Shown here: positions 1-64,000 of the stretch, piece by piece
Position numbering within the stretch: the stretch's first letter is position 1
How the letters are laid out: every line of letters begins with the position of its first letter
NCBI GenBank assembly: GCA_015490175.1
Contig: WFYJ01000009.1
Coordinates: 1 to 64,000 of the forward strand
Reading direction: 5' to 3'
DNA from: Saprospiraceae bacterium
GTDB taxonomy: Bacteria; Bacteroidota; Bacteroidia; Chitinophagales; Saprospiraceae
Length of the DNA: 64,000 nt
Program-made: the position numbers and the translations under genes
Notes under the pieces: generated by a model
What the model was told of the DNA's origin: nothing
Seen by the model: only the letters and a program-made list of their open reading frames with translations
Database searches by the model: none

Positions 1-95
1 TGTGCATGGCTCTATCTGAGGTGTTTTATCCGCTCATTTAGAGCTGTTTAAGCTGTGTTGCGGCAACACTTTTCGGCTTGTTTTCGGGTCCAAAA

Positions 96-143
96 AGTTA
101 GTACGACTTTTCTGGACGCTCAGTTAGTATGACTTAACTGGAC
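96..143. repeat. two tandem 22-bp direct repeats
   Basis: Two copies (96-117 and 122-143) of a 22-bp unit beginning AGTTAGTA and ending CTGGAC differ at three positions and lie 26 bp apart. The second copy contains a short inverted pair AGTTA/TAACT. The rest of 1-205 holds no gene that I can support. A short stretch at 141-185 resembles the 'CTCAACCCTAAAC' and 'CACTC' modules of the interspersed elements found elsewhere in the window, so it may be the edge of another element cut by the window border. Confidence 0.6.
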
Positions 144-205
144 TCTACAACCCTTAACGCTACACGCTCACTCCCCCGCTCCCGTTCCAATGTGTGCTTT
201 TGCGC

Positions 206-243
206 AAAAAAAAGCGGACTGCCGGTAGCGTACCGACAGTCCG
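206..243 (-). terminator. rho-independent terminator of aconitase
   Basis: Read on the minus strand, CGGACTG and CAGTCCG (237-243 and 215-221) close a long, nearly perfect stem with a CGC loop, followed by a run of eight T (206-213). It lies about 30 bp past the aconitase stop codon and is a textbook intrinsic terminator. Confidence 0.9.
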
Positions 244-250
244 TTTGCTT

Positions 251-266
251 TTTGCCGAAAGGCAAA
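251..266. repeat. 16-bp palindrome TTTGCCGAAAGGCAAA (family copy)
   Basis: This is a full copy of a motif whose 13-bp core TTTGCCGAAAGGC recurs at least 18 times in the window in either orientation. The other full palindromes are at 39965, 48375, 54360 and 55397. Core copies start at 2682, 4882, 5173, 8052, 9112, 17733, 22754, 23733, 26164, 30140, 43901, 58163 and 59936. The stem TTTGCC/GGCAAA closes a GAAA loop. Here it sits between the aconitase stop and its terminator. Confidence 0.85.
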
Positions 267-273
267 TGAGGCA

Positions 274-2562
274 TCAGGCCATTTGCCTGGCCAGTTCTTC
301 GCGGATCTTGTTGAGTGCCGAGCCGGCGCGCACCCACTCGATCTGCTGCTCGTTGTAGGTGTGGTTGACGAGGAAGCGGTCCTGAGTGCCGTCGGCATGC
401 TTGAGCACCACTTCGAGGGGCTTGCCGGGCGCCATCTCATCGAAGCCGAGGATGTCCACGAGGTCGTCCTGACGCACCAGATCGTAGTCGTCGGGATTCT
501 GGAAGGTAAGGGCCAGCATGCCCTGCTTCTTCAGGTTGGTTTCGTGGATGCGGGCAAACGACTTGACGATGACAGCCTTGACACCCATAAAGCGCGGCTC
601 CATGGCGGCATGCTCGCGCGACGAGCCTTCGCCGTAGTTGTCTTCGCCGAAGACGACGGTGCTGATGCCTTTGGCTTTGTACTTCCTGGCCGACTCGGGC
701 ACGGGCAGCCACTCGGGGTTGTCGGGGTCATCGGCGTAGTTGGCCACGAGGTTGGCCTTGCCGTTGAAGGCGTTGATGGCACCGATGAACAGGTTGTTCG
801 AGATGTTCTCGAGGTGGCCGCGATACTTGAGCCAGGGGCCTGCCATCGAGATGTGGTCGGTGGTGCACTTGCCCTTGGTCTTGATCAGGATGCGCATGTT
901 GAGCAGTTGCTCCTGCGTGATGGGCTCGAAGGGCTTGAGCAGCTGCAGGCGCTCCGAGTCGGGTTTGATCTTGATCTCGATGTGGCTGCCGTCTTCTGCG
1001 GGCGGCTCGTAGCCCGGATCGTCCACTTCGAAGCCTTTGGGCGGCAGCTCGACGCCCTGGGGCGGTTCCAGCTTCACCTGCTCGCCCTTGTCATTGGTCA
1101 GCGTGTCGGTGAGGGGGTTGAAGGTCAGGTCGCCGGCCAGCACCAGCGCCGTCACGATCTCGGGCGAAGCGACGAAAGCATGTGTGTTGGGGTTGCCGTC
1201 GTTGCGTTTGGAGAAGTTGCGGTTGAACGAGGTGATGATGCTGTTGGGACGGTCGGGATCGTCCATGTGGCGGGCCCACTGACCGATGCAGGGACCACAG
1301 GCGTTGGCCAGCACCACGCCGCCCACCTCCTTGAACAGGTCGAGCAGGCCGTCGCGCTCGGTGGTGTAGCGGATCTGTTCGGAGCCGGGCGTGATGGTGA
1401 ATTCCGATTTGGCCTTGAGCCCTTTCTCGATGGCTTGCCTGACCACCGAAGCCGAGCGGGTGATGTCTTCATACGACGAGTTGGTGCACGAGCCGATGAG
1501 GCCCACTTCCAGCTTTTGCGGCCAGCCGTGCTCTTTTACCGCTTCCGCAAACTTCGAGATGGGCCAGGCGCGGTCAGGCGTGTAGGGGCCGTTGACATGA
1601 GGCTCCAGCTCGTCGAGGTTGATCTCGATGACGCGGTCGAAATACTTCTCGGGATTGGCATACACCTCGGGGTCGCCGGTGAGATAGGGTGCGATCTTGT
1701 CGGCCATGTCGGCCACTTCTTCGCGGCCCGTGGCGCGCAGGTAGCGGCTCATGGCTTCGTCGTAGCCGAAGGTCGAGGTGGTGGCCCCCACTTCGGCGCC
1801 CATGTTGCAGATGGTGCCTTTGCCGGTGCAGCTCAGCGACTGGGCGCCCGGACCAAAGTATTCGATGATGGCGCCAGTGCCACCCTTCACGGTCAGGATG
1901 CCAGCCACCTTCAGGATGACGTCTTTGGGCGAAGTCCAGCCACGGAGCTTGCCCGTAAGCTTGACGCCGATGAGTTTGGGCATCTTCAGCTCCCAGGGCA
2001 TGCCCACCATGACGTCCACGGCGTCGGCGCCACCCACGCCGATGGCGACCATGCCCAAGCCACCGGCATTGGGCGTGTGGCTGTCGGTGCCGACCATCAT
2101 GCCGCCGGGGAAGGCGTAGTTTTCCAGTACGATCTGGTGGATGATGCCGGCGCCGGGCTTCCAGAAGCCAATGCCGTATTTCTTCGATGCCGACTCGAGG
2201 AAGTCGTACACTTCCGAGTTGATGTCGAGTGCCTCTTTGAGGTCGTGCTCGGCACCCACCTTGGCCTGGATGAGGTGATCACAATGCACTGTGGTGGGCA
2301 CGGCCACCTTGTCGCGGCCGCAGGTCATGAACTGCAGCAGCGCCATCTGAGCCGTGGCGTCCTGCATGGCCACGCGGTCGGGCTTGAAATAGACGTAGTC
2401 TTTTCCACGCTCGTATTCCTTGAGGGGCGATTCGGGGTGCAGGTGGGTGTAGAGGATTTTTTCGGCGAGGGTCATGGGGCGCCCCAGCACTTTCCTGGCT
2501 TCGTCCACGCGCTCGGGGAAGCTCTGGTAGAAAGCCCGAAGCATGTCGATATCGAATGGCAT
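274..2562 (-). CDS. acn: aconitate hydratase
   Basis: This enzyme interconverts citrate and isocitrate in the TCA cycle, in the cytoplasm. The 762-residue protein is of the mitochondrial-aconitase type by length and motifs. The [4Fe-4S] ligands are visible as Cys359 in GSCTNSS and Cys422/Cys425 in [16 protein letters not shown] and DSHTPNAGG lie in the N-terminal half. The C-terminal swivel domain shows [12 protein letters not shown] and [15 protein letters not shown] chose the ATG at 2562 ([11 protein letters not shown]) because upstream codons do not look like family sequence. A terminator follows. It is divergent from a RamB-like regulator with about 200 bp between them, which suggests that the neighbour controls it; that link is inference. 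Confidence 0.97.
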
Positions 2563-2681
2563 AGCTGGACTATTTTGGTTTGAAATGAATGCTGTGGTCG
2601 GGTTTTGCAGCTTTCGCAAAAGGGCCTACAAAGGTACGCCATATCTGAAACATCATTTGTCGTGCAAAGGATCGGGCGCCA

Positions 2682-2694
2682 TTTGCCGAAAGGC
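2682..2694. repeat. TTTGCCGAAAGGC motif between acn and its divergent regulator
   Basis: A core copy of the recurrent palindromic motif lies in the shared promoter region. It is preceded by GGGCGCCA, a flank also seen at the 8052 copy. It could be mistaken for an operator, but the same sequence occurs all over the window. Confidence 0.8.
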
Positions 2695-2752
2695 GGATGG
2701 CCATCGGGAAAATGCCCGAAAAAGTTGCGCTGCGAAAATTCGCTTCTTCTCC

Positions 2753-2760
2753 TAACTTTA
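2753..2760 (+). promoter_or_regulatory. -7-like box TAACTTTA just before the XRE regulator ATG
   Basis: The box resembles the Bacteroidota -7 element (TAnnTTTG) with the final G changed to A. It ends only five bases before the ATG at 2766, so a transcript started from it would be nearly leaderless. No clear -33 TTTG is seen at the usual distance. Confidence 0.4.
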
Positions 2761-2765
2761 GCCCC

Positions 2766-4262
2766 ATGAGCGCAAAAAGTCTGACGGATCGGATCATCTT
2801 CGGCCTGAAGGTAAAGCAGGCGCGCCTGGAGCGCGGCCTGTCGTTTCAGGAGCTGGCAGCCGGCACGGGCATGTCGGTCTCCTACCTCAACGAGATCGAA
2901 AAGGGAAAGAAATATCCCAAGGCCGACAAGATCCGCCTGTTGGCCGAAGCGCTGGGCACCACCGAAGCGGAGCTGTGCTCACCCGAGTTGAAGGCCCACC
3001 TGGCGCCGGTAGAGCAGTTGTTGCGATCGAATTTCCTGAACGAGCTGCCGCTGGACCTGTTTGGCATCGAGTTGCCCAAGGTGGTCGAGATCATTGCCAA
3101 TGCGCCGGCGCGGGTGGGGGCGTTCATCAGCACGCTGGTCGAGCTGGCGCGCAACTACGCCGTGCGGCAGGAGCACTTCTACTTCGCTTCGTTGCGGGCT
3201 TATCTCGAGTTGCACAGCAACTACTTTCCCGAGATCGAAAAGGAAGTGGACGCCTTCATCGAGAGGTACGGCGTGCCCACAGCGACACGGGTGCCGGTGG
3301 CGCTGCTGCGCGAGCTGCTCGAACGCGAATACGGCTATACCATCGTAGACAACGGGCTGGATGCCTGGCCCGAGCTGGCCCAGATTCGGTCCGTTTTTCT
3401 GCCGCGCACGCGCCGGCTGTTGCTCAATCGCAACCTCACCGAGACCCAGAAGGCTTTTCAACTGGGCAAAGAGCTGGGCTTCAACTACCTGAACCTGACG
3501 GAGCGCGCCTACACCGCTTCGCTGCTGCGCGTGCGCAGCTTCGAGGAGGTGATCAGCCATTTCAAGGCGGGTTACTTCTCGGCCGCCCTGCTCATCAACC
3601 GGCCTTCGTTTCTGGCCGATCTGGAGCACTTCTTCGGGCAGCCGCGCTGGAATCCCGACATTTTGTTGGGTCTGCTGGACCGCTATGGCGCTTCGCCGGA
3701 GATGCTGGTGCAGCGCATGACCAACCTGCTGCCTTCCCACTTCGGCATCGAAAAGCTGTTTGCCCTGCGCATCACCCAGACCCCCTCGAAGAGCAGCTAT
3801 CGCGTGGACAAAGAATTGTATCTCAACTACGCCCACCGGCTCCACAGCAACGAGCGCTTCGAGCATTACTGCCGCCGCTGGCGCTCCATTTCGGTGCTCG
3901 AAGCGCTGCACCGCCAGCAGGCTGCCAACGGCATCAGCCACGTCATTGCCGATGCCCAGCGCTCCACCTTCGTGGCGAGTGGCGACGAATACCTGAGCAT
4001 CACCATTGCGCGCTCGGGCTATCCCACGCCCGATCGCAACGTCAGCATGACGCTTGGCTTGCTCGTCGATGAGTCGCTCGAGGGCAAGGTGGCCTTTCTC
4101 GACGACCCGGCCATAGGCCGGCGCGAGGTCAATATCACCTGCGAACGATGCGCCCTGAGCGATTGCGCCGAACGGGCTGCCCCGCCGGTCGAGGTGGAAA
4201 AAAAACTGGCACGCCGTCGCATACAGGAGATCCTGCGCCAGTTGATCGAAGAAGAGGAATGA
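2766..4262 (+). CDS. XRE-family regulator, RamB/ScfR-like (HTH + degenerate ImmA/IrrE + C-terminal Cys domain)
   Basis: This 498-residue protein starts with a helix-turn-helix of the Xre class (about residues 10-65; LSFQELAAGTGMSVSYLNEI). The middle resembles the DUF955/ImmA region seen in RamB-type regulators, but its zinc motif is lost (FQLGKELGF where HExxH would be). The C-terminus has a cysteine-rich ITCERCALSDCAER segment like DUF2083/ScfR. Known relatives control acetate, propionate and glyoxylate/methylcitrate genes and may sense acyl-CoA. Its position divergent from aconitase fits such a role, but the ligand is unknown. The start at 2766 puts the HTH at the normal distance from the N-terminus; an upstream ATG at 2697 would add unrelated residues. 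Confidence 0.8.
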   Translation: MSAKSLTDRIIFGLKVKQARLERGLSFQELAAGTGMSVSYLNEIEKGKKYPKADKIRLLAEALGTTEAELCSPELKAHLAPVEQLLRSNFLNELPLDLFGIELPKVVEIIANAPARVGAFISTLVELARNYAVRQEHFYFASLRAYLELHSNYFPEIEKEVDAFIERYGVPTATRVPVALLRELLEREYGYTIVDNGLDAWPELAQIRSVFLPRTRRLLLNRNLTETQKAFQLGKELGFNYLNLTERAYTASLLRVRSFEEVISHFKAGYFSAALLINRPSFLADLEHFFGQPRWNPDILLGLLDRYGASPEMLVQRMTNLLPSHFGIEKLFALRITQTPSKSSYRVDKELYLNYAHRLHSNERFEHYCRRWRSISVLEALHRQQAANGISHVIADAQRSTFVASGDEYLSITIARSGYPTPDRNVSMTLGLLVDESLEGKVAFLDDPAIGRREVNITCERCALSDCAERAAPPVEVEKKLARRRIQEILRQLIEEEE

Positions 4263-4271
4263 AAGCCGCCC

Positions 4272-5102
4272 TTAACGCTCGTAGGGACATTTCAGGCTGC
4301 CAAAGAAGTAGGTGAGCCCGGCACCGAAGAAGACATAGCTGTCTTTGTCGGTGCTGTCGCCGCGCTGGCGGCCTGGCACGCCGATGGTCTCGTTGTTCAC
4401 GCCGGGGATGAGGATGGACCGATCGGACAGGGCCGCCGCCACGGGGCCGCGCAGGCGTTCCAGGTCGTTCAGGTCGGGATAGACGGTGCTGACGTCGTCG
4501 AGGTAGTCGGTGAAGGTGCGTCGGCCGCTCAGCTCGAAGTTGAGGCTCAGCTCGCGGTTGAGGCTGATCTTGAAGCCCATGCCATAGGCCAGTGCCCCCG
4601 TCACCGCATAGTACTCTTCCCCTTTGAACTGGCCCTCGGTGCCCAGCGGCCGCAGCTCCACCCAGCGCCCCTCATATTGGGCCATGGGGTTGAAATAGAA
4701 GACCGTCAGGCCGCCCAACAGGTATGGCGTGAAAAACTCGTCCTTGCTGCCGTGCTCGTAGGGCAGGAAGTTGAACTCCATCTGCACGGTGCCATCGACG
4801 ATGGGCGAGCGGAAGCTGAGGTTGCGCGCCCGCTGGAAGAGGTTGTCGGAGCGGGCATCGTCGCCACTGACGGTGGCGTAGTTTGCCGAAAGGCGCACGG
4901 CCACCCGCTTGTTGAAGTTGTACCGGGCCAGCGCTCCTACGGCCGCATGCGGCATGCCCAGGTCGAATTCGGTATTCAGGTCGCCGAAGTACCAGGCCGC
5001 GCCGGCCCAGCCTCCTGCTTCCCAGCCCGACTGTGCGGAAAGGCTCATCGCACCACACAGCAAACAAACAAACAGCGACAAACGCATATTTTTCACAGAC
5101 AT
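4272..5102 (-). CDS. DUF6089-like outer-membrane beta-barrel protein
   Basis: This 276-residue protein has a signal peptide (LSLFVCLLCGAMSLSAQ) and a mature part rich in alternating aromatic/polar strands. It ends in a strand closing with YFFGSLK. WEAGGWAGAAWYFGDLN after the signal peptide is typical of the Bacteroidota DUF6089 family of predicted outer-membrane barrels, whose function is not known. An alternative ATG at 5087 also gives a good signal peptide. The gene converges on the XRE regulator with a 9-bp gap. A copy of the TTTGCCGAAAGGC motif lies inside the gene (4882-4894) and encodes VRLSAN. Confidence 0.75.
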   Translation of the reverse strand: MSVKNMRLSLFVCLLCGAMSLSAQSGWEAGGWAGAAWYFGDLNTEFDLGMPHAAVGALARYNFNKRVAVRLSANYATVSGDDARSDNLFQRARNLSFRSPIVDGTVQMEFNFLPYEHGSKDEFFTPYLLGGLTVFYFNPMAQYEGRWVELRPLGTEGQFKGEEYYAVTGALAYGMGFKISLNRELSLNFELSGRRTFTDYLDDVSTVYPDLNDLERLRGPVAAALSDRSILIPGVNNETIGVPGRQRGDSTDKDSYVFFGAGLTYFFGSLKCPYER

Positions 5103-5246
5103 TCTTTTGGGCTTTTCAAAACGGGTCGCAAGTTAGGGGCTGCATGCCGGTTTCCCAATTTTCAAGTCTCTTGCCTTTCGGCAAATGCCGCCCTGGCTCA
5201 CCCAACGGGCAGCCGCTTGGCCAAATTGTACGGACAGGCATCGGAA

Positions 5247-5579
5247 TATGCTCAATGCAAGCCGGCTCGGGAATTGTTGAGATGGAGCGAGGAGTGATGG
5301 AGTGACAAAGCGATAGAGTGACTGCACAAACTGCGTCAGCGCTGCGTCTTCTGCGGCTGTAAAATCACTCAGTTACACAGAGAACCACTGAGCATGAACT
5401 GATTTTCACAGAGTTGTAAACTCCAAACCCTAAACTGATCGCACTAAAAAAATCTGTGCTCTCTCCATCACACTCTCGCTCCGTCGCTCTTTCACTCACT
5501 CACTCACTCACTCACTCCCTCCCTCCCTCACTCACTCACTCGCTCACTCCCTCACTCGCTCACTCCCTCACTCGCTCAC
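5247..5579. repeat. interspersed mosaic repeat element A
   Basis: The left end, TATGCTCAATGCAA followed by CCGGCTCGGGAATT, matches the left terminus of elements B, E, G and H. It is followed by a GGAGYGA low-complexity block, a 'CAAACTGCGTCAGCGCTGCG' module and the 'TTACACAGAGAACCACTGAG' module. No right terminus is seen. The element passes into an ACTC/CTCC tandem tract that reaches the stop codon of the OmpA-like gene. The rest of 5103-5246 holds one copy of the 13-bp palindromic motif (5173-5185) and no gene. Confidence 0.75.
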
Positions 5580-5588
5580 TCACTCCCT
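5491..5588. repeat. (ACTC)n/(CTCC)n low-complexity tract
   Basis: Nearly 100 bp of imperfect CACT/CACTCC tetranucleotide repeats end inside the last codons of the downstream minus-strand gene. Such a tract is prone to slippage and could change the 3' end of that gene. Confidence 0.9.
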
Positions 5589-7520
5589 CTCAAGCAGGAC
5601 GAACTCGATCCGTCGGTTGCGCGCTCTCCCTTCGGGCGTGGCGTTGTCTGCCACAGGTTGGCTTTCGCCAAAACCGCGCCAGCGCAGGCGCCCTGCTTCG
5701 ATGCCGTGCTCTACGAGCCAGTCGTACACGGCTCGGGCGCGGGCTTCCGAGAGTTGCAGGTTGGCAGCTTCGGAGCCCACGTCGTCGGTATGGCCTCTGA
5801 TTTCGATTTTCATATCGGGATGGGATTGCAGCAGGCGCAGGAGCCGCTCGAGCTCTTCCTCCGACTCGGGGCGCAGGCGTGCTGATCCGAAGTCGAAGAA
5901 TATGTTGCGCAGGACGATGGCTTCTGCCGCGGCGGGCGCGCGCCCGTCGAGCGGCTGCAAGCGGATGTCGAGGCGATAGGGCTGGTCGGGCATGGCGCTG
6001 GTGTCCAGGTCGAAATGGTCGGAATAGAAGAGGTAGCCCTCGTGCTCGGCGTGGAAGGCATAGCGCGCGCCGGCAGGCAGACACAAAAGGAAATGCCCCG
6101 CTAGGTCGGCGGTGGTGCGTGCCAGCAGGCGCTGCCCTCCGAGGTCGTACACTTCCACGCGCGCCTGGAGAGGCGCATCGGTGCGGGCATCGCGCACGGT
6201 ACCTTCCACATAGGTGACGGGTGCGGGGCGCGCTGCTTCGTACAGCTCGAAAGCATAGATGTCGTACGAGCCCATGTGGCCGGGCAGGTCGGCGCGGTCG
6301 GAGTCGAAGTAGGCGGTGCGCCCGTCGAGGCTGACGACGAGCGAGCCTTCATTGGCTTCGGTGTTGATGGGAAAGCCGAGGTTCTGCGGTGCGCTCCAGG
6401 TGCCGTCGGGCTGCAGGCGGCTCACGTACAGGTCGTAGCCGCCCAGCCCCTCGTGGCCGTTCGATTTGAAGTAGAGGGTGCGGCCGTCGGGGTGGATGAA
6501 GGGCGACTGCTCGTCGCCCGCGGTGTTGATCGGGGCGCCCAGGTTGCGGGGTTCGCTCCAGGTGCCGTCGGGTCGTCGTTCGCTCATCCAGATGTCGGAA
6601 GCGCCCAGGCCGTCGTCGCGGCGCGCCGTAAAGAAGAGGCGCTGGCCGTCGGCCGAGATGGAGGGTTGCGATTCCCAGGCGCGCGTGTTGACGGGCGGGC
6701 CCATGTTGCGGGGCGGCGTCCAGCGGTCGAGGATCTTTTCCGAGAAGTAGATGTCGCAGCGCCCCTGCCCGTCGTCGCGATTGCAAGCTGCAAAGACGAG
6801 CAGGCGGCCGTCGGCCGAGATGGACTGGCTGCCCTCGTTGAGGGGCGTGTTGAGCGAAGTGATGGGCTGGCCGGCACTCCACCGACCGGCGCTGTCGCGG
6901 CGGCTCATGTAGAAATCTTCCTGTCCGCGGCGCACGGCCGTATAGACGAGCACGGCCTCGTCGGCAGTGAGCGAAGGCAGGTATTCGGCTTCCGAGGTGT
7001 TGATGCCCGGACCCAGGTTCCAGGGCTCGAACGGAACGGGCTGCGCATAGAGCGGCGCCACGCGTCGGCAGTGCTCGAGGTGGGCCGCGGCCCTGTCGCG
7101 GCGCCAGCGGCTGCGCGGGTTCTGGTCGAGGTAGTGTTCGAGGTGGGCAGCCGCTTCGTCGAACTTGCGCAGTTTCATCTCGGCAAGGGCCAGGTTGTAC
7201 CAGATGTCGGGATTGTAGTCGGGTGCCAGCCCTACAACTTGCTCGTACAGCTTTTCGGCTTCGTCGAAGCGGCCCTGGTCGTAGCGCACGTTGCCGAGGG
7301 CGAAGAGCGCATCCACGAACTCGGGTGCGGTGGCGAGGGCCTTTTCCAGCAATTCGGAAGCTTCGTCGAGCTGTCCGGCGCGTGCCCGCTCGATGCCCTT
7401 CTCCCAGGCCTTGCGCGCCGAGCGCGGCAGCGATTTACCGTCGGCAAACTGCTGGGCATGCATCGCGCCGAGCCATCCCGTCATGATCACCAGCACGATC
7501 AGGCGTCGTATATTCATCAT
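5580..7520 (-). CDS. TPR - PD40 propeller - CNA-B/CarboxypepD-like - OmpA envelope protein
   Basis: This 646-residue exported protein begins with a signal peptide (RRLIVLVIMTGWLGAMHAQ). TPR repeats follow at about residues 25-165. A PD40/WD40-like propeller has recurring 'SADGRLLVFAA' and 'HPDGRTLYFKSNG' blades (about 190-430). Next is a carboxypeptidase-regulatory-like domain (VEGTVRDARTDAPLQARVEV). The last ~110 residues are an OmpA domain that binds peptidoglycan (IEIRGHTDDVGSEAANLQLS, then RNRRIEFVL). This order is that of P. gingivalis PorE-type proteins, which tether the T9SS to the cell wall, but many Bacteroidota have several paralogues. A second relative lies at 30886. Repeat element B begins 23 bp before the start codon. 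Confidence 0.85.
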   Translation of the reverse strand: MMNIRRLIVLVIMTGWLGAMHAQQFADGKSLPRSARKAWEKGIERARAGQLDEASELLEKALATAPEFVDALFALGNVRYDQGRFDEAEKLYEQVVGLAPDYNPDIWYNLALAEMKLRKFDEAAAHLEHYLDQNPRSRWRRDRAAAHLEHCRRVAPLYAQPVPFEPWNLGPGINTSEAEYLPSLTADEAVLVYTAVRRGQEDFYMSRRDSAGRWSAGQPITSLNTPLNEGSQSISADGRLLVFAACNRDDGQGRCDIYFSEKILDRWTPPRNMGPPVNTRAWESQPSISADGQRLFFTARRDDGLGASDIWMSERRPDGTWSEPRNLGAPINTAGDEQSPFIHPDGRTLYFKSNGHEGLGGYDLYVSRLQPDGTWSAPQNLGFPINTEANEGSLVVSLDGRTAYFDSDRADLPGHMGSYDIYAFELYEAARPAPVTYVEGTVRDARTDAPLQARVEVYDLGGQRLLARTTADLAGHFLLCLPAGARYAFHAEHEGYLFYSDHFDLDTSAMPDQPYRLDIRLQPLDGRAPAAAEAIVLRNIFFDFGSARLRPESEEELERLLRLLQSHPDMKIEIRGHTDDVGSEAANLQLSEARARAVYDWLVEHGIEAGRLRWRGFGESQPVADNATPEGRARNRRIEFVLLERE

Positions 7521-7542
7521 TCGTAAGAAATTTGGGGCAAGA

Positions 7543-7978
7543 TATACCCAATGCCATTCGATCCGGGATTTTTGACGATAGTCAATGGACAATAGACAAT
7601 AGACAATGGACGATAGACATTTTTGATTGAGGAACCGAGGATTGAGGCCACTGAAAAAAGCCGAAAAATTATTCGGGTACACAGAGTCCCACCGAGAAAA
7701 CACTGAGTTTCACAGAGTTACAAAAACTGCACTCAAACTGCGTCCATCTGCGGCTGAAAGCTGCGGTTTTTGGCTGAGCAATCGAGGAACCGAAGAAGCG
7801 AGGATTTGATTCAAGAGCCTGCTGAAAAATTCGAAAAATCATTCAGTTACACAGAGCATCACTGAGTATCCACTGATTTTCAAAGAGTTGTAAACTGTAA
7901 ACACTAAACTTTAAACACTTAACAACACACCCTCAACTATTGCAACAGGATTTCCCGGTCCACTTTGATGCGCGTATA
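7543..7978. repeat. interspersed mosaic repeat element B, both termini present
   Basis: The left end starts TATACCC and after 10 nt reads GATCCGGGA. The right end, reverse-complemented, starts TATACGC and after 10 nt reads GGACCGGGA, so the termini are imperfect inverted repeats. Between them lie a GACAATAGACAATGGAC tract, two copies of the TTACACAGAG module, an 'AACTGCGTCCATCTGCGGCT' module, 'GAGGAACCGA' blocks and a TAAACACTAAACTTTAAAC tract. There is no credible ORF. The element fills most of the 600-bp gap between the OmpA-like gene and the sigma factor. Confidence 0.8.
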
Positions 7979-8051
7979 AACGCCTCGGGGACCTCGAACA
8001 TTTCACGCAAATGCAAGAGGAAGACGACAGGAGCGCCGGGCCGGGGCGCCA

Positions 8052-8064
8052 TTTGCCGAAAGGC
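8052..8064. repeat. TTTGCCGAAAGGC motif upstream of the ECF sigma gene
   Basis: This core copy is framed by GGCGCC on both sides, which gives an extended palindrome. It lies about 60 bp before the sigma-factor start codon. Confidence 0.8.
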
Positions 8065-8122
8065 GCCACAAAGATTGTCCAATTACTCATTTGCCCAACG
8101 GCTGCAGCCCGAACCATAGCCT

Positions 8123-8701
8123 ATGAAAAACTGGACCGATAGCGAGCTATTCGACGCCCTGTGTCGGGGCGAGACCGACGCGCTGAATTTCATTTACCGA
8201 AAATTCGAGCCGGAGGTGCGGCAATGGATCTGCCGCAACAGCGGCACGCCTGACGAGGCGGCCGATGTCTTTCAGGAGGCATTGCTCACCATTTTCGACA
8301 GCTACTGCGGGCAACAGCGGCAGATGAGTTCCTTCGGGGGGTTGCTGTTCAACATCTGCCGCAACAAGTGGCTGTCGCAATTGCGCAAAAACAAACGCCA
8401 TGAAGTCGTAAGAATGGACGTGCCGGAGCGATATCAGGATACCGACGATGACCTCTTGGCCAGGGCCATTGCTGCCGAAGAGGACTTCGCGCGGCAGGAA
8501 GCGCTCGACAAGACGTTTGCCATGCTCAGCGAGTTGTGTCGCAACCTGCTGGCGCTGGTGGCGCAGGGCCTGAAGCCGAATGACATCGTCGAGCGGCTGG
8601 GAATGACCAATGCCAACGCCGTGTACCAGCGCAAGAAAGCCTGCATCGACAGGTGGCGCACCCTTTTTCATCAGCACTACGCGCAAAAGACGACTCCATG
8701 A
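8123..8701 (+). CDS. ECF-type RNA polymerase sigma factor
   Basis: This 192-residue protein has sigma region 2 at about residues 10-80 (DALNFIYRKFEPEVRQWI, DEAADVFQEALLTIFD) and region 4 at about 130-185 (LVAQGLKPNDIVERLGMTN). There is no region 1 or 3, as in extracytoplasmic-function factors. It directs RNA polymerase to a small stress- or envelope-related regulon, whose content cannot be read here. Its stop codon overlaps the next start in ATGA, so the two proteins are translationally coupled. The partner is probably its membrane regulator. Confidence 0.92.
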   Translation: MKNWTDSELFDALCRGETDALNFIYRKFEPEVRQWICRNSGTPDEAADVFQEALLTIFDSYCGQQRQMSSFGGLLFNICRNKWLSQLRKNKRHEVVRMDVPERYQDTDDDLLARAIAAEEDFARQEALDKTFAMLSELCRNLLALVAQGLKPNDIVERLGMTNANAVYQRKKACIDRWRTLFHQHYAQKTTP

Positions 8702-9417
8702 TCAGCGAACGAGACAAGGAACTGCTCGAAGAATGGGCCGACGGCCGCATGAGCGAGGCGGCGCGCGCCGCTTTCGAGGCGCGCTTCGACGAAGAGCCTG
8801 CGCTGGCCGAGGCGGCGCGGCTGCGCCAGGACATGAACCGATACCTGCAGCGCAGGGAAAAACGCGATGCGTTCAAGGCTCGTCTGGCTGCGGCCCGCGC
8901 CGCCCACGAGCAGGCCCGCCGCCGCACACACATGCGGGTGGTGTGGCGGCGCCGGCTGGGTGCCCTTGCCGCAGTGGCTGCCGTGGCGCTGGTCGTGGTG
9001 TGGTGGGTGGGTCGGCCCGATCTCGTCGAGCGCTATGCCACCTATCCGCCCCTGTCGCTCACGCAGCGCAGCGGCGAAGTGGAAACGCTGGCTCTCCGGG
9101 CCGAGCGCCTGTTTGCCGAAAGGCAGTTCACGCAGGCGGCCCGGGTGCTCGACAGCCTGCACCGAATGAATCCCGCCGACACTCTGGCGTTGCTGTACGA
9201 AGGCATCGCCCGGTTCGAGGCGGGCGACTACCGGCAGGCGGCTTCTCTGCTCGAGGACTTCCCTGCAGGGGGCAACTGGACCACCGAGGCCTGGTACTTT
9301 GCGGCGCTGGCTCACCTGGCACTCGACGAAAAGGACAAAGCCCGGGAACTCCTGGAAAAAATTCCACCCCATTCAGGACGCTATAGCCAGGCGCAGGAAT
9401 TGTTGCAACGGCTGTAG
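8698..9417 (+). CDS. putative membrane anti-sigma-like protein with periplasmic TPR
   Basis: The 239-residue product starts with a charged cytoplasmic segment (about 1-78) with acidic helices (LLEEWADGRMSEAARAAFEA) like those of short anti-sigma factors. One transmembrane helix (about 80-100, LGALAAVAAVALVVVWW) is followed by a periplasmic part with two or three TPR-like helical pairs (ERLFAERQFTQAARVLDSL, LYEGIARFEAGDYRQAASLL). The ATGA overlap with the sigma gene supports the regulatory role. No anti-sigma zinc motif is seen, so the assignment rests on context. A TTTGCCGAAAGGC copy (9112-9124) encodes FAER. A terminator follows. Confidence 0.7.
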   Translation: MISERDKELLEEWADGRMSEAARAAFEARFDEEPALAEAARLRQDMNRYLQRREKRDAFKARLAAARAAHEQARRRTHMRVVWRRRLGALAAVAAVALVVVWWVGRPDLVERYATYPPLSLTQRSGEVETLALRAERLFAERQFTQAARVLDSLHRMNPADTLALLYEGIARFEAGDYRQAASLLEDFPAGGNWTTEAWYFAALAHLALDEKDKARELLEKIPPHSGRYSQAQELLQRL

Positions 9418-9435
9418 GATGCCGCGAAAAGCGAA

Positions 9436-9480
9436 GCCGGCATCCGCATTCAGGTGCGCATGCCGGCCGGGTCTTTTTTA
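9436..9480 (+). terminator. rho-independent terminator after the sigma/anti-sigma pair
   Basis: GCCGGCAT and ATGCCGGC form the base of a stem extended by CGCA/TGCG, with a TTCAGG loop. It is followed by CGGGTC and a run of six T. It ends 15 bp before the stop of the convergent TPR gene. Confidence 0.9.
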
Positions 9481-9494
9481 CGATTGGGGCCAGG

Positions 9495-10451
9495 TCAGCC
9501 AAGTACTTTGGCGGCTTTGTCAGCCAGCCTGGTGCGGGCTTCCGTGGCGCCTGCCTCGGGTTGCTGGTCGCGCTTGCGCGCTTCGGCTACGTGCCGATCA
9601 TAAGCTTCGAGCGCCTCGTCGAGCTGCCCCAGGGCACGCAAGGCATCGCCCATGCGCGCCCACACTTCGGGCACATGGCGGTAGTTGGGGTCGTCTTCCC
9701 TGAAGGGGCGGCGTGCCAGCAGCCTGTAGTCGGCCAGGGCCTCTTCGTATTCCTCTTGCTGCATGTGGCAGAAGCCCTTGAGGCGCCGCGCTTCCCAGTA
9801 CATGGGCTCGTGCGGGATGGAGTACTTGAGGGCCTGTTGCAGGTCGGCGATGGCTTCGGGCCAGGCTTCGCGCCGCATGTACACGCGGGCGCGCCCCAGC
9901 CACGCCTCGGCATTGCCTTCGTGCAGGTGGATGCTCTTGGTGAAGTCGTAGTGGGCGTCGTCGTAGTTCTGCAGGCGATAGTTGACGTAGCCCCGATAGG
10001 CGTAGGCCATGGAATGCCGCTCGAACTTGGCGATGGCCTTGTCGAGGGCGGCGCGGGCGTCAGCTTCCTTGCCTTCTTCGTGCAGCAACGAACGCCCCTT
10101 GCGGAAAGCCATCACCACGCCCTTGTCGCTGTCGGGTTCGATGAAGAAGCGCTCGATGAGCTGGCGGTCCTTGATGACCCATACCTTGAACAGGCCGGCC
10201 ACGGCAAACTGGGCCACATACTGCATCAGCTTGACCGTGTTGCGCCAATGCTTTTCGCTGGCCTCGGGCCAGATGCGACGGGGCACGATCAGTGCAAGCT
10301 CTTCTTCGTTGAAGATCTCTTCGGGCTTCAGCAGGATGGCGTTGCGGTAGTGGTCTTCACTGCGCTGCTGAAAAAATTGCACCACCTTTTCATAGCTGCG
10401 CTGACTGCCAAAGTCGAGCCGCCCCGCACAAATCAGCTTGTAGGTATTCAT
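9495..10451 (-). CDS. TPR protein with a conserved-looking N-terminal domain
   Basis: The 318-residue protein has no signal peptide and should be cytoplasmic. About 120 N-terminal residues (MNTYKLICAGRLDFG..., including EEIFNEEELALIVPRRIWPE) form a domain that I do not recognise. TPR repeats then occupy about residues 120-290 (AYAYRGYVNYRLQNYDDAH, AWLGRARVYMRREAWPEAIADL, VWARMGDALRALGQLDEALEAY). TPR arrays bind protein partners; the partner here is not evident. The start at 10451 is preferred to 10475 because MNTYKL begins the compact domain. It is convergent with the sigma operon. Confidence 0.75.
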   Translation of the reverse strand: MNTYKLICAGRLDFGSQRSYEKVVQFFQQRSEDHYRNAILLKPEEIFNEEELALIVPRRIWPEASEKHWRNTVKLMQYVAQFAVAGLFKVWVIKDRQLIERFFIEPDSDKGVVMAFRKGRSLLHEEGKEADARAALDKAIAKFERHSMAYAYRGYVNYRLQNYDDAHYDFTKSIHLHEGNAEAWLGRARVYMRREAWPEAIADLQQALKYSIPHEPMYWEARRLKGFCHMQQEEYEEALADYRLLARRPFREDDPNYRHVPEVWARMGDALRALGQLDEALEAYDRHVAEARKRDQQPEAGATEARTRLADKAAKVLG

Positions 10452-10834
10452 TTCGCTGCTGTTTATGATATACAATCCTGTCCTTGCGACACTTTCGTGC
10501 AGCTATCAGAGATAAACTGGTGCCATAGTAAGTTTGCCTGAAAAAGATGGGTCGCGGCGAAAGGATCCCGCTACAGGCAATGGAGGCGAGATTTCACCAG
10601 TTTTCTCAAAGTATGTTTGTATGAAATTATGGCAGTGACCGCGAAAATTCAAGAGATTGCCTGAATCGGGTCACCGACTTGCCAAGGTAGGGATTTTTCG
10701 CCAAAGTGGCCAAATCGTTCGGGCCTCTTTTTGCGCATTTTTTTGATTCAGCGTCCTTGATCATTACGTCGGCTTTTTCGAAAAAGTTGCAAGGTGTGGG
10801 TGGTTTTTGCATGGAAGTCAATAATGACAAAATT
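10452..10834. other. intergenic stretch, no gene seen
   Basis: These 383 bp between the TPR gene and the MBL-fold gene are more AT-rich than the genes around them. They contain a weak inverted pair (TGACC/GGTCA near 10636 and 10668) and no ORF, terminator or repeat-element module that I can support. The promoter of the TPR gene should lie at the left edge. Confidence 0.5.
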
Positions 10835-11488
10835 TCATACTGCATTTGTTCCGCAAAACGGATTAAATTTCTTCTCTCGCCCGATGGTGGTTTCGGGTCC
10901 GTGCCCGGGCAAGACGCGGGTGTCGTCGGGCAGGGCGAACATCCGCTCGCGAATGCTGCGGAGCAAAGTGTCCCAGTCGCCACCGGGCAGGTCGGTACGG
11001 CCCACGCTGTCGTAGAAAAGGACGTCGCCACTCACTGCGAAGCCTTCCTCGGGAGCGTAGAAAGCCACGTGTCCGGGGGCATGGCCCGGCACGAACAGGA
11101 CTTTGAGTCGGCTTTCGCCAAACTCGATCTGCTGACCGTCTTCGAGAAAGCCGGCGGGCGGGGGCGAAGGCTCGGGCATGGGGATGCCGTACATCATGCT
11201 GATCTGGGGGGCGCGTTCGAGGAAAGGCAGATCGAGGCGATGGATGTGCGGAGCCAGGCCCCATTGCCGGTGCACGAAGGCATTGCCAAAGATGTGGTCG
11301 AGGTGGCCGTGGGTGTTGAGCAGCAAGACAGGGGTCAGTTCGTGCTGTTCGATGAACTGTTGCAGCCGGCGCTGCTCGCCAGCATCGTAGCAGCCCGGAT
11401 CCACGATGACGCAGGCGCCGGTTTCGTCGTACAGCACCCAGGTGTTTTCCTGGAAAGGGTTGAATTCGAAAGAGACAACACGAATCAT
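10835..11488 (-). CDS. MBL-fold metallo-hydrolase, glyoxalase II/YcbL-like
   Basis: This 217-residue single-domain enzyme carries the metallo-beta-lactamase signature THGHLDH (HxHxDH) at about residue 75, with further metal ligands in PGHAPGHVAF, SGDVLF and the C-terminal PGHGPET. The family hydrolyses thioesters such as S-lactoylglutathione or related substrates; the substrate here is not determined. Start 11488 (MIRVVSFEFNPFQENTW) matches the usual N-terminus of YcbL-type proteins. It is divergent from the large TolB/Omp85-like gene. Confidence 0.9.
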   Translation of the reverse strand: MIRVVSFEFNPFQENTWVLYDETGACVIVDPGCYDAGEQRRLQQFIEQHELTPVLLLNTHGHLDHIFGNAFVHRQWGLAPHIHRLDLPFLERAPQISMMYGIPMPEPSPPPAGFLEDGQQIEFGESRLKVLFVPGHAPGHVAFYAPEEGFAVSGDVLFYDSVGRTDLPGGDWDTLLRSIRERMFALPDDTRVLPGHGPETTIGREKKFNPFCGTNAV

Positions 11489-11715
11489 GAGCATGCGTTT
11501 TGATACAGGGCATTGCTTCATGCCCGGCCCATTGCAAAAAGGAGCCTGCACATCGGCCTCGCTTCAAACACCTGGCCTGCCGTAGTGTTGTACGAAGACA
11601 TTTGCGTTTGGCCCAAAATGTGCCCAACTTGGTGTCGCGATACCGCGAAGCCCGGAGACAGACCCGCTATTTTCCATCTTGCCGCTTCAAACAGGCAGCA
11701 AAATCGGTCGCAAAG

Positions 11716-14700
11716 ATGATGAAACCATTCCGCTGCATCGCATGCCTGGTCGCCTCGTTCGCGCTGGCTTCCCTGCCGCTGTGTGCGCAAACCATGCAGA
11801 CGACTTTTGGCAAAAACAGGGTCCAGTATCACGACGACTTCGACGAGTGGATGATGTACGAAAGCCCCAACTTCATCACTTACTGGTATGGCAAGGGGCG
11901 CAATGTCGGGCAGGCGGTGGTCCAGTTGGCCGAGTACGATTTTTACGAAATCCAGGGTATCATTGATCATCGCATCAACGACAAGCTCGAAATCATCGTC
12001 TATACCGACCTGACCGACCTGAAGCAGAGCAATATCGGCAGCGAAGAAGCTTTCGAAAATACGACAGGCCAGACCAAGATTCAGGGTACCAAGATTTTCG
12101 TGTATTTCGACGGCAATCACCGCAACCTGCGTCGCCAGATTCGCGAGGGCATCGCTTCGGTCTATCTCAATTCCCTTCTCTTCGGTTCCAATTTGCAGGA
12201 GATTGTGCAAAATGCCGTGCTGCTCAACCTGCCGGCATGGTTCAAGGAAGGGCTCATCGCTTTCGTGGGGGAAAAGTGGAGCCCCGAGCTCGATGAGCAG
12301 TTGCGCGACGCCCTGCTCAGCGGCGAATACGGCGACTTCGACGACCTGGCCGAAGACAATCCGCGGCTGGCGGGTCATTCGCTGTGGTACTTCATCAGCG
12401 AGCATTTTGGCGTGCCCACCGTGTCCAATCTGCTCTATCTGACGCGCATCAACAGGAGTGTGGAGAGCGGCTTTCTCTATGTGCTGGGCAGCACCTTTTC
12501 CAAAACGGCTGAAAGCTGGAAGAACTACTTCACCCAGCGCTACAAGGGAGAGCTGAAGATGGGGGTCCCGCCCGACGAAGCATTTGCCATCCCTATTAAA
12601 AACAAGCGCCAACTGCCGGTCACCCAGTTGAAAATCAGCCCCGACGGCAAGAAAATCGCCCTGGTGCTCAATGAAATCGGGCGCTACCGCGTCTGGGTGC
12701 AGGACGTGGCCACGGGCATGCGCGAGTTGGTCTTTCATGGGGGGTTCCGCAATGCCTTTCAGGCCACCGACTACAACTACCCCTTGCTGGCCTGGAGCCC
12801 CAACGGCCAGGAGCTGGCCATCCTTTACGAGTCGCGCGATCAGCTCAAGCTGCGCCGCCTCAACTTTTACCTCGACGACGAGACCGAAGAGCTGATTCCC
12901 GAGCAATACCAGCGCATTTACAGCATGGACTACCTGTCGCCCAACGAGCTGGTATTCACGGCTTCGGTCAACGGCTTTTCCGACATCTTCATTTACTTCA
13001 TCAACACGCGCCAGACGCAGCGCATCACCAACGATTTCTGGGACGACCTCGATGCCACGGTGGTGCACGTGCGCAATCGCAAGGGCATCCTTTTCGCCTC
13101 CAACCGGCCCGACTCGCTCAAGCTCGATGCGCCTCGTCTCGACACGGTGTTGCCCATCGGGCATTTCGACATTTTCTACTACGATCTGGAGGGCAGGCCG
13201 GGCGAGTTCGTGCGGGTGACGCACACGCCCCTGGCCGACGAGCGCCAACCTATCGCCATCGACACCACGTGGTTTGGCTTCCTCACCGATGAGACCGGCA
13301 TCGTCAACCGAAAAGTGGGATACCTGGAAACCTACCTGCACCACTACGACAAGGTGGTACGGATGCGCGATCAGGCCGAGCTCATCCTCCATCCCGATTC
13401 GAGCCTGACCTCCGTGCTCGACTCGGCGGCCCTGCGGAATGTGGACACGGTCTTTTTGCGGCCGGTGTACAAAGAGCGCGCGGTGAACCACTTTGCCTCC
13501 AACTACAACCGCTCCATCCGCCTCCAACACAGTGCACCGCGCGCAGGCAAGGTGGTAGAGATGATGCACATCAACCTGAGGCCGCGACTGTTCCTGACGC
13601 CGCTGCAGCCGGAGGCCGACATCGCGCCCCCGATGACGCTGTATCGCAAACGACTGGAAAAGAACGAAGCCGAAAAGGAAACGCGGCCCGGCATCGCGCC
13701 GGCCGTCGTCACTCCCGAAGAGGCTGAAGCCGGGGCAGCAAACCGGGAAGTGCCGGCGCCGACGCGCGACACCGTGCCCGAGGCACCTGCCGACACGCTG
13801 CGCGAGGAGGTGGTCACAGACTACCTCTTCCAGAGCGAATTCGACGACGAAGACATTCCCGCCCCCTGGCAACACGAGCCAACGGACAGCCTGACGAAGA
13901 CGCCCGACTTTCTGCCCCTCGAACCCGAATACCAGCAGCCGACCTACTATCCGCCGGTGGTGGCCCTCGAAAGGGCGCCCAACGTGCATCAGGTATATGA
14001 ATTCCAGCCGGGGCGCATCGTGCCCTATCGACTGAAGTTCCGCACCGAGTTCGTCACCACCCAGCTCGACAACGCGCAGCTCTTTGACGGGCTCAACAGC
14101 TATTCGGGCACGCCCATCGACTTTGGCTATCCGCCGCCCGGCATCCTGTTCAAGGCCAACTTCAAGGATCTCTTCGAAGACTATCAGTTCGAGGGCGGGC
14201 TGCGCTTGCCCACCTCGTTCAACGGTACGGAGTACTTCGCCACCTTCGACAACCGCAAGCAGCGGCTCGACAAGCGCTATGCCTTCTATCGGCGGGCCTT
14301 GCGCTTCACCGGCGATCCCACGCCCACGGCGCTGGTGCCGCCCAAGACCGAGTCGCAAATCGTGCTGGGGCAGTATCAACTGCGCTACCCGCTTGACATT
14401 TTCCGCAGTGTGCGGGCCACGGCTTCGCTGCGCTTCGATCGCACCATCCAGCTCGCCACCGACGCCACCACACTCAATACGCCCACCATCCGCGAGAAGC
14501 GCGCCGGCCTGCGGCTCGAGTACGTGTTCGACAACACGCTCGACGTGGCCCTCAACATCAAGAACGGCTCGCGCTACAAGGTGTACGCCGAGATGGTCAA
14601 GCGCTTCAACGTGCAGCTCGGTCAGAACCCCGACTTCAACTTCGAAAAGGGCTTCATGACTATCCTCGGCTTCGATGCGCGCCACTACCAGCGCGTGCTC

Positions 14701-15255
14701 AAGCATTCGGTGCTGGCCGGGCGCGTGGCCGGAGCCACCTCTTTCGGCAGCGAAAAGATCCTGTTTTTCCTCGGCGGCACCGACGGCTGGCTGTTCCAGT
14801 CGTTCAACCAGGACATCCCGCAGCCCTTCACCACCGACTTTGCCTACCAGACCGTCAGTCCCCACCTGCGCGGCTTCAGATACAACATCCGCAACGGAAA
14901 CTCTTTCGTGCTGACCAACATCGAGTTTCGGCTGCCGCTGTTCCGCTACCTGCTGCCGCGCACGCAGTCGTCGTTCATTCGCAACTTCCAGCTCGTGGGC
15001 TTCTTCGATGGAGGTACGGCCTGGGTGGGACGCTCGCCCTACGACAAAGACAGCCCGCTCAACACGGCCATTATCTCCAATCCGCAAGTGACCGTGCGCG
15101 TCAACTATTTCCGCGACCCGTTCGTGTACAGCTACGGTGTGGGTGTGCGCACCATGGTGTTTGGCTACTTCATCCGCCTCGACTACGGCTGGGGCGTGGA
15201 GACGCGCGTGCAACAGGAGCCGCGCCTGCATGTGTCCATGGGACTGGATTTTTGA
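11716..15255 (+). CDS. large exported pseudo-peptidase/TolB-propeller/Omp85-like barrel protein
   Basis: The 1179-residue protein begins with a signal peptide (IACLVASFALASLPLCAQ). The N-terminal ~250 residues resemble an MA-type metallopeptidase domain (LPAWFKEGLIAFVGEKWSPE), but the expected HExxH helix reads REGIASVYL, so it should be catalytically dead. PD40 propeller blades follow (about 290-620, e.g. LKISPDGKKIALVLNEIGRYRVWVQ is split across blade strands). Then comes a proline/acidic linker and a C-terminal D15/Omp85-like barrel that ends LHVSMGLDF with a terminal Phe. Related Bacteroidota proteins are annotated TolB-like, with unknown role. The stop codon TGA lies in TTTTTGAGATGGAGCG, which merges with repeat element C. 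Confidence 0.75.
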   Translation: MMKPFRCIACLVASFALASLPLCAQTMQTTFGKNRVQYHDDFDEWMMYESPNFITYWYGKGRNVGQAVVQLAEYDFYEIQGIIDHRINDKLEIIVYTDLTDLKQSNIGSEEAFENTTGQTKIQGTKIFVYFDGNHRNLRRQIREGIASVYLNSLLFGSNLQEIVQNAVLLNLPAWFKEGLIAFVGEKWSPELDEQLRDALLSGEYGDFDDLAEDNPRLAGHSLWYFISEHFGVPTVSNLLYLTRINRSVESGFLYVLGSTFSKTAESWKNYFTQRYKGELKMGVPPDEAFAIPIKNKRQLPVTQLKISPDGKKIALVLNEIGRYRVWVQDVATGMRELVFHGGFRNAFQATDYNYPLLAWSPNGQELAILYESRDQLKLRRLNFYLDDETEELIPEQYQRIYSMDYLSPNELVFTASVNGFSDIFIYFINTRQTQRITNDFWDDLDATVVHVRNRKGILFASNRPDSLKLDAPRLDTVLPIGHFDIFYYDLEGRPGEFVRVTHTPLADERQPIAIDTTWFGFLTDETGIVNRKVGYLETYLHHYDKVVRMRDQAELILHPDSSLTSVLDSAALRNVDTVFLRPVYKERAVNHFASNYNRSIRLQHSAPRAGKVVEMMHINLRPRLFLTPLQPEADIAPPMTLYRKRLEKNEAEKETRPGIAPAVVTPEEAEAGAANREVPAPTRDTVPEAPADTLREEVVTDYLFQSEFDDEDIPAPWQHEPTDSLTKTPDFLPLEPEYQQPTYYPPVVALERAPNVHQVYEFQPGRIVPYRLKFRTEFVTTQLDNAQLFDGLNSYSGTPIDFGYPPPGILFKANFKDLFEDYQFEGGLRLPTSFNGTEYFATFDNRKQRLDKRYAFYRRALRFTGDPTPTALVPPKTESQIVLGQYQLRYPLDIFRSVRATASLRFDRTIQLATDATTLNTPTIREKRAGLRLEYVFDNTLDVALNIKNGSRYKVYAEMVKRFNVQLGQNPDFNFEKGFMTILGFDARHYQRVLKHSVLAGRVAGATSFGSEKILFFLGGTDGWLFQSFNQDIPQPFTTDFAYQTVSPHLRGFRYNIRNGNSFVLTNIEFRLPLFRYLLPRTQSSFIRNFQLVGFFDGGTAWVGRSPYDKDSPLNTAIISNPQVTVRVNYFRDPFVYSYGVGVRTMVFGYFIRLDYGWGVETRVQQEPRLHVSMGLDF

Positions 15256-15545
15256 GATGGAGCGACGGAGTGAAGGTGTGACGGAGCGAGGGTGTGATGG
15301 AGAGACGGTGTCCTTGGATAGAGGATTTTACACAATGGTTGAGCGTTGAGCGTGTAGGGTTGAGGGGTCAGAGTTCAGGGTTTAAAGTTTAAAGTTTTTG
15401 TTGTTGATTGTCAGCTTGTTGTGCTATATCTTCAGTTCCTCGGTTCTTCGATTCCTCAGCCAGAAAACGCAGCGCTGACGCAGTTTGTGCAGTCACTCCT
15501 TCACTCTTCACTCGGTCGCTCATTCACTCTGTCACGCTCGTCTCT
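15256..15545. repeat. interspersed mosaic repeat element C (no intact termini)
   Basis: This stretch starts with a GATGGAGCGACGGAGTGA tract directly after the stop codon of the upstream gene. It continues with GTTGAGGGGT/AGGGTTTAAAGTTTAAAG (the TAAACTTTAAAC module reversed), GAACCGAGGAA and the CGCTGACGCAGTTTGTGCAG module reversed, and ends in an ACTCACTC tract. The tract runs into the DUF2851 coding sequence and supplies its last residues. It looks like parts of two elements in opposite orientation. Confidence 0.7.
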
Positions 15546-16820
15546 CCTTGCGCCAATCAGCGCATGCCCGACGGCGCATTCGAGGCAGCGCATGCGGCTG
15601 CACCACTCATTGTGGAGCTGGATGAGGGCCTGGCTTTCGAAGGCCGAGTGCGCCGGCCAGCCCGCCGCTTCCCAGTTGCGGATGAGGCGGTTGCGCTCCG
15701 GCGGCAGCTCGAGCAGCCACTCGAGGGCGCGCTCGCGCAGGCGATCGTCGTCGCGATAGCCGGCATAGACGAAGAGGAAGGGCGCCAGCCCGTTGATCAC
15801 CAGCAGCTCGACGAAGTTTTTGCCGGGCTTGCCGGGCGGGCGCGCAGCCTCGGCATCGAAGGTGTAGTGGCGCCGCCACCATTCCGACACCTCCACGTCG
15901 AGCAGGGCTGCGATGGCACCGATGTCTTCCGCTTCCGCAAAACGGCGAAAGAGGGGATACACCTTCACGATCAGCGCGGCAAGCTGGGCAATGCGCACCG
16001 TCGGGAAATTGGATGGCCGCATGCGCATGAAGCGCCACGTGCCCGGCGGCATGGGCTCGAGGCGGTGTTTCTTTTGCAGAAAGCGGTATTCGCGCTGCAA
16101 GGCGAGCGGGTAGTCCTCCTCGAAGCGGCGTTCGAGCAGGCCTGCCTGTCCGAAGAGCAGCGCCTCGACCTGCAGGGGAGCATGCCGATAGTGGGCCAGC
16201 AGGCGCAAGGGCGCGGCCCGCCCCAGCCATTCGAAAGCCGCGGCATTGACTCTGGTGCCCCACGCGCGCAGCAGCCACCGGTAGAATGCCTCTTCCCAGT
16301 CGGAATGGGTGTCGGCCAGCAGCGACTCGATATGGGTGGCCCGGCTTTCGAGGCGCTCGGCCACCAGGCGCTCCAACCAGCTCGTGCGCACCAGTTGCGG
16401 CACGGAAGGCAACTGGCGGGCACAGGGCACCCAGCCCTCGCCGTGTATGAGGCGATAGTAGCGCGCCACGAGCTCCTCGTCGAGGCGTCCTTTCAGTTCG
16501 AGGGTGGGCAGCGGCTGGCCGTGCGTGTCGGTTACTTCGGCATCGGCTTCGAGGACCACGTGCAGCACCACATTGCGATAGCGGGGATCGTCCTGATGGC
16601 GGTGCCGCCACCAGTCGGAAGCGCGCACGTGGATCTCCACGCTGCCCGCCCAGAGGGTGTCGCCGATACGGATGCGGGCATCGGTAAAGTCGGGACCCTG
16701 ATGGGTGTCGTTGTGCCGGCCGGGCGACAGTATCCGGAGCGGCTGGCCGTCGGTGGTGCGCAGCTCCCTGAGGTCGAAACGGCGCATGCGCCAGGCGTAG
16801 TGGAGGAGCTCTTCCTTCAT
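15501..16820 (-). CDS. DUF2851 family protein
   Basis: The 439-residue protein matches the Bacteroidota family DUF2851 (N-terminus EELLHYAWRMRRFD; GPDFTDARIRIGDTLWAGSVEIH; C-terminal CSRMRCLECAVGHALI with three cysteines). The HxGxDF...GSVEIHV pattern resembles PD-(D/E)xK nuclease-like folds, but activity is unproven. The final ~15 residues (GARRDERDRVNERPSEE) follow the conserved cysteine motif and are translated from the ACTC-type repeat of element C, so the tail is probably an accident of repeat insertion. It is 73 bp downstream of the flippase gene and on the same strand. Confidence 0.8.
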   Translation of the reverse strand: MKEELLHYAWRMRRFDLRELRTTDGQPLRILSPGRHNDTHQGPDFTDARIRIGDTLWAGSVEIHVRASDWWRHRHQDDPRYRNVVLHVVLEADAEVTDTHGQPLPTLELKGRLDEELVARYYRLIHGEGWVPCARQLPSVPQLVRTSWLERLVAERLESRATHIESLLADTHSDWEEAFYRWLLRAWGTRVNAAAFEWLGRAAPLRLLAHYRHAPLQVEALLFGQAGLLERRFEEDYPLALQREYRFLQKKHRLEPMPPGTWRFMRMRPSNFPTVRIAQLAALIVKVYPLFRRFAEAEDIGAIAALLDVEVSEWWRRHYTFDAEAARPPGKPGKNFVELLVINGLAPFLFVYAGYRDDDRLRERALEWLLELPPERNRLIRNWEAAGWPAHSAFESQALIQLHNEWCSRMRCLECAVGHALIGARRDERDRVNERPSEE

Positions 16821-16893
16821 GGCGGGAGGGTTTTGAGGTGCATGTGGCTTTCGCCAAAAAGCGCCCGCACAAGGGGCCTTTTTCAGCTTGCGA

Positions 16894-18375
16894 TCATCCT
16901 TTCCAGTAGCGCAGCAGCGCTTTGTGGTCGGTCCGCCAGGCTGTTGCCAAAAATAACACCACTAGGGCGGAATGCAAAACCAGCCGCCACGGCAGTGGCA
17001 TGGGCCACATGGCACGCCCCCATTGCATGAGGGCCACCAGGGCCAGCGCGAGCAACAGGTAGCCTGCCATGCGCGGCAAGCGATAGGGCACCGGGAAATG
17101 GCGGCGCCCCAGCCACAGGCAGGCCGCATTCATGAAGGCGTAGCAGGTCAGTGCCGCCCAGGCCGAGGCGGCATAACCCATTTGCGGAAGCAAAAACCAG
17201 TTGATGGCAAAGGTGACCACGGCACCGCCCGCGGCGATCCCGGCACCGTACCAGGTGTGGTCGCTCAGCTTGTACCAGATGGAAAAGTTGTAGTACAATC
17301 CGAGCATGAGGTAGGCAAACAACAGCACGGGCACGAGGTGGATCGCCGCCCGGAAGTCGGCACCCAGCAGGTATTGCACCAGCTCGATCCAACCGGTGAG
17401 CGCCAGCAGCAGCGTGCAGGCCGCAATGGTGAAGGCATGGGCCACGTCGCTGTAGATGGTGCGTGCGTCGGCGCGTTCGGCATGGCTGAAGAAAAACGGC
17501 TCGGCAGCGAAGTTGAACGCCACGGCAAACAGGTTCATCAGCAATGCCAGTTTGGCGGCAGCCGCATACACGCCGGCCTGCGCCAGGTTGTGCATCAGGT
17601 TCTCGCCCAGCCGCCACTTTTGCAGGGGCACGGCAATGGACTGGTTGACCACGCCGGCCAGGCCCACGATGACGAGCGGGAAGGCCCACCGCATCATGCG
17701 CTTCCACAGCGCACCGTCCACCCGAAGCGTCATTTGCCGAAAGGCGGGGAGCAAGAGTGCCAGGGTGGCCGCGCTGGCCAGCAGGTTCGACAGGAACACG
17801 TACCACAGCCGGTCGGAGGCGTCGTAGAACGAAACCCACGCATGCCCGGCCGCCTGCAGGCGCGGACAGGCCTCGAGAAAAAAGAGGACGAAGAAGATGT
17901 TGATCAGGATGTTGCACACCTTGAGCAGGGCGAAGCGGCCCGGCCGCCCCTCGAGGCGCAGCCGCGCAAAAGGCAGCGCCGCCAGCGCGTCGAAGGCCAG
18001 AATGAGCGCAAACAGCCGCACGTATGCCGCCTTGTCGGGGTAGGCCAGCCAGGCGGCGATGGTCGGTGCCCGGGTCAGCGCCACTGCCGCAAAAAGGAGC
18101 GTGCTGACGAGGATAGACGTCGCGCCGGTGCCAAAAGCCGCTGCGCGGGCTTCCTTTTTGTTGCCAAAACGGAAAAAGGCCGTTTCCATGCGGTAGGTCA
18201 GCAGGATGAGCAGCAGGGCCGCCCACGCGTACAGGTCGTTGTACATGCCGAACTCGGCCTGCGACAACACGCGCGTCAGGTAGAAGGTGAGCAGCACGTA
18301 GTGCAACACCCGACCCAGAATGTGGCTGATGCCGTAAATGGCCGTCTGGCCTGCAAGCTGTTTGACGAACGACAT
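16894..18375 (-). CDS. polysaccharide/oligosaccharide flippase (Wzx/MATE-like)
   Basis: The 493-residue integral membrane protein has about 12-14 hydrophobic segments spread over its full length. The N-terminus (QTAIYGISHILGRVLHYVLLTFYLTRVLSQ) is typical of the polysaccharide_synt family in the MOP superfamily. Such proteins move lipid-linked sugars across the inner membrane for LPS O-antigen or capsule. No glycosyltransferase cluster lies next to it, so the substrate is open. A TTTGCCGAAAGGC copy (17733-17745) encodes FRQM inside a loop. Confidence 0.88.
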   Translation of the reverse strand: MSFVKQLAGQTAIYGISHILGRVLHYVLLTFYLTRVLSQAEFGMYNDLYAWAALLLILLTYRMETAFFRFGNKKEARAAAFGTGATSILVSTLLFAAVALTRAPTIAAWLAYPDKAAYVRLFALILAFDALAALPFARLRLEGRPGRFALLKVCNILINIFFVLFFLEACPRLQAAGHAWVSFYDASDRLWYVFLSNLLASAATLALLLPAFRQMTLRVDGALWKRMMRWAFPLVIVGLAGVVNQSIAVPLQKWRLGENLMHNLAQAGVYAAAAKLALLMNLFAVAFNFAAEPFFFSHAERADARTIYSDVAHAFTIAACTLLLALTGWIELVQYLLGADFRAAIHLVPVLLFAYLMLGLYYNFSIWYKLSDHTWYGAGIAAGGAVVTFAINWFLLPQMGYAASAWAALTCYAFMNAACLWLGRRHFPVPYRLPRMAGYLLLALALVALMQWGRAMWPMPLPWRLVLHSALVVLFLATAWRTDHKALLRYWKG

Positions 18376-18515
18376 GGGTGCGGCTTTGAGCGTGGCGGCA
18401 AAGCTACGGGAAGCAGGCCGTACCGAGGGCGGCAGCCAGGCCGCCGCAAGGCCGGAAAAGCCGTAATTTGGGGCCTTGCTTGCCGATTTGAGTATGCTTT
18501 CGCAAAAACCGACCT

Positions 18516-19577
18516 ATGATCAACTTCGACCTGCTCAAGCGCATCTGTGAAACGCCCGGCGCACCGGGCTTCGAGCATCGCATCCGCCAATTGGTGCAAA
18601 AGGAGGTGACGCCGCTGGTGGACGAGCTGGAAATCGACCCCATGGGCAACCTCATCGCCATCCGCCGCGGCAAGGAGCCGAAAAAAGTGATGGCCGCGGC
18701 CCACATGGACGAAATCAGCTTCATCGTCACCCACATTGACGACGACGGCTTCATCCGCTTCCACACGCTCGGCGGCTTCGACCCCAAGACGCTCACCTCG
18801 CAGCGCGTCATCGTCCATGGCACCGAAGACATCGTCGGCGTCATGGGCTCCAAGCCGGTGCACCTGATGAAACCCGACGAGCGCGGCAAGGCACCCCGCA
18901 TCGAAGACTTCTTCATTGACGTGGGCATGAAGCGCGACGACGTGGTGCGCATCGTATCCGTAGGCGACCCTATCACGCGCGAGCGCCAGCTCATCGAGAT
19001 GGGCGACTGCGTCAACGGCAAGAGCCTCGACAATCGCGTGTCGGTCTTCATCCTGATCGAAGCGCTGCGCGCCCTGAAGGGCAAAACGCTGCCCTATGAT
19101 CTGTATGCTACTTTCACCGTGCAGGAAGAGGTAGGCTTGCGCGGAGCCATGTCTTCGGCCCACCGCATCGATCCCGACTTTGGTATCGGTCTCGACGTGA
19201 CCATCGCCTTCGACGTGCCGGGTGCACAGCCCCACGAGATGGTGACGCGCCTGGGACACGGCACCGCCATCAAGATCATGGACGGATCCACCATCTGCGA
19301 CACGCGCATGGTGCGCTTCCTCAAGCAGACGGCCGACAGGCACGGCATCAGGTGGCAGCCCGAAGTGCTGCCCGCCGGCGGCACCGACACGGCAGGGCTA
19401 CAGCGCTATGGCAAGCACGGCTCCATAGCGGGTGCCATCTCGGTACCGCTGCGCCACATCCACCAGGTCATCGAAACCATCCACAAAGACGACATCCGCG
19501 AGAGCATCCGCCTGCTGTGCCGTGCCGTAGAGGAGATGGATCAGTTCGACTGGATTGAGGGGGGAATGAGGGAATGA
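18516..19577 (+). CDS. M42 family metallopeptidase (glutamyl/leucyl aminopeptidase type)
   Basis: This 353-residue cytosolic aminopeptidase has the M42 dinuclear-zinc motifs in order: AAHMDEI (His), KSLDNRV (Asp), QEEVGLRGA (catalytic Glu and ligand Glu), GLDVTIAFD (Asp) and the C-terminal RHIHQVIE (His). PAGGTDTAG is also characteristic. It probably trims peptides during protein turnover. A GCTTTCGCAAAA variant of the palindromic motif lies at 18496-18507, just before the start. The last residues (IEGGMRE) run into the GAATGAGAGAAT tract of element D. Confidence 0.93.
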   Translation: MINFDLLKRICETPGAPGFEHRIRQLVQKEVTPLVDELEIDPMGNLIAIRRGKEPKKVMAAAHMDEISFIVTHIDDDGFIRFHTLGGFDPKTLTSQRVIVHGTEDIVGVMGSKPVHLMKPDERGKAPRIEDFFIDVGMKRDDVVRIVSVGDPITRERQLIEMGDCVNGKSLDNRVSVFILIEALRALKGKTLPYDLYATFTVQEEVGLRGAMSSAHRIDPDFGIGLDVTIAFDVPGAQPHEMVTRLGHGTAIKIMDGSTICDTRMVRFLKQTADRHGIRWQPEVLPAGGTDTAGLQRYGKHGSIAGAISVPLRHIHQVIETIHKDDIRESIRLLCRAVEEMDQFDWIEGGMRE

Positions 19578-20100
19578 GAGAATGAGAGAAGGAGAGATGG
19601 AGAGATGGAGAGAAGAGTGTCGCGAGCGGGGTTGAGGCTGCGGGGCGGATGTTGAGCGCTGGCTGCGCCAGCTTGCCTGAGACGCACGGAGTGCGTCTGT
19701 TGAGACGCCCCGCGGTCGGGGCTGGTTGCGTCAGCGCACTGGTAGTCAGCACAAAAAAGAGCCTGCTGAAAAAGGTTGACGGTTTCTCCACCGAAAACCT
19801 CCATCGTCTATTGACCATCGTCAAGAGCGCACTGAAAAAAGTCCGTAACAACCCCAACTTTGGTCGGGGCAGGTTCCTGACTTGTCGGGATAACGCGTGC
19901 ACGCTATAGATAACATGCTGATTTAGAATAAAAAATACATTGCGAATCATTGCGTCCCCGACTTGTGTCGGAGCCTGCCCCGGCTCGCCGGGGACAGGCT
20001 GTTGCGGCCCCGATGCTCGGGACAGGCTGTTGCGTGAGATTTTGGGTTTTTTCAGGGGACTCATCGTCAAAAATTCCCCAACCGGATTGCGTTGAGTATA
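19578..20100. repeat. interspersed mosaic repeat element D (reverse orientation)
   Basis: The right edge at 20100, reverse-complemented, begins TATACTCAACGCAATCCGGT and continues TGGGGAATTTTTGACGAT, matching the left terminus of elements B and H. Inside are a GAGAGATGGAG tract after the peptidase stop codon, 'GAGCCTGCTGAAAAA' as in element B, and at 19960-20062 a hairpin unit (CCTGCCCCGGCTCGCCGGGG) shared with element J. The left terminus is not recognisable. The element ends 23 bp before the pterin dehydratase ATG. Confidence 0.7.
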
Positions 20101-20123
20101 ATCACCCTCACAAATGCACAGCC

Positions 20124-20369
20124 ATGTGGAAAAAGGAAGACGACAAGCTGAAAGCCACCTTTCGTTTTGAAAACTTCAGTCGGGCCTTTGCTTTCATGAC
20201 CGAGGTGGCTTTCGAGGCCGAAAAGCGCAACCACCATCCCGACTGGCGCAACGTGTGGAACACCGTGGAGATCAGTCTGAGCACGCACGATGCCGGCGGC
20301 GTGGTCACCGAAAAAGACGAGGCGCTGGCCCGGGCCATTTCTGCCATTTACGAAAAGTACCAGCCATGA
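20124..20369 (+). CDS. phhB: 4a-hydroxytetrahydrobiopterin dehydratase (pterin-4a-carbinolamine dehydratase)
   Basis: The small 81-residue protein carries the dehydratase signature NHHPDWRNVWNTVEI followed by LSTHDAGGVTxxD-like residues (THDAGGVVTEKD). The enzyme dehydrates 4a-hydroxy-tetrahydropterins made by aromatic amino acid hydroxylases. It is shorter than many homologues (about 95-115) at the N-terminus but keeps the catalytic His pair. No phenylalanine hydroxylase is in the window. Its stop overlaps the aminotransferase start (ATGA), which suggests one operon in aromatic amino acid metabolism. Confidence 0.88.
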   Translation: MWKKEDDKLKATFRFENFSRAFAFMTEVAFEAEKRNHHPDWRNVWNTVEISLSTHDAGGVVTEKDEALARAISAIYEKYQP

Positions 20370-21538
20370 GTCAGCCGAACACGCTTCGCTCGCGCCTGCC
20401 CGACGTGGGCACCAGCATCTTCACCGTCATGTCGGCCATGGCGCGCGCCCACGGCGCCGTCAATCTGGCCCAGGGCTTTCCCGACTTCGACTGCGACGAG
20501 GGGTTGCAGGACCTGGTGCATCACTACATGCGCAAGGGCTACAACCAGTACGCACCCATGGCCGGCGTGCCCGCCTTGCGCGAAGCCATCGCCCGCAAGA
20601 TCGAAGCCACACAGGGCGTCGCCGTCGATCCGGATGCGGAGATCACCGTCACTGCCGGTGCCACCGAAGCCCTGTTCGTGGCCATCTCGGCCGTAGTGCA
20701 CCCTGGTGATGAAGTGATCATCCTCGAGCCGGCCTATGACAGCTACGCGCCCGTGGTGCGCCTCAACGGCGGTCGCGTGGTGCCCGTGGGCTTGCGTCCG
20801 CCCGCCTATCGCGTGGACTGGGGCGAAGTGGCTGCCGTCTGCACGCCCCGCACCCGTCTGATCATCGTCAACAACCCGCACAACCCTACCGGGCAGATTT
20901 TTGCGGAAGCCGACCTGATGGCGCTGGAGGAGTTGGCCGAGCGCCACGACCTGTGGGTGCTGAGCGACGAGGTGTACGAACACATCGTCTTTGACGGGCA
21001 GCGCCATCACAGCGTGCTGTCGCGCCCACGTTTGCGGCAGCGCAGCTTCGCGGCTTTCTCTTTTGGCAAAACCTATCACAACACCGGTTGGAAGATGGGC
21101 TATTGCGTGGCGTCGCCGTCCCTGACCGAAGAGTTTCGGAAGATCCACCAGTTCGTGGTCTTTTCGGTCCATACGCCCGTGCAGCATGCGCTGGCCACCT
21201 GGCTTGAAAAGGCCGAACACTGGGAATCGCTGGCGCCGTTCTTTCAGAAGAAGAGAGACCTCCTGCAGCAGGCTCTGGCCGACACGCCGCTGCGCCCGTT
21301 GCCCTGCGCGGGCACCTATTTCCAGCTTTACGACTATTCGGCTGCCTCGGATCTGCCCGACGTGGAGTTCGTACGTTGGCTTGCCACCGAGAAGGGCGTG
21401 GCCACCATTCCGGTGTCGCCTTTTTATTCGGACGGCTACGATGCCCGCGTCGTGCGTATCTGTTTTGCCAAAAAAGAAGACACGCTGCGCGAGGCCGCTG
21501 CCCTGCTGCGCCGTGCCTTTGCTCCGGAAAAAGGGTGA
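20366..21538 (+). CDS. class I/II PLP aminotransferase (methionine/kynurenine aminotransferase type)
   Basis: The 390-residue fold-type I enzyme has NNPHNPTGQIF, SDEVYEHIVFDG and the PLP-lysine motif SFGKTYHNTGWKMGY, which is close to that of YbdL and kynurenine aminotransferases. It would transfer amino groups between methionine or aromatic amino acids and 2-oxo acids. Coupling to the pterin dehydratase by an ATGA overlap favours an aromatic substrate, but methionine aminotransferase is equally consistent with the sequence. Confidence 0.9.
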   Translation: MSQPNTLRSRLPDVGTSIFTVMSAMARAHGAVNLAQGFPDFDCDEGLQDLVHHYMRKGYNQYAPMAGVPALREAIARKIEATQGVAVDPDAEITVTAGATEALFVAISAVVHPGDEVIILEPAYDSYAPVVRLNGGRVVPVGLRPPAYRVDWGEVAAVCTPRTRLIIVNNPHNPTGQIFAEADLMALEELAERHDLWVLSDEVYEHIVFDGQRHHSVLSRPRLRQRSFAAFSFGKTYHNTGWKMGYCVASPSLTEEFRKIHQFVVFSVHTPVQHALATWLEKAEHWESLAPFFQKKRDLLQQALADTPLRPLPCAGTYFQLYDYSAASDLPDVEFVRWLATEKGVATIPVSPFYSDGYDARVVRICFAKKEDTLREAAALLRRAFAPEKG

Positions 21539-21619
21539 CCCCCTGCCCTGCTGCCGCGTGATCAAGGGCACCGACGACGCACGATAAAAATCCCTTACTT
21601 TGGGAAAAACACGGCGCAC

Positions 21620-23671
21620 ATGAACCGATTGCAATACGAGACGAGCCCCTATCTGCTGCAGCATGCCGACAATCCGGTGGACTGGTATCCATGGGGCGAT
21701 GAAGCCTTTCAGGTGGCCCGCATGGAAGACAAGCCGCTGCTGGTGAGCGTCGGCTACAGCACCTGCCACTGGTGCCACGTCATGGCGCACGAGTCGTTCG
21801 AGGATCCCGACGTGGCCGGCCTGATGAACATGCTGTTCGTCAACGTGAAGGTGGACCGCGAGGAGCGCCCCGACGTGGATCAGATGCTGATGGACGTGTG
21901 CCAGTTGCTGACCGGCTCGGGGGGGTGGCCCCTCAACGTTTTCCTCACGCCCGAGGGCAAGCCCTTCTATGCGGGCACCTACTTTCCGCCGCGGCCGGCA
22001 CACGGGCGCCCTTCGTGGGTGCAGGTGCTGCACTACATTGCCAAACTGTGGCGCGAGGACCGCGATACCATCTATCGGCAAGCACAGCGCATCGAAGAGG
22101 CGCTGCAGGGCAAAGACACGCCTCTGTTGCAGCTCGACCGCCTGGAAGGCGAGCAGCCGCCCTGGTCGGAAGAGACGATGCACGATATCTACAAGCAACT
22201 GATCGTGCAGGCCGACCTGGTGCACGGTGGCTTTGGCGGTGCGCCCAAGTTTCCGCAGACCATGGCACTGGACTGGCTGATGCAGTACCACTTCCATACC
22301 GGCCAGGCCGAGGCGCTGCAGCACGCCCTTTTTTCGCTGGAGCAGATGGTGCGGGGCGGCATCTACGACCAGCTCGGCGGCGGCCTGGCGCGCTATGCCA
22401 CCGACGAGCGCTGGCTCGTACCCCACTTCGAGAAGATGCTTTACGACAATGCCCTGCTGCTGCGCTCCCTGACGGCGGCCTGGCAGCACACGCGGCGCGA
22501 CCTGTTTGGCGAGGCGGCAGCCGAGACCATCGAATGGGTGGCGCGCGAGATGCGGCATCCCGAGGGCGCGTTCTATTCGGCACTCGATGCCGACTCGGAA
22601 GGCGAGGAAGGCAAGTTTTACGTCTGGTCGAAAAAGGAGGTGGAGGAAGTGCTGGGCGACGAGGCCCCACTTTTCTGCGCCTTTTACGATGTCAGTGAAC
22701 AGGGCAACTGGGAAGGCAAGAACATCCTGCACCGGCCGCACGAGGAGGAGGCATTTGCCGAAAGGCAGGGGCTGAGTGTGCAGGAGCTGAAAGCAAAGCT
22801 GGCTTCCGCCAAACGACGCCTGCTGGCGCGCCGCAACGAGCGCACACGGCCGGGCCTTGACGACAAGGTGCTGCTCGACTGGAACATGCTGATGGTGACG
22901 GCATTGCTGCAGGCAGGCCGCGCCTTCGGCCGTGACGAATGGCGCGAGATGGCCCTGCAGGCCTTGCATTTCGCGCTGGAGCACCTGCAGCAGGACGAGG
23001 GGCCGACCATGTACCACACCTGGAAAGACGGCAAGGCCCGCTACGACGCCTATCTCGACGACTACGCCAACCTGATCGAGGCGCTGCTCGAAGCGGCCGA
23101 GACGACCGGCGAAATGTCGTATGTCGAACGCGCCGCACGGGTGGCCGAATACGTCATCGAGGAGTTCCTTGACCCTCAGCGCAGTTTGTTCCGGTTTTCA
23201 TCGCCGACCCACGATAGCCGCGTATCGCCGCGCATTGAGTTGTTCGATTCGGCCACACCCTCGGGCAATGCCGTCATGGCGCGCAATTTGCAGCGGCTGG
23301 CCGTGCTGCTGCACCGCGACGACCAGGCCGCACTGGCCGAGCGCATGCTGCGCGTGGTATCGGATTCGGTGGTGCGCTACCCGCTGGCCATGGCCCACTG
23401 GGCCGTGGCGCTGGCCAATGCGGTGTGGGGGCTGCCCGAGATCGCCGTGGTGGGACCCGATGCAGCCCGCAAGGTGACGACCCTCTGGCGCCACTACCTG
23501 CCCGATCACGTGTTGCAGTGGAGCACCGAGGCCGAGGCGCGCTGGCCCCTGCTGGCCGGCCGCAGCGGCGCCGCCGACGAGGCGCTCTTTTATTTATGTC
23601 GGCAATACGCCTGCCTTCGTCCCGTTCGAGAAGCAGAAGCGCTCATGGCCCTGATGCGCCCGCCTGCCTGA
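21620..23671 (+). CDS. DUF255 thioredoxin-domain protein (YyaL/SPATA20 family)
   Basis: The 683-residue protein starts with the DUF255 thioredoxin-like domain ([21 protein letters not shown]; redox motif CHWCHVM at about residues 52-58). The C-terminal two thirds resemble a six-hairpin glycosidase toroid. The length is normal for the family, whose biochemical role is not settled. A near-consensus promoter (TTACTTTGGG, 21595-21604) lies 15 bp before the ATG. A TTTGCCGAAAGGC copy (22754-22766) encodes FAER in a variable loop. Confidence 0.9.
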
Positions 23672-23692
23672 ATCCGCCAAAACCGCCTGCTT

Positions 23693-24664
23693 ATGAGATG
23701 GATCTGGACAATTGCCTTGCTCGCCGTTTTCAGCCTTTCGGCAAAAAGCCAGCAGGCCATTCAGCACACCTGGTACATGTGGGACCCTTTCGGGTGGAAC
23801 CCCGCCTGGGCCGGCATGGATGGCTCGCTCGTCTTCACCGGTATGTTGCGCAAGCAGTGGGTGCAGCATCCGGGCAGCCCGCTCACCCGCAGCTTCAACG
23901 CCCACATGCCCGTCTATATCGCCAGCGGAGGGGCGGGCCTGCGCTTCAAGAGCCATGAGCTGGGGCTGTGGCAGGTCAACGAGCTGGCCGCGGCATGGAA
24001 CTACCAATTGGAGCTGAGCCGCACCACCATCCTGTCGTTCGGCCTGGAAGCGGGCATGGTACAGCGCCAGCTCGACGGCGCGCGCATCCGCACGCCCCAG
24101 GGCATCTACCTGCCCGAGCCGGCACCCATTGACCATCAGGACGACCTGCTGCCGGAGGGGGTGACGCGCGCGTCGGTGCCCACCTTCGGGGCGGGGTTGT
24201 ATCTGCTGACGCAAAAATTCGGCGCAGGTATTGCCGTGCAGCAGCTCACCAGCCCGGCGCTGGCCTTCGACCAGTTCGCCTTTCAGCTCGACCGCACCCT
24301 CATCTTTTCGGCGGGCTATAGCTGGGAGGTGTCGCGTTCGGTAGTGCTGTTGCCTTCCGTGCTGGTAAAATCTGACGTCGTGCAGACGCAAACCGATATT
24401 TCGCTTCTGGCGCAGTTCAATGACAATATCTTTGGTGGCCTTTCGGTGCGTGGGTACAGTCCTTCCACACTGGACGCCGCCTCCGTGCTGTTGGGCGTGC
24501 GGCCGGGCACGCAGTGGTGGTTGGGTTACAGCTACGACATGGGGCTGGGCCCGTTGCAGCGGGCGGCCAACGGTGCGCACGAGCTGATCGTGCGCTACAA
24601 CCTGGGCAAGCCCATCGGCAAGGGCAAGCTGCCCCCCGTCATTTACAACCCCAGAGACCTGTGA
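23693..24664 (+). CDS. PorP/SprF family T9SS outer-membrane protein
   Basis: This 323-residue beta-barrel protein has a signal peptide (WTIALLAVFSLSAKSQQ) and the PorP/SprF start of the mature chain (YMWDPFGWNPAWAGMDGSL). Family members anchor or deliver specific T9SS cargo such as SprB to the surface, or act with PorK/PorN. Its place directly before gldK is the arrangement seen in other Bacteroidota. The SLSAK part of the signal peptide is encoded by a copy of the recurrent palindrome (23733-23745). A 208-bp gap with its own promoter-like box separates it from gldK. Confidence 0.92.
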   Translation: MRWIWTIALLAVFSLSAKSQQAIQHTWYMWDPFGWNPAWAGMDGSLVFTGMLRKQWVQHPGSPLTRSFNAHMPVYIASGGAGLRFKSHELGLWQVNELAAAWNYQLELSRTTILSFGLEAGMVQRQLDGARIRTPQGIYLPEPAPIDHQDDLLPEGVTRASVPTFGAGLYLLTQKFGAGIAVQQLTSPALAFDQFAFQLDRTLIFSAGYSWEVSRSVVLLPSVLVKSDVVQTQTDISLLAQFNDNIFGGLSVRGYSPSTLDAASVLLGVRPGTQWWLGYSYDMGLGPLQRAANGAHELIVRYNLGKPIGKGKLPPVIYNPRDL

Positions 24665-24766
24665 GCTGCCGGCTCGTCGCCCGTTTTTTCGGGCTGGCGT
24701 GTTAAAATTTGTCGGCCTGCCATACTATCCAAATTTTGCGAGGCGTTGATTGCGCGCTTGTTCCGT

Positions 24767-24775
24767 ACTTTGCAG
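24767..24775 (+). promoter_or_regulatory. possible gldK promoter box TACTTTGCA
   Basis: A near-consensus Bacteroidota -7 box (one base shorter than TAnnTTTG) lies about 100 bp upstream of gldK in the 208-bp gap after sprF. TTGTT and TTG tracts lie upstream as possible -33 elements. This would leave a leader of roughly 90 nt. Confidence 0.4.
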
Positions 24776-24872
24776 CCTGTTTGGCAAAACTGGCAAATCG
24801 TTTTTTGGATAATTCGATATCGGTCTATATTTACCGTCGCTATCTGAAAAAGAGGAAAACTCGGGTATCAAC

Positions 24873-26123
24873 ATGAAAAAACTATTGCTTTCCCTGTCAG
24901 CATTCCTTGTGCTGACGCTGGTACTAAGTTCTTGTGGATCAAAGGAGAGCGGTCAGCTCATCGGCGTGCAGGATCGTCCGAGCTGGAAAGGCATCAACCC
25001 CTACGGGATGGTGTACGTGCCCTCCGGAACGCTCCACATCGGCCCCTCCGACCAGGACCTCAGCAACACCTTCGTTCAGCGCGCCAAGACGATCTCGATC
25101 CAGGGCTTCTACATGGACGATACCGAGATCACCAACAACGAGTATCGCCAGTTCGTGTACTGGGTCAAGGACTCGATCGCTCACGCTTACCTCGATCACT
25201 TCATCGAGGATCCGGTGACGGGCGAGGAGTACATTGACTGGGAATACGAGATCGACTGGAGCGACGAGACGCTCGAGGACCTCTTCTACCAGGGCGACGA
25301 TCGCTTTGCTGGCCGCCGCGAGCTCGACGTCAGCAAGATGATGTACGAGTACGAGTGGTACGACTGGCAGAAAGCCGCCCACGACCGCGGCCGCTCGCCC
25401 CGCAGCGCTTTCATCAAGCGCAAGGTGATCAACATCTACCCCGACACGCTGGTGTGGATCCGCGACTTTGCCTATTCGTACAACGAGCCCATGACGCGGA
25501 ACTACTTCTGGCATCCCGCTTTCGACGACTATCCCGTCGTGGGTGTCAACTGGCACATGGCCAACGCCTTCTGCTACTGGCGCACCAAGCTGTGGGACAC
25601 CTACCAGGCCGTGCGCAACGACGGCGTGAACACCGAAGACTTCCGTCTGCCGTTCGAGCACGAGTGGGAATATGCCGCACGCGGCGGCCACGACCTGGCT
25701 CCCTACCCGTGGGGTGGCCCCTATCTGCGCAACGCCAAGGGTTGCCTGCTGGCCAACTTCAAGCCCGGTCGTGGCAACTATCCCGAAGACGGCGGTATGT
25801 ACACCGTACACGCCTATGCCTACTTCCCCAACGATTTCGGCCTGTACAACATGGCCGGCAACGTGGCGGAATGGACAGCCACGGCATACTACGAAAACGC
25901 CTACTCGTTCTATCACGACCTCAACCCCGACATCCGCTACGACGCGCGCGACAGCGATCCCGAAGCCTACAAGCGCAAGGTGATCCGCGGCGGCTCGTGG
26001 AAGGACATCGGCTACTTCCTGCAGACGGGTACCCGCCACTGGGAGTACCAGGACACGACCAAGTCCTACATCGGCTTCCGCTGTGCCCTGACGTTCTTGG
26101 GTCGTTCCATCAACGATTTCTGA
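24873..26123 (+). CDS. gldK: gliding motility/T9SS lipoprotein GldK (PorK)
   Basis: The 416-residue lipoprotein has a lipobox LVLSSC at about residue 21. The body is an FGE-sulfatase (SUMF1-like) domain (FYMDDTEITNNEYRQFVYW; DFRLPFEHEWEYAARGG; GLYNMAGNVAEWTATAYYENAYS is divided between two strands; VIRGGSWKDIG; SYIGFRCAL). With GldN it forms the periplasmic/outer-membrane ring of the type IX secretion system. Formylglycine-generating activity is not expected. It is the first gene of gldKLMN. Confidence 0.97.
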   Translation: MKKLLLSLSAFLVLTLVLSSCGSKESGQLIGVQDRPSWKGINPYGMVYVPSGTLHIGPSDQDLSNTFVQRAKTISIQGFYMDDTEITNNEYRQFVYWVKDSIAHAYLDHFIEDPVTGEEYIDWEYEIDWSDETLEDLFYQGDDRFAGRRELDVSKMMYEYEWYDWQKAAHDRGRSPRSAFIKRKVINIYPDTLVWIRDFAYSYNEPMTRNYFWHPAFDDYPVVGVNWHMANAFCYWRTKLWDTYQAVRNDGVNTEDFRLPFEHEWEYAARGGHDLAPYPWGGPYLRNAKGCLLANFKPGRGNYPEDGGMYTVHAYAYFPNDFGLYNMAGNVAEWTATAYYENAYSFYHDLNPDIRYDARDSDPEAYKRKVIRGGSWKDIGYFLQTGTRHWEYQDTTKSYIGFRCALTFLGRSINDF

Positions 26124-26179
26124 TGCCCCATACGGTGCCGCCGCCTGAGCGGCATTCCGGGCTGCCTTTCGGCAAAAAA

Positions 26180-26212
26180 CGCTTGCGGCCACCGAGCAGG
26201 GGGCCGCAAGCG
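26180..26212. other. strong hairpin between gldK and gldL
   Basis: CGCTTGCGGCC and GGCCGCAAGCG form a perfect 11-bp stem. On the plus strand no T-run follows, so it would act as an intercistronic stem rather than a terminator. On the minus strand it is followed by TTTTTTG. A copy of the palindromic motif lies immediately upstream (26164-26176). Confidence 0.75.
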
Positions 26213-26283
26213 GGCTGAAGCAGCGACAATCGAAAACCAAGTTTGAACAACCATTCCAAAACCTCGAAAAAAAAAATCACGCG

Positions 26284-26895
26284 ATGAGTTTTCTGAAGTC
26301 AAAGGGATTCAAGTACGTCAAGAACCTGATCATTGGTCTGGGTGCGTCGGTGGTGCTGCTGGGGGCCCTGGCCAAGCTCGAGAGCTGGTCCATGGCCAGT
26401 ACCATGCTGACCATCGGTCTGTGTACCGAGGCATTCATCTTTGCATTCCTTGGCATTATCGGCCCGGAGCCCGACTACTACTGGGACAAGCTCTTCCCGG
26501 GTCTGAGCGACTACAATGCACCCGTGCAGCCGCTGGTAGAGCAGTTGAGCGGTATCACCACTGGCGGTGGTGCGGCCGTGCAGCCCCTCAATGGCGAGGT
26601 CGTCGAGCAACAACTGGGCGGCATGCTGGCCGAGTTGCAGACCATGTCGAAAAACCTTTCGGCCCTCAAAGCCCTGCAGGAGGTGGACTTCTCGGGCACC
26701 AGTGAGCAGATCAAGGCCATGAACAACTTCTACACCAAGCTCAACGAAGCCATGGCCGACCTGGCCGACTCGCTCGAAGACACGCGTGCCTACAAGGAGC
26801 AGCTTGCCGCGTTGAACAAGAACCTCGGTTCGCTCAACACCGTGTACGGCAACATCCTGAACGCCATCGCTTCGGTACGTTCGGACAATGCCTGA
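26284..26895 (+). CDS. gldL: T9SS inner-membrane motor protein GldL (PorL)
   Basis: The 203-residue protein has two N-terminal transmembrane helices (about 14-32 and 40-60: NLIIGLGASVVLLGALAKLE, AFIFAFLGIIGPE) and the GldL hallmark KLESW between them. A coiled, mostly helical cytoplasmic domain follows. GldL forms the pentameric stator around the GldM dimer and uses proton flow to drive secretion and gliding. The conserved membrane glutamates (Glu in KLES and in CTEAF) are present. Confidence 0.96.
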   Translation: MSFLKSKGFKYVKNLIIGLGASVVLLGALAKLESWSMASTMLTIGLCTEAFIFAFLGIIGPEPDYYWDKLFPGLSDYNAPVQPLVEQLSGITTGGGAAVQPLNGEVVEQQLGGMLAELQTMSKNLSALKALQEVDFSGTSEQIKAMNNFYTKLNEAMADLADSLEDTRAYKEQLAALNKNLGSLNTVYGNILNAIASVRSDNA

Positions 26896-26974
26896 CGCCA
26901 TCGGTAGCCTGAGCGGATGCTTTTTTCCGCAAACAGATGGCGCACCCATTGTCAAACCATAAAAAAGAGTTGCA

Positions 26975-28540
26975 ATGTCTATACCCAAGGAGCCGCGGCA
27001 GTTGATGATCAACCTGATGTATCTGGTGTTGACCGCACTGCTCGCGCTGAACGTATCTGCCGAGGTGATGAATGCCTTCTTCTCGCTCGATCGGGGCCTG
27101 AAGAACTCCAATGCTATCGTGGACAACACCAACGCGCAGATACTCGCCAATATCAACAAACAGGCCGACGCCTATAAAAACGAGCAGAACGAGGCCTACC
27201 GCCAGGCCGCCATCCGCGCCAACGAGCTGACACAGGAGCTGGTGGACTACGTTCAGATTGTCTGGGATTCGCTCTTCAATGCCGCCGGCGGCCCCAATCC
27301 CGATCATCCCGAAATGCCCAAGCGCAAAAAGGACAAGGACATCACCACGCGCCTGCTGGTGCTTGGCCCCGACGGCAACCCGAAAACGCCCGACGCCCTG
27401 GGCTACGAACTGGAGCGTCGCATCCAGGCCACGCGCGACAGCCTGCTCAAGCTGGTGGATTACGATTCGGCGCTGGTGGCTTCCATTCCGCTCGAGGTCG
27501 AAGATGAATGGAAGGAGTCGAAAGACAAGGTCAGTTGGGCCGACTGGAAGTTCCGGCAGATGCCGGTGGCCGCCGTCTTCCCGCTGCTGCGCAAAATCCA
27601 GACCGACGCCAAGACCTCGAACACGACCATCCTCAACCACCTGTTCAAGCAGGTGAGCGGTGAGGAGATCAAGTTCGACGCCTTCGAGCCCGTCGTCTCG
27701 GCCCGCAAGTCTTATGTCATCAAGGGCGACAAATACGTGGCCGATGTCTTCCTGAGTGCCTACAGCACTTCGGCCGGCGACAATACGGAGATCTACATCA
27801 ACGGCAAGCGCTATCCCGTAAAGGATGGCAAAGCCACTTACGAAGTGCCTACCTCTTCGATCGGCACCAAGAAGTACAAGGTGGAGATTCGAGTGAAGAA
27901 CCCGCTGACGGGCGAGGTGAAGACCTACACCAAAGAGTTCGAATACGAAGTGGGCGAGCGCTCGATCGCCGTATCGGCCGACAAGATGAACGTCTTTTAC
28001 ATCGGCGTGGACAACCCCGTCACCGTGTCGGCTGCCGGCATTCCCACCAGCTCGCTGCGCGTGAGCATCCAAGGCGGTGGCGGTTCCATCAAGCAGGTAG
28101 GCAGCGACAAGAGCCATTACATCGTGCGCGTGACGCAGCCCACCGACCAATGCTACGTCGTGGTCAGTGGCGGCGGCGTGACGCACCGCGCACAATTCCG
28201 CGTCAAGCGCATCCCCGACCCCGTGGCGCGCCTCGGCAAGAAGACCGATGGTTCGATGGGCAACGGCGAGTTCAAGGCGCAACCGGGCGTACTGGCCTGG
28301 CTCGACAACTTCGATTTCGACGCCAAGTGCGAAATTGCCGGCTTTACGCTCACACGCGTGCAGCCCCGCAAAGACCCCGTCGAGGTGCAAAACCGGGGCG
28401 GGCGCTTCCAGCAGGCCGCGCTGCGCCTGGTGCGTGCCGCCAAGCCCGGCGACGTGTACTACTTCGACAACGTGCGGGCGCGCTGCCCGGGCGACAAAGT
28501 GACGCGAAAGATCAACTCGATGGTATTCCGCATTCAGTAA
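26975..28540 (+). CDS. gldM: T9SS motor/shaft protein GldM (PorM)
   Basis: The 521-residue protein has the typical start SIPKEPRQLMINLMYLVLTA with one transmembrane helix (about 12-32). A long periplasmic part follows, beginning with a helical bundle domain and then Ig-like domains. GldM is the rotating shaft that transmits inner-membrane energy to the GldKN ring. The length equals that of well-studied family members. It follows gldL by 79 bp. Confidence 0.96.
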   Translation: MSIPKEPRQLMINLMYLVLTALLALNVSAEVMNAFFSLDRGLKNSNAIVDNTNAQILANINKQADAYKNEQNEAYRQAAIRANELTQELVDYVQIVWDSLFNAAGGPNPDHPEMPKRKKDKDITTRLLVLGPDGNPKTPDALGYELERRIQATRDSLLKLVDYDSALVASIPLEVEDEWKESKDKVSWADWKFRQMPVAAVFPLLRKIQTDAKTSNTTILNHLFKQVSGEEIKFDAFEPVVSARKSYVIKGDKYVADVFLSAYSTSAGDNTEIYINGKRYPVKDGKATYEVPTSSIGTKKYKVEIRVKNPLTGEVKTYTKEFEYEVGERSIAVSADKMNVFYIGVDNPVTVSAAGIPTSSLRVSIQGGGGSIKQVGSDKSHYIVRVTQPTDQCYVVVSGGGVTHRAQFRVKRIPDPVARLGKKTDGSMGNGEFKAQPGVLAWLDNFDFDAKCEIAGFTLTRVQPRKDPVEVQNRGGRFQQAALRLVRAAKPGDVYYFDNVRARCPGDKVTRKINSMVFRIQ

Positions 28541-28558
28541 TCAGTAATTGATTCCGCT

Positions 28559-28585
28559 GTGTGGGGTGGGCGTTCCGCCCCACAC
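28559..28585. other. hairpin between gldM and gldN
   Basis: GTGTGGGG and CCCCACAC form an eight-bp GC-rich stem in the 63-bp gap between gldM and gldN. No T-run follows on the plus strand. Like the gldK-gldL stem it could modulate mRNA stability or translation of the following gene. Confidence 0.65.
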
Positions 28586-28603
28586 GGCAAAAACTCTGTC
28601 CAA

Positions 28604-29464
28604 ATGAAATTTGCCCAGCAACTGGTGATGACGGCAGCCCTCGTGCTGTTGGCTGCTGCCGCAATGGCGCAACAACCCGAAAACATCCTCACCGAGTCGA
28701 GCGGACTCAACGGCGAGCAACCCATCGACGACATCGTCGAGAAGCGCACCGTGGTAGAGCACCGCGTGTTGCCCTACGATCACGTGCGCGAAGCGGACAT
28801 CTTCTGGGAAAAGCGCATCTGGCGCGTCATCGACGTGCGCGAGAAGATGAACCTGCCGTTCGCCTATCCGCCGCGTCCGCTCTTCCAGATCCTGCTCGAA
28901 GGCGTGCTCAGCGGCGAGCTGACGGCCTACAGCGTGGAAGACGACGAGTTCAAACATCCCCTCGACCGCTCGGAAGTGGCCTCGAAGGTGAGCGTGGTGG
29001 ACACCATCACCATCTTCGACCCCGACACCTACGAGGAAAAGTACGAGGTGGTGCGCAACGACATCAACCCCGAAGACATCAAGCGCTACCGCATCAAGGA
29101 GATCTGGTTCTTCGACGAGGAAAGTTCCACGATGAAAGTGCGCATCCTCGGCATTGCCCCGCTGTACGAAAACAAAGACGACCAGGGCAATGTGCGCTTC
29201 GAGCAGCCCCTGTTCTGGATCTACTATCCGCATGCCCGCGAACTGCTGGCCCGCGAGCGCGTCTTCAACGAGTTCAACGACGCCAGCCCCATGACCTGGG
29301 AAGACCTGTTCGAGATGCGCTTCTTCTCGAGCTACGTGTACAAGGCATCCAACGTGCGCGATCGCCGTCTGCAAGACTACCTCACCGGCATCGACCTGCT
29401 GTTGGAAGGCAAGAAAATCGAAGAAGAAATCTTCAACTTCGAGCAAGACCTCTGGTCGTACTGA
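28604..29464 (+). CDS. gldN: T9SS ring protein GldN (PorN)
   Basis: The 286-residue exported protein has a signal peptide (QQLVMTAALVLLAAAAMAQ) and the GldN features VLPYDHVREADIFWEKRIWRV split over a turn, RVIDVREKMNLPF and IKEIWFFDEE. It binds GldK to make the outer ring of the T9SS and contacts GldM. The start at 28604 is chosen for the signal peptide. The gene closes the cluster and is followed by a strong terminator. Confidence 0.96.
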   Translation: MKFAQQLVMTAALVLLAAAAMAQQPENILTESSGLNGEQPIDDIVEKRTVVEHRVLPYDHVREADIFWEKRIWRVIDVREKMNLPFAYPPRPLFQILLEGVLSGELTAYSVEDDEFKHPLDRSEVASKVSVVDTITIFDPDTYEEKYEVVRNDINPEDIKRYRIKEIWFFDEESSTMKVRILGIAPLYENKDDQGNVRFEQPLFWIYYPHARELLARERVFNEFNDASPMTWEDLFEMRFFSSYVYKASNVRDRRLQDYLTGIDLLLEGKKIEEEIFNFEQDLWSY

Positions 29465-29490
29465 CCGGAAGCCACCCTCCTGCGCGACAA

Positions 29491-29527
29491 GGCGTCGCAC
29501 CGTCTGCAGATGGTGCGACGCCTTTTT
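29491..29527 (+). terminator. rho-independent terminator of the gld operon
   Basis: GGCGTCGCACC and GGTGCGACGCC form a perfect 11-bp stem with a 10-nt loop followed by TTTTTGTTTTT. It lies 27 bp past the gldN stop. Confidence 0.95.
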
Positions 29528-29575
29528 GTTTTTGCTTGGGAAGTGCGCAGAAAATGTAAAAATGATTGAAAAAAT

Positions 29576-29609
29576 TTTGCTTTTTTATCAAAAAGTGATA
29601 TACTTTTGC
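29576..29609 (+). promoter_or_regulatory. canonical Bacteroidota promoter of the ArsC-like gene
   Basis: TTTTGC at 29576-29581 (-33 region) and TACTTTTGC at 29601-29609 (-7 box, TAnnTTTG) are about 20 bp apart. The ATG is at 29641, giving a leader of about 25 nt. It lies in AT-rich DNA just after the gld terminator. Confidence 0.75.
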
Positions 29610-29640
29610 ACATCTGATCCGATTGCCAAAATTTTTGTCT

Positions 29641-30027
29641 ATGAAAACTCACCCTCGGGAAATTCTGATCTATTACAACCCCGAATCCTCCAGCGACCGC
29701 AAGACAGTGGCTTTCGCCAAAAGTATTTCGCGACACGTACGGGCCTATGCCTACAGCCAGGCACCCTCTTCGCCCACGAGCTGGCAACAGATCCTCAAGG
29801 CGGTGGGGCTGCATCCCAAGGAGCTGCTGAACAAGGCGCACCCCTATTACCAGGCGCACATCCGCGGCAGAGACTTCGACGAAGAATGCTGGGTCAAGAT
29901 CATCATGAGGAACCCCGATTTGCTCAAAGCGCCTATTGCCATTCGTGGCAGCAGAGCCATCCAGTGTTGCGCTCCAACGGATATCTTCAAGCTGACCGAC
30001 GCCCCTGCAGAAGTATCGCTCGAGTAG
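29641..30027 (+). CDS. ArsC/Spx-like thioredoxin-fold protein lacking the catalytic cysteine
   Basis: The 128-residue protein has the ArsC fold pattern: N-terminal strand ILIYYNPESSSDRKT, helix, LLNKAHPYY, and the C-terminal APIAIRGSRAIQCC region where ArsC has RPI. The usual CxxxR/CxxS active-site cysteine of the N-terminal loop is replaced by serine (ESSSDR), so arsenate reduction is unlikely. Two adjacent Cys occur near residue 113. Spx-like regulation or a structural role is possible. A canonical promoter precedes it. The TVAFAKS segment is encoded by a GGCTTTCGCCAAA variant motif (29709-29721). Confidence 0.7.
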   Translation: MKTHPREILIYYNPESSSDRKTVAFAKSISRHVRAYAYSQAPSSPTSWQQILKAVGLHPKELLNKAHPYYQAHIRGRDFDEECWVKIIMRNPDLLKAPIAIRGSRAIQCCAPTDIFKLTDAPAEVSLE

Positions 30028-30187
30028 CGAAGCAGGGGCCGATGATCGGCTGAAGTCCAGGCAAGCCATCTGTTTCCATCCCTCAGGCTTTTTTGAGCAG
30101 TTTCAACCTCGCTTCACCTTCCCGAAGCGGGGTTGATTTTTTGCCGAAAGGCGTCACAAATGGGCACACAAGGGGCAAGTGCCGTAT

Positions 30188-30196
30188 TACCTTTGC
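30188..30196 (+). promoter_or_regulatory. -7 box TACCTTTGC of purN
   Basis: A perfect TAnnTTTG box lies 43 bp before the purN ATG. A copy of TTTGCCGAAAGGC lies upstream at 30140-30152. Confidence 0.65.
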
Positions 30197-30238
30197 TGAG
30201 TGTCGTATTTTCTCGCTCCGCAAACCGAACAGCGTATC

Positions 30239-30832
30239 ATGCCCCATCGCCTTGCCATTTTCGCTTCCGGATCGGGTACCAATGCCGAGCAAATCATGGA
30301 ATACTTCTCCGGCCGGGAAGATGTGTCGGTGGCCCTGGTGGTGAGCAACAAAGCCCGGGCCGGCGTACTCGACCGCGCCCGGCGGTTCGGGCTGCCCACG
30401 CTGCTGATCGATCGGGCGATGTTTTACGAAAGTGAAGATATTTTGAAAATACTGAATCAGTACGGCATTGATTTTGTGGTGTTGGCGGGGTTTCTATGGC
30501 TCGTGCCGGAATATCTGGTGAAGGCATTCAAAGGCAGGATGGTCAATATCCATCCGGCACTGTTGCCGCACTATGGGGGGAAGGGCATGTATGGCATGCA
30601 CGTGCATCGGGCTGTCGTGGCACATGGCGAGCGCGAAACGGGCATTACCATTCACTACGTCAACGAGCGCTACGACGAAGGCGACATCGTCTTTCAGGCC
30701 CGTTGCCCGGTCGATCCCCACGATACGCCCGAAGATGTGGCCCGCAAGGTGCATGCACTCGAGTACGCCCATTATCCCCGTGTAATCGACGAATTGCTGC
30801 AACGCTTGCCCGAGGGCTTGCGTAACTCATAA
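30239..30832 (+). CDS. purN: phosphoribosylglycinamide formyltransferase
   Basis: The 197-residue enzyme transfers the formyl group of 10-formyl-THF to GAR in purine synthesis. It has the N-terminal IFASGSGTNAE phosphate-binding loop and the catalytic region VNIHPALLPHYGGKGMYG with Asn/His. The Asp of the triad sits in NERYDEGDI. The start at 30239 (MPHRLAIF) fits the family. It is monocistronic or co-transcribed with the next gene, 53 bp downstream. Confidence 0.95.
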   Translation: MPHRLAIFASGSGTNAEQIMEYFSGREDVSVALVVSNKARAGVLDRARRFGLPTLLIDRAMFYESEDILKILNQYGIDFVVLAGFLWLVPEYLVKAFKGRMVNIHPALLPHYGGKGMYGMHVHRAVVAHGERETGITIHYVNERYDEGDIVFQARCPVDPHDTPEDVARKVHALEYAHYPRVIDELLQRLPEGLRNS

Positions 30833-30885
30833 TTCATACGAAAGGGCATGGAGCATTGTCCAAAATCCGGTTAAAATCAAACATC

Positions 30886-33048
30886 ATGAGCAGAGCATTG
30901 CTGCTGATTGCGTCCTTGTTGTGGATCCTGCCGGTGTTGCAGGCGCAGCAGGGCGAAAAAATGAGCTGGCGCAAGCATTTCAAGCTGGCCGAAAAGCTGT
31001 ATGAAAAGTCGCAGTACGCCGATGCGGCCTGGCACTACCGCGAGGCTTTCAAGCAAAAGACCCGCCGCAAGGAGCTGGCCTACAAGGCCGGCGAGTGCTA
31101 TTTCATCATCCGCGACTATCACAATGCGGCCGAGATGTGGCAGCACGTAAAGGACCAGGAAAAACTGTATCCGCTCATCGGCTTGAAGTATGCCCGGATG
31201 CTCAAGCAGGATGGCCGCTACGAGGAAGCCATGGAGGCGTTTGGGGAGTTCCTGCAACGCTATGAGGGTGACGACAAGGCCGTGGTGACCGACATCGTGC
31301 AGACCGAGATCAAGGGATGCGAGCTGGCACTCGAGCTGAAGGCAAAGGGCCCCGATCCTTCGGTGACTGTGGAGCATCTGGGTGAGCCGGTCAACACGCC
31401 AGAAACGGAGTTTGCGCCGCTGCCCGTGTCTGACGATGTGCTCTATTTCTCATCGACCGTAGGCACGCGCGCCGAGATCTACCGCACGCAGAAGGTCAAT
31501 GGGCGATGGACCAAGCCGGTGGTGCCACAATCCTTCCCCGAGATCCGCGACGACCACTATTGCAACGGCACCCTCTCGCCCGACCAGAAGCGCTTTTACT
31601 TCACCATTTGCAAATCGGTAGAGAGCTGGGGCGGGTTGACCACGCGCTGCGAAATTTACGTGACCCAGCGCGTGGGCAATGCCTGGAGTACGCCCGAGCG
31701 TCTGCGCGACTACATCAACCAGCCCGAGGCGACCACCACCCATCCCTGTGTGGTGCACGACGGCAATACCGAGATCCTGTATTTTGCTTCCAACCGGGAA
31801 GGGGGCAAGGGAGGTATGGACATCTGGTACGCAACGCGCGACTTGCGCAGCAACGACATCGATTTTTCCTACCCCATCAATGCCGGATCGGACATCAACA
31901 CCATGGGCGACGAAATCACTCCCTGGTACGACAGCCGCACCGGGCAGCTCTATTTCGCGTCGAATGGACATGTGAGTATTGGCGGCCTCGACATCTTTCG
32001 CGCCAAAGGGGCCAAGAGCCACTGGGAACAACCACAAAACATGGGCATTCCCCTGAACTCGCCTGCCGATGACTTTTTCTACATCGAACTGCCTTCCGGC
32101 AAAGGGGGCTATCTGGTGTCGAACCGCACCTTCGACGTAGAGAAGATCACCACCACGCACGAGGATTTGTTTGCTTTCAGCAAAAAGCCGAAAGCAGCGC
32201 TGGTGGCCAAGGGCGAAATCCTGGAAAAAAACAGCGAGGAGCGGCTCACCGGGGCCGTGGTGCGCCTCTATGCCCTGAATGACGACGGTACGCGGCGGCT
32301 CGTGGCTTCGATCACTTCCGAAAACGGCTACTACCGCTTCGACGTGGAGCCCGAGCAGCACTACCGCATCGAGGCCGAAGCCGAAGGCTATCTGCCTGCC
32401 AGCTATGAGTTTTCCACAGACGACTACATCACCTTTACCGAATACGGCGCACCGCTCTACCTCGAAGCACTCGAGGCCATCCCCGATGAGCCGGGCACCG
32501 AGCTGCCGCCTGCCATCGACACGCATGTGCACCAGCCCGATGAGCCGCCCCATGCCCATGAGGAAATGCCTGCCGAGGAGGTCGAAGAACCTGTACGTCC
32601 TTCTCAATCGGAAACGACTGATGATGAGCAGGAAACAGGGGCCGCTCCCCCTGCAGACAGCCCTTCCGCGACCGAATCGGATGAGGACATGCTGCCATCC
32701 ATAGCCGTAGGTGAAGACGGCACCTACATCATGCGCGGACGGTCGAAATACGACAACTATGAAGTGCTGACCCGCGCCAGGCGATTCCCCGGCACGTACT
32801 ATAAGATCCAGCTCATTGCCGTCAAGCACTTCGACCCGGATCATCCGCGCTACGAGCCCGTGAAGGAATGGGGCGAGCTGGAGACGGAGTACATCATCGA
32901 GAAGAAGCTCACGCGCGTGTTGCTGGCGCGCTTCTTCTCGCTCGAAGAGGCCCAGGCCGTGCTGGAAGAGGTGCGCAAGGTGTCGCCCTTCGAGCGCGCG
33001 TTCATCGTCGAATACGAGGACGGTGAAAGGGTGCGCAGAGTGCGGTGA
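30886..33048 (+). CDS. PorE-like TPR - PD40 - CarboxypepD-like protein with SPOR-like C-terminus
   Basis: The 720-residue exported protein has a signal peptide (LLLIASLLWILPVLQAQ) and TPR helices (about 30-150). A PD40 propeller follows (about 165-440; repeated 'YFASNREGGKGGMDIWYA'-type blades), then a carboxypeptidase-regulatory-like domain (about 445-540). After a long acidic/proline linker, the final 80 residues resemble a SPOR domain (YYKIQLIAV... VLLARFFSLEEAQAVLEEVR). Except for the end it parallels the OmpA-tailed protein at 5580. SPOR and OmpA both bind peptidoglycan, so both may tether envelope machinery, possibly the T9SS, to the wall. Direct T9SS function is inferred. Confidence 0.8.
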   Translation: MSRALLLIASLLWILPVLQAQQGEKMSWRKHFKLAEKLYEKSQYADAAWHYREAFKQKTRRKELAYKAGECYFIIRDYHNAAEMWQHVKDQEKLYPLIGLKYARMLKQDGRYEEAMEAFGEFLQRYEGDDKAVVTDIVQTEIKGCELALELKAKGPDPSVTVEHLGEPVNTPETEFAPLPVSDDVLYFSSTVGTRAEIYRTQKVNGRWTKPVVPQSFPEIRDDHYCNGTLSPDQKRFYFTICKSVESWGGLTTRCEIYVTQRVGNAWSTPERLRDYINQPEATTTHPCVVHDGNTEILYFASNREGGKGGMDIWYATRDLRSNDIDFSYPINAGSDINTMGDEITPWYDSRTGQLYFASNGHVSIGGLDIFRAKGAKSHWEQPQNMGIPLNSPADDFFYIELPSGKGGYLVSNRTFDVEKITTTHEDLFAFSKKPKAALVAKGEILEKNSEERLTGAVVRLYALNDDGTRRLVASITSENGYYRFDVEPEQHYRIEAEAEGYLPASYEFSTDDYITFTEYGAPLYLEALEAIPDEPGTELPPAIDTHVHQPDEPPHAHEEMPAEEVEEPVRPSQSETTDDEQETGAAPPADSPSATESDEDMLPSIAVGEDGTYIMRGRSKYDNYEVLTRARRFPGTYYKIQLIAVKHFDPDHPRYEPVKEWGELETEYIIEKKLTRVLLARFFSLEEAQAVLEEVRKVSPFERAFIVEYEDGERVRRVR

Positions 33049-33066
33049 ATTTCACCCACCAGAGAA

Positions 33067-33533
33067 GGTACTCGACGCAATCCGGTTTCTTGAGATGGAG
33101 CGAGGGAGCGACAGAGTGAGGGAGCGACAGAGAGACAGAGCGACACAGTGACAGAGTGATGGAGAGAGGAGTGAAGAGTGCCGATTTGACCGATTGAGGC
33201 CACTGAAAAAAGCCGAAAAATTATTCAGTTACACAGAGCACCCACTGAGAATACACTGAGTTTCAAAGAGTTAAAAAACTGCGCTCAACTGCGTCCATCT
33301 GCGCTTGAAAGCTGCGGTTCGTTCAAATTGATGCGCAAAAAGATTTGATTTACAATGATTTGATCAAAATCATCAGTCATAAGACCATAAAGTTCAGGCT
33401 TCTTCATGACACCTTTTTTCAGCGTGCTCAACCGATTGCACCGATTTGACCGATTGCACCGATTACACCGAATTACGCCATTTCGGCAATCGGATGTTCC
33501 CGAACCACTTTGATGCGAGCATAAACTTCCCCT
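33067..33533. repeat. interspersed mosaic repeat element E, both termini present
   Basis: The left end is GGTACTCGACGCAATCCGGT, then TTCTTGAGATGGAG. The right end, reverse-complemented, is TATGCTCGCATCAAAGTGGT, then TCGGGAA. Inside are a long GGAGCGACAGAGTGA tract, the 'GGCCACTGAAAAAAGCC' and TTACACAGAG modules shared with element B, the 'AACTGCGTCCATCTGCG' module and two blocks of ACCGATTTGACCGATTGCACC. The element separates two convergent genes and fills the 514-bp gap. Confidence 0.8.
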
Positions 33534-33562
33534 GAGGTTTTTCCGCGATGTCGTGGTGTCGA

Positions 33563-35773
33563 TCAGGTCGCTACGGCATCAGCACTTTCACCGGTTTGGG
33601 CAGCAGCTTTTTCCCGGGTGCCATTTGCGGAAGCGGGTGCCGATTGCGGCTTGGGCAGCGTGAAATAGAAGGTCGTTCCTTTTCCGGGCTCCGACTCGAG
33701 CCAGATTTTTCCGCCCAGTTTCAGAATGATTTTCTTGCACATGGCCAAGCCGATGCCCGTGCCCTGGTATTCCTCGCGCGTGTGCAGCCGCTTGAACATC
33801 TCGAAGACCTGATCGTGGAATTCGGGATCGATGCCGATGCCGTTGTCGCGCACGCGGAACAGGTAGTGGTCGCCCTTGTCTTCGGTGCTGATCTGGACCA
33901 GGGGGATGCGGCTCTCGTTGTACTTGATGCCGTTGCTGACGAAATTTTGCAGAAGCTGGAGCATGTACACCGAGTTGGCGTACACCACGGGCAGAAGGGA
34001 AGCTTCCACTACTGCGTGTTTCTGCGACATCTCTTCTTTGAGGTTGCGCAGTGCGAGGACGAGGGTGTCGTTGAGATCAACCTCGGTCATTTCCACCTCA
34101 TCCTGGTTGACCCGTGAAAATTCGAGCACGTCGAGGATGAGCTGATGCATCTGCCTGGCGCTGTCGGTGGCAAACTTGAGATACTCGAGCAGTTGCGGGT
34201 CGGGGTTTTGGCGCACCTTGCGCTCGATGAGGTTCAGGAAGCTGATGATGTTGCGCAGGGGCGACTTGAGGTCGTGCGAGGCGATGTAGGCAAAGCGCTC
34301 CAGCTCCATGTTCGACTGTTCGAGCTGGCGGTTGGAGGCGGCCAGCTCTTCGTTGTAGCGCTGCAGCTCGGCCGTGCGCTTCTGCACTTCTTTTTCCAGC
34401 AGTTCGTTGTAGGCCTTTTTGCGCTTGAAGGCATTGTACAGGATGACGATGCCGGCCAGCACCAGCAGGATGAGGATGATGAGCGCGTAGTTCTGCAGCC
34501 GCTGATTCTGGATGATGATCCGGTTTTGCAGCTCACGGGCGCGCAGCAGCTTGACCTCTTCCTCTTTTTTCTCGGTCTGGTAGCGGATCTGGTTGTGGAT
34601 GAGCTGCCGGGTGCGCTCTTCGTCGTACAGTTCGTCTTTGATGGCTACCAGCTTTTTCAGCCATTGATAGGCTTCTTCGTTGCGACCGTTTTCGTCGTGA
34701 AATTCGAAGAGCGACTCGTAAATGTCTTTCAACAGTGCTTTGCTGCCCGCCTTTTGGGCGGCTTCGAGAGCCTGGGTGTAATAGCGAAGGGCTTCCTGCT
34801 CGTTGCACAACTGGCTGTAGATGTTGCCCATTTCGCGGGCGGCACGGGCAATGATGCGCAGGTTGTTGAGTTCCTCGCCGAGGAGCAGGGCGCCCGTGTA
34901 ATAGCGCAGGGCTTCGGTGGGGTTGTTCATGTGCTCATACGCGTACCCGATATTGACGTGAATTTCGGCGAGGTGCACCCGATCGTTGGCTGCCTGTGCC
35001 AGGTAGAGCGCTTCGGTACACGACTGCAGGCTGCGCGTGTAGTCGCCGAGCCGCCCCCAGGTTTGGCCGATGGCGTTGAGGGCGTACATCCGCCCGCGGA
35101 TGTCGTCCAGCTCGTCGTAGAGCGCAAGGGCACGATTGAAGTAGGCAAGCGCCTGTCGGTAGTCTTTTTGTTCGAAAAAAAGCTGGCCCAGCTCGTAGTT
35201 GACGTCGGCGATGCCCCTTTTGTTGCCCAGTTTTTCGTAGATGGTAAGCTGCCGCAAAAAGGCCTGTTGCGCTTTTTCGTAGTCGTTGAGGGCCATGAAG
35301 ATCTTGCCCTCGTCGCCATACAGCGCCGCCCGATCGGCAATGGTGGTAAAGCTCGTGTCTATGGCCTTGGCCTCGTTGAGGTAGTCCATGGCCGCTTTGA
35401 GGTCGTATTTCAACTCGGCATATACGCGGGCCAGGCGCTCCAGCGCCAGAAACTCGCGGCGTTTGTCCTTGTAGTTCTGCGCGAGGATGAGGGCCAGGTT
35501 GGCATTGTTGATGGCCTTTTCAGGATCGTTTCCTTCCTCGATATGGACTTCGGCCAATTGCAGGTAGATGTCCATGCGGGCCGTGTCGTGCCGGGCCAGC
35601 TTCAACTTGGTGAGCAGGTCGAAAATGCGCGTGTTGCTCTGTGCCTGTGTACCAGCGGCACTCAGGAAGCAGAGCAGGGCAATGGCCAGGCTTGCCCGCA
35701 GGAAAACAGGCACATTACTGCCACGGCAGATCGTTTTCGTCGTTTTGGGTATGTCCATGTCGGTGAAGCGCAA
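33563..35773 (-). CDS. TPR-sensor histidine kinase
   Basis: The 736-residue kinase has a signal peptide or N-terminal membrane segment (LRASLAIALLCFLSAAG) and a periplasmic array of seven or more TPRs (about 60-390). One transmembrane helix (YALIILILLVLAGIVILY) leads to a coiled-coil linker, a HisKA domain with the phosphoacceptor in FAYIASHDLKSPLRNI (about residue 503), and a HATPase domain with N, G1 and G2 boxes (NFVSNGIKYNES, DNGIGI, GTGIGLAMCKKI). No response regulator lies nearby, so it is an orphan by location. The TPR part presumably reads a protein or peptide signal in the periplasm. An ATG at 35758 is an alternative start. Confidence 0.93.
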   Translation of the reverse strand: MRFTDMDIPKTTKTICRGSNVPVFLRASLAIALLCFLSAAGTQAQSNTRIFDLLTKLKLARHDTARMDIYLQLAEVHIEEGNDPEKAINNANLALILAQNYKDKRREFLALERLARVYAELKYDLKAAMDYLNEAKAIDTSFTTIADRAALYGDEGKIFMALNDYEKAQQAFLRQLTIYEKLGNKRGIADVNYELGQLFFEQKDYRQALAYFNRALALYDELDDIRGRMYALNAIGQTWGRLGDYTRSLQSCTEALYLAQAANDRVHLAEIHVNIGYAYEHMNNPTEALRYYTGALLLGEELNNLRIIARAAREMGNIYSQLCNEQEALRYYTQALEAAQKAGSKALLKDIYESLFEFHDENGRNEEAYQWLKKLVAIKDELYDEERTRQLIHNQIRYQTEKKEEEVKLLRARELQNRIIIQNQRLQNYALIILILLVLAGIVILYNAFKRKKAYNELLEKEVQKRTAELQRYNEELAASNRQLEQSNMELERFAYIASHDLKSPLRNIISFLNLIERKVRQNPDPQLLEYLKFATDSARQMHQLILDVLEFSRVNQDEVEMTEVDLNDTLVLALRNLKEEMSQKHAVVEASLLPVVYANSVYMLQLLQNFVSNGIKYNESRIPLVQISTEDKGDHYLFRVRDNGIGIDPEFHDQVFEMFKRLHTREEYQGTGIGLAMCKKIILKLGGKIWLESEPGKGTTFYFTLPKPQSAPASANGTREKAAAQTGESADAVAT

Positions 35774-36008
35774 TTGCGGGGGATTTTTTTACAACGCTGC
35801 AATACCGTGTCCTGGTTTATCGCCACGAGCAGGCAACCAACGCCCCTTTGCACGGAGTGTAGCAAAAGAAGTGCCTTAAATAGCAGGTTTCGATTTACCG
35901 ACAGACAAATCATGAAAATCCGGTACAGACGCATGGCCTGCGTCTGCGGAGAGACGCGAGTATAGAATATAGCAATCGAGGAGATTGGGCCGGTAGGTCA
36001 GCCCTGCA
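35774..36008. other. intergenic region with a short hairpin
   Basis: These 235 bp contain one GACGCA/TGCGTC hairpin (35928-35944) and, just after it, CGAGTATA, which resembles the outer end of the interspersed elements. No ORF or terminator with a T-run is seen. Confidence 0.4.
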
Positions 36009-36452
36009 TCAGGCCTTGGGGTCGCGTTTCACCTTGCGCAGGCTGACTTTGCCATGGGGAGTGGAGGGCCGCAGCGGCAGACCGGTGCGTTTCTGCCAAT
36101 AGCCGTTGAGGGTCTGTTCCCAGATGCTGCGTTCGAACAGCAGTTGATAGTCGCGCGGGAAGTTGAAGAGCTCTCCGGCCAGGTAGCCAGTGGGCGGTTC
36201 GCGTTCGTAGAGCGTGATGGACCAGTCGCGATGCACCTCGCCAAAGACCTGCATTTCCGTTACGCGACCGTCGGGCTCGTACAACCAGCTTTTGCCTTCG
36301 AGGATGCGGCCGCGCTGTCTGAGGTGCAGCTCGAGTTTGTAGGTGATGCCATTTTTCACCAGCTCGCCTTCCCAGAAGCCGGCCAGGCGGCCCTGGGCAT
36401 GCAGCGTGCACGACACCACGGCCATGAAGCCGAAAAGCAGCAATCGTCTCAT
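36009..36452 (-). CDS. small exported protein of unknown function
   Basis: The 147-residue product has a signal peptide (RLLLFGFMAVVSCTLHAQ); a Cys in the hydrophobic part is not in a good lipobox. The mature chain is rich in beta strands with FWEGELVKNGITYKLELHL and SWLYEPDGRVTEM, which suggests a small lipocalin-like barrel. I do not recognise a family. The C-terminus is strongly basic (KVSLRKVKRDPKA). It stands alone between the kinase gene and repeat element G. Confidence 0.6.
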   Translation of the reverse strand: MRRLLLFGFMAVVSCTLHAQGRLAGFWEGELVKNGITYKLELHLRQRGRILEGKSWLYEPDGRVTEMQVFGEVHRDWSITLYEREPPTGYLAGELFNFPRDYQLLFERSIWEQTLNGYWQKRTGLPLRPSTPHGKVSLRKVKRDPKA

Positions 36453-36573
36453 TGCAAGGTCGTTTTGGAGTTTTGCTGAAAATAGGGCTTTCGCCCTGAA
36501 CGGACAAACTACAGGATGCCGCGGGCATCCGGATTGGTGTGTCGGCCGGGCAGGAAATGCGCACGGCCGAGTG

Positions 36574-36865
36574 TTTGCCTACGCAATGCGGTTTCTTGGG
36601 ATGGCGTGAGGAGTGAGGAGAGATGGAGTGACCGAGTGAGACGGAGAGAGGGAGTGATTGTACAAACTGCGTCAGCGCTGCGTTTTCTGCGGCTGAAAGC
36701 TGCGGTTTTTTGCTGAGGAACCGAGGAATCGATGGTTTTGCAAAAACCTGATAGTCAACAAGAAAAACTTTAAACTTTAAACTCTGAACCCTAAACCCTA
36801 AACCATAAACACTACACCCTCAACCAATGCCACAGGGTTTCCCAAACCACCTTGAGGCGGGTATG
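36574..36865. repeat. interspersed mosaic repeat element G, both termini present
   Basis: The left end reads TTTGCCTACGCAATGCGGTT, then TCTTGGGATGG. The right end, reverse-complemented, reads CATACCCGCCTCAAGGTGGT, then TTGGGAA. It stops at the base next to the moeA stop codon (36866). Inside are a GAGGAGAGATGGAGTGA tract, the CTGCGTCAGCGCTGCG module, GAGGAACCGAGGAATCGA, and a TTTAAACTTTAAACTC / CCCTAAACCCTAAACC tract that resembles plant-type telomere repeats. Confidence 0.8.
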
Positions 36866-38065
36866 TCAATAGCGGTACCTATGCAGCGGGAAGGCTTCTC
36901 CCGCCGGGAATTCGGTGCGGCCGCGCGGCAGCTCGAGGAAAGCATCGGCTTCGGTGAGGTTGGCCAGATCGCCGGAGCCGTGGCCGGGTCGGGGCCAGGC
37001 CTGCAGGGTGCCTTCGTCATTCATCTTCAGCTTGACGGGCAGGAAGAGCGTGAGATCGGGCTTGAAAGAGAAGTCTTCGGCCAGTACGGCGCGTTCATTG
37101 CGGAAAGGGGCGAGCCCCCAGCACGCGCGCAGCCAGGGCAACACATAGCGATGCATGCACATGAACGAAGAGACGGGATTTCCCGGAAGGGCGAAAATGG
37201 TGGTGTCGTGTGGGCCGATGCCAAACCAGAAGGGTTTGCCGGGCCGCTGGGTGACGCGGTGGAAGCGCTGTTGAGCGCCCAGCATCTCCAGCACGGGTGG
37301 GATGAAGTCGAACTTGCCTTTCGAGACGGCACCACTCAGGATAAGCACGTCGTAGCGCTCCATGGCCACGTCGAGGTATTTGCGGACCTCTTCGCGCTGG
37401 TCGCGCAGGTGCAGCATGGCGGCTTCGATGCCGAGGTGCCTGAGCTCGCCCGCCAGAGCGTGCACGTTCGATTTGCGGATCTGGTGGGGCAGGGGCGTTT
37501 CGGCCACGTCCACCAGCTCATCGCCCGTGCTGATGATCACTACGCGCGGGAAGTTGGCCACTTGCACCTGTGTTTTGCCGATGGTGGCGGCTACGGCGAT
37601 CTCGGCCGGCGTGATGATGCGTGGCGGCTGTACGAGGACGTCACCTGCTGCGCGGTCGGTGCCTTTGCGGTGCACGTTCTGCCAGGGCTTCACCTCTTCG
37701 AGGTGGACGTGCGCCTGCTGATCCACGATCTCGAGGTCTTCATAGCGCACTACGGCATCGGCGCCTTCGGGCAAAACGGCACCCGTCATCACTTCGATGC
37801 ATTGCCCTGCCGATTCGATGCGCATCGGAGGCTGGCCGGCTGCCTGAGTGCCTGCCACGTGAAAGGCTCGTGTACCGGCAGCAAAGTCGGCGCTGCGCAG
37901 GGCAATGCCATCCATGGCCACGCGGTCGAAGGGCGGGAAAGGACGGTCGGCCACGAGGGGCTCGGTGAGCACGCGGCCCAGCGCCCAGCCGAGCGCGACG
38001 TGTTCGTTGCCAAAGGAACGGGTATGCGACAGGACGATGCGCGTGGCTTCTTCAACGGTAGTCAT
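36866..38065 (-). CDS. moeA: molybdopterin molybdenumtransferase MoeA
   Basis: The 399-residue enzyme inserts molybdate into adenylylated molybdopterin. Motifs seen are PFPPFDRVAMDGIA, TGAVLPEGADAVVRYED, the MoCF-binding core ISTGDELV, LILSGAVSKGKFDF (normally SGGVSxGxxD) and ALPGNPVSSF. Gly-to-Ala in SGAVS is a mild deviation. It is flanked by repeat elements on both sides (G ends at its stop codon, H starts 31 bp before its ATG) and has no other moa/mob gene nearby. Confidence 0.94.
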   Translation of the reverse strand: MTTVEEATRIVLSHTRSFGNEHVALGWALGRVLTEPLVADRPFPPFDRVAMDGIALRSADFAAGTRAFHVAGTQAAGQPPMRIESAGQCIEVMTGAVLPEGADAVVRYEDLEIVDQQAHVHLEEVKPWQNVHRKGTDRAAGDVLVQPPRIITPAEIAVAATIGKTQVQVANFPRVVIISTGDELVDVAETPLPHQIRKSNVHALAGELRHLGIEAAMLHLRDQREEVRKYLDVAMERYDVLILSGAVSKGKFDFIPPVLEMLGAQQRFHRVTQRPGKPFWFGIGPHDTTIFALPGNPVSSFMCMHRYVLPWLRACWGLAPFRNERAVLAEDFSFKPDLTLFLPVKLKMNDEGTLQAWPRPGHGSGDLANLTEADAFLELPRGRTEFPAGEAFPLHRYRY

Positions 38066-38095
38066 GGCAGCTCGTTTTCGTGGGCCGGCAAGATA

Positions 38096-38314
38096 TATAC
38101 CCTACGCAATCCGGTTCGGGAATTTTTGACGATAGACGATTTTCCGAGATGGAGCAACGGAGTGAGAGCGCGACGGAGTGACGAAGTGAGTGAGGAGAGA
38201 GGAGTGAGGAGTGAAGAGTGCATACAAGTTTGACCGATTTGACCGATTGCACCGATTTGGCCGATTACACCACATGCGCAACAACATTTCCCGAACCACT
38301 TTGATGCGGGTATA
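38096..38314. repeat. interspersed mosaic repeat element H, shortest copy with both termini
   Basis: The left end is TATACCCTACGCAATCCGGT, then TCGGGAATTTTTGACGAT. The right end, reverse-complemented, is TATACCCGCATCAAAGTGGT, then TCGGGAAAT. The two share TATACCC, 10 variable bases and GGTTCGGGAA. Inside there is only a GGAGTGAGAGCGCGACGGAG tract and an ACCGATTTGACCGATTGCACC tract. At 219 bp it is the clearest example of the family. Confidence 0.85.
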
Positions 38315-38335
38315 TGGCGGAGAGAGTCGGTCGGT

Positions 38336-39244
38336 TCATTTGATCACGTGTACGACCATCCACACGTCTTCCCGAGGGCGGTGGCGGGCATCGACGGGCA
38401 GGGACGCAATGCGGTCGAGCACCTCGAAACCTTCCACCACGCGGCCAAAGACCGTGTAATCGCGGTCGAGTTGGGGGGTGCCACCCACTTCCAGGTATTT
38501 TTTGCGCAAAGCGGAGGGATAGCGAAAGCCCTTCATGGCTTCCACCCTGTCGAGCATCTCTTGCGTCACGGGACGTCCCTGCACGATGTAGAACTGCGAG
38601 CCGGAAGAGCGCTTTTCGGGGTTCACCTCGTCGGGCAGGCGGGCGGCAGCCAGCGCCCCGCGCAGGTGGACGAGCGTGTCCACAAATTCGGCAGGAAGGG
38701 TATATCCCGGTCCGCCCATGCCGAGCGGTTTGCCGGCAGGCGCGCCCTTCGAATCGGGATCGCCGCCCTGGATAACGAAGCCGCGAATGACGCGATGGAA
38801 AAGCAGACTGTCGTAAAACCCTTGCTCGGCCAGCAGCAGAAAATTGTCGCGGTGCAGCGGCGTGGCATCGAACAGTTCGACGAGCATGGATCCGTAGGGC
38901 GTCTCGATCTCTGCCAGACATTGCTCGGGCGGATGCACTTCGATGGTCTGCCGGCGGGTGCGCAGGCGCTTGCCTTTCCATGCGCGCAACTCGACGGTGT
39001 AGGTGCCCGAGAGGCGATAGCGGTGCGCCGGCTCGGCCAGGTCGCTTTGGTGGCCGTCGCCGAAATCCCACTCTATGCGGTCGGCCTTACGGGTGTGGTT
39101 GTCGAAAACGACCTCGAGCGGTGCCCTGCCTGTGGTGGGCGTAGCGGTGAATTCAACGACGGGGCCACAGCTCACCAGGGTGAGCAGTGCCAGGGCCGCC
39201 CATGTCGAAAGCGATGTTTTTGCTTTGAAAAAAAGATGGTCCAT
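38336..39244 (-). CDS. cyclophilin-type peptidyl-prolyl isomerase lipoprotein with PKD domain
   Basis: The 302-residue lipoprotein (lipobox LTLVSC at about residue 26) has a PKD-like Ig domain (about 30-105; RIEWDFGDGHQSD, SGTYTVELRAW). A cyclophilin domain follows (FHRVIRGFVIQGGDPDS, SSGSQFYIVQG, DYTVFGRVVEGFEVLDRIA). It probably assists folding of exported proteins at the outer membrane or periplasm. It follows a second cyclophilin gene on the same strand. A GTG at 39271 overlapping the upstream stop is an alternative start that adds nine residues. Confidence 0.9.
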   Translation of the reverse strand: MDHLFFKAKTSLSTWAALALLTLVSCGPVVEFTATPTTGRAPLEVVFDNHTRKADRIEWDFGDGHQSDLAEPAHRYRLSGTYTVELRAWKGKRLRTRRQTIEVHPPEQCLAEIETPYGSMLVELFDATPLHRDNFLLLAEQGFYDSLLFHRVIRGFVIQGGDPDSKGAPAGKPLGMGGPGYTLPAEFVDTLVHLRGALAAARLPDEVNPEKRSSGSQFYIVQGRPVTQEMLDRVEAMKGFRYPSALRKKYLEVGGTPQLDRDYTVFGRVVEGFEVLDRIASLPVDARHRPREDVWMVVHVIK

Positions 39245-39267
39245 ACCAGAAGTTTCTTCGGCCAGCC

Positions 39268-39930
39268 TCACTTGATGCGCACGCGTTTGATGCGGATGTC
39301 TTGCAACGGGCGGTTGGCCTTGTCGCGAGGCGCGCTGGCGATGCGATCCACCACGTCCATGCCGCGCACCACCTCACCGAAGACGGTGTAGTTGCCATCG
39401 AGGAAGGGGGCGCCGCCTTTTTCCCTGTACAGTTGGCGTTGGGTGGCGTTGTATTTGATGTTGTTTTGCTGCTCGATGGCATCGAGCTCGGCATCGCTCC
39501 ACTTGCGCCCCACCACGATGTAGAACTGCGAGCCCGAAGAGCGCTTCTCGGGATTGATCTGGTCGGGCAGGCGGGCGGCGGCCAGGGCGCCGCGGATGTG
39601 GGGCGCTCCGATTTCGGGTTCGAGCGTGTAGCCCGGTCCGCCCTGGCCCAGCACCTGCCCCGGCCGGGCGTACTTCGAGTCGGGGTCGCCGCCCTGGATC
39701 ATGAACTCGGGCATGACGCGGTGGAACAGCAGGCTGTCGTAGAAGCCTTCCCTGGCCAGCTTGATGAAGTTGTCGCGATGTCTGGGCGTAGTGTTGTAGA
39801 GGATGACTTCGATGTCGCCGTAGTCTGTTTCGATCACGGCATGGGTGTAGGGATCTTTTTTGCAGCCGGCAATGCCTGCAAGCAGCAGGGGCAGCAGGAT
39901 CGTCATCAGGATGTGGAAAGTGCGTTTCAT
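39268..39930 (-). CDS. cyclophilin-type peptidyl-prolyl isomerase lipoprotein
   Basis: The 220-residue protein has a lipobox LAGIAGC near residue 25 and a single cyclophilin domain (DYGDIEVILYNTTPRHRDNF, FHRVMPEFMIQGGDPDSK, SSGSQFYIVVG, NYTVFGEVVRGMDVVDRIA). It catalyses cis/trans proline isomerisation in the periplasm. It is nearly collinear with the cyclophilin domain of its neighbour (identical NPEKRSSGSQFYIV), so the pair looks like a tandem duplication in which one copy gained a PKD domain. Confidence 0.93.
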   Translation of the reverse strand: MKRTFHILMTILLPLLLAGIAGCKKDPYTHAVIETDYGDIEVILYNTTPRHRDNFIKLAREGFYDSLLFHRVMPEFMIQGGDPDSKYARPGQVLGQGGPGYTLEPEIGAPHIRGALAAARLPDQINPEKRSSGSQFYIVVGRKWSDAELDAIEQQNNIKYNATQRQLYREKGGAPFLDGNYTVFGEVVRGMDVVDRIASAPRDKANRPLQDIRIKRVRIK

Positions 39931-39964
39931 TGCAGCAGGTGTTTTGAGCTGTTGGCGGGTGTGA

Positions 39965-39980
39965 TTTGCCGAAAGGCAAA
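39965..39980. repeat. 16-bp palindrome TTTGCCGAAAGGCAAA (family copy)
   Basis: A full copy of the recurrent palindrome lies between the cyclophilin gene (start 39930) and the stop codon of the next upstream gene (39983). Confidence 0.85.
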
Positions 39981-39982
39981 AG

Positions 39983-40381
39983 TTACTCTTCCTCTTTGAG
40001 GCGTCGGCGCTCGGCCTCCAGATCGCGAAAGTACTGAATGGCTTTTTCTTTGAGCAGGCGCTCCTGAGCTTCGACGCCAGGAGTTTCAATGGGGCGCAGT
40101 GCCCGGTAGTGGGGCCAGCCGTCCTCGTCGCGCCCTTCGAAGGCGTAATAGCCGTCGTAGCTGAGCAGTCGGCACACGGCGATGTGCATCAGGTCCTGCT
40201 TTTCTTCTTTTGAAAAAGGATGTTTGACGAATCCGAGTTCCTGCACGCCGATGAGGAAGAGGACGGCATCGAGATCGGGCAGCGTCTCTTTGCCGAAAGT
40301 GTCTTTGATGAAGTGGCGCAGGCGCAGCCATTCGAATTCGAGTTCCCAGTCTTCCACGATTGCCTTGGCTTTGGTGATCAA
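39983..40381 (-). CDS. small conserved-looking protein, unknown function
   Basis: The 132-residue cytoplasmic protein has a helical, charged sequence (AIVEDWELEFEWLRLRHFIKD, LDAVLFLIGVQELG, FSKEEKQDLMHIAVCRLLSYDGYY). No ATG precedes the conserved-looking region. TTG at 40381 (LITKAKAIVED) is the best start, and ATT at 40384 is next. The open frame continues upstream into the neighbouring gene, but a terminator at 40395-40430 makes that unlikely. I do not recognise the family. Confidence 0.6.
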   Translation of the reverse strand: MITKAKAIVEDWELEFEWLRLRHFIKDTFGKETLPDLDAVLFLIGVQELGFVKHPFSKEEKQDLMHIAVCRLLSYDGYYAFEGRDEDGWPHYRALRPIETPGVEAQERLLKEKAIQYFRDLEAERRRLKEEE

Positions 40382-40394
40382 AATGCGTTTCGGA

Positions 40395-40430
40395 CAAAAA
40401 ACAAGGGGCCACACCCTGTGGTGCAGCCCC
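40395..40430 (-). terminator. rho-independent terminator of the Zn-peptidase gene
   Basis: On the minus strand, GGGGC and GCCCC close a stem extended by CACCAC/GTGTG, followed by TTGTTTTTT. It lies 20 bp past the stop of the YugP-like gene and just before the TTG start of the next gene. Confidence 0.85.
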
Positions 40431-40449
40431 TCGTGTTGAAAAATCGGTT

Positions 40450-41139
40450 TCAATCTCTGCTGTTGAGGAAGTAGAGCACCAAGTACAGCAGTTGCGCCAC
40501 GGCGGCGAGGGCAGCAGCTACGTAGGTCATGGCGGCCCACCACAGGGCGTCTTTGGCGGCTTCGTATTCGGGACCGCGGGCTACGCCGCTGTGCTCGAGC
40601 CACACCAGCGCCCGCTTGCTTGCGTCGAACTCGACGGGCAGCGTGATGAGGCTGAACAGGGCCGTCACCAGAAAGGCACCGATGGCGATGAGCAGCACGA
40701 AGGTGTTGTTGAACGCCCCGAACGCCACGAAGGCAAACATGAACAGATACTGCTGGATGCTGGCCGAGATTTGCACGAGCGGCACCAGTGCCGATCGCAT
40801 CTGCAGGGCGGCATAGGCTTCGGCGTGCTGTACGGCGTGGCCGCATTCGTGGGCAGCCACGGCGGCCGAGGCCACGCTGCGCCCGCGGTACACCTCAGGG
40901 CTCAGACTGACCGTCTTGGTCTGCGGGTTGTAGTGGTCGGTGAGCATGCCCTGTCCTTCCACGATCTGCACATCGGTAATGCCGTAGTACGACAACATGC
41001 GTTCGGCCACCTCGCGCCCGCTCAGCCCCTGCAGGTTGGGCATGCGGCTGTAAAGCGCAAACTTGCGCTTGAGCTGGCCGCTGAGCAGCATGCCGATAAA
41101 GGTGAAAATGATGCTGATGACGAAAAGTCCCGCGTACAT
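40450..41139 (-). CDS. membrane zinc metallopeptidase, YugP family
   Basis: The 229-residue protein has an N-terminal transmembrane helix, the zinc motif AAHECGHAVQH at about residue 100, and further hydrophobic segments in the C-terminal half (LFMFAFVAFGAF, VLLIAIGAFLVTALFSL, LAAVAQLLYLVLYFL). This is the pattern of the Zn_peptidase_2 (YugP) family, whose substrate is not established. It is 59 bp downstream of serS on the same strand. Confidence 0.93.
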   Translation of the reverse strand: MYAGLFVISIIFTFIGMLLSGQLKRKFALYSRMPNLQGLSGREVAERMLSYYGITDVQIVEGQGMLTDHYNPQTKTVSLSPEVYRGRSVASAAVAAHECGHAVQHAEAYAALQMRSALVPLVQISASIQQYLFMFAFVAFGAFNNTFVLLIAIGAFLVTALFSLITLPVEFDASKRALVWLEHSGVARGPEYEAAKDALWWAAMTYVAAALAAVAQLLYLVLYFLNSRD

Positions 41140-41198
41140 ATGCTTGGTGGTTTTTCTGAAACAAAGCAAATCCTGAACGCGTATCAGGCGCCACCGGT

Positions 41199-42488
41199 TC
41201 AACGGTTCGTCGAGATGCGCTCGAATCCGGTATAGGGCACCAGCACCGAGGGGATGCGAATGCCCTCGGGCGTCTGGTTGTTTTCGAGCAGGGCGGCCAC
41301 GATGCGGGCCAGTGCGAGGGCGCTGCCATTGAGCGTATGGGCCAGCCGCGTCTTTTTGTCTTTGCCGCGGAAGCGGAGCTTCATGCGGTTGCTCTGGTAG
41401 GTCTCGAAGTTCGACACCGAGCTGACCTCGAGCCAGCGCTGCTGCGCCGCCGACCACACCTCGAAGTCGTAGGTGAGGGCCGAGGTGAAGCCCAGGTCGC
41501 CCCCGCACAGGCGTACGATGCGGTAGGGCAGCTCCAGCTTGTCGAGCAGGCCCGAGACGTGGGCCAGCATCTCGTCGAGTACCTCGTACGAGTGGTCGGG
41601 ATGGGCGATCTGTACGATCTCGACCTTGTCGAACTGGTGTACGCGGTTGAGGCCGCGCACGTGGGCGCCGTAGGAACCCGCCTCGCGACGAAAACAGGGC
41701 GTGTAGCCCGCCATCTTGATGGGGAGCTGCTCCTCGGGGATGATCTCGCCGCGGTAGATGTTGGTGATGGGCACTTCGGCCGTGGGAATGAGATAGAGGT
41801 CGTCTTTTTCGACATGGTACATCTGCCCCTCCTTGTCGGGCAGTTGGCCCGTGCCGCGCGCCGTGTCGGCATTGACGAGCAAGGGCGGCTGGATCTCTTC
41901 GTAGCCCGCGGCGCGCGCTTCGTCGAGGAAGAAGTTGATCAGGGCGCGCTCGAGGCGGGCACCCTGCCCCCGGAAGACGGGAAAGCCGGCTCCTGTGAGC
42001 CTGGCGCCGAGCTCCAGGTCGAAAATGCCGTACTGCTGCGCCAGCTCCCAGTGGGGCCTGGCTCCTTGAGGCAGCTCGGGCAATGGGCCCGTCCAGTCTT
42101 TGCAGATTTCGTTATCGGCATCGGTGCTGCCTGCCGGCACAGAGGGGTGTGGCACGTTGGGCACCGACAGCAGCAGCTCTTCGAGACGCGCTTCCACCTC
42201 GGCTTTGCGGGCCTGCAGCTCCTTGATTTCCTCCTTGAGGGTGCTGACCTGCGCTTTGCGGGCTTCGGCCTCTTCGCGTTTGCCCTGTCGGAAAAGCTGA
42301 CCGATTTCTTTGGAAATCCTGTTGCTTTCGGCCAGCATCCCGTCGAGGCGCGTCTGTAGCTGACGGCGCTCTTCGTCGAGGGCCAGGATGCGATCGACGA
42401 TGGCCAGGTCTTCTTCTTTCCAGTTGCGCTTGCGCAGGCCGGCTTTTACTTTTTCCGGCTCGCGGCGTATGAGGTTGAGTTCAAGCAT
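41199..42488 (-). CDS. serS: seryl-tRNA synthetase
   Basis: The 429-residue class II synthetase charges tRNA-Ser. The N-terminal coiled-coil arm that contacts the tRNA covers about residues 30-105 (EERRQLQTRLDGMLAESNRI, KEEIKELQARKAEVEARLEE). Motif 2 is visible as CFRREAGSYG and motif 3 as LNGSALALARIVAALLE. TAEVPITNIYRGEI is a serine-binding segment. The ATG at 42488 (MLELNLIRREPEKV) is standard for the family. Confidence 0.97.
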   Translation of the reverse strand: MLELNLIRREPEKVKAGLRKRNWKEEDLAIVDRILALDEERRQLQTRLDGMLAESNRISKEIGQLFRQGKREEAEARKAQVSTLKEEIKELQARKAEVEARLEELLLSVPNVPHPSVPAGSTDADNEICKDWTGPLPELPQGARPHWELAQQYGIFDLELGARLTGAGFPVFRGQGARLERALINFFLDEARAAGYEEIQPPLLVNADTARGTGQLPDKEGQMYHVEKDDLYLIPTAEVPITNIYRGEIIPEEQLPIKMAGYTPCFRREAGSYGAHVRGLNRVHQFDKVEIVQIAHPDHSYEVLDEMLAHVSGLLDKLELPYRIVRLCGGDLGFTSALTYDFEVWSAAQQRWLEVSSVSNFETYQSNRMKLRFRGKDKKTRLAHTLNGSALALARIVAALLENNQTPEGIRIPSVLVPYTGFERISTNR

Positions 42489-42610
42489 GGTTGTAGTTGG
42501 TTTCTGTGGGAAAACAGGTTTTGTGCAAACGATGCAAAGAAAAGCCTTTTTGATGGTAAAAAACCGAACGGCCAACCGCTTCGGAAACGCCCGCCCGAGG
42601 GCCCCACGCC

Positions 42611-44086
42611 TCAGTTGGTGCGCCAGAAGTAGGGCGTGAACAGCACGAGGATGGTGAACAGCTCGAGCCGCCCCAGCAGCATGATGATCGACAGCACCAC
42701 TTTTGCGGAAGCGGACAGGTGGGCAAAGTTGTCCACCGGCCCCACGGAGCCGATGCCGGGGCCCACGTTGCCCAGGCTGGTCGCCACGGCCCCTACCGTC
42801 GTCTCGAAGTCGTAGCCCATGCTGGCGATGATCAGCGAGCCGAGCACGAAGGTGATCAGGTACAGCAGCAGGAAGATGATGACGTGGGTCATGATGCGGG
42901 GCGCCACCACGCGGTCGTCGATCTTGAGCGGGACGATGGCCTTGGGATGGATGAGGCGCTTGAACTCGAGGTACGAGTTTTTGAAAAACACCAGATGACG
43001 AATGATCTTGATGCCGCCGGCAGTGGAGCCGGCGCTGGCCCCGATGAACAGCAGCACGAAGAACAGCATCGTCAGGCCGGGCGTCCAGGTGGTGTAGTCG
43101 GTAGTGACATAGCCAGTGGTGGTCATCAGCGACACGATGTGGAACAGCGCGGCGCGGAAGGTGGCTTCGAGCGAGGCATGCCCTTCGTTGTCGGGCAGGC
43201 CGCCCGTGCTGAGCCACGCCACCATCGTGACGATGATGCCGAGCAGCAGCGTCAGGCTCAGGTAGGTGCGGTATTCCTCATTGCGCCACATGCGGCGGAA
43301 GCGGCCCGTCACGCCGAAATACAGCACCGTGTAGTTGGTGCCGGCCAGAAACATGAAGAAGATGATGGTGTACTGTATTCCCGGATCGGGAAAGGCGGCG
43401 ATGGAGGCGTTGCGCGTCGAAAAGCCGCCCGTAGCCATGGTGGTAAAGGCGTGATTGACGGCTTCGTAGAGCGACATGCCCTGCCCCCAGAGCAGCAGCG
43501 CCTCGAGCGCCGTCAGTCCCACGTAGATAAGCCACAGCCGCTTGGCCGTCTCGCGGATGCGCGGATGTACCTTGTCGGAGGTGGGGCCGGGCGCTTCGGC
43601 AGCGAACAGCTCGATGCCGCCAATGCCCAGGATGGGCAGGATGGCTACCGTCAGCACGATGATGCCCATGCCGCCGATCCACTGGGTGAGGCTGCGCCAG
43701 TACAGGATGCCCCGAGGCAGTGCCTCGATGTCGGTCAGAATGGTGGCTCCCGTGGTCGTCATGCCCGAGACCGTCTCGAAGAACGCCTCGGCCACCGAAG
43801 GAATGGCGCCGCTCCACAGGTAGGGCAGCATGCCGAAAGTGACCATGGTGAACCACCCCAGCGCTACGATCAGGTAGCCCTCGCGCTTGCGGATGGCATC
43901 GCCTTTCGGCAAACGCACGAGCAACAACAGGCCACCACTGGCCAGGCAGGTCACTGCCGACCACAGGAGCGGCCAGGCATCATCGCCGCCATGGTGCCAG
44001 GCCACAGGCACACTCGTGCCCATCAGCACGCCAATCAGCACCAACAGAAAACCCAGCACCTTGACGACGGGACGGTAATGGATCAT
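42611..44086 (-). CDS. trkH: TrkH/KtrB-type potassium uptake transmembrane subunit
   Basis: The 491-residue membrane protein has the four M1-P-M2 repeats of the TrkH family. Selectivity-filter loops are visible as [31 protein letters not shown] and [10 protein letters not shown]. It carries out K+ (or Na+/K+) uptake in the inner membrane. No trkA/ktrA gene for the cytosolic gating subunit is adjacent. The palindromic motif copy at 43901-43913 encodes RLPKGD in a loop. Confidence 0.95.
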
Positions 44087-44181
44087 GGCCGTATTTTCGC
44101 TGCGTTTTTTGGAAGTGCGCAAAGTTAATGGCCTGCAGGCGATTGCAAAGGCGTGTCTTTGCGCAAGCAAAACCACAGACC

Positions 44182-44634
44182 ATGAGAGTACTCGTACAGC
44201 GCGTGTCGGAAGCCTCGGTGACTATCGGCGGGCAGGTGAAAGGCGCCATAGGGCCGGGCTTGCTCGTTTTTCTCGGCATCGAAACGCAGGACACCGAAGC
44301 CGATGTGGATTGGCTGGTGCGCAAGGTGAGCCAGTTGCGCATCTTCAGCGATGCAGAGGGCAAGATGAACCTGTCGGTAAAAGACATCGATGGGGAGGCG
44401 CTCGTCATCAGCCAGTTCACCCTCATGGCCAGCACCAAAAAAGGCAACCGACCCAGCTATATCCGCGCCGCCCGCCCCGAACAGGCCATCCCCCTCTACG
44501 AGACTTTCGTCAAAAGGCTGTCGGAAGCTCTGGGCAAGCCCGTGGCCACGGGCGAATTTGGCGCCGACATGAAGGTGCGTCTGTGCAACGACGGCCCCGT
44601 CACCATCTGGATCGACTCGAAAAATCCCGAATGA
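44182..44634 (+). CDS. dtd: D-aminoacyl-tRNA deacylase
   Basis: The 150-residue enzyme frees tRNAs mischarged with D-amino acids or glycine. The DTD signatures are SQFTLMAST (catalytic Thr region, normally SQFTLxAxT) and the cross-subunit loop [11 protein letters not shown] (normally NxGPVT). The start at 44182 ([13 protein letters not shown]) is standard. The next gene begins one base after its stop codon. Confidence 0.97.
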
Positions 44635-44635
44635 C

Positions 44636-44977
44636 ATGACCCTTGCCGAAGCCCAGCGAAAAGTGGACGAGTGGATTCGCACCATCGGCGTGCGCTACTT
44701 CGACGAGCTGACCAACACGGTCATCCTGATGGAAGAGGTGGGCGAGCTGGCCCGACTCATGGCGCGCCTCTACGGCGAGCAGTCGTTCAAGCGGCCCGAA
44801 GAGGCCGAGGCTGCACCTGCCCGCCTGGCCGACGAAATGGCCGACGTGCTGTTCGTGCTCATCTGTCTGGCCAACCAGACCGGAATTGATCTCGAAGAGG
44901 CCTTGCAGCGCAATCTCGAAAAGAAAACCCGCCGCGATGCCGACCGGCATGCCGCCAACCCCAAGTTGAAGAAGTGA
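44636..44977 (+). CDS. MazG-like nucleotide pyrophosphohydrolase
   Basis: The 113-residue single-domain protein has the all-alpha NTP-PPase metal site: EEVGELARLMAR (ExxE) and LADEMADVLFVLICLA (ExxD). It would hydrolyse a (d)NTP to the monophosphate, as house-cleaning. It is coupled to dtd with one base between the genes; both deal with aberrant building blocks. Confidence 0.92.
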   Translation: MTLAEAQRKVDEWIRTIGVRYFDELTNTVILMEEVGELARLMARLYGEQSFKRPEEAEAAPARLADEMADVLFVLICLANQTGIDLEEALQRNLEKKTRRDADRHAANPKLKK

Positions 44978-45017
44978 GCCTGCGCAAAAGGGCGGGCCTG
45001 TCTTTGCTCAGTGAAAT

Positions 45018-45455
45018 GTGATTACTCCGCCTTCGACCTCTGAAGGTTGCGATTGCAACGGGTGACGATCGTCAATGGTCGCCAGACGATTTTTTGAGAT
45101 GGAGAGACGAGAGATGGAGTGAGGGAGTGACCGACCACGCAAACTGCCTCAGCGCTGCACCTTCTCCGGCTGAAAGATCATTCAGTTACACAGAGAGCAC
45201 TGGGCACGCACTGATTTTCACAGAGTTGTAAACTCTCAACCCTGCACGCTCAACCCTCAACAACAGGTCAAAAACTGCGCTCAAACTGCGTGAATCTGCG
45301 GCCGAAGGCTGCGGTTCAATGGATGAGGAACCGAGCAATCGAGGAACCAAGGATTTGACAAAAACCTGGTAGTCAATAAGAAAAACTTTAAACTCTAAAC
45401 TCTACATCCTCAACCAATTGCAACGGGATGCCCAAACCACTTTGATTTGAGTATA
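45018..45455. repeat. interspersed mosaic repeat element I (left end degraded)
   Basis: The right end, reverse-complemented, begins TATACTCAAATCAAAGTGGT, then TTGGGCATCCCGTTGCAA. The left end keeps only GACGATCGTCAATGG, as in element B; the start coordinate is approximate. Inside, in order, are a GAGATGGAGTGAGGGAGTGA tract, CTGCCTCAGCGCTGC, TTACACAGAG, AACTGCGTGAATCTGCGG, GAGGAACCGAGCAATCGA, and an AACTTTAAACTCTAAACTC tract. It is the copy with the most complete set of modules. Confidence 0.75.
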
Positions 45456-45499
45456 ACACGGAGAGAAACGACGCTCAACGCTCAAGCCGAGTACAGATA

Positions 45500-45650
45500 T
45501 TGTAAAAAATTGGCATGTGTTTTGCCTTGAAAAAGGCGTACGCAAGCATTCACCCCCTTTACGCAGGCGTTTTATACATGCCCTTTTGGGCAAACACTCA
45601 CTCCGGGTCCCGAAGCACGCCCCCCCTTTGTTGCTTCGGGCCTTTTTTTA
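45500..45650 (+). ncRNA. candidate small RNA ending in a terminator
   Basis: In the 190-bp stretch between element I and the MscS-like gene, the plus strand folds into GCCTT-GAAA-AAGGC (45524-45537), TGCCC-TTTT-GGGCA (45579-45592) and a final terminator. No plus-strand protein gene is close upstream: the MazG-like gene ends 620 bp away, beyond the repeat. A weak TGTTTTGC box near 45517 could be the promoter. It could instead be the far terminator of the dtd operon. Confidence 0.4.
45606..45649 (+). terminator. plus-strand rho-independent terminator
   Basis: CCCGAAGCA (45609-45617) pairs with TGCTTCGGG (45632-45640), extended by GG/CC, and is followed by seven T (45643-45649). The T-run overlaps the stop codon of the convergent MscS-like gene. 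Confidence 0.85.
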
Positions 45651-47402
45651 TGCCTGGCTCGTGTCGCCGCGCTGGCCCTGTGCCGCATAGCGTTTCCGAT
45701 AAGCTTCAAGGAAGCGTTGCATGCGCGCCTCGAGTTCGTCGGGATCCGTTGTGTATTCGGGGCTCAGGGAGCCGGCGCCCGGCAGTTGTTCCACGAGAAT
45801 GGTTTGGGTGGGGAAGGCGTATTGCACGCCCAACTCGGCCGCCAGGCGCAGGAACGACATCAGCAGCTCTTCCTTTACCTGCAACTCGTCGGCATACGAC
45901 CGCACTTCGATCTGTGCGCGCACCATGATGTTGAGCGAAAAGTCGGCAAACTCAATGAAGTGCACGTAGTACCCTTCCTTGCGCGTGCGGGGATGGTCGA
46001 GGATGATGCGGCGGAGGCCCTCGATGAATTTTTCCAGCAACTCTGGCGGCGTGTCGTAGGTGACGCCCAGCTTGATATTGAGCAGCCGAAAAACGCGGAC
46101 GCCGAGATTGCGCACCGAGGCATTGACCAGGTTGCCGTTGGGTATGGTGACCACCGAGCTGTCGATTTGCAGGATGCGGGTGGAGCGAAAGCCCACTTCG
46201 AGGATGGTGCCTTCGTATCCTTCGGCCACCACGTAGTCGCCCACCTGAAAAGGCTGGTCTATCAGAATCATCAGCGAGCCGATGAGATTCTTGACCGTGT
46301 CCTGTGCCGCCAGCGCAATGGCCAGACCGCCGATCGACACACCGGCAATGAGGGCCGTGACGTCCACGTGCAGCACGCGCAACACCTGTATGATTCCGGC
46401 CAGTACGATCAGCACCTGTCCGCCTTTTTGCAAAATGGGCAAGAGCTGATCGTCGAGCCGACTTTCGGTGCGGGCGGCCGCCTGCCTGAGGTAGTAAACC
46501 ACCAGATCCCACACCCGCAGCACGAGCAGCAGGGCCGTCAGCGTGATGGCCAGCCGCAATACCAGCATCGCCACGCGCGAAAAACTGATGGGCAGCAGCA
46601 GCGCCGGCAGCAACGCGCGGAAAAGGAGCAGGAGGAGCAGGGCACTGAGTACGGTGGACAACCGCAGAATCAGTCGGGGGTCGGTTTCGGCCACGCGCGA
46701 CAGCATGCGGGCAAGGCCCCGCAACACGGGCCGGAGGGCCTGCCGCAATACCTGATGCACCAGCCAGGTGACGAAGATGAGCAGGCCGAGCCCTACGTAT
46801 TGCCACAGGGCCAGCCCCAGCACCTTGCGTTGCCCCCAGCGCGGCATCAGCCTGACGAACAGGTCGGCACCCAGCGGAAAGACCTCCCTGTGCAGCCTCG
46901 GAATGGCTTTGACCGTGGCCTCGCTGTAGTACCACTTGCCGTTTATCTTTTCCACATACACTTCGGGCAGCTCGTCGGGAAAGGGAGCATAACGCGGCCG
47001 CCCCAGCGTGTCGGTGTAGTCGGGGGTGCGCGGAAGGGACTGTACCGGCACGTAGAGCCCCAACCCGTCGTAAATCTGCTTCAACCAGATGGCCAGCTCC
47101 ACGGCCCGGGCGCTGTCGGCTAAGCCGTAGAGCGTGCGTGCGGCCAGCTCGGGCCGGTAGTTTTCCGGTTGCAGGTAGTAGAGGTGGGAGTAGATCGTGT
47201 TATGAGGGGTGGCCAGCGTGACTTCAGGGCCTTGCTCCTCGCTCTGGGCCGACAGCACACCGCCTGCCAGAAGAAAGGCAATAATCCACAGGTATGCAAA
47301 AAACGAAGTAGTTTGAGATGCGAAGCATCCCGAACTACCCGCACGCACAGCAGCGCGTAAACGCTGCAGCTTTTCCCAAACCGCTTTGCAGTAAGCACGC
47401 AT
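45648..47402 (-). CDS. MscS-family mechanosensitive ion channel, long form
   Basis: The 584-residue protein has an exported N-terminal domain (about 35-180) after a hydrophobic signal segment (YLWIIAFLLAGGVLSAQ). Four or five transmembrane helices follow, then the MscS pore and beta domain (GGLAIALAAQDTVKNLIGSLMI is broken here by the pore turn; FQVGDYVVAEGYEGTILEVG; VTIPNGNLVNASVRN) and the C-terminal alpha/beta domain. It relieves osmotic pressure. ATGs at 47435 and 47552 are alternatives; 47402 is closest to the hydrophobic start. It is divergent from a glucosaminidase-like gene. Confidence 0.9.
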   Translation of the reverse strand: MRAYCKAVWEKLQRLRAAVRAGSSGCFASQTTSFFAYLWIIAFLLAGGVLSAQSEEQGPEVTLATPHNTIYSHLYYLQPENYRPELAARTLYGLADSARAVELAIWLKQIYDGLGLYVPVQSLPRTPDYTDTLGRPRYAPFPDELPEVYVEKINGKWYYSEATVKAIPRLHREVFPLGADLFVRLMPRWGQRKVLGLALWQYVGLGLLIFVTWLVHQVLRQALRPVLRGLARMLSRVAETDPRLILRLSTVLSALLLLLLFRALLPALLLPISFSRVAMLVLRLAITLTALLLVLRVWDLVVYYLRQAAARTESRLDDQLLPILQKGGQVLIVLAGIIQVLRVLHVDVTALIAGVSIGGLAIALAAQDTVKNLIGSLMILIDQPFQVGDYVVAEGYEGTILEVGFRSTRILQIDSSVVTIPNGNLVNASVRNLGVRVFRLLNIKLGVTYDTPPELLEKFIEGLRRIILDHPRTRKEGYYVHFIEFADFSLNIMVRAQIEVRSYADELQVKEELLMSFLRLAAELGVQYAFPTQTILVEQLPGAGSLSPEYTTDPDELEARMQRFLEAYRKRYAAQGQRGDTSQA

Positions 47403-47612
47403 GCGGTGCAAAATGGATCCGGCTCCGGGCTTCATGGCTTTTTTGAGGCAAAAATATGCCGGGAGCAATTGGCGTGGGAGCCATTTTTCTCGAGGCCGGA
47501 ATTGCCCGAATGCCCTGCTGGCCGTCGTCCATCGTCCGTTGATCGTCCTCAAGCGCAGAGGCGCCCGCGCGCAAATCTCAGTGAACCCTTGTTTGTTTGA
47601 AACATTTTGTTT

Positions 47613-47621
47613 TAAATTTGC
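47613..47621 (+). promoter_or_regulatory. -7 box TAAATTTGC of the glucosaminidase-like gene
   Basis: A perfect TAnnTTTG box has TTGTTTG about 17-20 bp upstream (47591-47597) as a plausible -33 element. The ATG codons at 47650 and 47677 lie 30-55 bp downstream. Confidence 0.7.
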
Positions 47622-47676
47622 CTTGTCGATCGGACGCTTGGAAACCGGAATGGTTGAAATTCAAAAAACAGCAGTC

Positions 47677-48363
47677 ATGAATGGTTTCCAATCCTTCGTC
47701 CGCGACAACTGGGTGCGCCTGCTCATCCTGGGCGTGCTGTTGTGGCTCAGTGTTCAGCGCCGGGTCTCGCTCGAACTCAATCTCGTACTGCCCCCGGCCA
47801 CGACTCCGGCATCGTCGCAACCCGAGCCTTACGAAATGACCGAGGCAGAAGCGCAGCAGCCCGTGCATTATCCCGCCACGCCTGCCGAGCAAGCCACGCT
47901 GAGCCCGGTGCCGAGTCAGCCGGTGGCGCCTGAGCCCGGGCCGGTCGACGAGCCCCTGTCGGCGACCCGCATCCAGGCCTTCGTCGATCGGTTCAGGCAT
48001 GTGGCAGCCACTGAAGAGAAGAAGTTCGGCGTGCCGGCAGCCATTATCCTCGCCAATGGGCTGTACCACAGTCGGGCCGGTACCAGCGAGGCCGTCACGC
48101 GCGCCAATAATTACTTCGCTTTGCCCTGCACACCCGATTGGAAGGGCGCCACGATCAGCCTCGGCGGCCGGTGCTACCGCAGCTACGACAACGCCTGGCT
48201 CAGCTTTCGCGACCACAGCAAGCTCCTCTCGCCATGGGCCATGCGCCTGCCGGCAAATGATTTTGCGGCCTGGGCCCGCCTGCTCGAAAACGAAGTGTAC
48301 CACGAGCCGGGCCTGACCGACCGTCTCATGACGCTTGCGCGCAGGGCCGGGCTCCAGTATTGA
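47677..48363 (+). CDS. membrane-anchored glucosaminidase-domain protein
   Basis: The 228-residue protein has one N-terminal transmembrane helix (WVRLLILGVLLWLSVQ), a proline-rich periplasmic linker (about 45-90) and a glucosaminidase (GH73-like) domain. That domain shows EEKKFGVPAAIILANGLYHS, ANNYFALPC, GRCYRSYDNAWLSFRDHSKLL. The catalytic Glu expected in the 'QxxLESGxG' position reads NGLYHSRAG here, so activity is doubtful. It may bind peptidoglycan without cutting it. ATG 47650 is an alternative start. Confidence 0.78.
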   Translation: MNGFQSFVRDNWVRLLILGVLLWLSVQRRVSLELNLVLPPATTPASSQPEPYEMTEAEAQQPVHYPATPAEQATLSPVPSQPVAPEPGPVDEPLSATRIQAFVDRFRHVAATEEKKFGVPAAIILANGLYHSRAGTSEAVTRANNYFALPCTPDWKGATISLGGRCYRSYDNAWLSFRDHSKLLSPWAMRLPANDFAAWARLLENEVYHEPGLTDRLMTLARRAGLQY

Positions 48364-48374
48364 GTGTTTTTGCT

Positions 48375-48390
48375 TTTGCCTTTCGGCAAA
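48375..48390. repeat. 16-bp palindrome TTTGCCTTTCGGCAAA (family copy)
   Basis: A full copy in the opposite orientation lies 11 bp after the stop codon of the glucosaminidase-like gene. Confidence 0.85.
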
Positions 48391-48463
48391 TGCCACCCGG
48401 GGCGGTACGAGAGGTGGCAGTTTCCGGGCGAGGTGTCCTATCTTGCCCGGAAAAATTGTTGCC

Positions 48464-49792
48464 ATGCGTACGTTGATGTTACTGATAACACTCTGGCTCG
48501 GCATGCAGCCGGCAGCCGCACAAAACCCCGCCGACCTCCTGCAGTCGGGGCCCATGGTGGGCTATGCCGAGATGCGCGAAGTCATGCTCTGGGTACAGAC
48601 CACCCGTCCGGCCATCGTGTTCTTTGCCTACTGGCCCGAAGGGCAGCCCGACTCGGTGCATTATACCGACATGTACGAGACGCGCAAAGAGGAAGCCTGG
48701 ACGGCCCATCTCGTCGCCGACGAGGTGGAGCCGGGCCGCACGTACGAATACCAGCTCTATCTGAACAAACAGCCGGTCAAACTGGCCTGGCCGGCCCGCT
48801 TCAAGACGCCACCCCTGTGGCAGTGGCGCACCGACCCGCCCGAGTTTACGGTAGCCACGGGCAGTTGCGCCTACATCAACGAGCCGCCCTACGACCGCCC
48901 GGGCAGGCCTTACGGCGGCGAGTACGAAATTTTCACCTCGATCTACGAGCAGCATCCCGACATCATGCTGTGGCTGGGCGACAACACCTACCTGCGCGAG
49001 GCCGACTGGTTCTCGTGGACGGGCATCGTGAAGCGCTATACGCATACGCGTTCGCTGCCCGAGATGCAACCCCTGCTGGCCAATGCCGCCAACTACGCCA
49101 TCTGGGACGATCACGAGTACGGCCCCAACGATGCTGACCGCACCTACGTGCACAAAGACAAGACGCTGCGTGCCTTCCAGCTCTTCTGGGGCAATCCCTC
49201 CTACGGCCTGCCGGGCGCCTGTGGCCCCAACGGCATCACGAGCTACTTCCAGTGGGGCGACGTCGATTTCTTCTTGCTCGATAACCGCTGGTTCCGCCCG
49301 CCCAACGACTGCAAGACATGTGAAAAGACCATCCTCGGCAAGGAGCAGCTCGAGTGGCTGATCGAGGCGCTGGCTGCCTCGAAAGCCACCTTCAAGCTGG
49401 TGGCCGTGGGCGGCCAGGTGCTCAACACCGTCGAGCGCTGGGAGACCTGGGCCAACCTGGCGCCCGAAGAGCGCAACTATCTGCTGGGCCGTCTCGCCGC
49501 CGAAGGCGTGCGCAACGTCATCTTCCTCACCGGCGATCGCCACCACACCGAGCTGAGCAAGTTCGTCAACGAACAGGGCTGGACGGTATACGACCTCACC
49601 AGCTCGCCCCTGACCAGCAGCTCAGGCCCACGCGACGAGGTCAACAAGCTGCGCGTGCCCGGCACGCTCGTCACCCGGCGCAACTTCGTCACGCTCACTT
49701 TCAGTGGGCCCCGCAAGCAGCGCACCTGCACTCTCCGCTGCTTCGATGCGCAGGGAAACGAGTTGTGGCAGTATGTGATCGAGGCGGAGTGA
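48464..49792 (+). CDS. PhoD-like alkaline phosphatase family protein
   Basis: The 442-residue exported enzyme has a signal peptide (LMLLITLWLGMQPAAAQ) and an N-terminal fibronectin-like domain (about 30-120). A calcineurin-like metallophosphatase domain of the PhoD type follows: TGSCAYI, MLWLGDNTYLREAD, YAIWDDHEYGPND, VNTVERW-type loop and LTGDRHHTEL supply the metal ligands. The likely substrate is a phosphodiester or phosphomonoester in the periplasm. A CCTATCTTGCCC box (48437-48448) is a probable promoter. Confidence 0.9.
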   Translation: MRTLMLLITLWLGMQPAAAQNPADLLQSGPMVGYAEMREVMLWVQTTRPAIVFFAYWPEGQPDSVHYTDMYETRKEEAWTAHLVADEVEPGRTYEYQLYLNKQPVKLAWPARFKTPPLWQWRTDPPEFTVATGSCAYINEPPYDRPGRPYGGEYEIFTSIYEQHPDIMLWLGDNTYLREADWFSWTGIVKRYTHTRSLPEMQPLLANAANYAIWDDHEYGPNDADRTYVHKDKTLRAFQLFWGNPSYGLPGACGPNGITSYFQWGDVDFFLLDNRWFRPPNDCKTCEKTILGKEQLEWLIEALAASKATFKLVAVGGQVLNTVERWETWANLAPEERNYLLGRLAAEGVRNVIFLTGDRHHTELSKFVNEQGWTVYDLTSSPLTSSSGPRDEVNKLRVPGTLVTRRNFVTLTFSGPRKQRTCTLRCFDAQGNELWQYVIEAE

Positions 49793-50040
49793 GGTGAGCG
49801 TGGAAGAGGAACCGAAGAACCGAGGATTTGAGCGGGGTTGAGACCGCTACGTGGATGTTGATATTCCGACAGGTCGGAGCCTGTCCCGGCCACCGGGAAC
49901 AAGCTTTCCGACAAGTCGGAACCTGTCCCGAAACTTCGGGAACAGGTTTTGCGTGAAATTTTGGTTTTTTTCAGGGGCCTCAATATAAAGACCCTCAACC
50001 TCTGGCAACCGAATTTCCGAACCACTTTGAAGCGCGTATT
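49793..50040. repeat. interspersed mosaic repeat element J (right terminus present)
   Basis: The right end, reverse-complemented, reads AATACGCGCTTCAAAGTGGT, then TCGGAAATTCGGTTGCC. Inside are GAGGAACCGAAGAACCGAGG and two tandem hairpin units (49864-49904 and 49906-49947; CCGACAAGTCGG, CCTGTCCCGAAACTTCGGG). TTTTTTTCAGGGGCCTC follows, also present in element D. No left terminus is seen after the PhoD-like stop codon. The element ends 11 bp before the next ATG. Confidence 0.7.
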
Positions 50041-50051
50041 ATTTTGCCGCC

Positions 50052-51080
50052 ATGGCAAGAGATCGGGCTATACCCTTGCTGGCGCCCGTGGTGCGTCGCT
50101 TGCCGGTGCGCATGTGGTGGCGTGCTGCCGACCGTCCGCTCGTGGCAGTGTTCTGGCATGCGGTGGGCCCCACAGCCGACCTGCCCCACGTACGGCATCT
50201 CTACGTGCCACCCACCCTTGAGCGATGGCGCGCCGATGTGGACTGGCTGCTCGACCACTTCGAGCCGCTGGCGCCCGACGAGGTGTGTGCGTGGGCGCAA
50301 GGCCGCAAGCGGCTGCGTCGTCCCGCCTGTTTTCTGTCGTTCGACGACGGCTTGCGACAGGTGCACGACATCGTCTGGCCCGAGCTCCATCGGCGGGGTG
50401 TGCCGTTCGCTGTCTTCCTCAACTCGGCTTTCGTGGACAATGCCGATCTTTTTTTTCGCTACAAGGCTTCGCTGCTCGTCGCGCGGTGGCAGCAAGCGCC
50501 GCCTCCGTCTGCGGTGCGGCAAGCCCTCCTTGCCATGCTGCCCGACCCCCTTCGCGCCATCCCTTTGCCGCAGACCTTTCTTTGTGCAGGCTTTCGCCAA
50601 AAAGCCATGCTCGACGAAGCGGCCCGACTCATGGGGGTGGACTTTGCCGATTTCCTGCAGCGCTATCGCCCTTACCTGAGCACGGCGCAGATCACTTCCA
50701 TGGCACGTGAGGGTGTCGTTTTTGGCGGGCACAGCCACGACCATCCCCTCTTTGCCGGGCTCGACGAGGCGGCCTGTCTCCGGCAGACGCGGCAGAGCAT
50801 GCAGTGGGTGAAAAGCCACCTGCCGGCGCAGTCGTGCTATCCGTTCGCCTTTCCGTTTAGCGACGACGGTGTGCCGGCTTCGTTTTTTGCGAAAGCGCAG
50901 GCCGACCGCCTGTTCGATTGCTCCTTCGGCACGGCCGGCCTGCGGTGCGAGCGGGTAGCGGGGCATGTGCAGCGGCATCCTGCCGAGAAGTGGGCTTTGC
51001 CGCTTGCCGCCCAGATACCTGCCGCCCTGACGTGGCAGACGATGCTGCGGCTCATCGGCCGAGGCTGCATCCGTCGCTGA
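50052..51080 (+). CDS. polysaccharide deacetylase (NodB homology) family protein
   Basis: The 342-residue protein carries the NodB metal site: FLSFDDGLR (Asp-Asp) at about residue 98 and GGHSHDHP (His-x-x-x-His) near residue 225. A conserved-looking YPFAFPF segment follows. The enzyme would de-N-acetylate a cell-surface sugar polymer. No signal peptide is obvious; a basic N-terminus (RRLPVRMWWR) precedes the domain. Element J ends 11 bp before the ATG, so its outer edge must lie in the promoter. CAGFRQKAM is encoded by a GGCTTTCGCCAAA variant. Confidence 0.85.
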   Translation: MARDRAIPLLAPVVRRLPVRMWWRAADRPLVAVFWHAVGPTADLPHVRHLYVPPTLERWRADVDWLLDHFEPLAPDEVCAWAQGRKRLRRPACFLSFDDGLRQVHDIVWPELHRRGVPFAVFLNSAFVDNADLFFRYKASLLVARWQQAPPPSAVRQALLAMLPDPLRAIPLPQTFLCAGFRQKAMLDEAARLMGVDFADFLQRYRPYLSTAQITSMAREGVVFGGHSHDHPLFAGLDEAACLRQTRQSMQWVKSHLPAQSCYPFAFPFSDDGVPASFFAKAQADRLFDCSFGTAGLRCERVAGHVQRHPAEKWALPLAAQIPAALTWQTMLRLIGRGCIRR

Positions 51081-51180
51081 GCAGCGGCTTGCCGAAATGG
51101 TGCAATCGGTCAAATCGGTACACTCGGCACACCAGTCGCGTCACACCGTCGCTCCTTCACTCAGTCACTCCTCTCCCCTT
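51081..51180. repeat. interspersed repeat fragment K
   Basis: It contains GGTGCAATCGGTCAAATCGG, the reverse of the ACCGATTTGACCGATTGCACC module of elements E and H, followed by a CACTCAGTCACTCCTCTCCC tract. The tract extends into the last codons of the convergent lgt gene. No termini are seen. Confidence 0.65.
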
Positions 51181-52322
51181 CTCCCAAGGTACAGCCAGAG
51201 CAGCCCGACGATGCCGGTGAGCACCAGCAGCACGGCGATGATCTGCGCCTGCGAGGGGTGCATGCCCAGCACGTCGTAGCGCTTGTTGACGCGGATGATT
51301 TCGATGAGGAAGCGCTCGATGCCGTTGAGGATAAGGTAGATGAAAAAGAGGGTGCCCGCCACCTTGAAACGCTTGCGCCAGGCCCACAGCAGGCCGCCGA
51401 TGGCCAGTGCGGCGATGGTCTCCCAGACAGGCGTGGGATAGACCGGTTGCGGCAGTTTGTGGCAGTAGCGCCAGGTGCAGCCCTCGATGGGGATGCCTTC
51501 GTTGTTGACGTTGTGCGGATAGTCGAACGACCACATCCAGTCGGGCAGGAACCACCATTCGGGCTGGGGGCCAGCCACGATGCCCCAGTCGCCGTCGCCG
51601 GCCAGCTGACAACCGATGCGGCCCACGCCGTAGGCAATCATCAGCGCGGGTGCGATGGCGTCGGCGAAGTGCCAGAACGGAATGTTGTGCTTGCGCAAAT
51701 ACCACACGACGCCGAGGAAGCCGCCCACCAGGCTGCCGTACATGGTAAGACCGGCGCCGGAGAAAAACTGGCCTGCGGGGTCGGCGAGGAAAGCAGGGAT
51801 GTCTTCGATGACGGTGAACACCTTCGAGCCGATCAGGCCGGTGATGGCTGCCACGATGGTGATGTCGCCGATGCGGTCGTGGGGCCAAACCTTGCGCTTG
51901 ACTACCTTGGGTTTGGGCAGCTTCTGCTTTTCCTTTTCCCACCAGCGCATGGCCGCAAAAGCGATCGCAGCGAGCAGGCCGATACCCCAGTTGCCTGCGA
52001 GCGAAAAGACCACTCTGGCGGCGTCGGCCTGCATCTCGGCCATGTGCGTGAACATGTACGGTATTTTCCAGCCCAGCACGAAGCCGAACAGCGCATTCGA
52101 CAGCAGCTCGCCGGGAGTGGCCGGCGCGCCGACGACCTCTTTCACGATTTCGGGTTGAAAGATGCCTTCCTCGGCCTTGCGCTTCAGCTCCAGATACAGC
52201 AGCCACGAGGCCGTCAGGATGGCGATGACGAGCATGAGGCCGAACGTCTTGAAGACAGCCAGCCAGTTGTCGGGCTGCGTGCCGAACAGCTCGTGAAACA
52301 GGTAGGAAAGGTCGGGATACAT
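51165..52322 (-). CDS. lgt: prolipoprotein diacylglyceryl transferase
   Basis: The 385-residue inner-membrane enzyme attaches diacylglycerol from phosphatidylglycerol to lipobox cysteines. The Lgt signature is clear: YGVGRIGCQLAGDGDWG, with the catalytic Arg in GRIGC. FFSGAGLTMYGSLVGGF and GIERFLIEIIRVN are further Lgt motifs. It is about 100 residues longer than E. coli Lgt, with an extra N-terminal/loop segment (about 30-130). The last residues (GRRGEE) come from the repeat tract of fragment K. Several lipoproteins in this window would be substrates. Confidence 0.95.
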   Translation of the reverse strand: MYPDLSYLFHELFGTQPDNWLAVFKTFGLMLVIAILTASWLLYLELKRKAEEGIFQPEIVKEVVGAPATPGELLSNALFGFVLGWKIPYMFTHMAEMQADAARVVFSLAGNWGIGLLAAIAFAAMRWWEKEKQKLPKPKVVKRKVWPHDRIGDITIVAAITGLIGSKVFTVIEDIPAFLADPAGQFFSGAGLTMYGSLVGGFLGVVWYLRKHNIPFWHFADAIAPALMIAYGVGRIGCQLAGDGDWGIVAGPQPEWWFLPDWMWSFDYPHNVNNEGIPIEGCTWRYCHKLPQPVYPTPVWETIAALAIGGLLWAWRKRFKVAGTLFFIYLILNGIERFLIEIIRVNKRYDVLGMHPSQAQIIAVLLVLTGIVGLLWLYLGRRGEE

Positions 52323-52472
52323 CGGTCGAGTGTTTTTTGCGAAAGCAGCGAGACGGCGAGTGCGCCCTGATGCGCGTGTTTTTGCGGCAGCAAAGTAACG
52401 CAATATGCCGATTAGGGATGTCGTGGCGTGCGGCGGGGCGTTTTTTGGCGAAAGCCCTCACGGCAATTGCCC

Positions 52473-52481
52473 TAACTTTGA
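52473..52481 (+). promoter_or_regulatory. -7 box TAACTTTGA of the enoyl-CoA hydratase gene
   Basis: A perfect TAnnTTTG box lies 39 bp before the ATG. A TTTGGCGAAAGCC variant of the palindromic motif lies at 52444-52456, close to where a -33 element would be. Confidence 0.7.
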
Positions 52482-52519
52482 GGCCGACCTGTGCATTGCC
52501 CTGATCAAAACGAATCTTC

Positions 52520-53299
52520 ATGGAAGAAAGCATCCTTTTCGAACGCGTGGGCCGGGTGGCCCGCATCACGCTCAACCGGCCGCGCGTGTACAACGCCTTC
52601 AATCGCCCCATGGCGCTCGAGCTGCAGCGCCGCCTCGACGAGTGCGCTGCCGCCCCCGAGATCCGTGCCGTCTATCTGACGGGGGCGGGCAAGGCTTTCT
52701 GCGCCGGCCAGGACCTGCAGGAGGTGGTGGACCCCAACGGCCCCGACCTGACCAAAATCCTCGAAGAGCACTACAACCCCATCGTGTTGCGGCTGCGGCA
52801 ACTCCCCAAGCCCGTGGTGGCGGCCGTCAATGGCGTGGCTGCCGGCGCCGGCGCCAACATCGCGCTGGCATGCGACGTGGTGGTGGCTGCCGAGTCGGCG
52901 TCCTTCCTCCAGGCATTCAGCAAGATCGGCCTCATTCCCGACAGCGGCGGCACCTGGACGCTGCCCCGCCTGGTGGGCTGGCAACGCGCCTCGGCCCTCA
53001 TGATGCTGGGCGAGCGGGTGAGTGCCCGCGATGCCCTGCAGATGGGCATGCTCTACAAGGTGTACGACGACGAGGCTTTTGCCGAGGCCTCGTGGCAGTT
53101 GGCCGTCACGCTTTCGCAAATGCCGACGCGCGCCCTGGCCTGGACCAAGGAGCTGCTCAACGCTTCGGCCAACCAGACGCTCGAAGCCCAATTGCACATG
53201 GAGCAGGAGCTGCAGACGGCTGCCGGCCAGACCCGCGATTACAAGGAAGGTGTGCAGGCTTTCCTCGAGAAACGCAAACCCGTCTTCAAGGGCGAATGA
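52520..53299 (+). CDS. enoyl-CoA hydratase/isomerase family protein, PaaG-like
   Basis: The 259-residue crotonase-fold enzyme has the oxyanion-hole motifs AGKAFCAGQDLQEV and NGVAAGAGANIALACD, and SFLQAFSKIGLIPDSGGTW, which is close to PaaG (ring-1,2-epoxyphenylacetyl-CoA isomerase). The two crotonase glutamates are not both present: Asp takes the second place in IPDSGG, as in PaaG-type isomerases. It is followed by meaB after 3 bp. No other phenylacetate genes are in the window, so general acyl-CoA metabolism is also possible. Confidence 0.9.
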   Translation: MEESILFERVGRVARITLNRPRVYNAFNRPMALELQRRLDECAAAPEIRAVYLTGAGKAFCAGQDLQEVVDPNGPDLTKILEEHYNPIVLRLRQLPKPVVAAVNGVAAGAGANIALACDVVVAAESASFLQAFSKIGLIPDSGGTWTLPRLVGWQRASALMMLGERVSARDALQMGMLYKVYDDEAFAEASWQLAVTLSQMPTRALAWTKELLNASANQTLEAQLHMEQELQTAAGQTRDYKEGVQAFLEKRKPVFKGE

Positions 53300-53302
53300 C
53301 CC

Positions 53303-54337
53303 ATGCCGAACGAACTCAACCCTCGCCTGCGCGACCGACTGCGGCGGCGGCCCCTGCCGTCGCGTGAGGAACTGGTGCGCGGCATCCTGAAAGGCGATCG
53401 CGTCGTGCTGGGGCAGGCCATCACCCTCGTCGAGAGCAGCCGCCCCGACCACCAGCAACTGGCCCTCGAGGTGGTGGAGGCCTGCCTGCCGCATGCCGGC
53501 AAGGCGCGTCGCCTCGGCATCACGGGGGTGCCGGGCGTGGGGAAGAGCACCTTCATCGAGGCGCTCGGCCAACATGTCATAGACAGGGGCCATCGCGTGG
53601 CGGTGCTGGCCATCGACCCTACGAGCAAGGTGAGTGGCGGCAGCATCCTCGGCGACAAGACGCGCATGGAAAAGCTGGCGGCCCGGCCCGAAGCGTTCAT
53701 CCGCCCCTCGCCGGCCGGCGAGCAGCTCGGGGGCGTGGCGGCGCGTACGCGCGAGGCCATTATCTTGTGCGAGGCGGCCGGATACGACCTGGTGCTGGTG
53801 GAGACGGTAGGCGTGGGACAGTCGGAGACGGCCGTCCATTCCATGGTCGACTGCTTCCTGCTGTTGCTGTTGCCGGGTGGGGGCGACGAGCTGCAGGGCA
53901 TCAAGCGGGGCATCGTCGAGATGGCCGACCTCATCGCCGTAAACAAGGCCGACGGCGAGCGGCTGCCCCTGGCCCGCGAAGCACAGCGCGCCTATCGCAA
54001 TGCACTGCGCCTCATGCCGCCCCATCCTGCCGGCTGGCAGCCCCGCGTGCTGCGCTGCTCAGCCCTCACCGGTGAAGGGATTGCCGAGGTGTGGGAGGCC
54101 GTGGAGGCCTTTTTTGCGCAAGCGCAGGCCTCGGGATACCTGCAGGAAAACAGGGCGCGACAGGCGCGCTACTGGCTGCATGAGAGCATTGACCAGCGGC
54201 TCAGGCAGTTGTTTCTGGGGCATCCCCGGGTGCAGGCACTGCTGCCCCGTTTCGAACGCGAAGTGGAGGCGGGCCGCATGTCGGCGCTGCGGGCGGCCAC
54301 CCTGCTCATGGAAGCGTTCGCGGAAAAAGAAGGATAG
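53303..54337 (+). CDS. meaB: methylmalonyl-CoA mutase-associated GTPase MeaB
   Basis: The 344-residue G3E-type GTPase protects and loads B12-dependent methylmalonyl-CoA mutase. Seen are the Walker A GVPGVGKST, the Mg-binding AIDPTSKVSGGSILGDK.. region, ETVGVGQSE (switch) and the base-specificity motif NKAD. The C-terminal dimerisation arm is present. The mutase genes are not next to it. It forms an apparent two-gene operon with the enoyl-CoA hydratase. Confidence 0.96.
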   Translation: MPNELNPRLRDRLRRRPLPSREELVRGILKGDRVVLGQAITLVESSRPDHQQLALEVVEACLPHAGKARRLGITGVPGVGKSTFIEALGQHVIDRGHRVAVLAIDPTSKVSGGSILGDKTRMEKLAARPEAFIRPSPAGEQLGGVAARTREAIILCEAAGYDLVLVETVGVGQSETAVHSMVDCFLLLLLPGGGDELQGIKRGIVEMADLIAVNKADGERLPLAREAQRAYRNALRLMPPHPAGWQPRVLRCSALTGEGIAEVWEAVEAFFAQAQASGYLQENRARQARYWLHESIDQRLRQLFLGHPRVQALLPRFEREVEAGRMSALRAATLLMEAFAEKEG

Positions 54338-54359
54338 TCTGCGTCGGGAGGATCAGGAA

Positions 54360-54375
54360 TTTGCCGAAAGGCAAA
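54360..54375. repeat. 16-bp palindrome TTTGCCGAAAGGCAAA (family copy)
   Basis: A full copy lies 22 bp past the meaB stop and overlaps the T-run of the terminator that serves the convergent DUF937 gene. Confidence 0.85.
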
Positions 54376-54401
54376 AAAATCCCTCGCCGCGGGGGCGAGG
54401 G
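54373..54401 (-). terminator. rho-independent terminator of the DUF937 gene
   Basis: On the minus strand CCCTCGCC and GGCGAGGG-type halves (54381-54401) form a GC-rich stem followed by ATTTTTTT (54373-54380). It lies 86 bp past the DUF937 stop. Confidence 0.8.
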
Positions 54402-54486
54402 AGGTGTGTGGCGCTTGGAGCCATCACAACTTGCGGAGTTTGTATTCTGAAAGCACAGCGCACGGGGCGCTGCCGTGTCCTCGTTT

Positions 54487-55122
54487 TTACTTCTTTCCGC
54501 CAAAAAGGTTGCCAAGAATGCGCATGCCCATGCCGGCGATGTCGTCTATGGCGCTGCCGTCGCCGTCTTGGTCGAGGAAGCGCGTGATCATGTCCATGGC
54601 CGGATTGCTGCCTTGCTGTTGTTGCACGGTGCCGGCAAGCATCTGCACAATGTCGTCGAGGCCGAAGCCCGCTTCGCGGCGCGTCTTGCCCAGGGCGCCC
54701 ATCACGACGGGGGCCAGCATTTCGAGCAGGGAAGACCCTTTTTCGGGCTCCAGGCCGCTCGTCTCGGCCACTACCTTGGCGATGGTTTCCTTGCGATCGC
54801 CCAGCAGGTGGCGCAGGATGCCTGCCCCATCGGTCATCTTCGGGTTGGCAGGCTGAAACTGCCCGCTGAAGTACTCCATGGCGTGGTCGAGCAGGCTGCC
54901 GTCGTGGTCGCGATCGATGGCCTGGAGGAGGCCATTGGCGTTTTCGGGGCGAGTGGCGTTCTTGGCGAGGCTCGTCACCAGTGCCGTAATGGCTGTCTGG
55001 GCGGCGGTGGCTGCCTTGTCCTTTTCCACTCCGCCGAGTTGTTGGCTGAGGGTTTCCACTACGGTGTCGTTTTGCAGCAGTTGTTGCTGCAGCAGCTCCA
55101 TGAGGTTGGTGCTTGTACTCAT
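54487..55122 (-). CDS. DUF937 domain-containing protein
   Basis: The 211-residue protein belongs to DUF937 (YidB-like helical repeats; NLMELLQQQLLQNDTVVETL at the start, LLEMLAPVVMGALGKTRRE in the middle). It has no signal peptide. Two acidic loops, DRDHDGSLLD and DQDGDGSAIDD, have the spacing of EF-hand calcium loops (DxDxDGxxxD). The family function is unknown. It is monocistronic, with its own terminator. Confidence 0.85.
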   Translation of the reverse strand: MSTSTNLMELLQQQLLQNDTVVETLSQQLGGVEKDKAATAAQTAITALVTSLAKNATRPENANGLLQAIDRDHDGSLLDHAMEYFSGQFQPANPKMTDGAGILRHLLGDRKETIAKVVAETSGLEPEKGSSLLEMLAPVVMGALGKTRREAGFGLDDIVQMLAGTVQQQQGSNPAMDMITRFLDQDGDGSAIDDIAGMGMRILGNLFGGKK

Positions 55123-55359
55123 GATTGAAAAATTTTACTCAACGCGATGCTCGGATCCCATGGCAAGTGGCACGTAGCACATGCCGGGCTGAGGACCGTA
55201 CTGAGTGATAGAGAAAAAATCCTGGTTGCAGAAATTGTGAATGGCCGGGTTGAGAAGATAGATGAGCGATATGTGGTAAAGATACACAATTCGCCTTGCT
55301 GATTTGCTTTTTTCGGCTGAAATGTTCATTCTTTGTGTCGCTTCATTGATACGTACGCC

Positions 55360-56562
55360 ATGCACCGTCGTCACATTTCGTCCATCCCCGCATCTCTTTG
55401 CCTTTCGGCAAAAACCACTGCTTTGCGTTGGTTTCGGAAGCAGGGCGACAGCCGCTTGCTGTTTCACAACTATCGCTATGCGGCCGAGCTCGTGGCGCTG
55501 ATCGAGCAGGTGGCCGATGCGGAAGGGCTGGATGAGGAGGGCCGTCATGCGGCGGTCATTGCCGGCTGGCTGGCTTTTACGGGCTATGCCACCGATTACG
55601 ACCAGCCGGCACGCGGTGCGCTCGAGGCGCTCGCCTTGCTCGAGCAGGAGCACGGCCGGCCGCTTCCCCTCGTGCGCCTCTGCCTGACGGCCAACGTGGC
55701 GGCGCTGCCGGCCAACGCACCGGCTGCTGCCGAGGTTTTTGCCGATGCCTGGCAGGCGCTCCACTATGCCAGCGACGACTTCAAGACCGTCGATGCGCTG
55801 CGCCATGCCGAATACGAATTGGTGAAGCGCACCTCAGTGGCGGCCCCCGCCTGGCGCTACCGGTTGTGGCAAGAGCTGATGGCCGTGCGCTGGTACACCG
55901 ACAGCGGACATCGCCTGTTCGGCGGAGCGCTGGCCCGACACATCCAGGCGCTCAAAGAGCGACTGGCACGCGACCGCCATCTGCCGCCCCCCACCGATGC
56001 GCCCGACCCGCTCTTTCAGGGCATCGAGCGCAACGTGCCCACCAGCGCCATACAGACCTGGCTGCGCAGCGCCTACCGCACCCAGATCAACCTCAGCGCT
56101 ATTGCCGACAACAAGGCGCACATCATGATCAGCGTCAATGCCATCCTCATCTCGATCATCATCTCCGTACTCAGCTATCGCAACATCACCGAGACCAATC
56201 CCATGATCCTGATGCCCGCGGTGATCTTTCTGGTCACGGGGCTGGTGTCGCTCACCTTTGCCATCCTGTCGGCGCGACCCAAGGTGACGCGCATGAAAGG
56301 CGAGCCCCCTCGCCCCGACCAGTTGAAGCGGCACCTCATCTTTTTTGGCAACTTTGCCTCACTGGAAGAGGAGGAGTTTGAAAGGATGATGGATCTGGTG
56401 ATGCGCAATGGAGAGCTGCTCTACGGCAATATGGTGCGCGATCTGTATCATCTGGGGCGCGTACTCGATACCAAATACCGCTTCCTCACCGTTTCGTACA
56501 ACGTATTCATGGTGGGCTTCATCCTGACGGTGCTCACCTTCCTCGTCGCTTTTTTTGCCTGA
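55360..56562 (+). CDS. Pycsar-effector-like membrane protein (PycTM/DUF5706) with degenerate HD domain
   Basis: The 400-residue protein has an N-terminal half with the layout of an HD-hydrolase domain (NYRYAAELVALIEQVADAEG, HAAVIAGWLAFTGYATDY). The HD pair is lost: LAFTGY stands where HDTGY is usual. The C-terminal half is the Pycsar-type module: INLSAIADNKAHIMISVNA, two adjacent transmembrane helices (about 248-300) and a third at the end (FMVGFILTVLTFLVAFF). In defence systems such modules respond to cCMP/cUMP and damage the membrane. No pyrimidine cyclase gene is next to it. A TTG at 55333 is an alternative start. Confidence 0.75.
   Translation: MHRRHISSIPASLCLSAKTTALRWFRKQGDSRLLFHNYRYAAELVALIEQVADAEGLDEEGRHAAVIAGWLAFTGYATDYDQPARGALEALALLEQEHGRPLPLVRLCLTANVAALPANAPAAAEVFADAWQALHYASDDFKTVDALRHAEYELVKRTSVAAPAWRYRLWQELMAVRWYTDSGHRLFGGALARHIQALKERLARDRHLPPPTDAPDPLFQGIERNVPTSAIQTWLRSAYRTQINLSAIADNKAHIMISVNAILISIIISVLSYRNITETNPMILMPAVIFLVTGLVSLTFAILSARPKVTRMKGEPPRPDQLKRHLIFFGNFASLEEEEFERMMDLVMRNGELLYGNMVRDLYHLGRVLDTKYRFLTVSYNVFMVGFILTVLTFLVAFFA
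55397..55412. repeat. 16-bp palindrome TTTGCCTTTCGGCAAA (family copy)
   Basis: A full copy lies inside the N-terminal codons of the Pycsar-like gene and encodes LCLSAK. Confidence 0.85.
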
Positions 56563-56622
56563 GGCTGCCCGCACCCTTCCATTACACCCGTATCGGACCC
56601 AAGCGCAAAAAACCCGATTGCC

Positions 56623-58059
56623 ATGAACCTGTCCGCACCACTCGTTCTTGCCGCTTCGCTCTGTCTCGTGGCGGCGGCGCCGGCACAGAAGCCCGATCCG
56701 GAAGCCTATGTGCAGCGATACAAAGACATCGCCATCGCCGAGATGATCCGCACGGGCATTCCCGCCAGCATCAAGCTGGCACAGGGCATACTCGAGTCGG
56801 CTTCGGGGACCAGCTACCTGGCCGTACATGCCAACAACCACTTCGGCATCAAGTGCCACAACGACTGGAAAGGCAGGAAGGTGTGGCGCAAAGACGACGA
56901 CTATCGCAACGGCAAGCCGGTCAAATCGTGCTTTCGGGCCTACAAAACTGCCGAGGAATCATTCGTGGCCCATTCCGAGTTTTTGCGCGACCCGAAAAAG
57001 AAGAAGCGCTACGGCTTCCTCTTCGAGCTCGACCCTACCGACTACAAAGCCTGGGCAAAGGGCCTGAAGCGGGCGGGCTACGCCACCGCGCCCGACTACG
57101 ACAAGAAACTCATTCGCATCATCGAAACCTACAACCTGCACCAGTACGATCTGCTGGCCCTGCAAGACGAGGTGGTCATCACGCCGCATCCGCCGGTGCC
57201 CGAGCTGCCCTTCGAAGAGGGAGCGTTGCCCTATCCCACATTCCCTTCGCTCCACCAGGTCATCGTCAACAACGACGCCAGGCTGGTGCTGGCCCGGGCT
57301 GGCGAGACGCCTGCCTATATCGCCGAGCGCGTGCGCGTGCCCGTACATCGGCTGCTCAAGTACAACGAACACCTGACCGATCCCTATCAGGAGCTCGAGG
57401 CAGGTACGCCGGTATACATCCAGCCCAAGCGCAATTTCTGGCGGGGCCACCGCAAGTGGCATTACGTCAAGGCCGGCGAGACGATGATCTATATCTCCAA
57501 CCTCTACGGCGTCAAACTCTCCAAACTGTACTGGCGCAACCGCATGCCCGAGGGCAGCGAGCCTGCAGTGGGTGAGCGCATCATCCTGCGCGGGCGCGTC
57601 AAGCCCGGCGAGGCGCCCCGCTTGCGCGCCACCGACACCTTGCCCCTGCCCGGCGAAGACGACTTCTTCGACGATACCGACGTCGTGACCCCCGACAATC
57701 CCGAGCCACAGCCCCCCACGACGCCCTCCACGGATGAGGAGCCCGAAGAGCCCGTTTTCCCCGAAGACCCCTTTGGCGGCAGCGCACCGCCCGCCACGGA
57801 GCCGTCGTCGCCCCCTTCGCCACAACCACCGCCCCAGCCGCCCGTGGCCCAGCCCGAGCCCGAGCCAACAGTGACGCCCCCTTCGCCACAGCCCGAGCCG
57901 CCGGTGACCACACCGCCGATTTACTACACGGTCGTCAGGGGCGATACGCTCTACAGCATCGCGCGGCGCCATCAGACGACGGTCGAGGAAATCAAGCGCC
58001 TCAACGGCCTCGACTCCAACCTCATCAAGCCCGGGCAGCGCCTGCGCATCCGCGAGTGA
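56623..58059 (+). CDS. secreted glucosaminidase with LysM repeats
   Basis: The 478-residue exported enzyme has a signal peptide (VLAASLCLVAAAPAQ) and a GH73-type glucosaminidase domain (about 25-170). The catalytic Glu is in KLAQGILESASGTSYLA, with NNHFGIKCHNDWKGRK and CFRAYKTAEESFVAHSEFL also seen. LysM-like repeats follow at about 215-265 and 280-325. A 90-residue Pro/Glu-rich linker precedes a final canonical LysM (YYTVVRGDTLYSIARRH... GLDSNLIKPGQRLRI). It cleaves or remodels peptidoglycan. A paralogous catalytic domain lies at 60844. Confidence 0.93.
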   Translation: MNLSAPLVLAASLCLVAAAPAQKPDPEAYVQRYKDIAIAEMIRTGIPASIKLAQGILESASGTSYLAVHANNHFGIKCHNDWKGRKVWRKDDDYRNGKPVKSCFRAYKTAEESFVAHSEFLRDPKKKKRYGFLFELDPTDYKAWAKGLKRAGYATAPDYDKKLIRIIETYNLHQYDLLALQDEVVITPHPPVPELPFEEGALPYPTFPSLHQVIVNNDARLVLARAGETPAYIAERVRVPVHRLLKYNEHLTDPYQELEAGTPVYIQPKRNFWRGHRKWHYVKAGETMIYISNLYGVKLSKLYWRNRMPEGSEPAVGERIILRGRVKPGEAPRLRATDTLPLPGEDDFFDDTDVVTPDNPEPQPPTTPSTDEEPEEPVFPEDPFGGSAPPATEPSSPPSPQPPPQPPVAQPEPEPTVTPPSPQPEPPVTTPPIYYTVVRGDTLYSIARRHQTTVEEIKRLNGLDSNLIKPGQRLRIRE

Positions 58060-58125
58060 AGAGCGGCAGAAACGCCTCTTTGTGCTACCTTGGCACTCCT
58101 GACCACACCAAATGCAGACAAGACC

Positions 58126-58860
58126 ATGGTACGCAGCCTGTTGACTGTCCTCTTGATGATCAGCCTTTCGGCAAACGTGGCCGCGCAGGGGGGCTTTGCC
58201 TTTGGCTTCAAAGGCGGACTCACCCTCGGCATACAGAACTGGAACAGCATCGAGCAGGATCCGCTGTTCAAATACCACGGCATCGCCTACATCGAAACGC
58301 TCGACGAGCAATCGGAACAGTTTGCCGTGTTCGTGCAGGCAGGCTGGCACGTCAAGGGCAGTGCCATCCGCAACCGCAACTTCATCAACCCCCTCAATGG
58401 CAATGTGTATCGCCCGCCGGCACGCGAGTTTCTGTTCAACAACATCTCGCTCACCTTCGGTGGCAAACGCAAGTACGAATACGGCGCCGGCCGCTTCTAC
58501 TACCTGCTCGGCGTCCGCGGCGACTACACCGTCAGCACCAACCTCGACGAGTACCAGCAATTCAACGAGGCCAATCCCGCCTATTCCATCTATCCGTGGC
58601 CCTTCTTCGTCAATCGGTTCAACTACGGCGTCACGGTGGGCGGCGGCATTGAGATGCCCTTCGGCGAGCTGGCAGGCGGCCTGATCGAGCTGACCGTCAA
58701 TCCCGACTTTTCGTACCAATACCGGCAGCCCGCCATCCCCAACGTGCAGAACCCCTACACCGGCCAGACGACCACCATCCCCGAACGCCTCATCCGCAAT
58801 ATCACCTTCGAGCTGACGCTGGGGCTGCGTTTCCTGCGCAAGGTGATCTACGTCGATTGA
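58126..58860 (+). CDS. PorT-like outer-membrane beta-barrel protein
   Basis: The 244-residue protein has a signal peptide (LLTVLLMISLSANVAAQ) and a beta-barrel of the PorT/OMP_b-brl family (GFAFGFKGGLTLGIQNW, FVQAGWHVKGSAI, FYYLLGVRGDYTVSTN, ITFELTLGLRFL). PorT itself is a T9SS component in P. gingivalis, but many paralogues are unassigned. The SLSAN of the signal peptide is encoded by a copy of the recurrent palindrome. The 3' end overlaps the convergent rsmA gene by 13 bp. Confidence 0.8.
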   Translation: MVRSLLTVLLMISLSANVAAQGGFAFGFKGGLTLGIQNWNSIEQDPLFKYHGIAYIETLDEQSEQFAVFVQAGWHVKGSAIRNRNFINPLNGNVYRPPAREFLFNNISLTFGGKRKYEYGAGRFYYLLGVRGDYTVSTNLDEYQQFNEANPAYSIYPWPFFVNRFNYGVTVGGGIEMPFGELAGGLIELTVNPDFSYQYRQPAIPNVQNPYTGQTTTIPERLIRNITFELTLGLRFLRKVIYVD

Positions 58861-59615
58861 TGCGCTGCTACCCAGTTGGTCAGCGCCACGAACTCGTCGA
58901 GCGACAATTGCTCGGGACGGCGCGTCATGAGCGGGGCATCGAGCGGCGTGCCCGGCGCCACCAGGCTTTTCACAGTATTGCGCAGCATCTTGCGCCGCTG
59001 GTTGAACACCGTTTTGACCACCGTACGGAACAGCGACTCATCGCATTCGAGTGAAGCGCCTTCCCTGCGGGTCAGCCGGATGACGGCCGACTGCACCCTG
59101 GGTGGCGGGTTGAAGTTGCCCTTCGATACCTGGAACAGGAGCGTGCCCTCGTACCACGCCTGCGTCAGCACGCTGATCACGCCATAGTCCTTGCTGCCCG
59201 GCCCTGCCACGATGCGCCGCGCCATTTCCAGTTGGAACATGCCCACCATCTCGGGCACGTACTGCCGGTAATCGAGCATGTGAAAGACGATCCGGGAAGA
59301 GATGTTGTAAGGGAAGTTGCCCACCAGGCTGAAGGCCTGCCCTTCAAACACCCGGTCGAGCGGCACCTCCAGAAAGTCGGCAGCGATGATATGAGGGGCC
59401 AGCTCGGGAAAGTGGGTCTCGAGCCAGCTCACCATGTCGGGGTCGGCTTCGACCACCTTGAGCGGCTGGCCCGGCTCCAGCAAATAGCGGGTGAGCATGC
59501 CCTTCCCAGGGCCCACTTCGAGCACGGGGCCCGTCCTCTCCAGACTTCGGGCGATGCGCCGGGCGATGTGGTGGTTGGTGAGGAAGTGCTGGCCGTACGA
59601 TTTTTTTGCCTTCAC
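58848..59615 (-). CDS. rsmA: 16S rRNA dimethyladenosine transferase RsmA (KsgA)
   Basis: The 255-residue methyltransferase dimethylates A1518/A1519 of 16S rRNA (E. coli numbering). Seen are KKSYGQHFLTN, the SAM loop VLEVGPGKGMLTRYLL, EADPDM, AADFLEV and motif IV NFPYNISSRI. No ATG fits, so the GTG at 59615 (VKAKKSYGQHF) is chosen because the first lysines immediately precede the conserved motif. The last 13 bp overlap the convergent PorT-like gene. Confidence 0.95.
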   Translation of the reverse strand: MKAKKSYGQHFLTNHHIARRIARSLERTGPVLEVGPGKGMLTRYLLEPGQPLKVVEADPDMVSWLETHFPELAPHIIAADFLEVPLDRVFEGQAFSLVGNFPYNISSRIVFHMLDYRQYVPEMVGMFQLEMARRIVAGPGSKDYGVISVLTQAWYEGTLLFQVSKGNFNPPPRVQSAVIRLTRREGASLECDESLFRTVVKTVFNQRRKMLRNTVKSLVAPGTPLDAPLMTRRPEQLSLDEFVALTNWVAAHQST

Positions 59616-59688
59616 GTCTTGTGGTTTGCGCCAAAGGTACGGCCTGCCGTAATGCCCGGGCGTGAAAGCGCAGTACCGAAACAACCCC

Positions 59689-59697
59689 TAACTTTGG
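59689..59697 (+). promoter_or_regulatory. -7 box TAACTTTGG of pdxA
   Basis: A perfect TAnnTTTG box lies 40 bp before the pdxA ATG and about 70 bp from the divergent rsmA start. Confidence 0.7.
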
Positions 59698-59736
59698 CCG
59701 ATTGAAAACCCGACACGCAAAAGACCAGACAAAAGA

Positions 59737-60837
59737 ATGGAAAAAGTAAAAGTAGGCATTACAGTAGGAGATATCAACGGCATCGGGCTGGAGGTTATTC
59801 TCAAGGCGCTGCACCACGAAGGTATCTTCGACATCTGCACGCCGGTGATCTACGGCTCTACCAAGGTGGTATCCTACCACAAGAATATCCTTCCCGAGTT
59901 TCGCATTCCCTTTCAAGGTGTCGCTTCTGCCGAGCGCCTTTCGGCAAACAAGATCAACGTGGTCAACTGCTGGAGCGAAAGTGTGAACATCACCCTGGGG
60001 CGTGCCACCGAAGATGGCGGCAAGTATGCCTGGCGCTCGCTGGACTGCGCGGTGGAAGACCTGAAGAAAGGATTGATCGACGTGCTGGTCACGGCCCCCA
60101 TCAACAAACAGGCCATGGAGATGGCGGGGTTTCAGTGGCCGGGGCACACTGAATACCTCACCGAAAAACTGGGCGCGGGTCAGAGCCTGATGTTCATGAT
60201 CAGCGATGATGTGCGCGTGGGCCTGGTGACCAATCACGTGCCTCTGCGCAAGGTGCCCGAAAAGATCCACAAGGATCGCGTGATCGAGAAAGTGCGACTC
60301 ATGGAAGAGAGTCTGCGCATCGACTTCGGCATCGAGCGGCCGCTGATTGCCGTGCTCGGCCTCAACCCCCACGCCGGCGAGCAGGGCCGCATCGGCAACG
60401 AAGAAGTCGAGGTCATTCGTCCGGCCGTGGTCGAGCTGAAGAATAACAACTACATGGTCATGGGTCCCTTCCCGGCCGATGGCTTCTTCGGCAGTGCACA
60501 GCACCAGCGCTACCACGGCATCATGGCCATGTATCACGATCAGGGACTCATCCCCTTCAAGCTGCTCACCTTCGGCCAAGGCTGCAACTTCACGGCCGGA
60601 CTGCCCTATGTGCGCACCTCTCCCGACCACGGCACCGGCTACGACCTTACCGGCAAGGGCGAGGCCAATGAGGGCAGCATGCTCAAGGCCATCTTCACGG
60701 CCATAGACATCTTCCGCAACCGTCAGAAATACAAGGAGCTGGAAGCCGCGAAGGCCACTCCCGTCATTTCCACGCTGCCCGACGAGCCTGAGCCGGGCAG
60801 CGAGGACTACGAAGAAGAGCTCCCCGCAGAGGAGTGA
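59737..60837 (+). CDS. pdxA: 4-hydroxythreonine-4-phosphate dehydrogenase
   Basis: The 366-residue enzyme acts in the DXP-dependent pyridoxal phosphate pathway. PdxA motifs are ITVGDINGIGLEV, VTAPINKQAM, PGHTEYL (metal His), MYHDQGLIPFK and TSPDHGTGYDL. The C-terminus carries an unusual 25-residue acidic tail (EPEPGSEDYEEELPAEE). The palindromic motif copy at 59936-59948 encodes ERLSAN. It ends 6 bp from the stop of a convergent gene. Confidence 0.96.
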   Translation: MEKVKVGITVGDINGIGLEVILKALHHEGIFDICTPVIYGSTKVVSYHKNILPEFRIPFQGVASAERLSANKINVVNCWSESVNITLGRATEDGGKYAWRSLDCAVEDLKKGLIDVLVTAPINKQAMEMAGFQWPGHTEYLTEKLGAGQSLMFMISDDVRVGLVTNHVPLRKVPEKIHKDRVIEKVRLMEESLRIDFGIERPLIAVLGLNPHAGEQGRIGNEEVEVIRPAVVELKNNNYMVMGPFPADGFFGSAQHQRYHGIMAMYHDQGLIPFKLLTFGQGCNFTAGLPYVRTSPDHGTGYDLTGKGEANEGSMLKAIFTAIDIFRNRQKYKELEAAKATPVISTLPDEPEPGSEDYEEELPAEE

Positions 60838-60843
60838 GTCGGA

Positions 60844-61575
60844 TCAAGGCAGAATGGGATCGCCCTCGAGGAGCGGCACTTCGGCTTTGATGGCGCGTGA
60901 GTCGTACCATCGCTGCAGCCCTGGTGCCGGAGATACAGCTACCTCCCACACCGAAGGGGGCTGGACCGTAGCCAGAGATGGGGCGGGTGTCGCAGGCACG
61001 TTGGCCGTCTCCACAGGAGACTGGCGCAATGCGCGTACCTGCATGTCGTAGCGCTGCAGGTCATACTTCTCGATGGTGCGGATCAGCAGTTCGGCATAAT
61101 GCGGGTTGGTGGCATAGCCCATGCGCTGCAAGCCTTCCGCCCAGCCCCGGTAGTCCAGGATATCGAGCTGGAAGAGCTGCTGATAACGGTCCTGGAGCAA
61201 AAACCAGGTATGGTCGCGGAACGAAGCCTCGGGCGAATCGTATTTGCGGAAGCAGGAAGGCACCAGTCGGCCTGCTGCATCGCGATCGTCATCTTCGAGT
61301 GCGATCGTTTCGCCGTCCCACCAGCTCTTGCACTTGATGCCGAAATAGTTGTTCGCTTCGCGTGCCAGCCGGCTCTGGCCCCAGTTCGATTCCACGATAC
61401 TTTGCGCGAGCTTGATGCTGGCCGGAATGCCGTAAGCCGCCATGTCTTCCATGGCAATGGGGGCGAAGCGCTCGATCCAGGCCAGTTTGTCTGTATCGAC
61501 CTGGCCGTGGAGTGCGGTACAGAATGCCAGGCACAGCAGCAAGCCCATCAGGGCGCGGCATGTTTGTTTTCTCAT
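60844..61575 (-). CDS. secreted glucosaminidase-domain protein
   Basis: The 243-residue exported protein has a signal peptide (ALMGLLLCLAFCTALHGQ) and a GH73-type domain. The expected catalytic Glu is in KLAQSIVESNWGQSRLA, with NNYFGIKCKSWWDGE and CFRKYDSPEASFRDHTWFL also seen. It aligns well with the catalytic domain at 56623 but lacks LysM repeats. After the domain a Pro/Ala-rich C-terminal region of about 60 residues has no recognised fold. It probably acts on peptidoglycan. Confidence 0.88.
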   Translation of the reverse strand: MRKQTCRALMGLLLCLAFCTALHGQVDTDKLAWIERFAPIAMEDMAAYGIPASIKLAQSIVESNWGQSRLAREANNYFGIKCKSWWDGETIALEDDDRDAAGRLVPSCFRKYDSPEASFRDHTWFLLQDRYQQLFQLDILDYRGWAEGLQRMGYATNPHYAELLIRTIEKYDLQRYDMQVRALRQSPVETANVPATPAPSLATVQPPSVWEVAVSPAPGLQRWYDSRAIKAEVPLLEGDPILP

Positions 61576-61778
61576 GAGTATGCTTTTTGGTGGAGGAACC
61601 GGTTGGTCCCTGTTCCTTCCGGTTTCGCTCTTTCTTTTGTGGTTTGATAGCAATATGAATACCAAACATTTATATGTCTAAAAATTTGAATTCATTTTCC
61701 ATTGCTTTGCAATAAATAACAATGTGTAAAAATTTATCTGTGACTCGTATTTGAAAAAATTGCATGAAAATTGAAAGG

Positions 61779-61815
61779 GTGGTTCCGTAGGCCTGTATCC
61801 CGAAAACGGAACCAC
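61779..61815 (+). promoter_or_regulatory. perfect 10-bp inverted repeat before a TPR gene start
   Basis: GTGGTTCCGT (61779-61788) and ACGGAACCAC (61806-61815) flank a 17-nt loop and end one base before the ATG at 61817. In RNA the stem would cover the ribosome-binding region; as DNA it could be an operator. The 240-bp intergenic region upstream is AT-rich and also holds a small palindrome ATTGC-TTT-GCAAT (61701-61713). Confidence 0.6.
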
Positions 61816-61816
61816 T

Positions 61817-62869
61817 ATGAAATCACCCCCTGTCCGACTCTTCTTGCTTGCCTGCCTGTGTGGGCTTTTCTTTTCCCCGCTTGATGCCGGTGGCCAGGAA
61901 CGCCTGTATGGCCGGAGCCCTGCTACCGGGCCGGTGCGGCGCGTGCTCGTGCCCGTGACGACGACCCTGGAAGCTTCGGCGCTGCGCCGGCAAATGGACG
62001 AGGCGCGCGTGTTGCTCAATGCCGGGCGATATGTCGAGGCCGTGCAATTGCTCGATGGTGTGCTCGCCCCGCGCCTGCTCATGGCCGAGCCATGGATGCT
62101 GAGAGGATACGCTCGTTTTCAGATGGGCGATTACACCCAGGCCATTGCCGACTACAGTCGCGCGCTGATGATGGACCGCAGTCCCACGCTGTATTACAAT
62201 CGGGCACTGGCCTACAAACGCACGGGTATGCTTCGGGAGGCCCTGGCCGATCTCGATGAGGCGCTGCGCCTCAACCCGGATGCGGTAGCCGTGCACTTCG
62301 AGCGAGGCAATATCCTGGCGGAAATGCGTCAGTGGGCCGAGGCAGCGCGTTGGTACGAGGACGTGCTGGCGCGTGTACCCGAATACCGGCCTGCCTGGCT
62401 GAATCTGGCCAAAGTGCGTATGGAAGCCAATCAGACGACGCGCGCATTGGAGGCTCTCGACGCGGCTCTGGCCCTCGAAGTGGACAGCCATGCCTTGCGC
62501 ATGCGCAGCCGCTGTTTGCTGTTGCAAAATCGCTTTGAGGAGGCCTGGGTGGATGCGCTCGAGGCCCTGTATCTCGATCCGGACAATGCCGATGTGTACT
62601 ATCTCATTGGTCGGATCGAGCAGCAGCAGGGCGCCGATGAGGCGGCATTGCGCAGCTTCGAAGTGGCCGTAGAGATCGCCCCCTTGCCGCGCTACTGGCT
62701 GGCCCTGGGGCAAGCCCTGTTCGATCTGGGCGATTACTACCGCGTGGTGGAAGCATGCAATGAGGTGCTGGCACGTGAACCGGAAAACCCGATGGCCTGG
62801 GAGCTGCGCGACAAAGCCTATGCCGCCATCGAAGGCCTGCACCGGCAGTGGTCGGTGGCGGAGGAATAA
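61817..62869 (+). CDS. exported TPR protein
   Basis: The 350-residue protein has a signal peptide (RLFLLACLCGLFFSPLDAGG) and about seven TPR units from residue 55 on (AEPWMLRGYARFQMGDYTQAI, PTLYYNRALAYKRTGMLREAL, AVHFERGNILAEMRQWAEAA, ADVYYLIGRIEQQQGADEAA). It is probably periplasmic and a scaffold for protein contacts; no enzymatic domain is seen. The inverted repeat directly before its ATG suggests post-transcriptional or repressor control. Confidence 0.85.
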   Translation: MKSPPVRLFLLACLCGLFFSPLDAGGQERLYGRSPATGPVRRVLVPVTTTLEASALRRQMDEARVLLNAGRYVEAVQLLDGVLAPRLLMAEPWMLRGYARFQMGDYTQAIADYSRALMMDRSPTLYYNRALAYKRTGMLREALADLDEALRLNPDAVAVHFERGNILAEMRQWAEAARWYEDVLARVPEYRPAWLNLAKVRMEANQTTRALEALDAALALEVDSHALRMRSRCLLLQNRFEEAWVDALEALYLDPDNADVYYLIGRIEQQQGADEAALRSFEVAVEIAPLPRYWLALGQALFDLGDYYRVVEACNEVLAREPENPMAWELRDKAYAAIEGLHRQWSVAEE

Positions 62870-62924
62870 ACGACACTTTAACGCCCGTTTGACAGAATGC
62901 TGTTTGGGATAACTTGAAAATACT

Positions 62925-62933
62925 TACCTTTGC
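62925..62933 (+). promoter_or_regulatory. -7 box TACCTTTGC upstream of the TraR/DksA gene
   Basis: A perfect TAnnTTTG box has TTTG (62902-62905) about 20 bp upstream. The ATG is at 63075, so the leader would be about 140 nt. Confidence 0.7.
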
Positions 62934-63074
62934 GTCGGCTTTCGCAGCCATGAGAAAAAATTCTGAGCGGCCTTTTTGGAGTAATCGTCAAAGGCGCCCG
63001 GAATCTTGAAATCGGGGGCATTGATTGCGAGATGCCTCTCGTTGATCTTTCGAACCAGCTTTCATTTACCCAAA

Positions 63075-63458
63075 ATGAACCCCATGTCGACGCAAGAAGA
63101 AAAAACCCGCTACTCGGACGAAGAACTGGAAGAATTCCGTCAACTGATCGAATCCCGCCTCAAGGATGCGCGCGAAGACCTCGCCTGGTACGAGTCGCAA
63201 TTGCAAGAGCTGGCCGAAAATCCCGACGCCAAGGCGCGCGGATACGACCACATCGCCGGAGTGGAGGAAGTAGAGCAACTGACCACGCTGGCAGCCCGCC
63301 AGCGCAAGCTGATCAAGCACCTCGAAAATGCACTGGTGCGCATCGATAACAAGGTATATGGCATCTGCCGCGTGACGGGCAAGCTGATTCCCAAGGAACG
63401 CCTGCGTGCCGTGCCCCATGCCACGCTCAGTGTCGAGGCCAAGCTGCAACGTCGCTGA
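63075..63458 (+). CDS. TraR/DksA family protein without zinc-finger cysteines
   Basis: The 127-residue protein has the DksA-like coiled coil (EEFRQLIESRLKDAREDLAWY... RQRKLIKHLENALVRI) and the C-terminal GICRVTGKLIPKERLRAVPHAT core. Of the four zinc cysteines of the C4 form only one remains, as in typical Bacteroidota members. It probably binds RNA polymerase through the secondary channel and tunes the stringent response. The start may be ATG 63075 or 63084. It precedes lspA, a common Bacteroidota order. Confidence 0.9.
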   Translation: MNPMSTQEEKTRYSDEELEEFRQLIESRLKDAREDLAWYESQLQELAENPDAKARGYDHIAGVEEVEQLTTLAARQRKLIKHLENALVRIDNKVYGICRVTGKLIPKERLRAVPHATLSVEAKLQRR

Positions 63459-63495
63459 ACCGCCTTCCGCACAACACAAGCTCCCCTTTGCGTGT

Positions 63496-63504
63496 TACCT
63501 TTGT
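63496..63504 (+). promoter_or_regulatory. -7 box TACCTTTGT of lspA
   Basis: A perfect TAnnTTTG box in the gap after the TraR/DksA gene has CTTTG (63486-63490) too close to serve as -33. The lspA TTG lies 134 bp downstream, beyond two hairpins. Confidence 0.55.
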
Positions 63505-63507
63505 CGC

Positions 63508-63585
63508 AGCCCTTCCCCGTGTCTCTTGCGAGGAAGGGCTGATCATTACCGCCTGCGGCCGGCAATGTCCTTTGCCGGCCAGGCG
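63508..63585 (+). promoter_or_regulatory. structured leader of lspA: two strong hairpins
   Basis: Hairpin 1 pairs AGCCCTTCC (63508-63516) with GGAAGGGCT (63532-63540). Hairpin 2 pairs CGCCT..GGCCGGCA (63550-63564) with TGCCGGCCAGGCG (63573-63585), 13 bp with a two-base bulge. No T-run follows, so neither is an obvious terminator. Both lie between the -7 box and the TTG start. Confidence 0.6.
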
Positions 63586-63637
63586 TTGAGGCGGAAGCGG
63601 GCCTATGCGCCTGTGATGAAGCAAAAACAGTAGCACA

Positions 63638-64000
63638 TTGAAAACTTCGCACAAACTCACGTTGATCATCCTCGCCGTGCTGATTGCCGATCAGGCACTG
63701 AAGATCTGGGTGAAGACCAATATGTACTACGGTCAGGAGATCCCCATCCTGGGGCTCGATTGGGCCCTGTTGCACTTCGTGGAGAACAAAGGGATGGCTT
63801 TTGGCCTGTCTCTGGGCGACGGCGAGGGCTGGGGCAAGCTGGCGCTCAGCGTTTTTCGCATTGGCGCGGTGGGGCTGCTCATCTACTATTTGCGCAAGCT
63901 GATGCAAGAAGGGGCCTCCTTCGGGCTGCTCACCTGCTTTGCGCTCATCCTGGCCGGTGCGCTGGGCAACATCATCGACAGTGCCTTCTATGGGCTGATC
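63638..64000 (+). CDS. lspA: lipoprotein signal peptidase (signal peptidase II), 3' end outside window
   Basis: The open frame starts at TTG 63638 (MKTSHKLTLIILAVLIADQ) after an in-frame TAG, and runs 121 codons to the window end. LspA motifs are ADQALKIWV in helix 1, FVENKGMAFG (normally ENxGAAF) and GALGNIIDSAFYG with the first catalytic Asp. It removes signal peptides from prolipoproteins in the inner membrane after Lgt acts. The second catalytic Asp is beyond the window. No ATG start is available, so the TTG is the best choice. Confidence 0.93.
   Translation, partial: MKTSHKLTLIILAVLIADQALKIWVKTNMYYGQEIPILGLDWALLHFVENKGMAFGLSLGDGEGWGKLALSVFRIGAVGLLIYYLRKLMQEGASFGLLTCFALILAGALGNIIDSAFYGLI

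Follow-up and report, generated by a model that had tools for sequence, protein, structure and literature searches.

A conserved non-coding block on the plus strand (about 45512–45649) of the 64,000-nucleotide stretch of Saprospiraceae DNA analysed here, hereafter called the window, has the predicted architecture of a small RNA (sRNA) with two C-rich loops, one of which is the loop of an intrinsic terminator. The explanation that we favour, tentatively and at somewhat under an even chance, is that this block encodes a trans-acting sRNA that would function independently of Hfq. An sRNA candidate had been proposed for this region in a first-pass annotation. Its observation is partly confirmed and its interpretation partly supported by the evidence described below, namely syntenic non-coding conservation and a two-C-loop fold shared between species, whereas the reasons that it gave itself mostly fail.

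Genomic context of the block

The window corresponds to contig C9 of the 4.14-Mb genome, in 291 contigs, of an uncultured Saprospiraceae bacterium. It was compared with G001, the sole other member of the genus among the genomes compared. The two genomes share a gene order in which dtd and mazG run toward the block from one side and mscS runs toward it from the other. In the window, dtd (44182–44634, plus strand; Pfam PF02580) precedes a gene for a mazG-like nucleotide pyrophosphohydrolase (44636–44977, plus strand; PF03819) that lies upstream of the block and is co-directional with it. This pair is syntenic in G001, with protein identities of 83% and 77%. The convergent mscS gene (45648–47411, minus strand; PF00924 and PF21082; start approximate, with the longest open reading frame extending to 47552) encodes a protein that is 76% identical to its G001 orthologue.

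The spacer between mazG and mscS is 685 nucleotides long in the window versus 195 nucleotides in G001. Within it lies Element I (44981–45470, ends approximate), a mosaic repeat of ~490 nucleotides that has relatives elsewhere in the window and that is missing from the orthologous G001 site, where the alignment has a gap. The initial description of the block as having no plus-strand gene nearby holds in the window only through this spacer repeat, since the plus-strand mazG gene ends at 44977 and its stop codon in G001 is just 53 nucleotides from the block. Several spacers of the window genome are filled with mosaic repeats (33052–33616, 36453–36868, 38066–38353, 44981–45470 and others), and the orthologous G001 spacers are far shorter (109, 123, 84 and 195 nucleotides versus 565, 416, 288 and 685 nucleotides).

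Sequence conservation between the two species

The block is kept in both genomes of the genus (2/2). BLASTN aligned window positions 45546–45648 with G001 at 86% identity (E = 7.6e-27), although the MscS proteins of the two species share only 76%. Over the whole block the two species agree at 112 of 136 ungapped columns, and over the core (about 45546–45650) at 91 of 101. A synteny alignment with G001 covering window positions 29500–47300 (~17.9 kb) was scored in 100-column windows, among which the median is 68 identical columns. The best such window in the block has 85 and ranks third among the non-overlapping windows listed from 17,898, beside coding stretches. When the best 60-column windows of 13 spacers were compared, the block reached 53 identical columns, one other spacer (30004–30244) reached 54, and the next reached 46.

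Indels of 1, 2 and 3 nucleotides between the window and G001 break the reading frames in the block, and the longest stop-closed open reading frames within it (12 amino acids in the window, 16 in G001) are unrelated. Because the block is conserved, carries frame-breaking indels and holds no long closed open reading frame, we conclude that something non-coding is under selection. The block also shows a pattern expected of bacterial intergenic sRNAs, a conserved non-coding stretch that ends in an intrinsic terminator. Stem and non-stem columns do not differ significantly in conservation (P = 0.07–0.24), which counts against a structural reading. Since no other convincing homologue was found in 398 family genomes, the comparison comprises two sequences only.

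A second non-coding block that is highly conserved in G001 lies at 30068–30143 (plus strand), between two plus-strand genes. A strong terminator closes it (stem TCAACCTCGCTTC/GAAGCGGGGTTGA, T6), its best 60-column window has 54/60 identical columns, and it is another sRNA or 3' UTR candidate.

Predicted architecture of the block

Three plus-strand hairpins, the last of them a terminator with a T7 run, had been described for this region, and all three are present. Hairpin 1 (GCCTT-GAAA-AAGGC) occupies 45524–45537, hairpin 2 (TGCCC-TTTT-GGGCA, also called hairpin B) occupies 45579–45592, and hairpin 3, at about 45605–45642, is followed by T7 at 45643–45649. The significance given to the terminator did not hold up, as by itself it is at chance level. 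Terminator-like hairpins before T6 or longer runs number 12 per strand in the window versus 7–18 in six Markov-shuffled sequences, and a consensus terminator scanner returned 2 such sites versus 3.3 expected, with hairpin 3 unlisted owing to the 8-nucleotide loop limit of the scanner. Folding of 45510–45650 gave a z-score of -2.45, with 4 of 200 shuffles equally stable, and that of a wider segment (45480–45670) gave -1.70, with 9 of 200 equally stable; the z-score for the G001 block is -2.69. Given these chance-level terminators and the modest z-score of -2.45, we rejected fold or terminator strength as evidence by itself. In such genomes, it is syntenic conservation, and not the presence of hairpins, that separates real candidates from chance terminators.

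The T-run does overlap the mscS stop codon (45648–45650, minus strand), by 2 nucleotides in the window. This overlap had been taken as a sign of selection, but it is absent in G001, where 3 nucleotides lie between the mscS stop codon and the T-run.

At the 5' side of the block, an AT-rich stretch followed by the conserved sequence TGGCATGYGTTTTGC (45498–45526, plus strand) may represent a promoter remnant or the 5' arm of the RNA. In the TGGCATGYGTTTTGC region, TGGCATG and GTTTTGC are identical in G001 with one Y difference between them, and the AT-rich part is partly identical. Hairpin 1 (plus strand) is species-specific. Only 7 of 20 ungapped columns are identical in G001 at this location, and the window form of the hairpin was rejected as a functional part of the RNA. 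Thus, the selected part of the block is not hairpin 1.

Downstream of this location, hairpin A (45540–45570, plus strand) presents C-run 1 (CCCCC, 45553–45557) on a weak stem, ACGC-AA-GC / GC-AG-GCGU. The centroid pair probability of this hairpin is about 0.6 in the window (0.54–0.61) and 0.83–0.94 in G001, where the stem around C-run 1 differs from that of the window and encloses C6. The conserved sequences around hairpin A are GCATTCACCCCC and, on the 3' side, CAGGCG..TTTTATACA. Hairpin B (plus strand) keeps its GCCC/GGGC pairs in G001, where its loop reads TATTAT instead, and is followed by a single-stranded linker, AACACTCACTCC (45593–45604, plus strand), that is identical in G001 within GGGCAAACACTCACTCC. 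The linker between hairpin B and the terminator is also given as AAACACTCACTCC / ACTCACTCC. The intrinsic terminator (45605–45649, plus strand) consists of the stem GG(U)CCCGAAGCA / TGCTTCGGGCC, an unusually large loop that includes C-run 2 (CCCCCCC, 45620–45626), and T7. Its stem is kept in G001 save for the closing A-U pair, with C6 and T6 in place of C7 and T7. Conservation of the hairpins in relatives, which the first-pass annotation had named as a check, is seen in G001 for the GCCC/GGGC pairs and the terminator stem, but not for hairpin 1.

The fold common to both species comprises a 5' hairpin whose loop holds a C-run, the GCCC/GGGC hairpin, the linker, and the terminator with its large C-run loop. 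The C-runs are C5 and C7 in the window, and C6 and C6 in G001. Their predicted mean unpaired probabilities are 0.89 (run 1) and 0.96 (run 2) in the window, and 0.97 and 1.00 in G001, and values remain at 0.79–1.00 across 7 and 6 assumed 5' ends. When the C-runs were held fixed and the remainder was shuffled, both unpaired values were attained in only 5/300 and 1/300 shuffles. By prediction, the block therefore carries C-runs in apical loops that include the terminator loop, as do members of the C-rich-loop class of sRNAs.

Distribution and comparison with known RNAs

A BLASTN search of 100 relatives yielded a strong match only in G001, with the next best at E = 0.008. A covariance model built from the block (R1) was used to search family sets of 199 and 398 genomes, and strong matches (E about 1e-40) occur in just the two genus members among the 398. 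At E ≤ 0.1, R1 matched 25 of 199 family genomes. With stricter filters, which lose weak matches, those matched at E ≤ 0.01 numbered 9 of 398, the two genus members included. Six of the seven others (all but G292) were dismissed, four because they lie inside open reading frames and two because they are intergenic matches without a C5 run. Applied in other genomes to 45 mscS loci and 28 mazG loci, R1 gave best E values of 0.044 and 0.086, respectively; of the five loci that R1 matched, the four with sequence inspected have no C5 run. The association of mazG and dtd with mscS was seen in only 1 of 18 contig loci (L090, apparently contig C34 of G001). The pattern GGGCAAACACTCACTCC has 0 matches in viral contigs, as expected because the locus is chromosomal. 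The best reading of these search results is that the sRNA candidate is probably restricted to the genus.

Assignment to a known Rfam family (6C, mmgR/suhB, Scr3202 and others) was rejected, as the block reaches the gathering score of none. Its similarities to mmgR/suhB and Scr3202 are weak and lie below threshold. The window matches RF00519 at 19.9 of 41 bits and RF02833 at 15.9 of 52 bits, and G001 matches RF02833 at 19.1 of 52 bits and RF01456 at 15.9 of 50 bits. The mmgR/suhB RNAs of Alphaproteobacteria (RF00519) resemble the block in having a UGCCC/GGGC hairpin, a single-stranded linker and a terminator in the same order. However, the window match has an E value of 0.035 for 181 bases, and RF00519 does not match the G001 block at E values up to 5. 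We treat this similarity as chance or convergence.

The nearest parallels are in design. B11/6C of Mycobacterium is described as having three stem-loops, two of them C-rich, and its terminator loop as the seed that recognizes G-tracts close to ribosome binding sites (PMC12395582). The block is likewise predicted to have three stem-loops, two of which are C-rich, including the terminator loop. It differs in belonging to another phylum, in lacking an Rfam match at threshold, and in its shorter C-runs, of 5–7 compared with 6 and 9 in B11; moreover, its targets and expression are inferred only. sX13 of Xanthomonas is a 115-nucleotide sRNA in which C-rich loops borne on stems target G-rich motifs independently of Hfq (PMC3771888). 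sX13 is experimentally proven and has three apical C-rich loops, compared with two predicted in the block, and the likeness is one of design, with no sequence relation seen. In Helicobacter pylori, RepG uses its C/U-rich terminator loop to base-pair with the G-repeat of an mRNA leader (PMC8295292). That leader G-repeat is a known target, whereas the G-tract targets of the block are putative. The intergenic sRNA GibS comes from Bacteroides thetaiotaomicron, a lineage without obvious Hfq or ProQ (PMC7366714). GibS is described as largely unstructured and as pairing through its 5' portion, in contrast with the predicted C-rich loops of the block.

Transcription and alternative explanations

No sigma-70-type promoter was found on the plus strand in 44500–47000, and a search of the whole window for perfect TA..TTTGC sites returned none near the block on this strand. 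The only site with a 5/6 match to TAnnTTTG and an upstream TTG (45442) is inside Element I, which is not conserved, and none is present in G001; no TAnnTTTG promoter with a fitting -33 TTG was found for the block. A conserved AT-rich stretch does sit just upstream of the block. Because no canonical promoter was found, the RNA is perhaps released from the mazG 3' UTR, and read-through from mazG into the block is possible. Elsewhere in the window, perfect TAnnTTTGC promoter-like sites occur at 47456 (minus strand), 44127 (minus), 29601 (plus) and 62925 (plus). Some precede probable gene starts (mscS, trkH-like) by a short distance, which fits a Bacteroidota-type -7 element.

The main rival explanation, which we consider unlikely but well worth weighing, gives the block no trans activity: it would be a conserved 3' UTR, with its intrinsic terminator, that ends and protects the mRNA of the dtd-mazG operon. 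The promoter results are consistent with this explanation, as are the location of the block on the dtd-mazG strand, its proximity to the mazG stop codon in G001, the lack of any other T6 terminator-like hairpin from mazG to 45643 in the window, and the presence of the second conserved, terminator-ending block (about 30068–30143) after another gene. However, a plain terminator needs no conserved unpaired stretches such as GCATTCACCCCC, AAACACTCACTCC and the C-run loop, and these are more conserved than most coding sequence. An sRNA derived from the 3' UTR would unite the two readings.

It is improbable, though still conceivable, that the plus-strand RNA is a cis-antisense RNA that pairs with the 3' end of mscS mRNA and controls the stability or expression of mscS. 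The block is convergent with mscS and touches it in both species, and transcription of mscS may continue across it because no minus-strand T-run was seen behind either hairpin. Any convergent 3' end, however, gives such complementarity, and this function would demand neither conservation of primary sequence nor C-runs in loops. That selection acts on a small protein, or on the DNA itself (for example a protein-binding site), is very improbable: conservation by itself does not specify RNA, and the window has a plus-strand frame that stays open from 45515 across the block, but the frame-breaking indels and the 12- and 16-amino-acid limit on closed frames led us to reject a small protein as unlikely, and the terminator at the block end is kept in both species.

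A proposed chaperone-free riboregulator with two C-rich loops

The favoured explanation, a trans-acting sRNA with C-rich loops, would have the block yield an RNA of ~110–140 nucleotides that ends at the hairpin-3 terminator. Its 5' end could arise from a non-canonical promoter in the AT-rich/TGGCATGYGTTTTGC stretch, or by cleavage of the dtd-mazG transcript to give a 3' UTR-derived sRNA. The RNA would then act in trans and free of Hfq, with its two C-rich loops pairing with G-tracts in mRNA leaders or start regions and thereby hindering translation. Bacteroidota hardly use Shine-Dalgarno sequences. Hfq (PF17209) was detected in 0 of 2 genus genomes, with 5 of 14 control genomes positive, and for this reason a trans-acting, chaperone-free C-loop sRNA is taken as most likely. 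We nevertheless keep this reading short of an even chance because transcription is inferred, no canonical promoter was found, and a partial G-tract search gave no conserved targets.

In that search, exact complements of loop 2 were found at 27 and 18 sites in the two genomes versus 14 and 9 for reversed-pattern controls, and complements of loop 1 with up to one mismatch were found at 57 and 54 sites versus 22 and 51. Conserved start-proximal targets were not found among the 15 loci per genome and seed compared. The sole pair with C-loop sites at matching places is the block itself, and the other protein matches are among long repetitive open reading frames.

Bacteroidota lack obvious Hfq and ProQ, as stated for Bacteroides (PMC7366714), which bears on how their sRNAs find targets, and a C-loop RNA in two species would represent a simple chaperone-free design. 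Among the titles listed by our search of an open-access library on Bacteroidetes or Bacteroides sRNAs, C-rich loops and Saprospiraceae small RNAs, none concerned such an RNA in Bacteroidota. It is possible, though on balance doubtful, that the block is a genus-specific, Hfq-independent Bacteroidota riboregulator with two C-loop seeds, including the terminator loop, and an independent invention of a design known from Actinobacteria, Xanthomonas and Helicobacter.

An iterated 13-mer related to hairpin 1

Hairpin 1 had also been described as the recurrent palindrome TTTGCCGAAAGGC with two added base-pairs, and the sequence matches this description literally (TTTGCC+TT+GAAA+AA+GGC). The expanded palindrome TTTGCCNNGAAANNGGC has 2 copies in the window genome and 0 in G001, and hairpin 1 may derive locally from the massively iterated 13-mer TTTGCCGAAAGGC. 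This 13-mer has 861 copies in the window genome (438 on the plus strand and 423 on the minus strand), 278 in G001, 35 in G004, and 0–3 in each of the 10 remaining genomes of the 13 searched, and its reversed pattern has 0 copies in the window genome and G001. Copies in the window include those at 251, 2682, 4882, 8052, 9112, 17733, 22754 and 39965. We take this iteration to resemble that of HIP1 or of DNA-uptake sequences.
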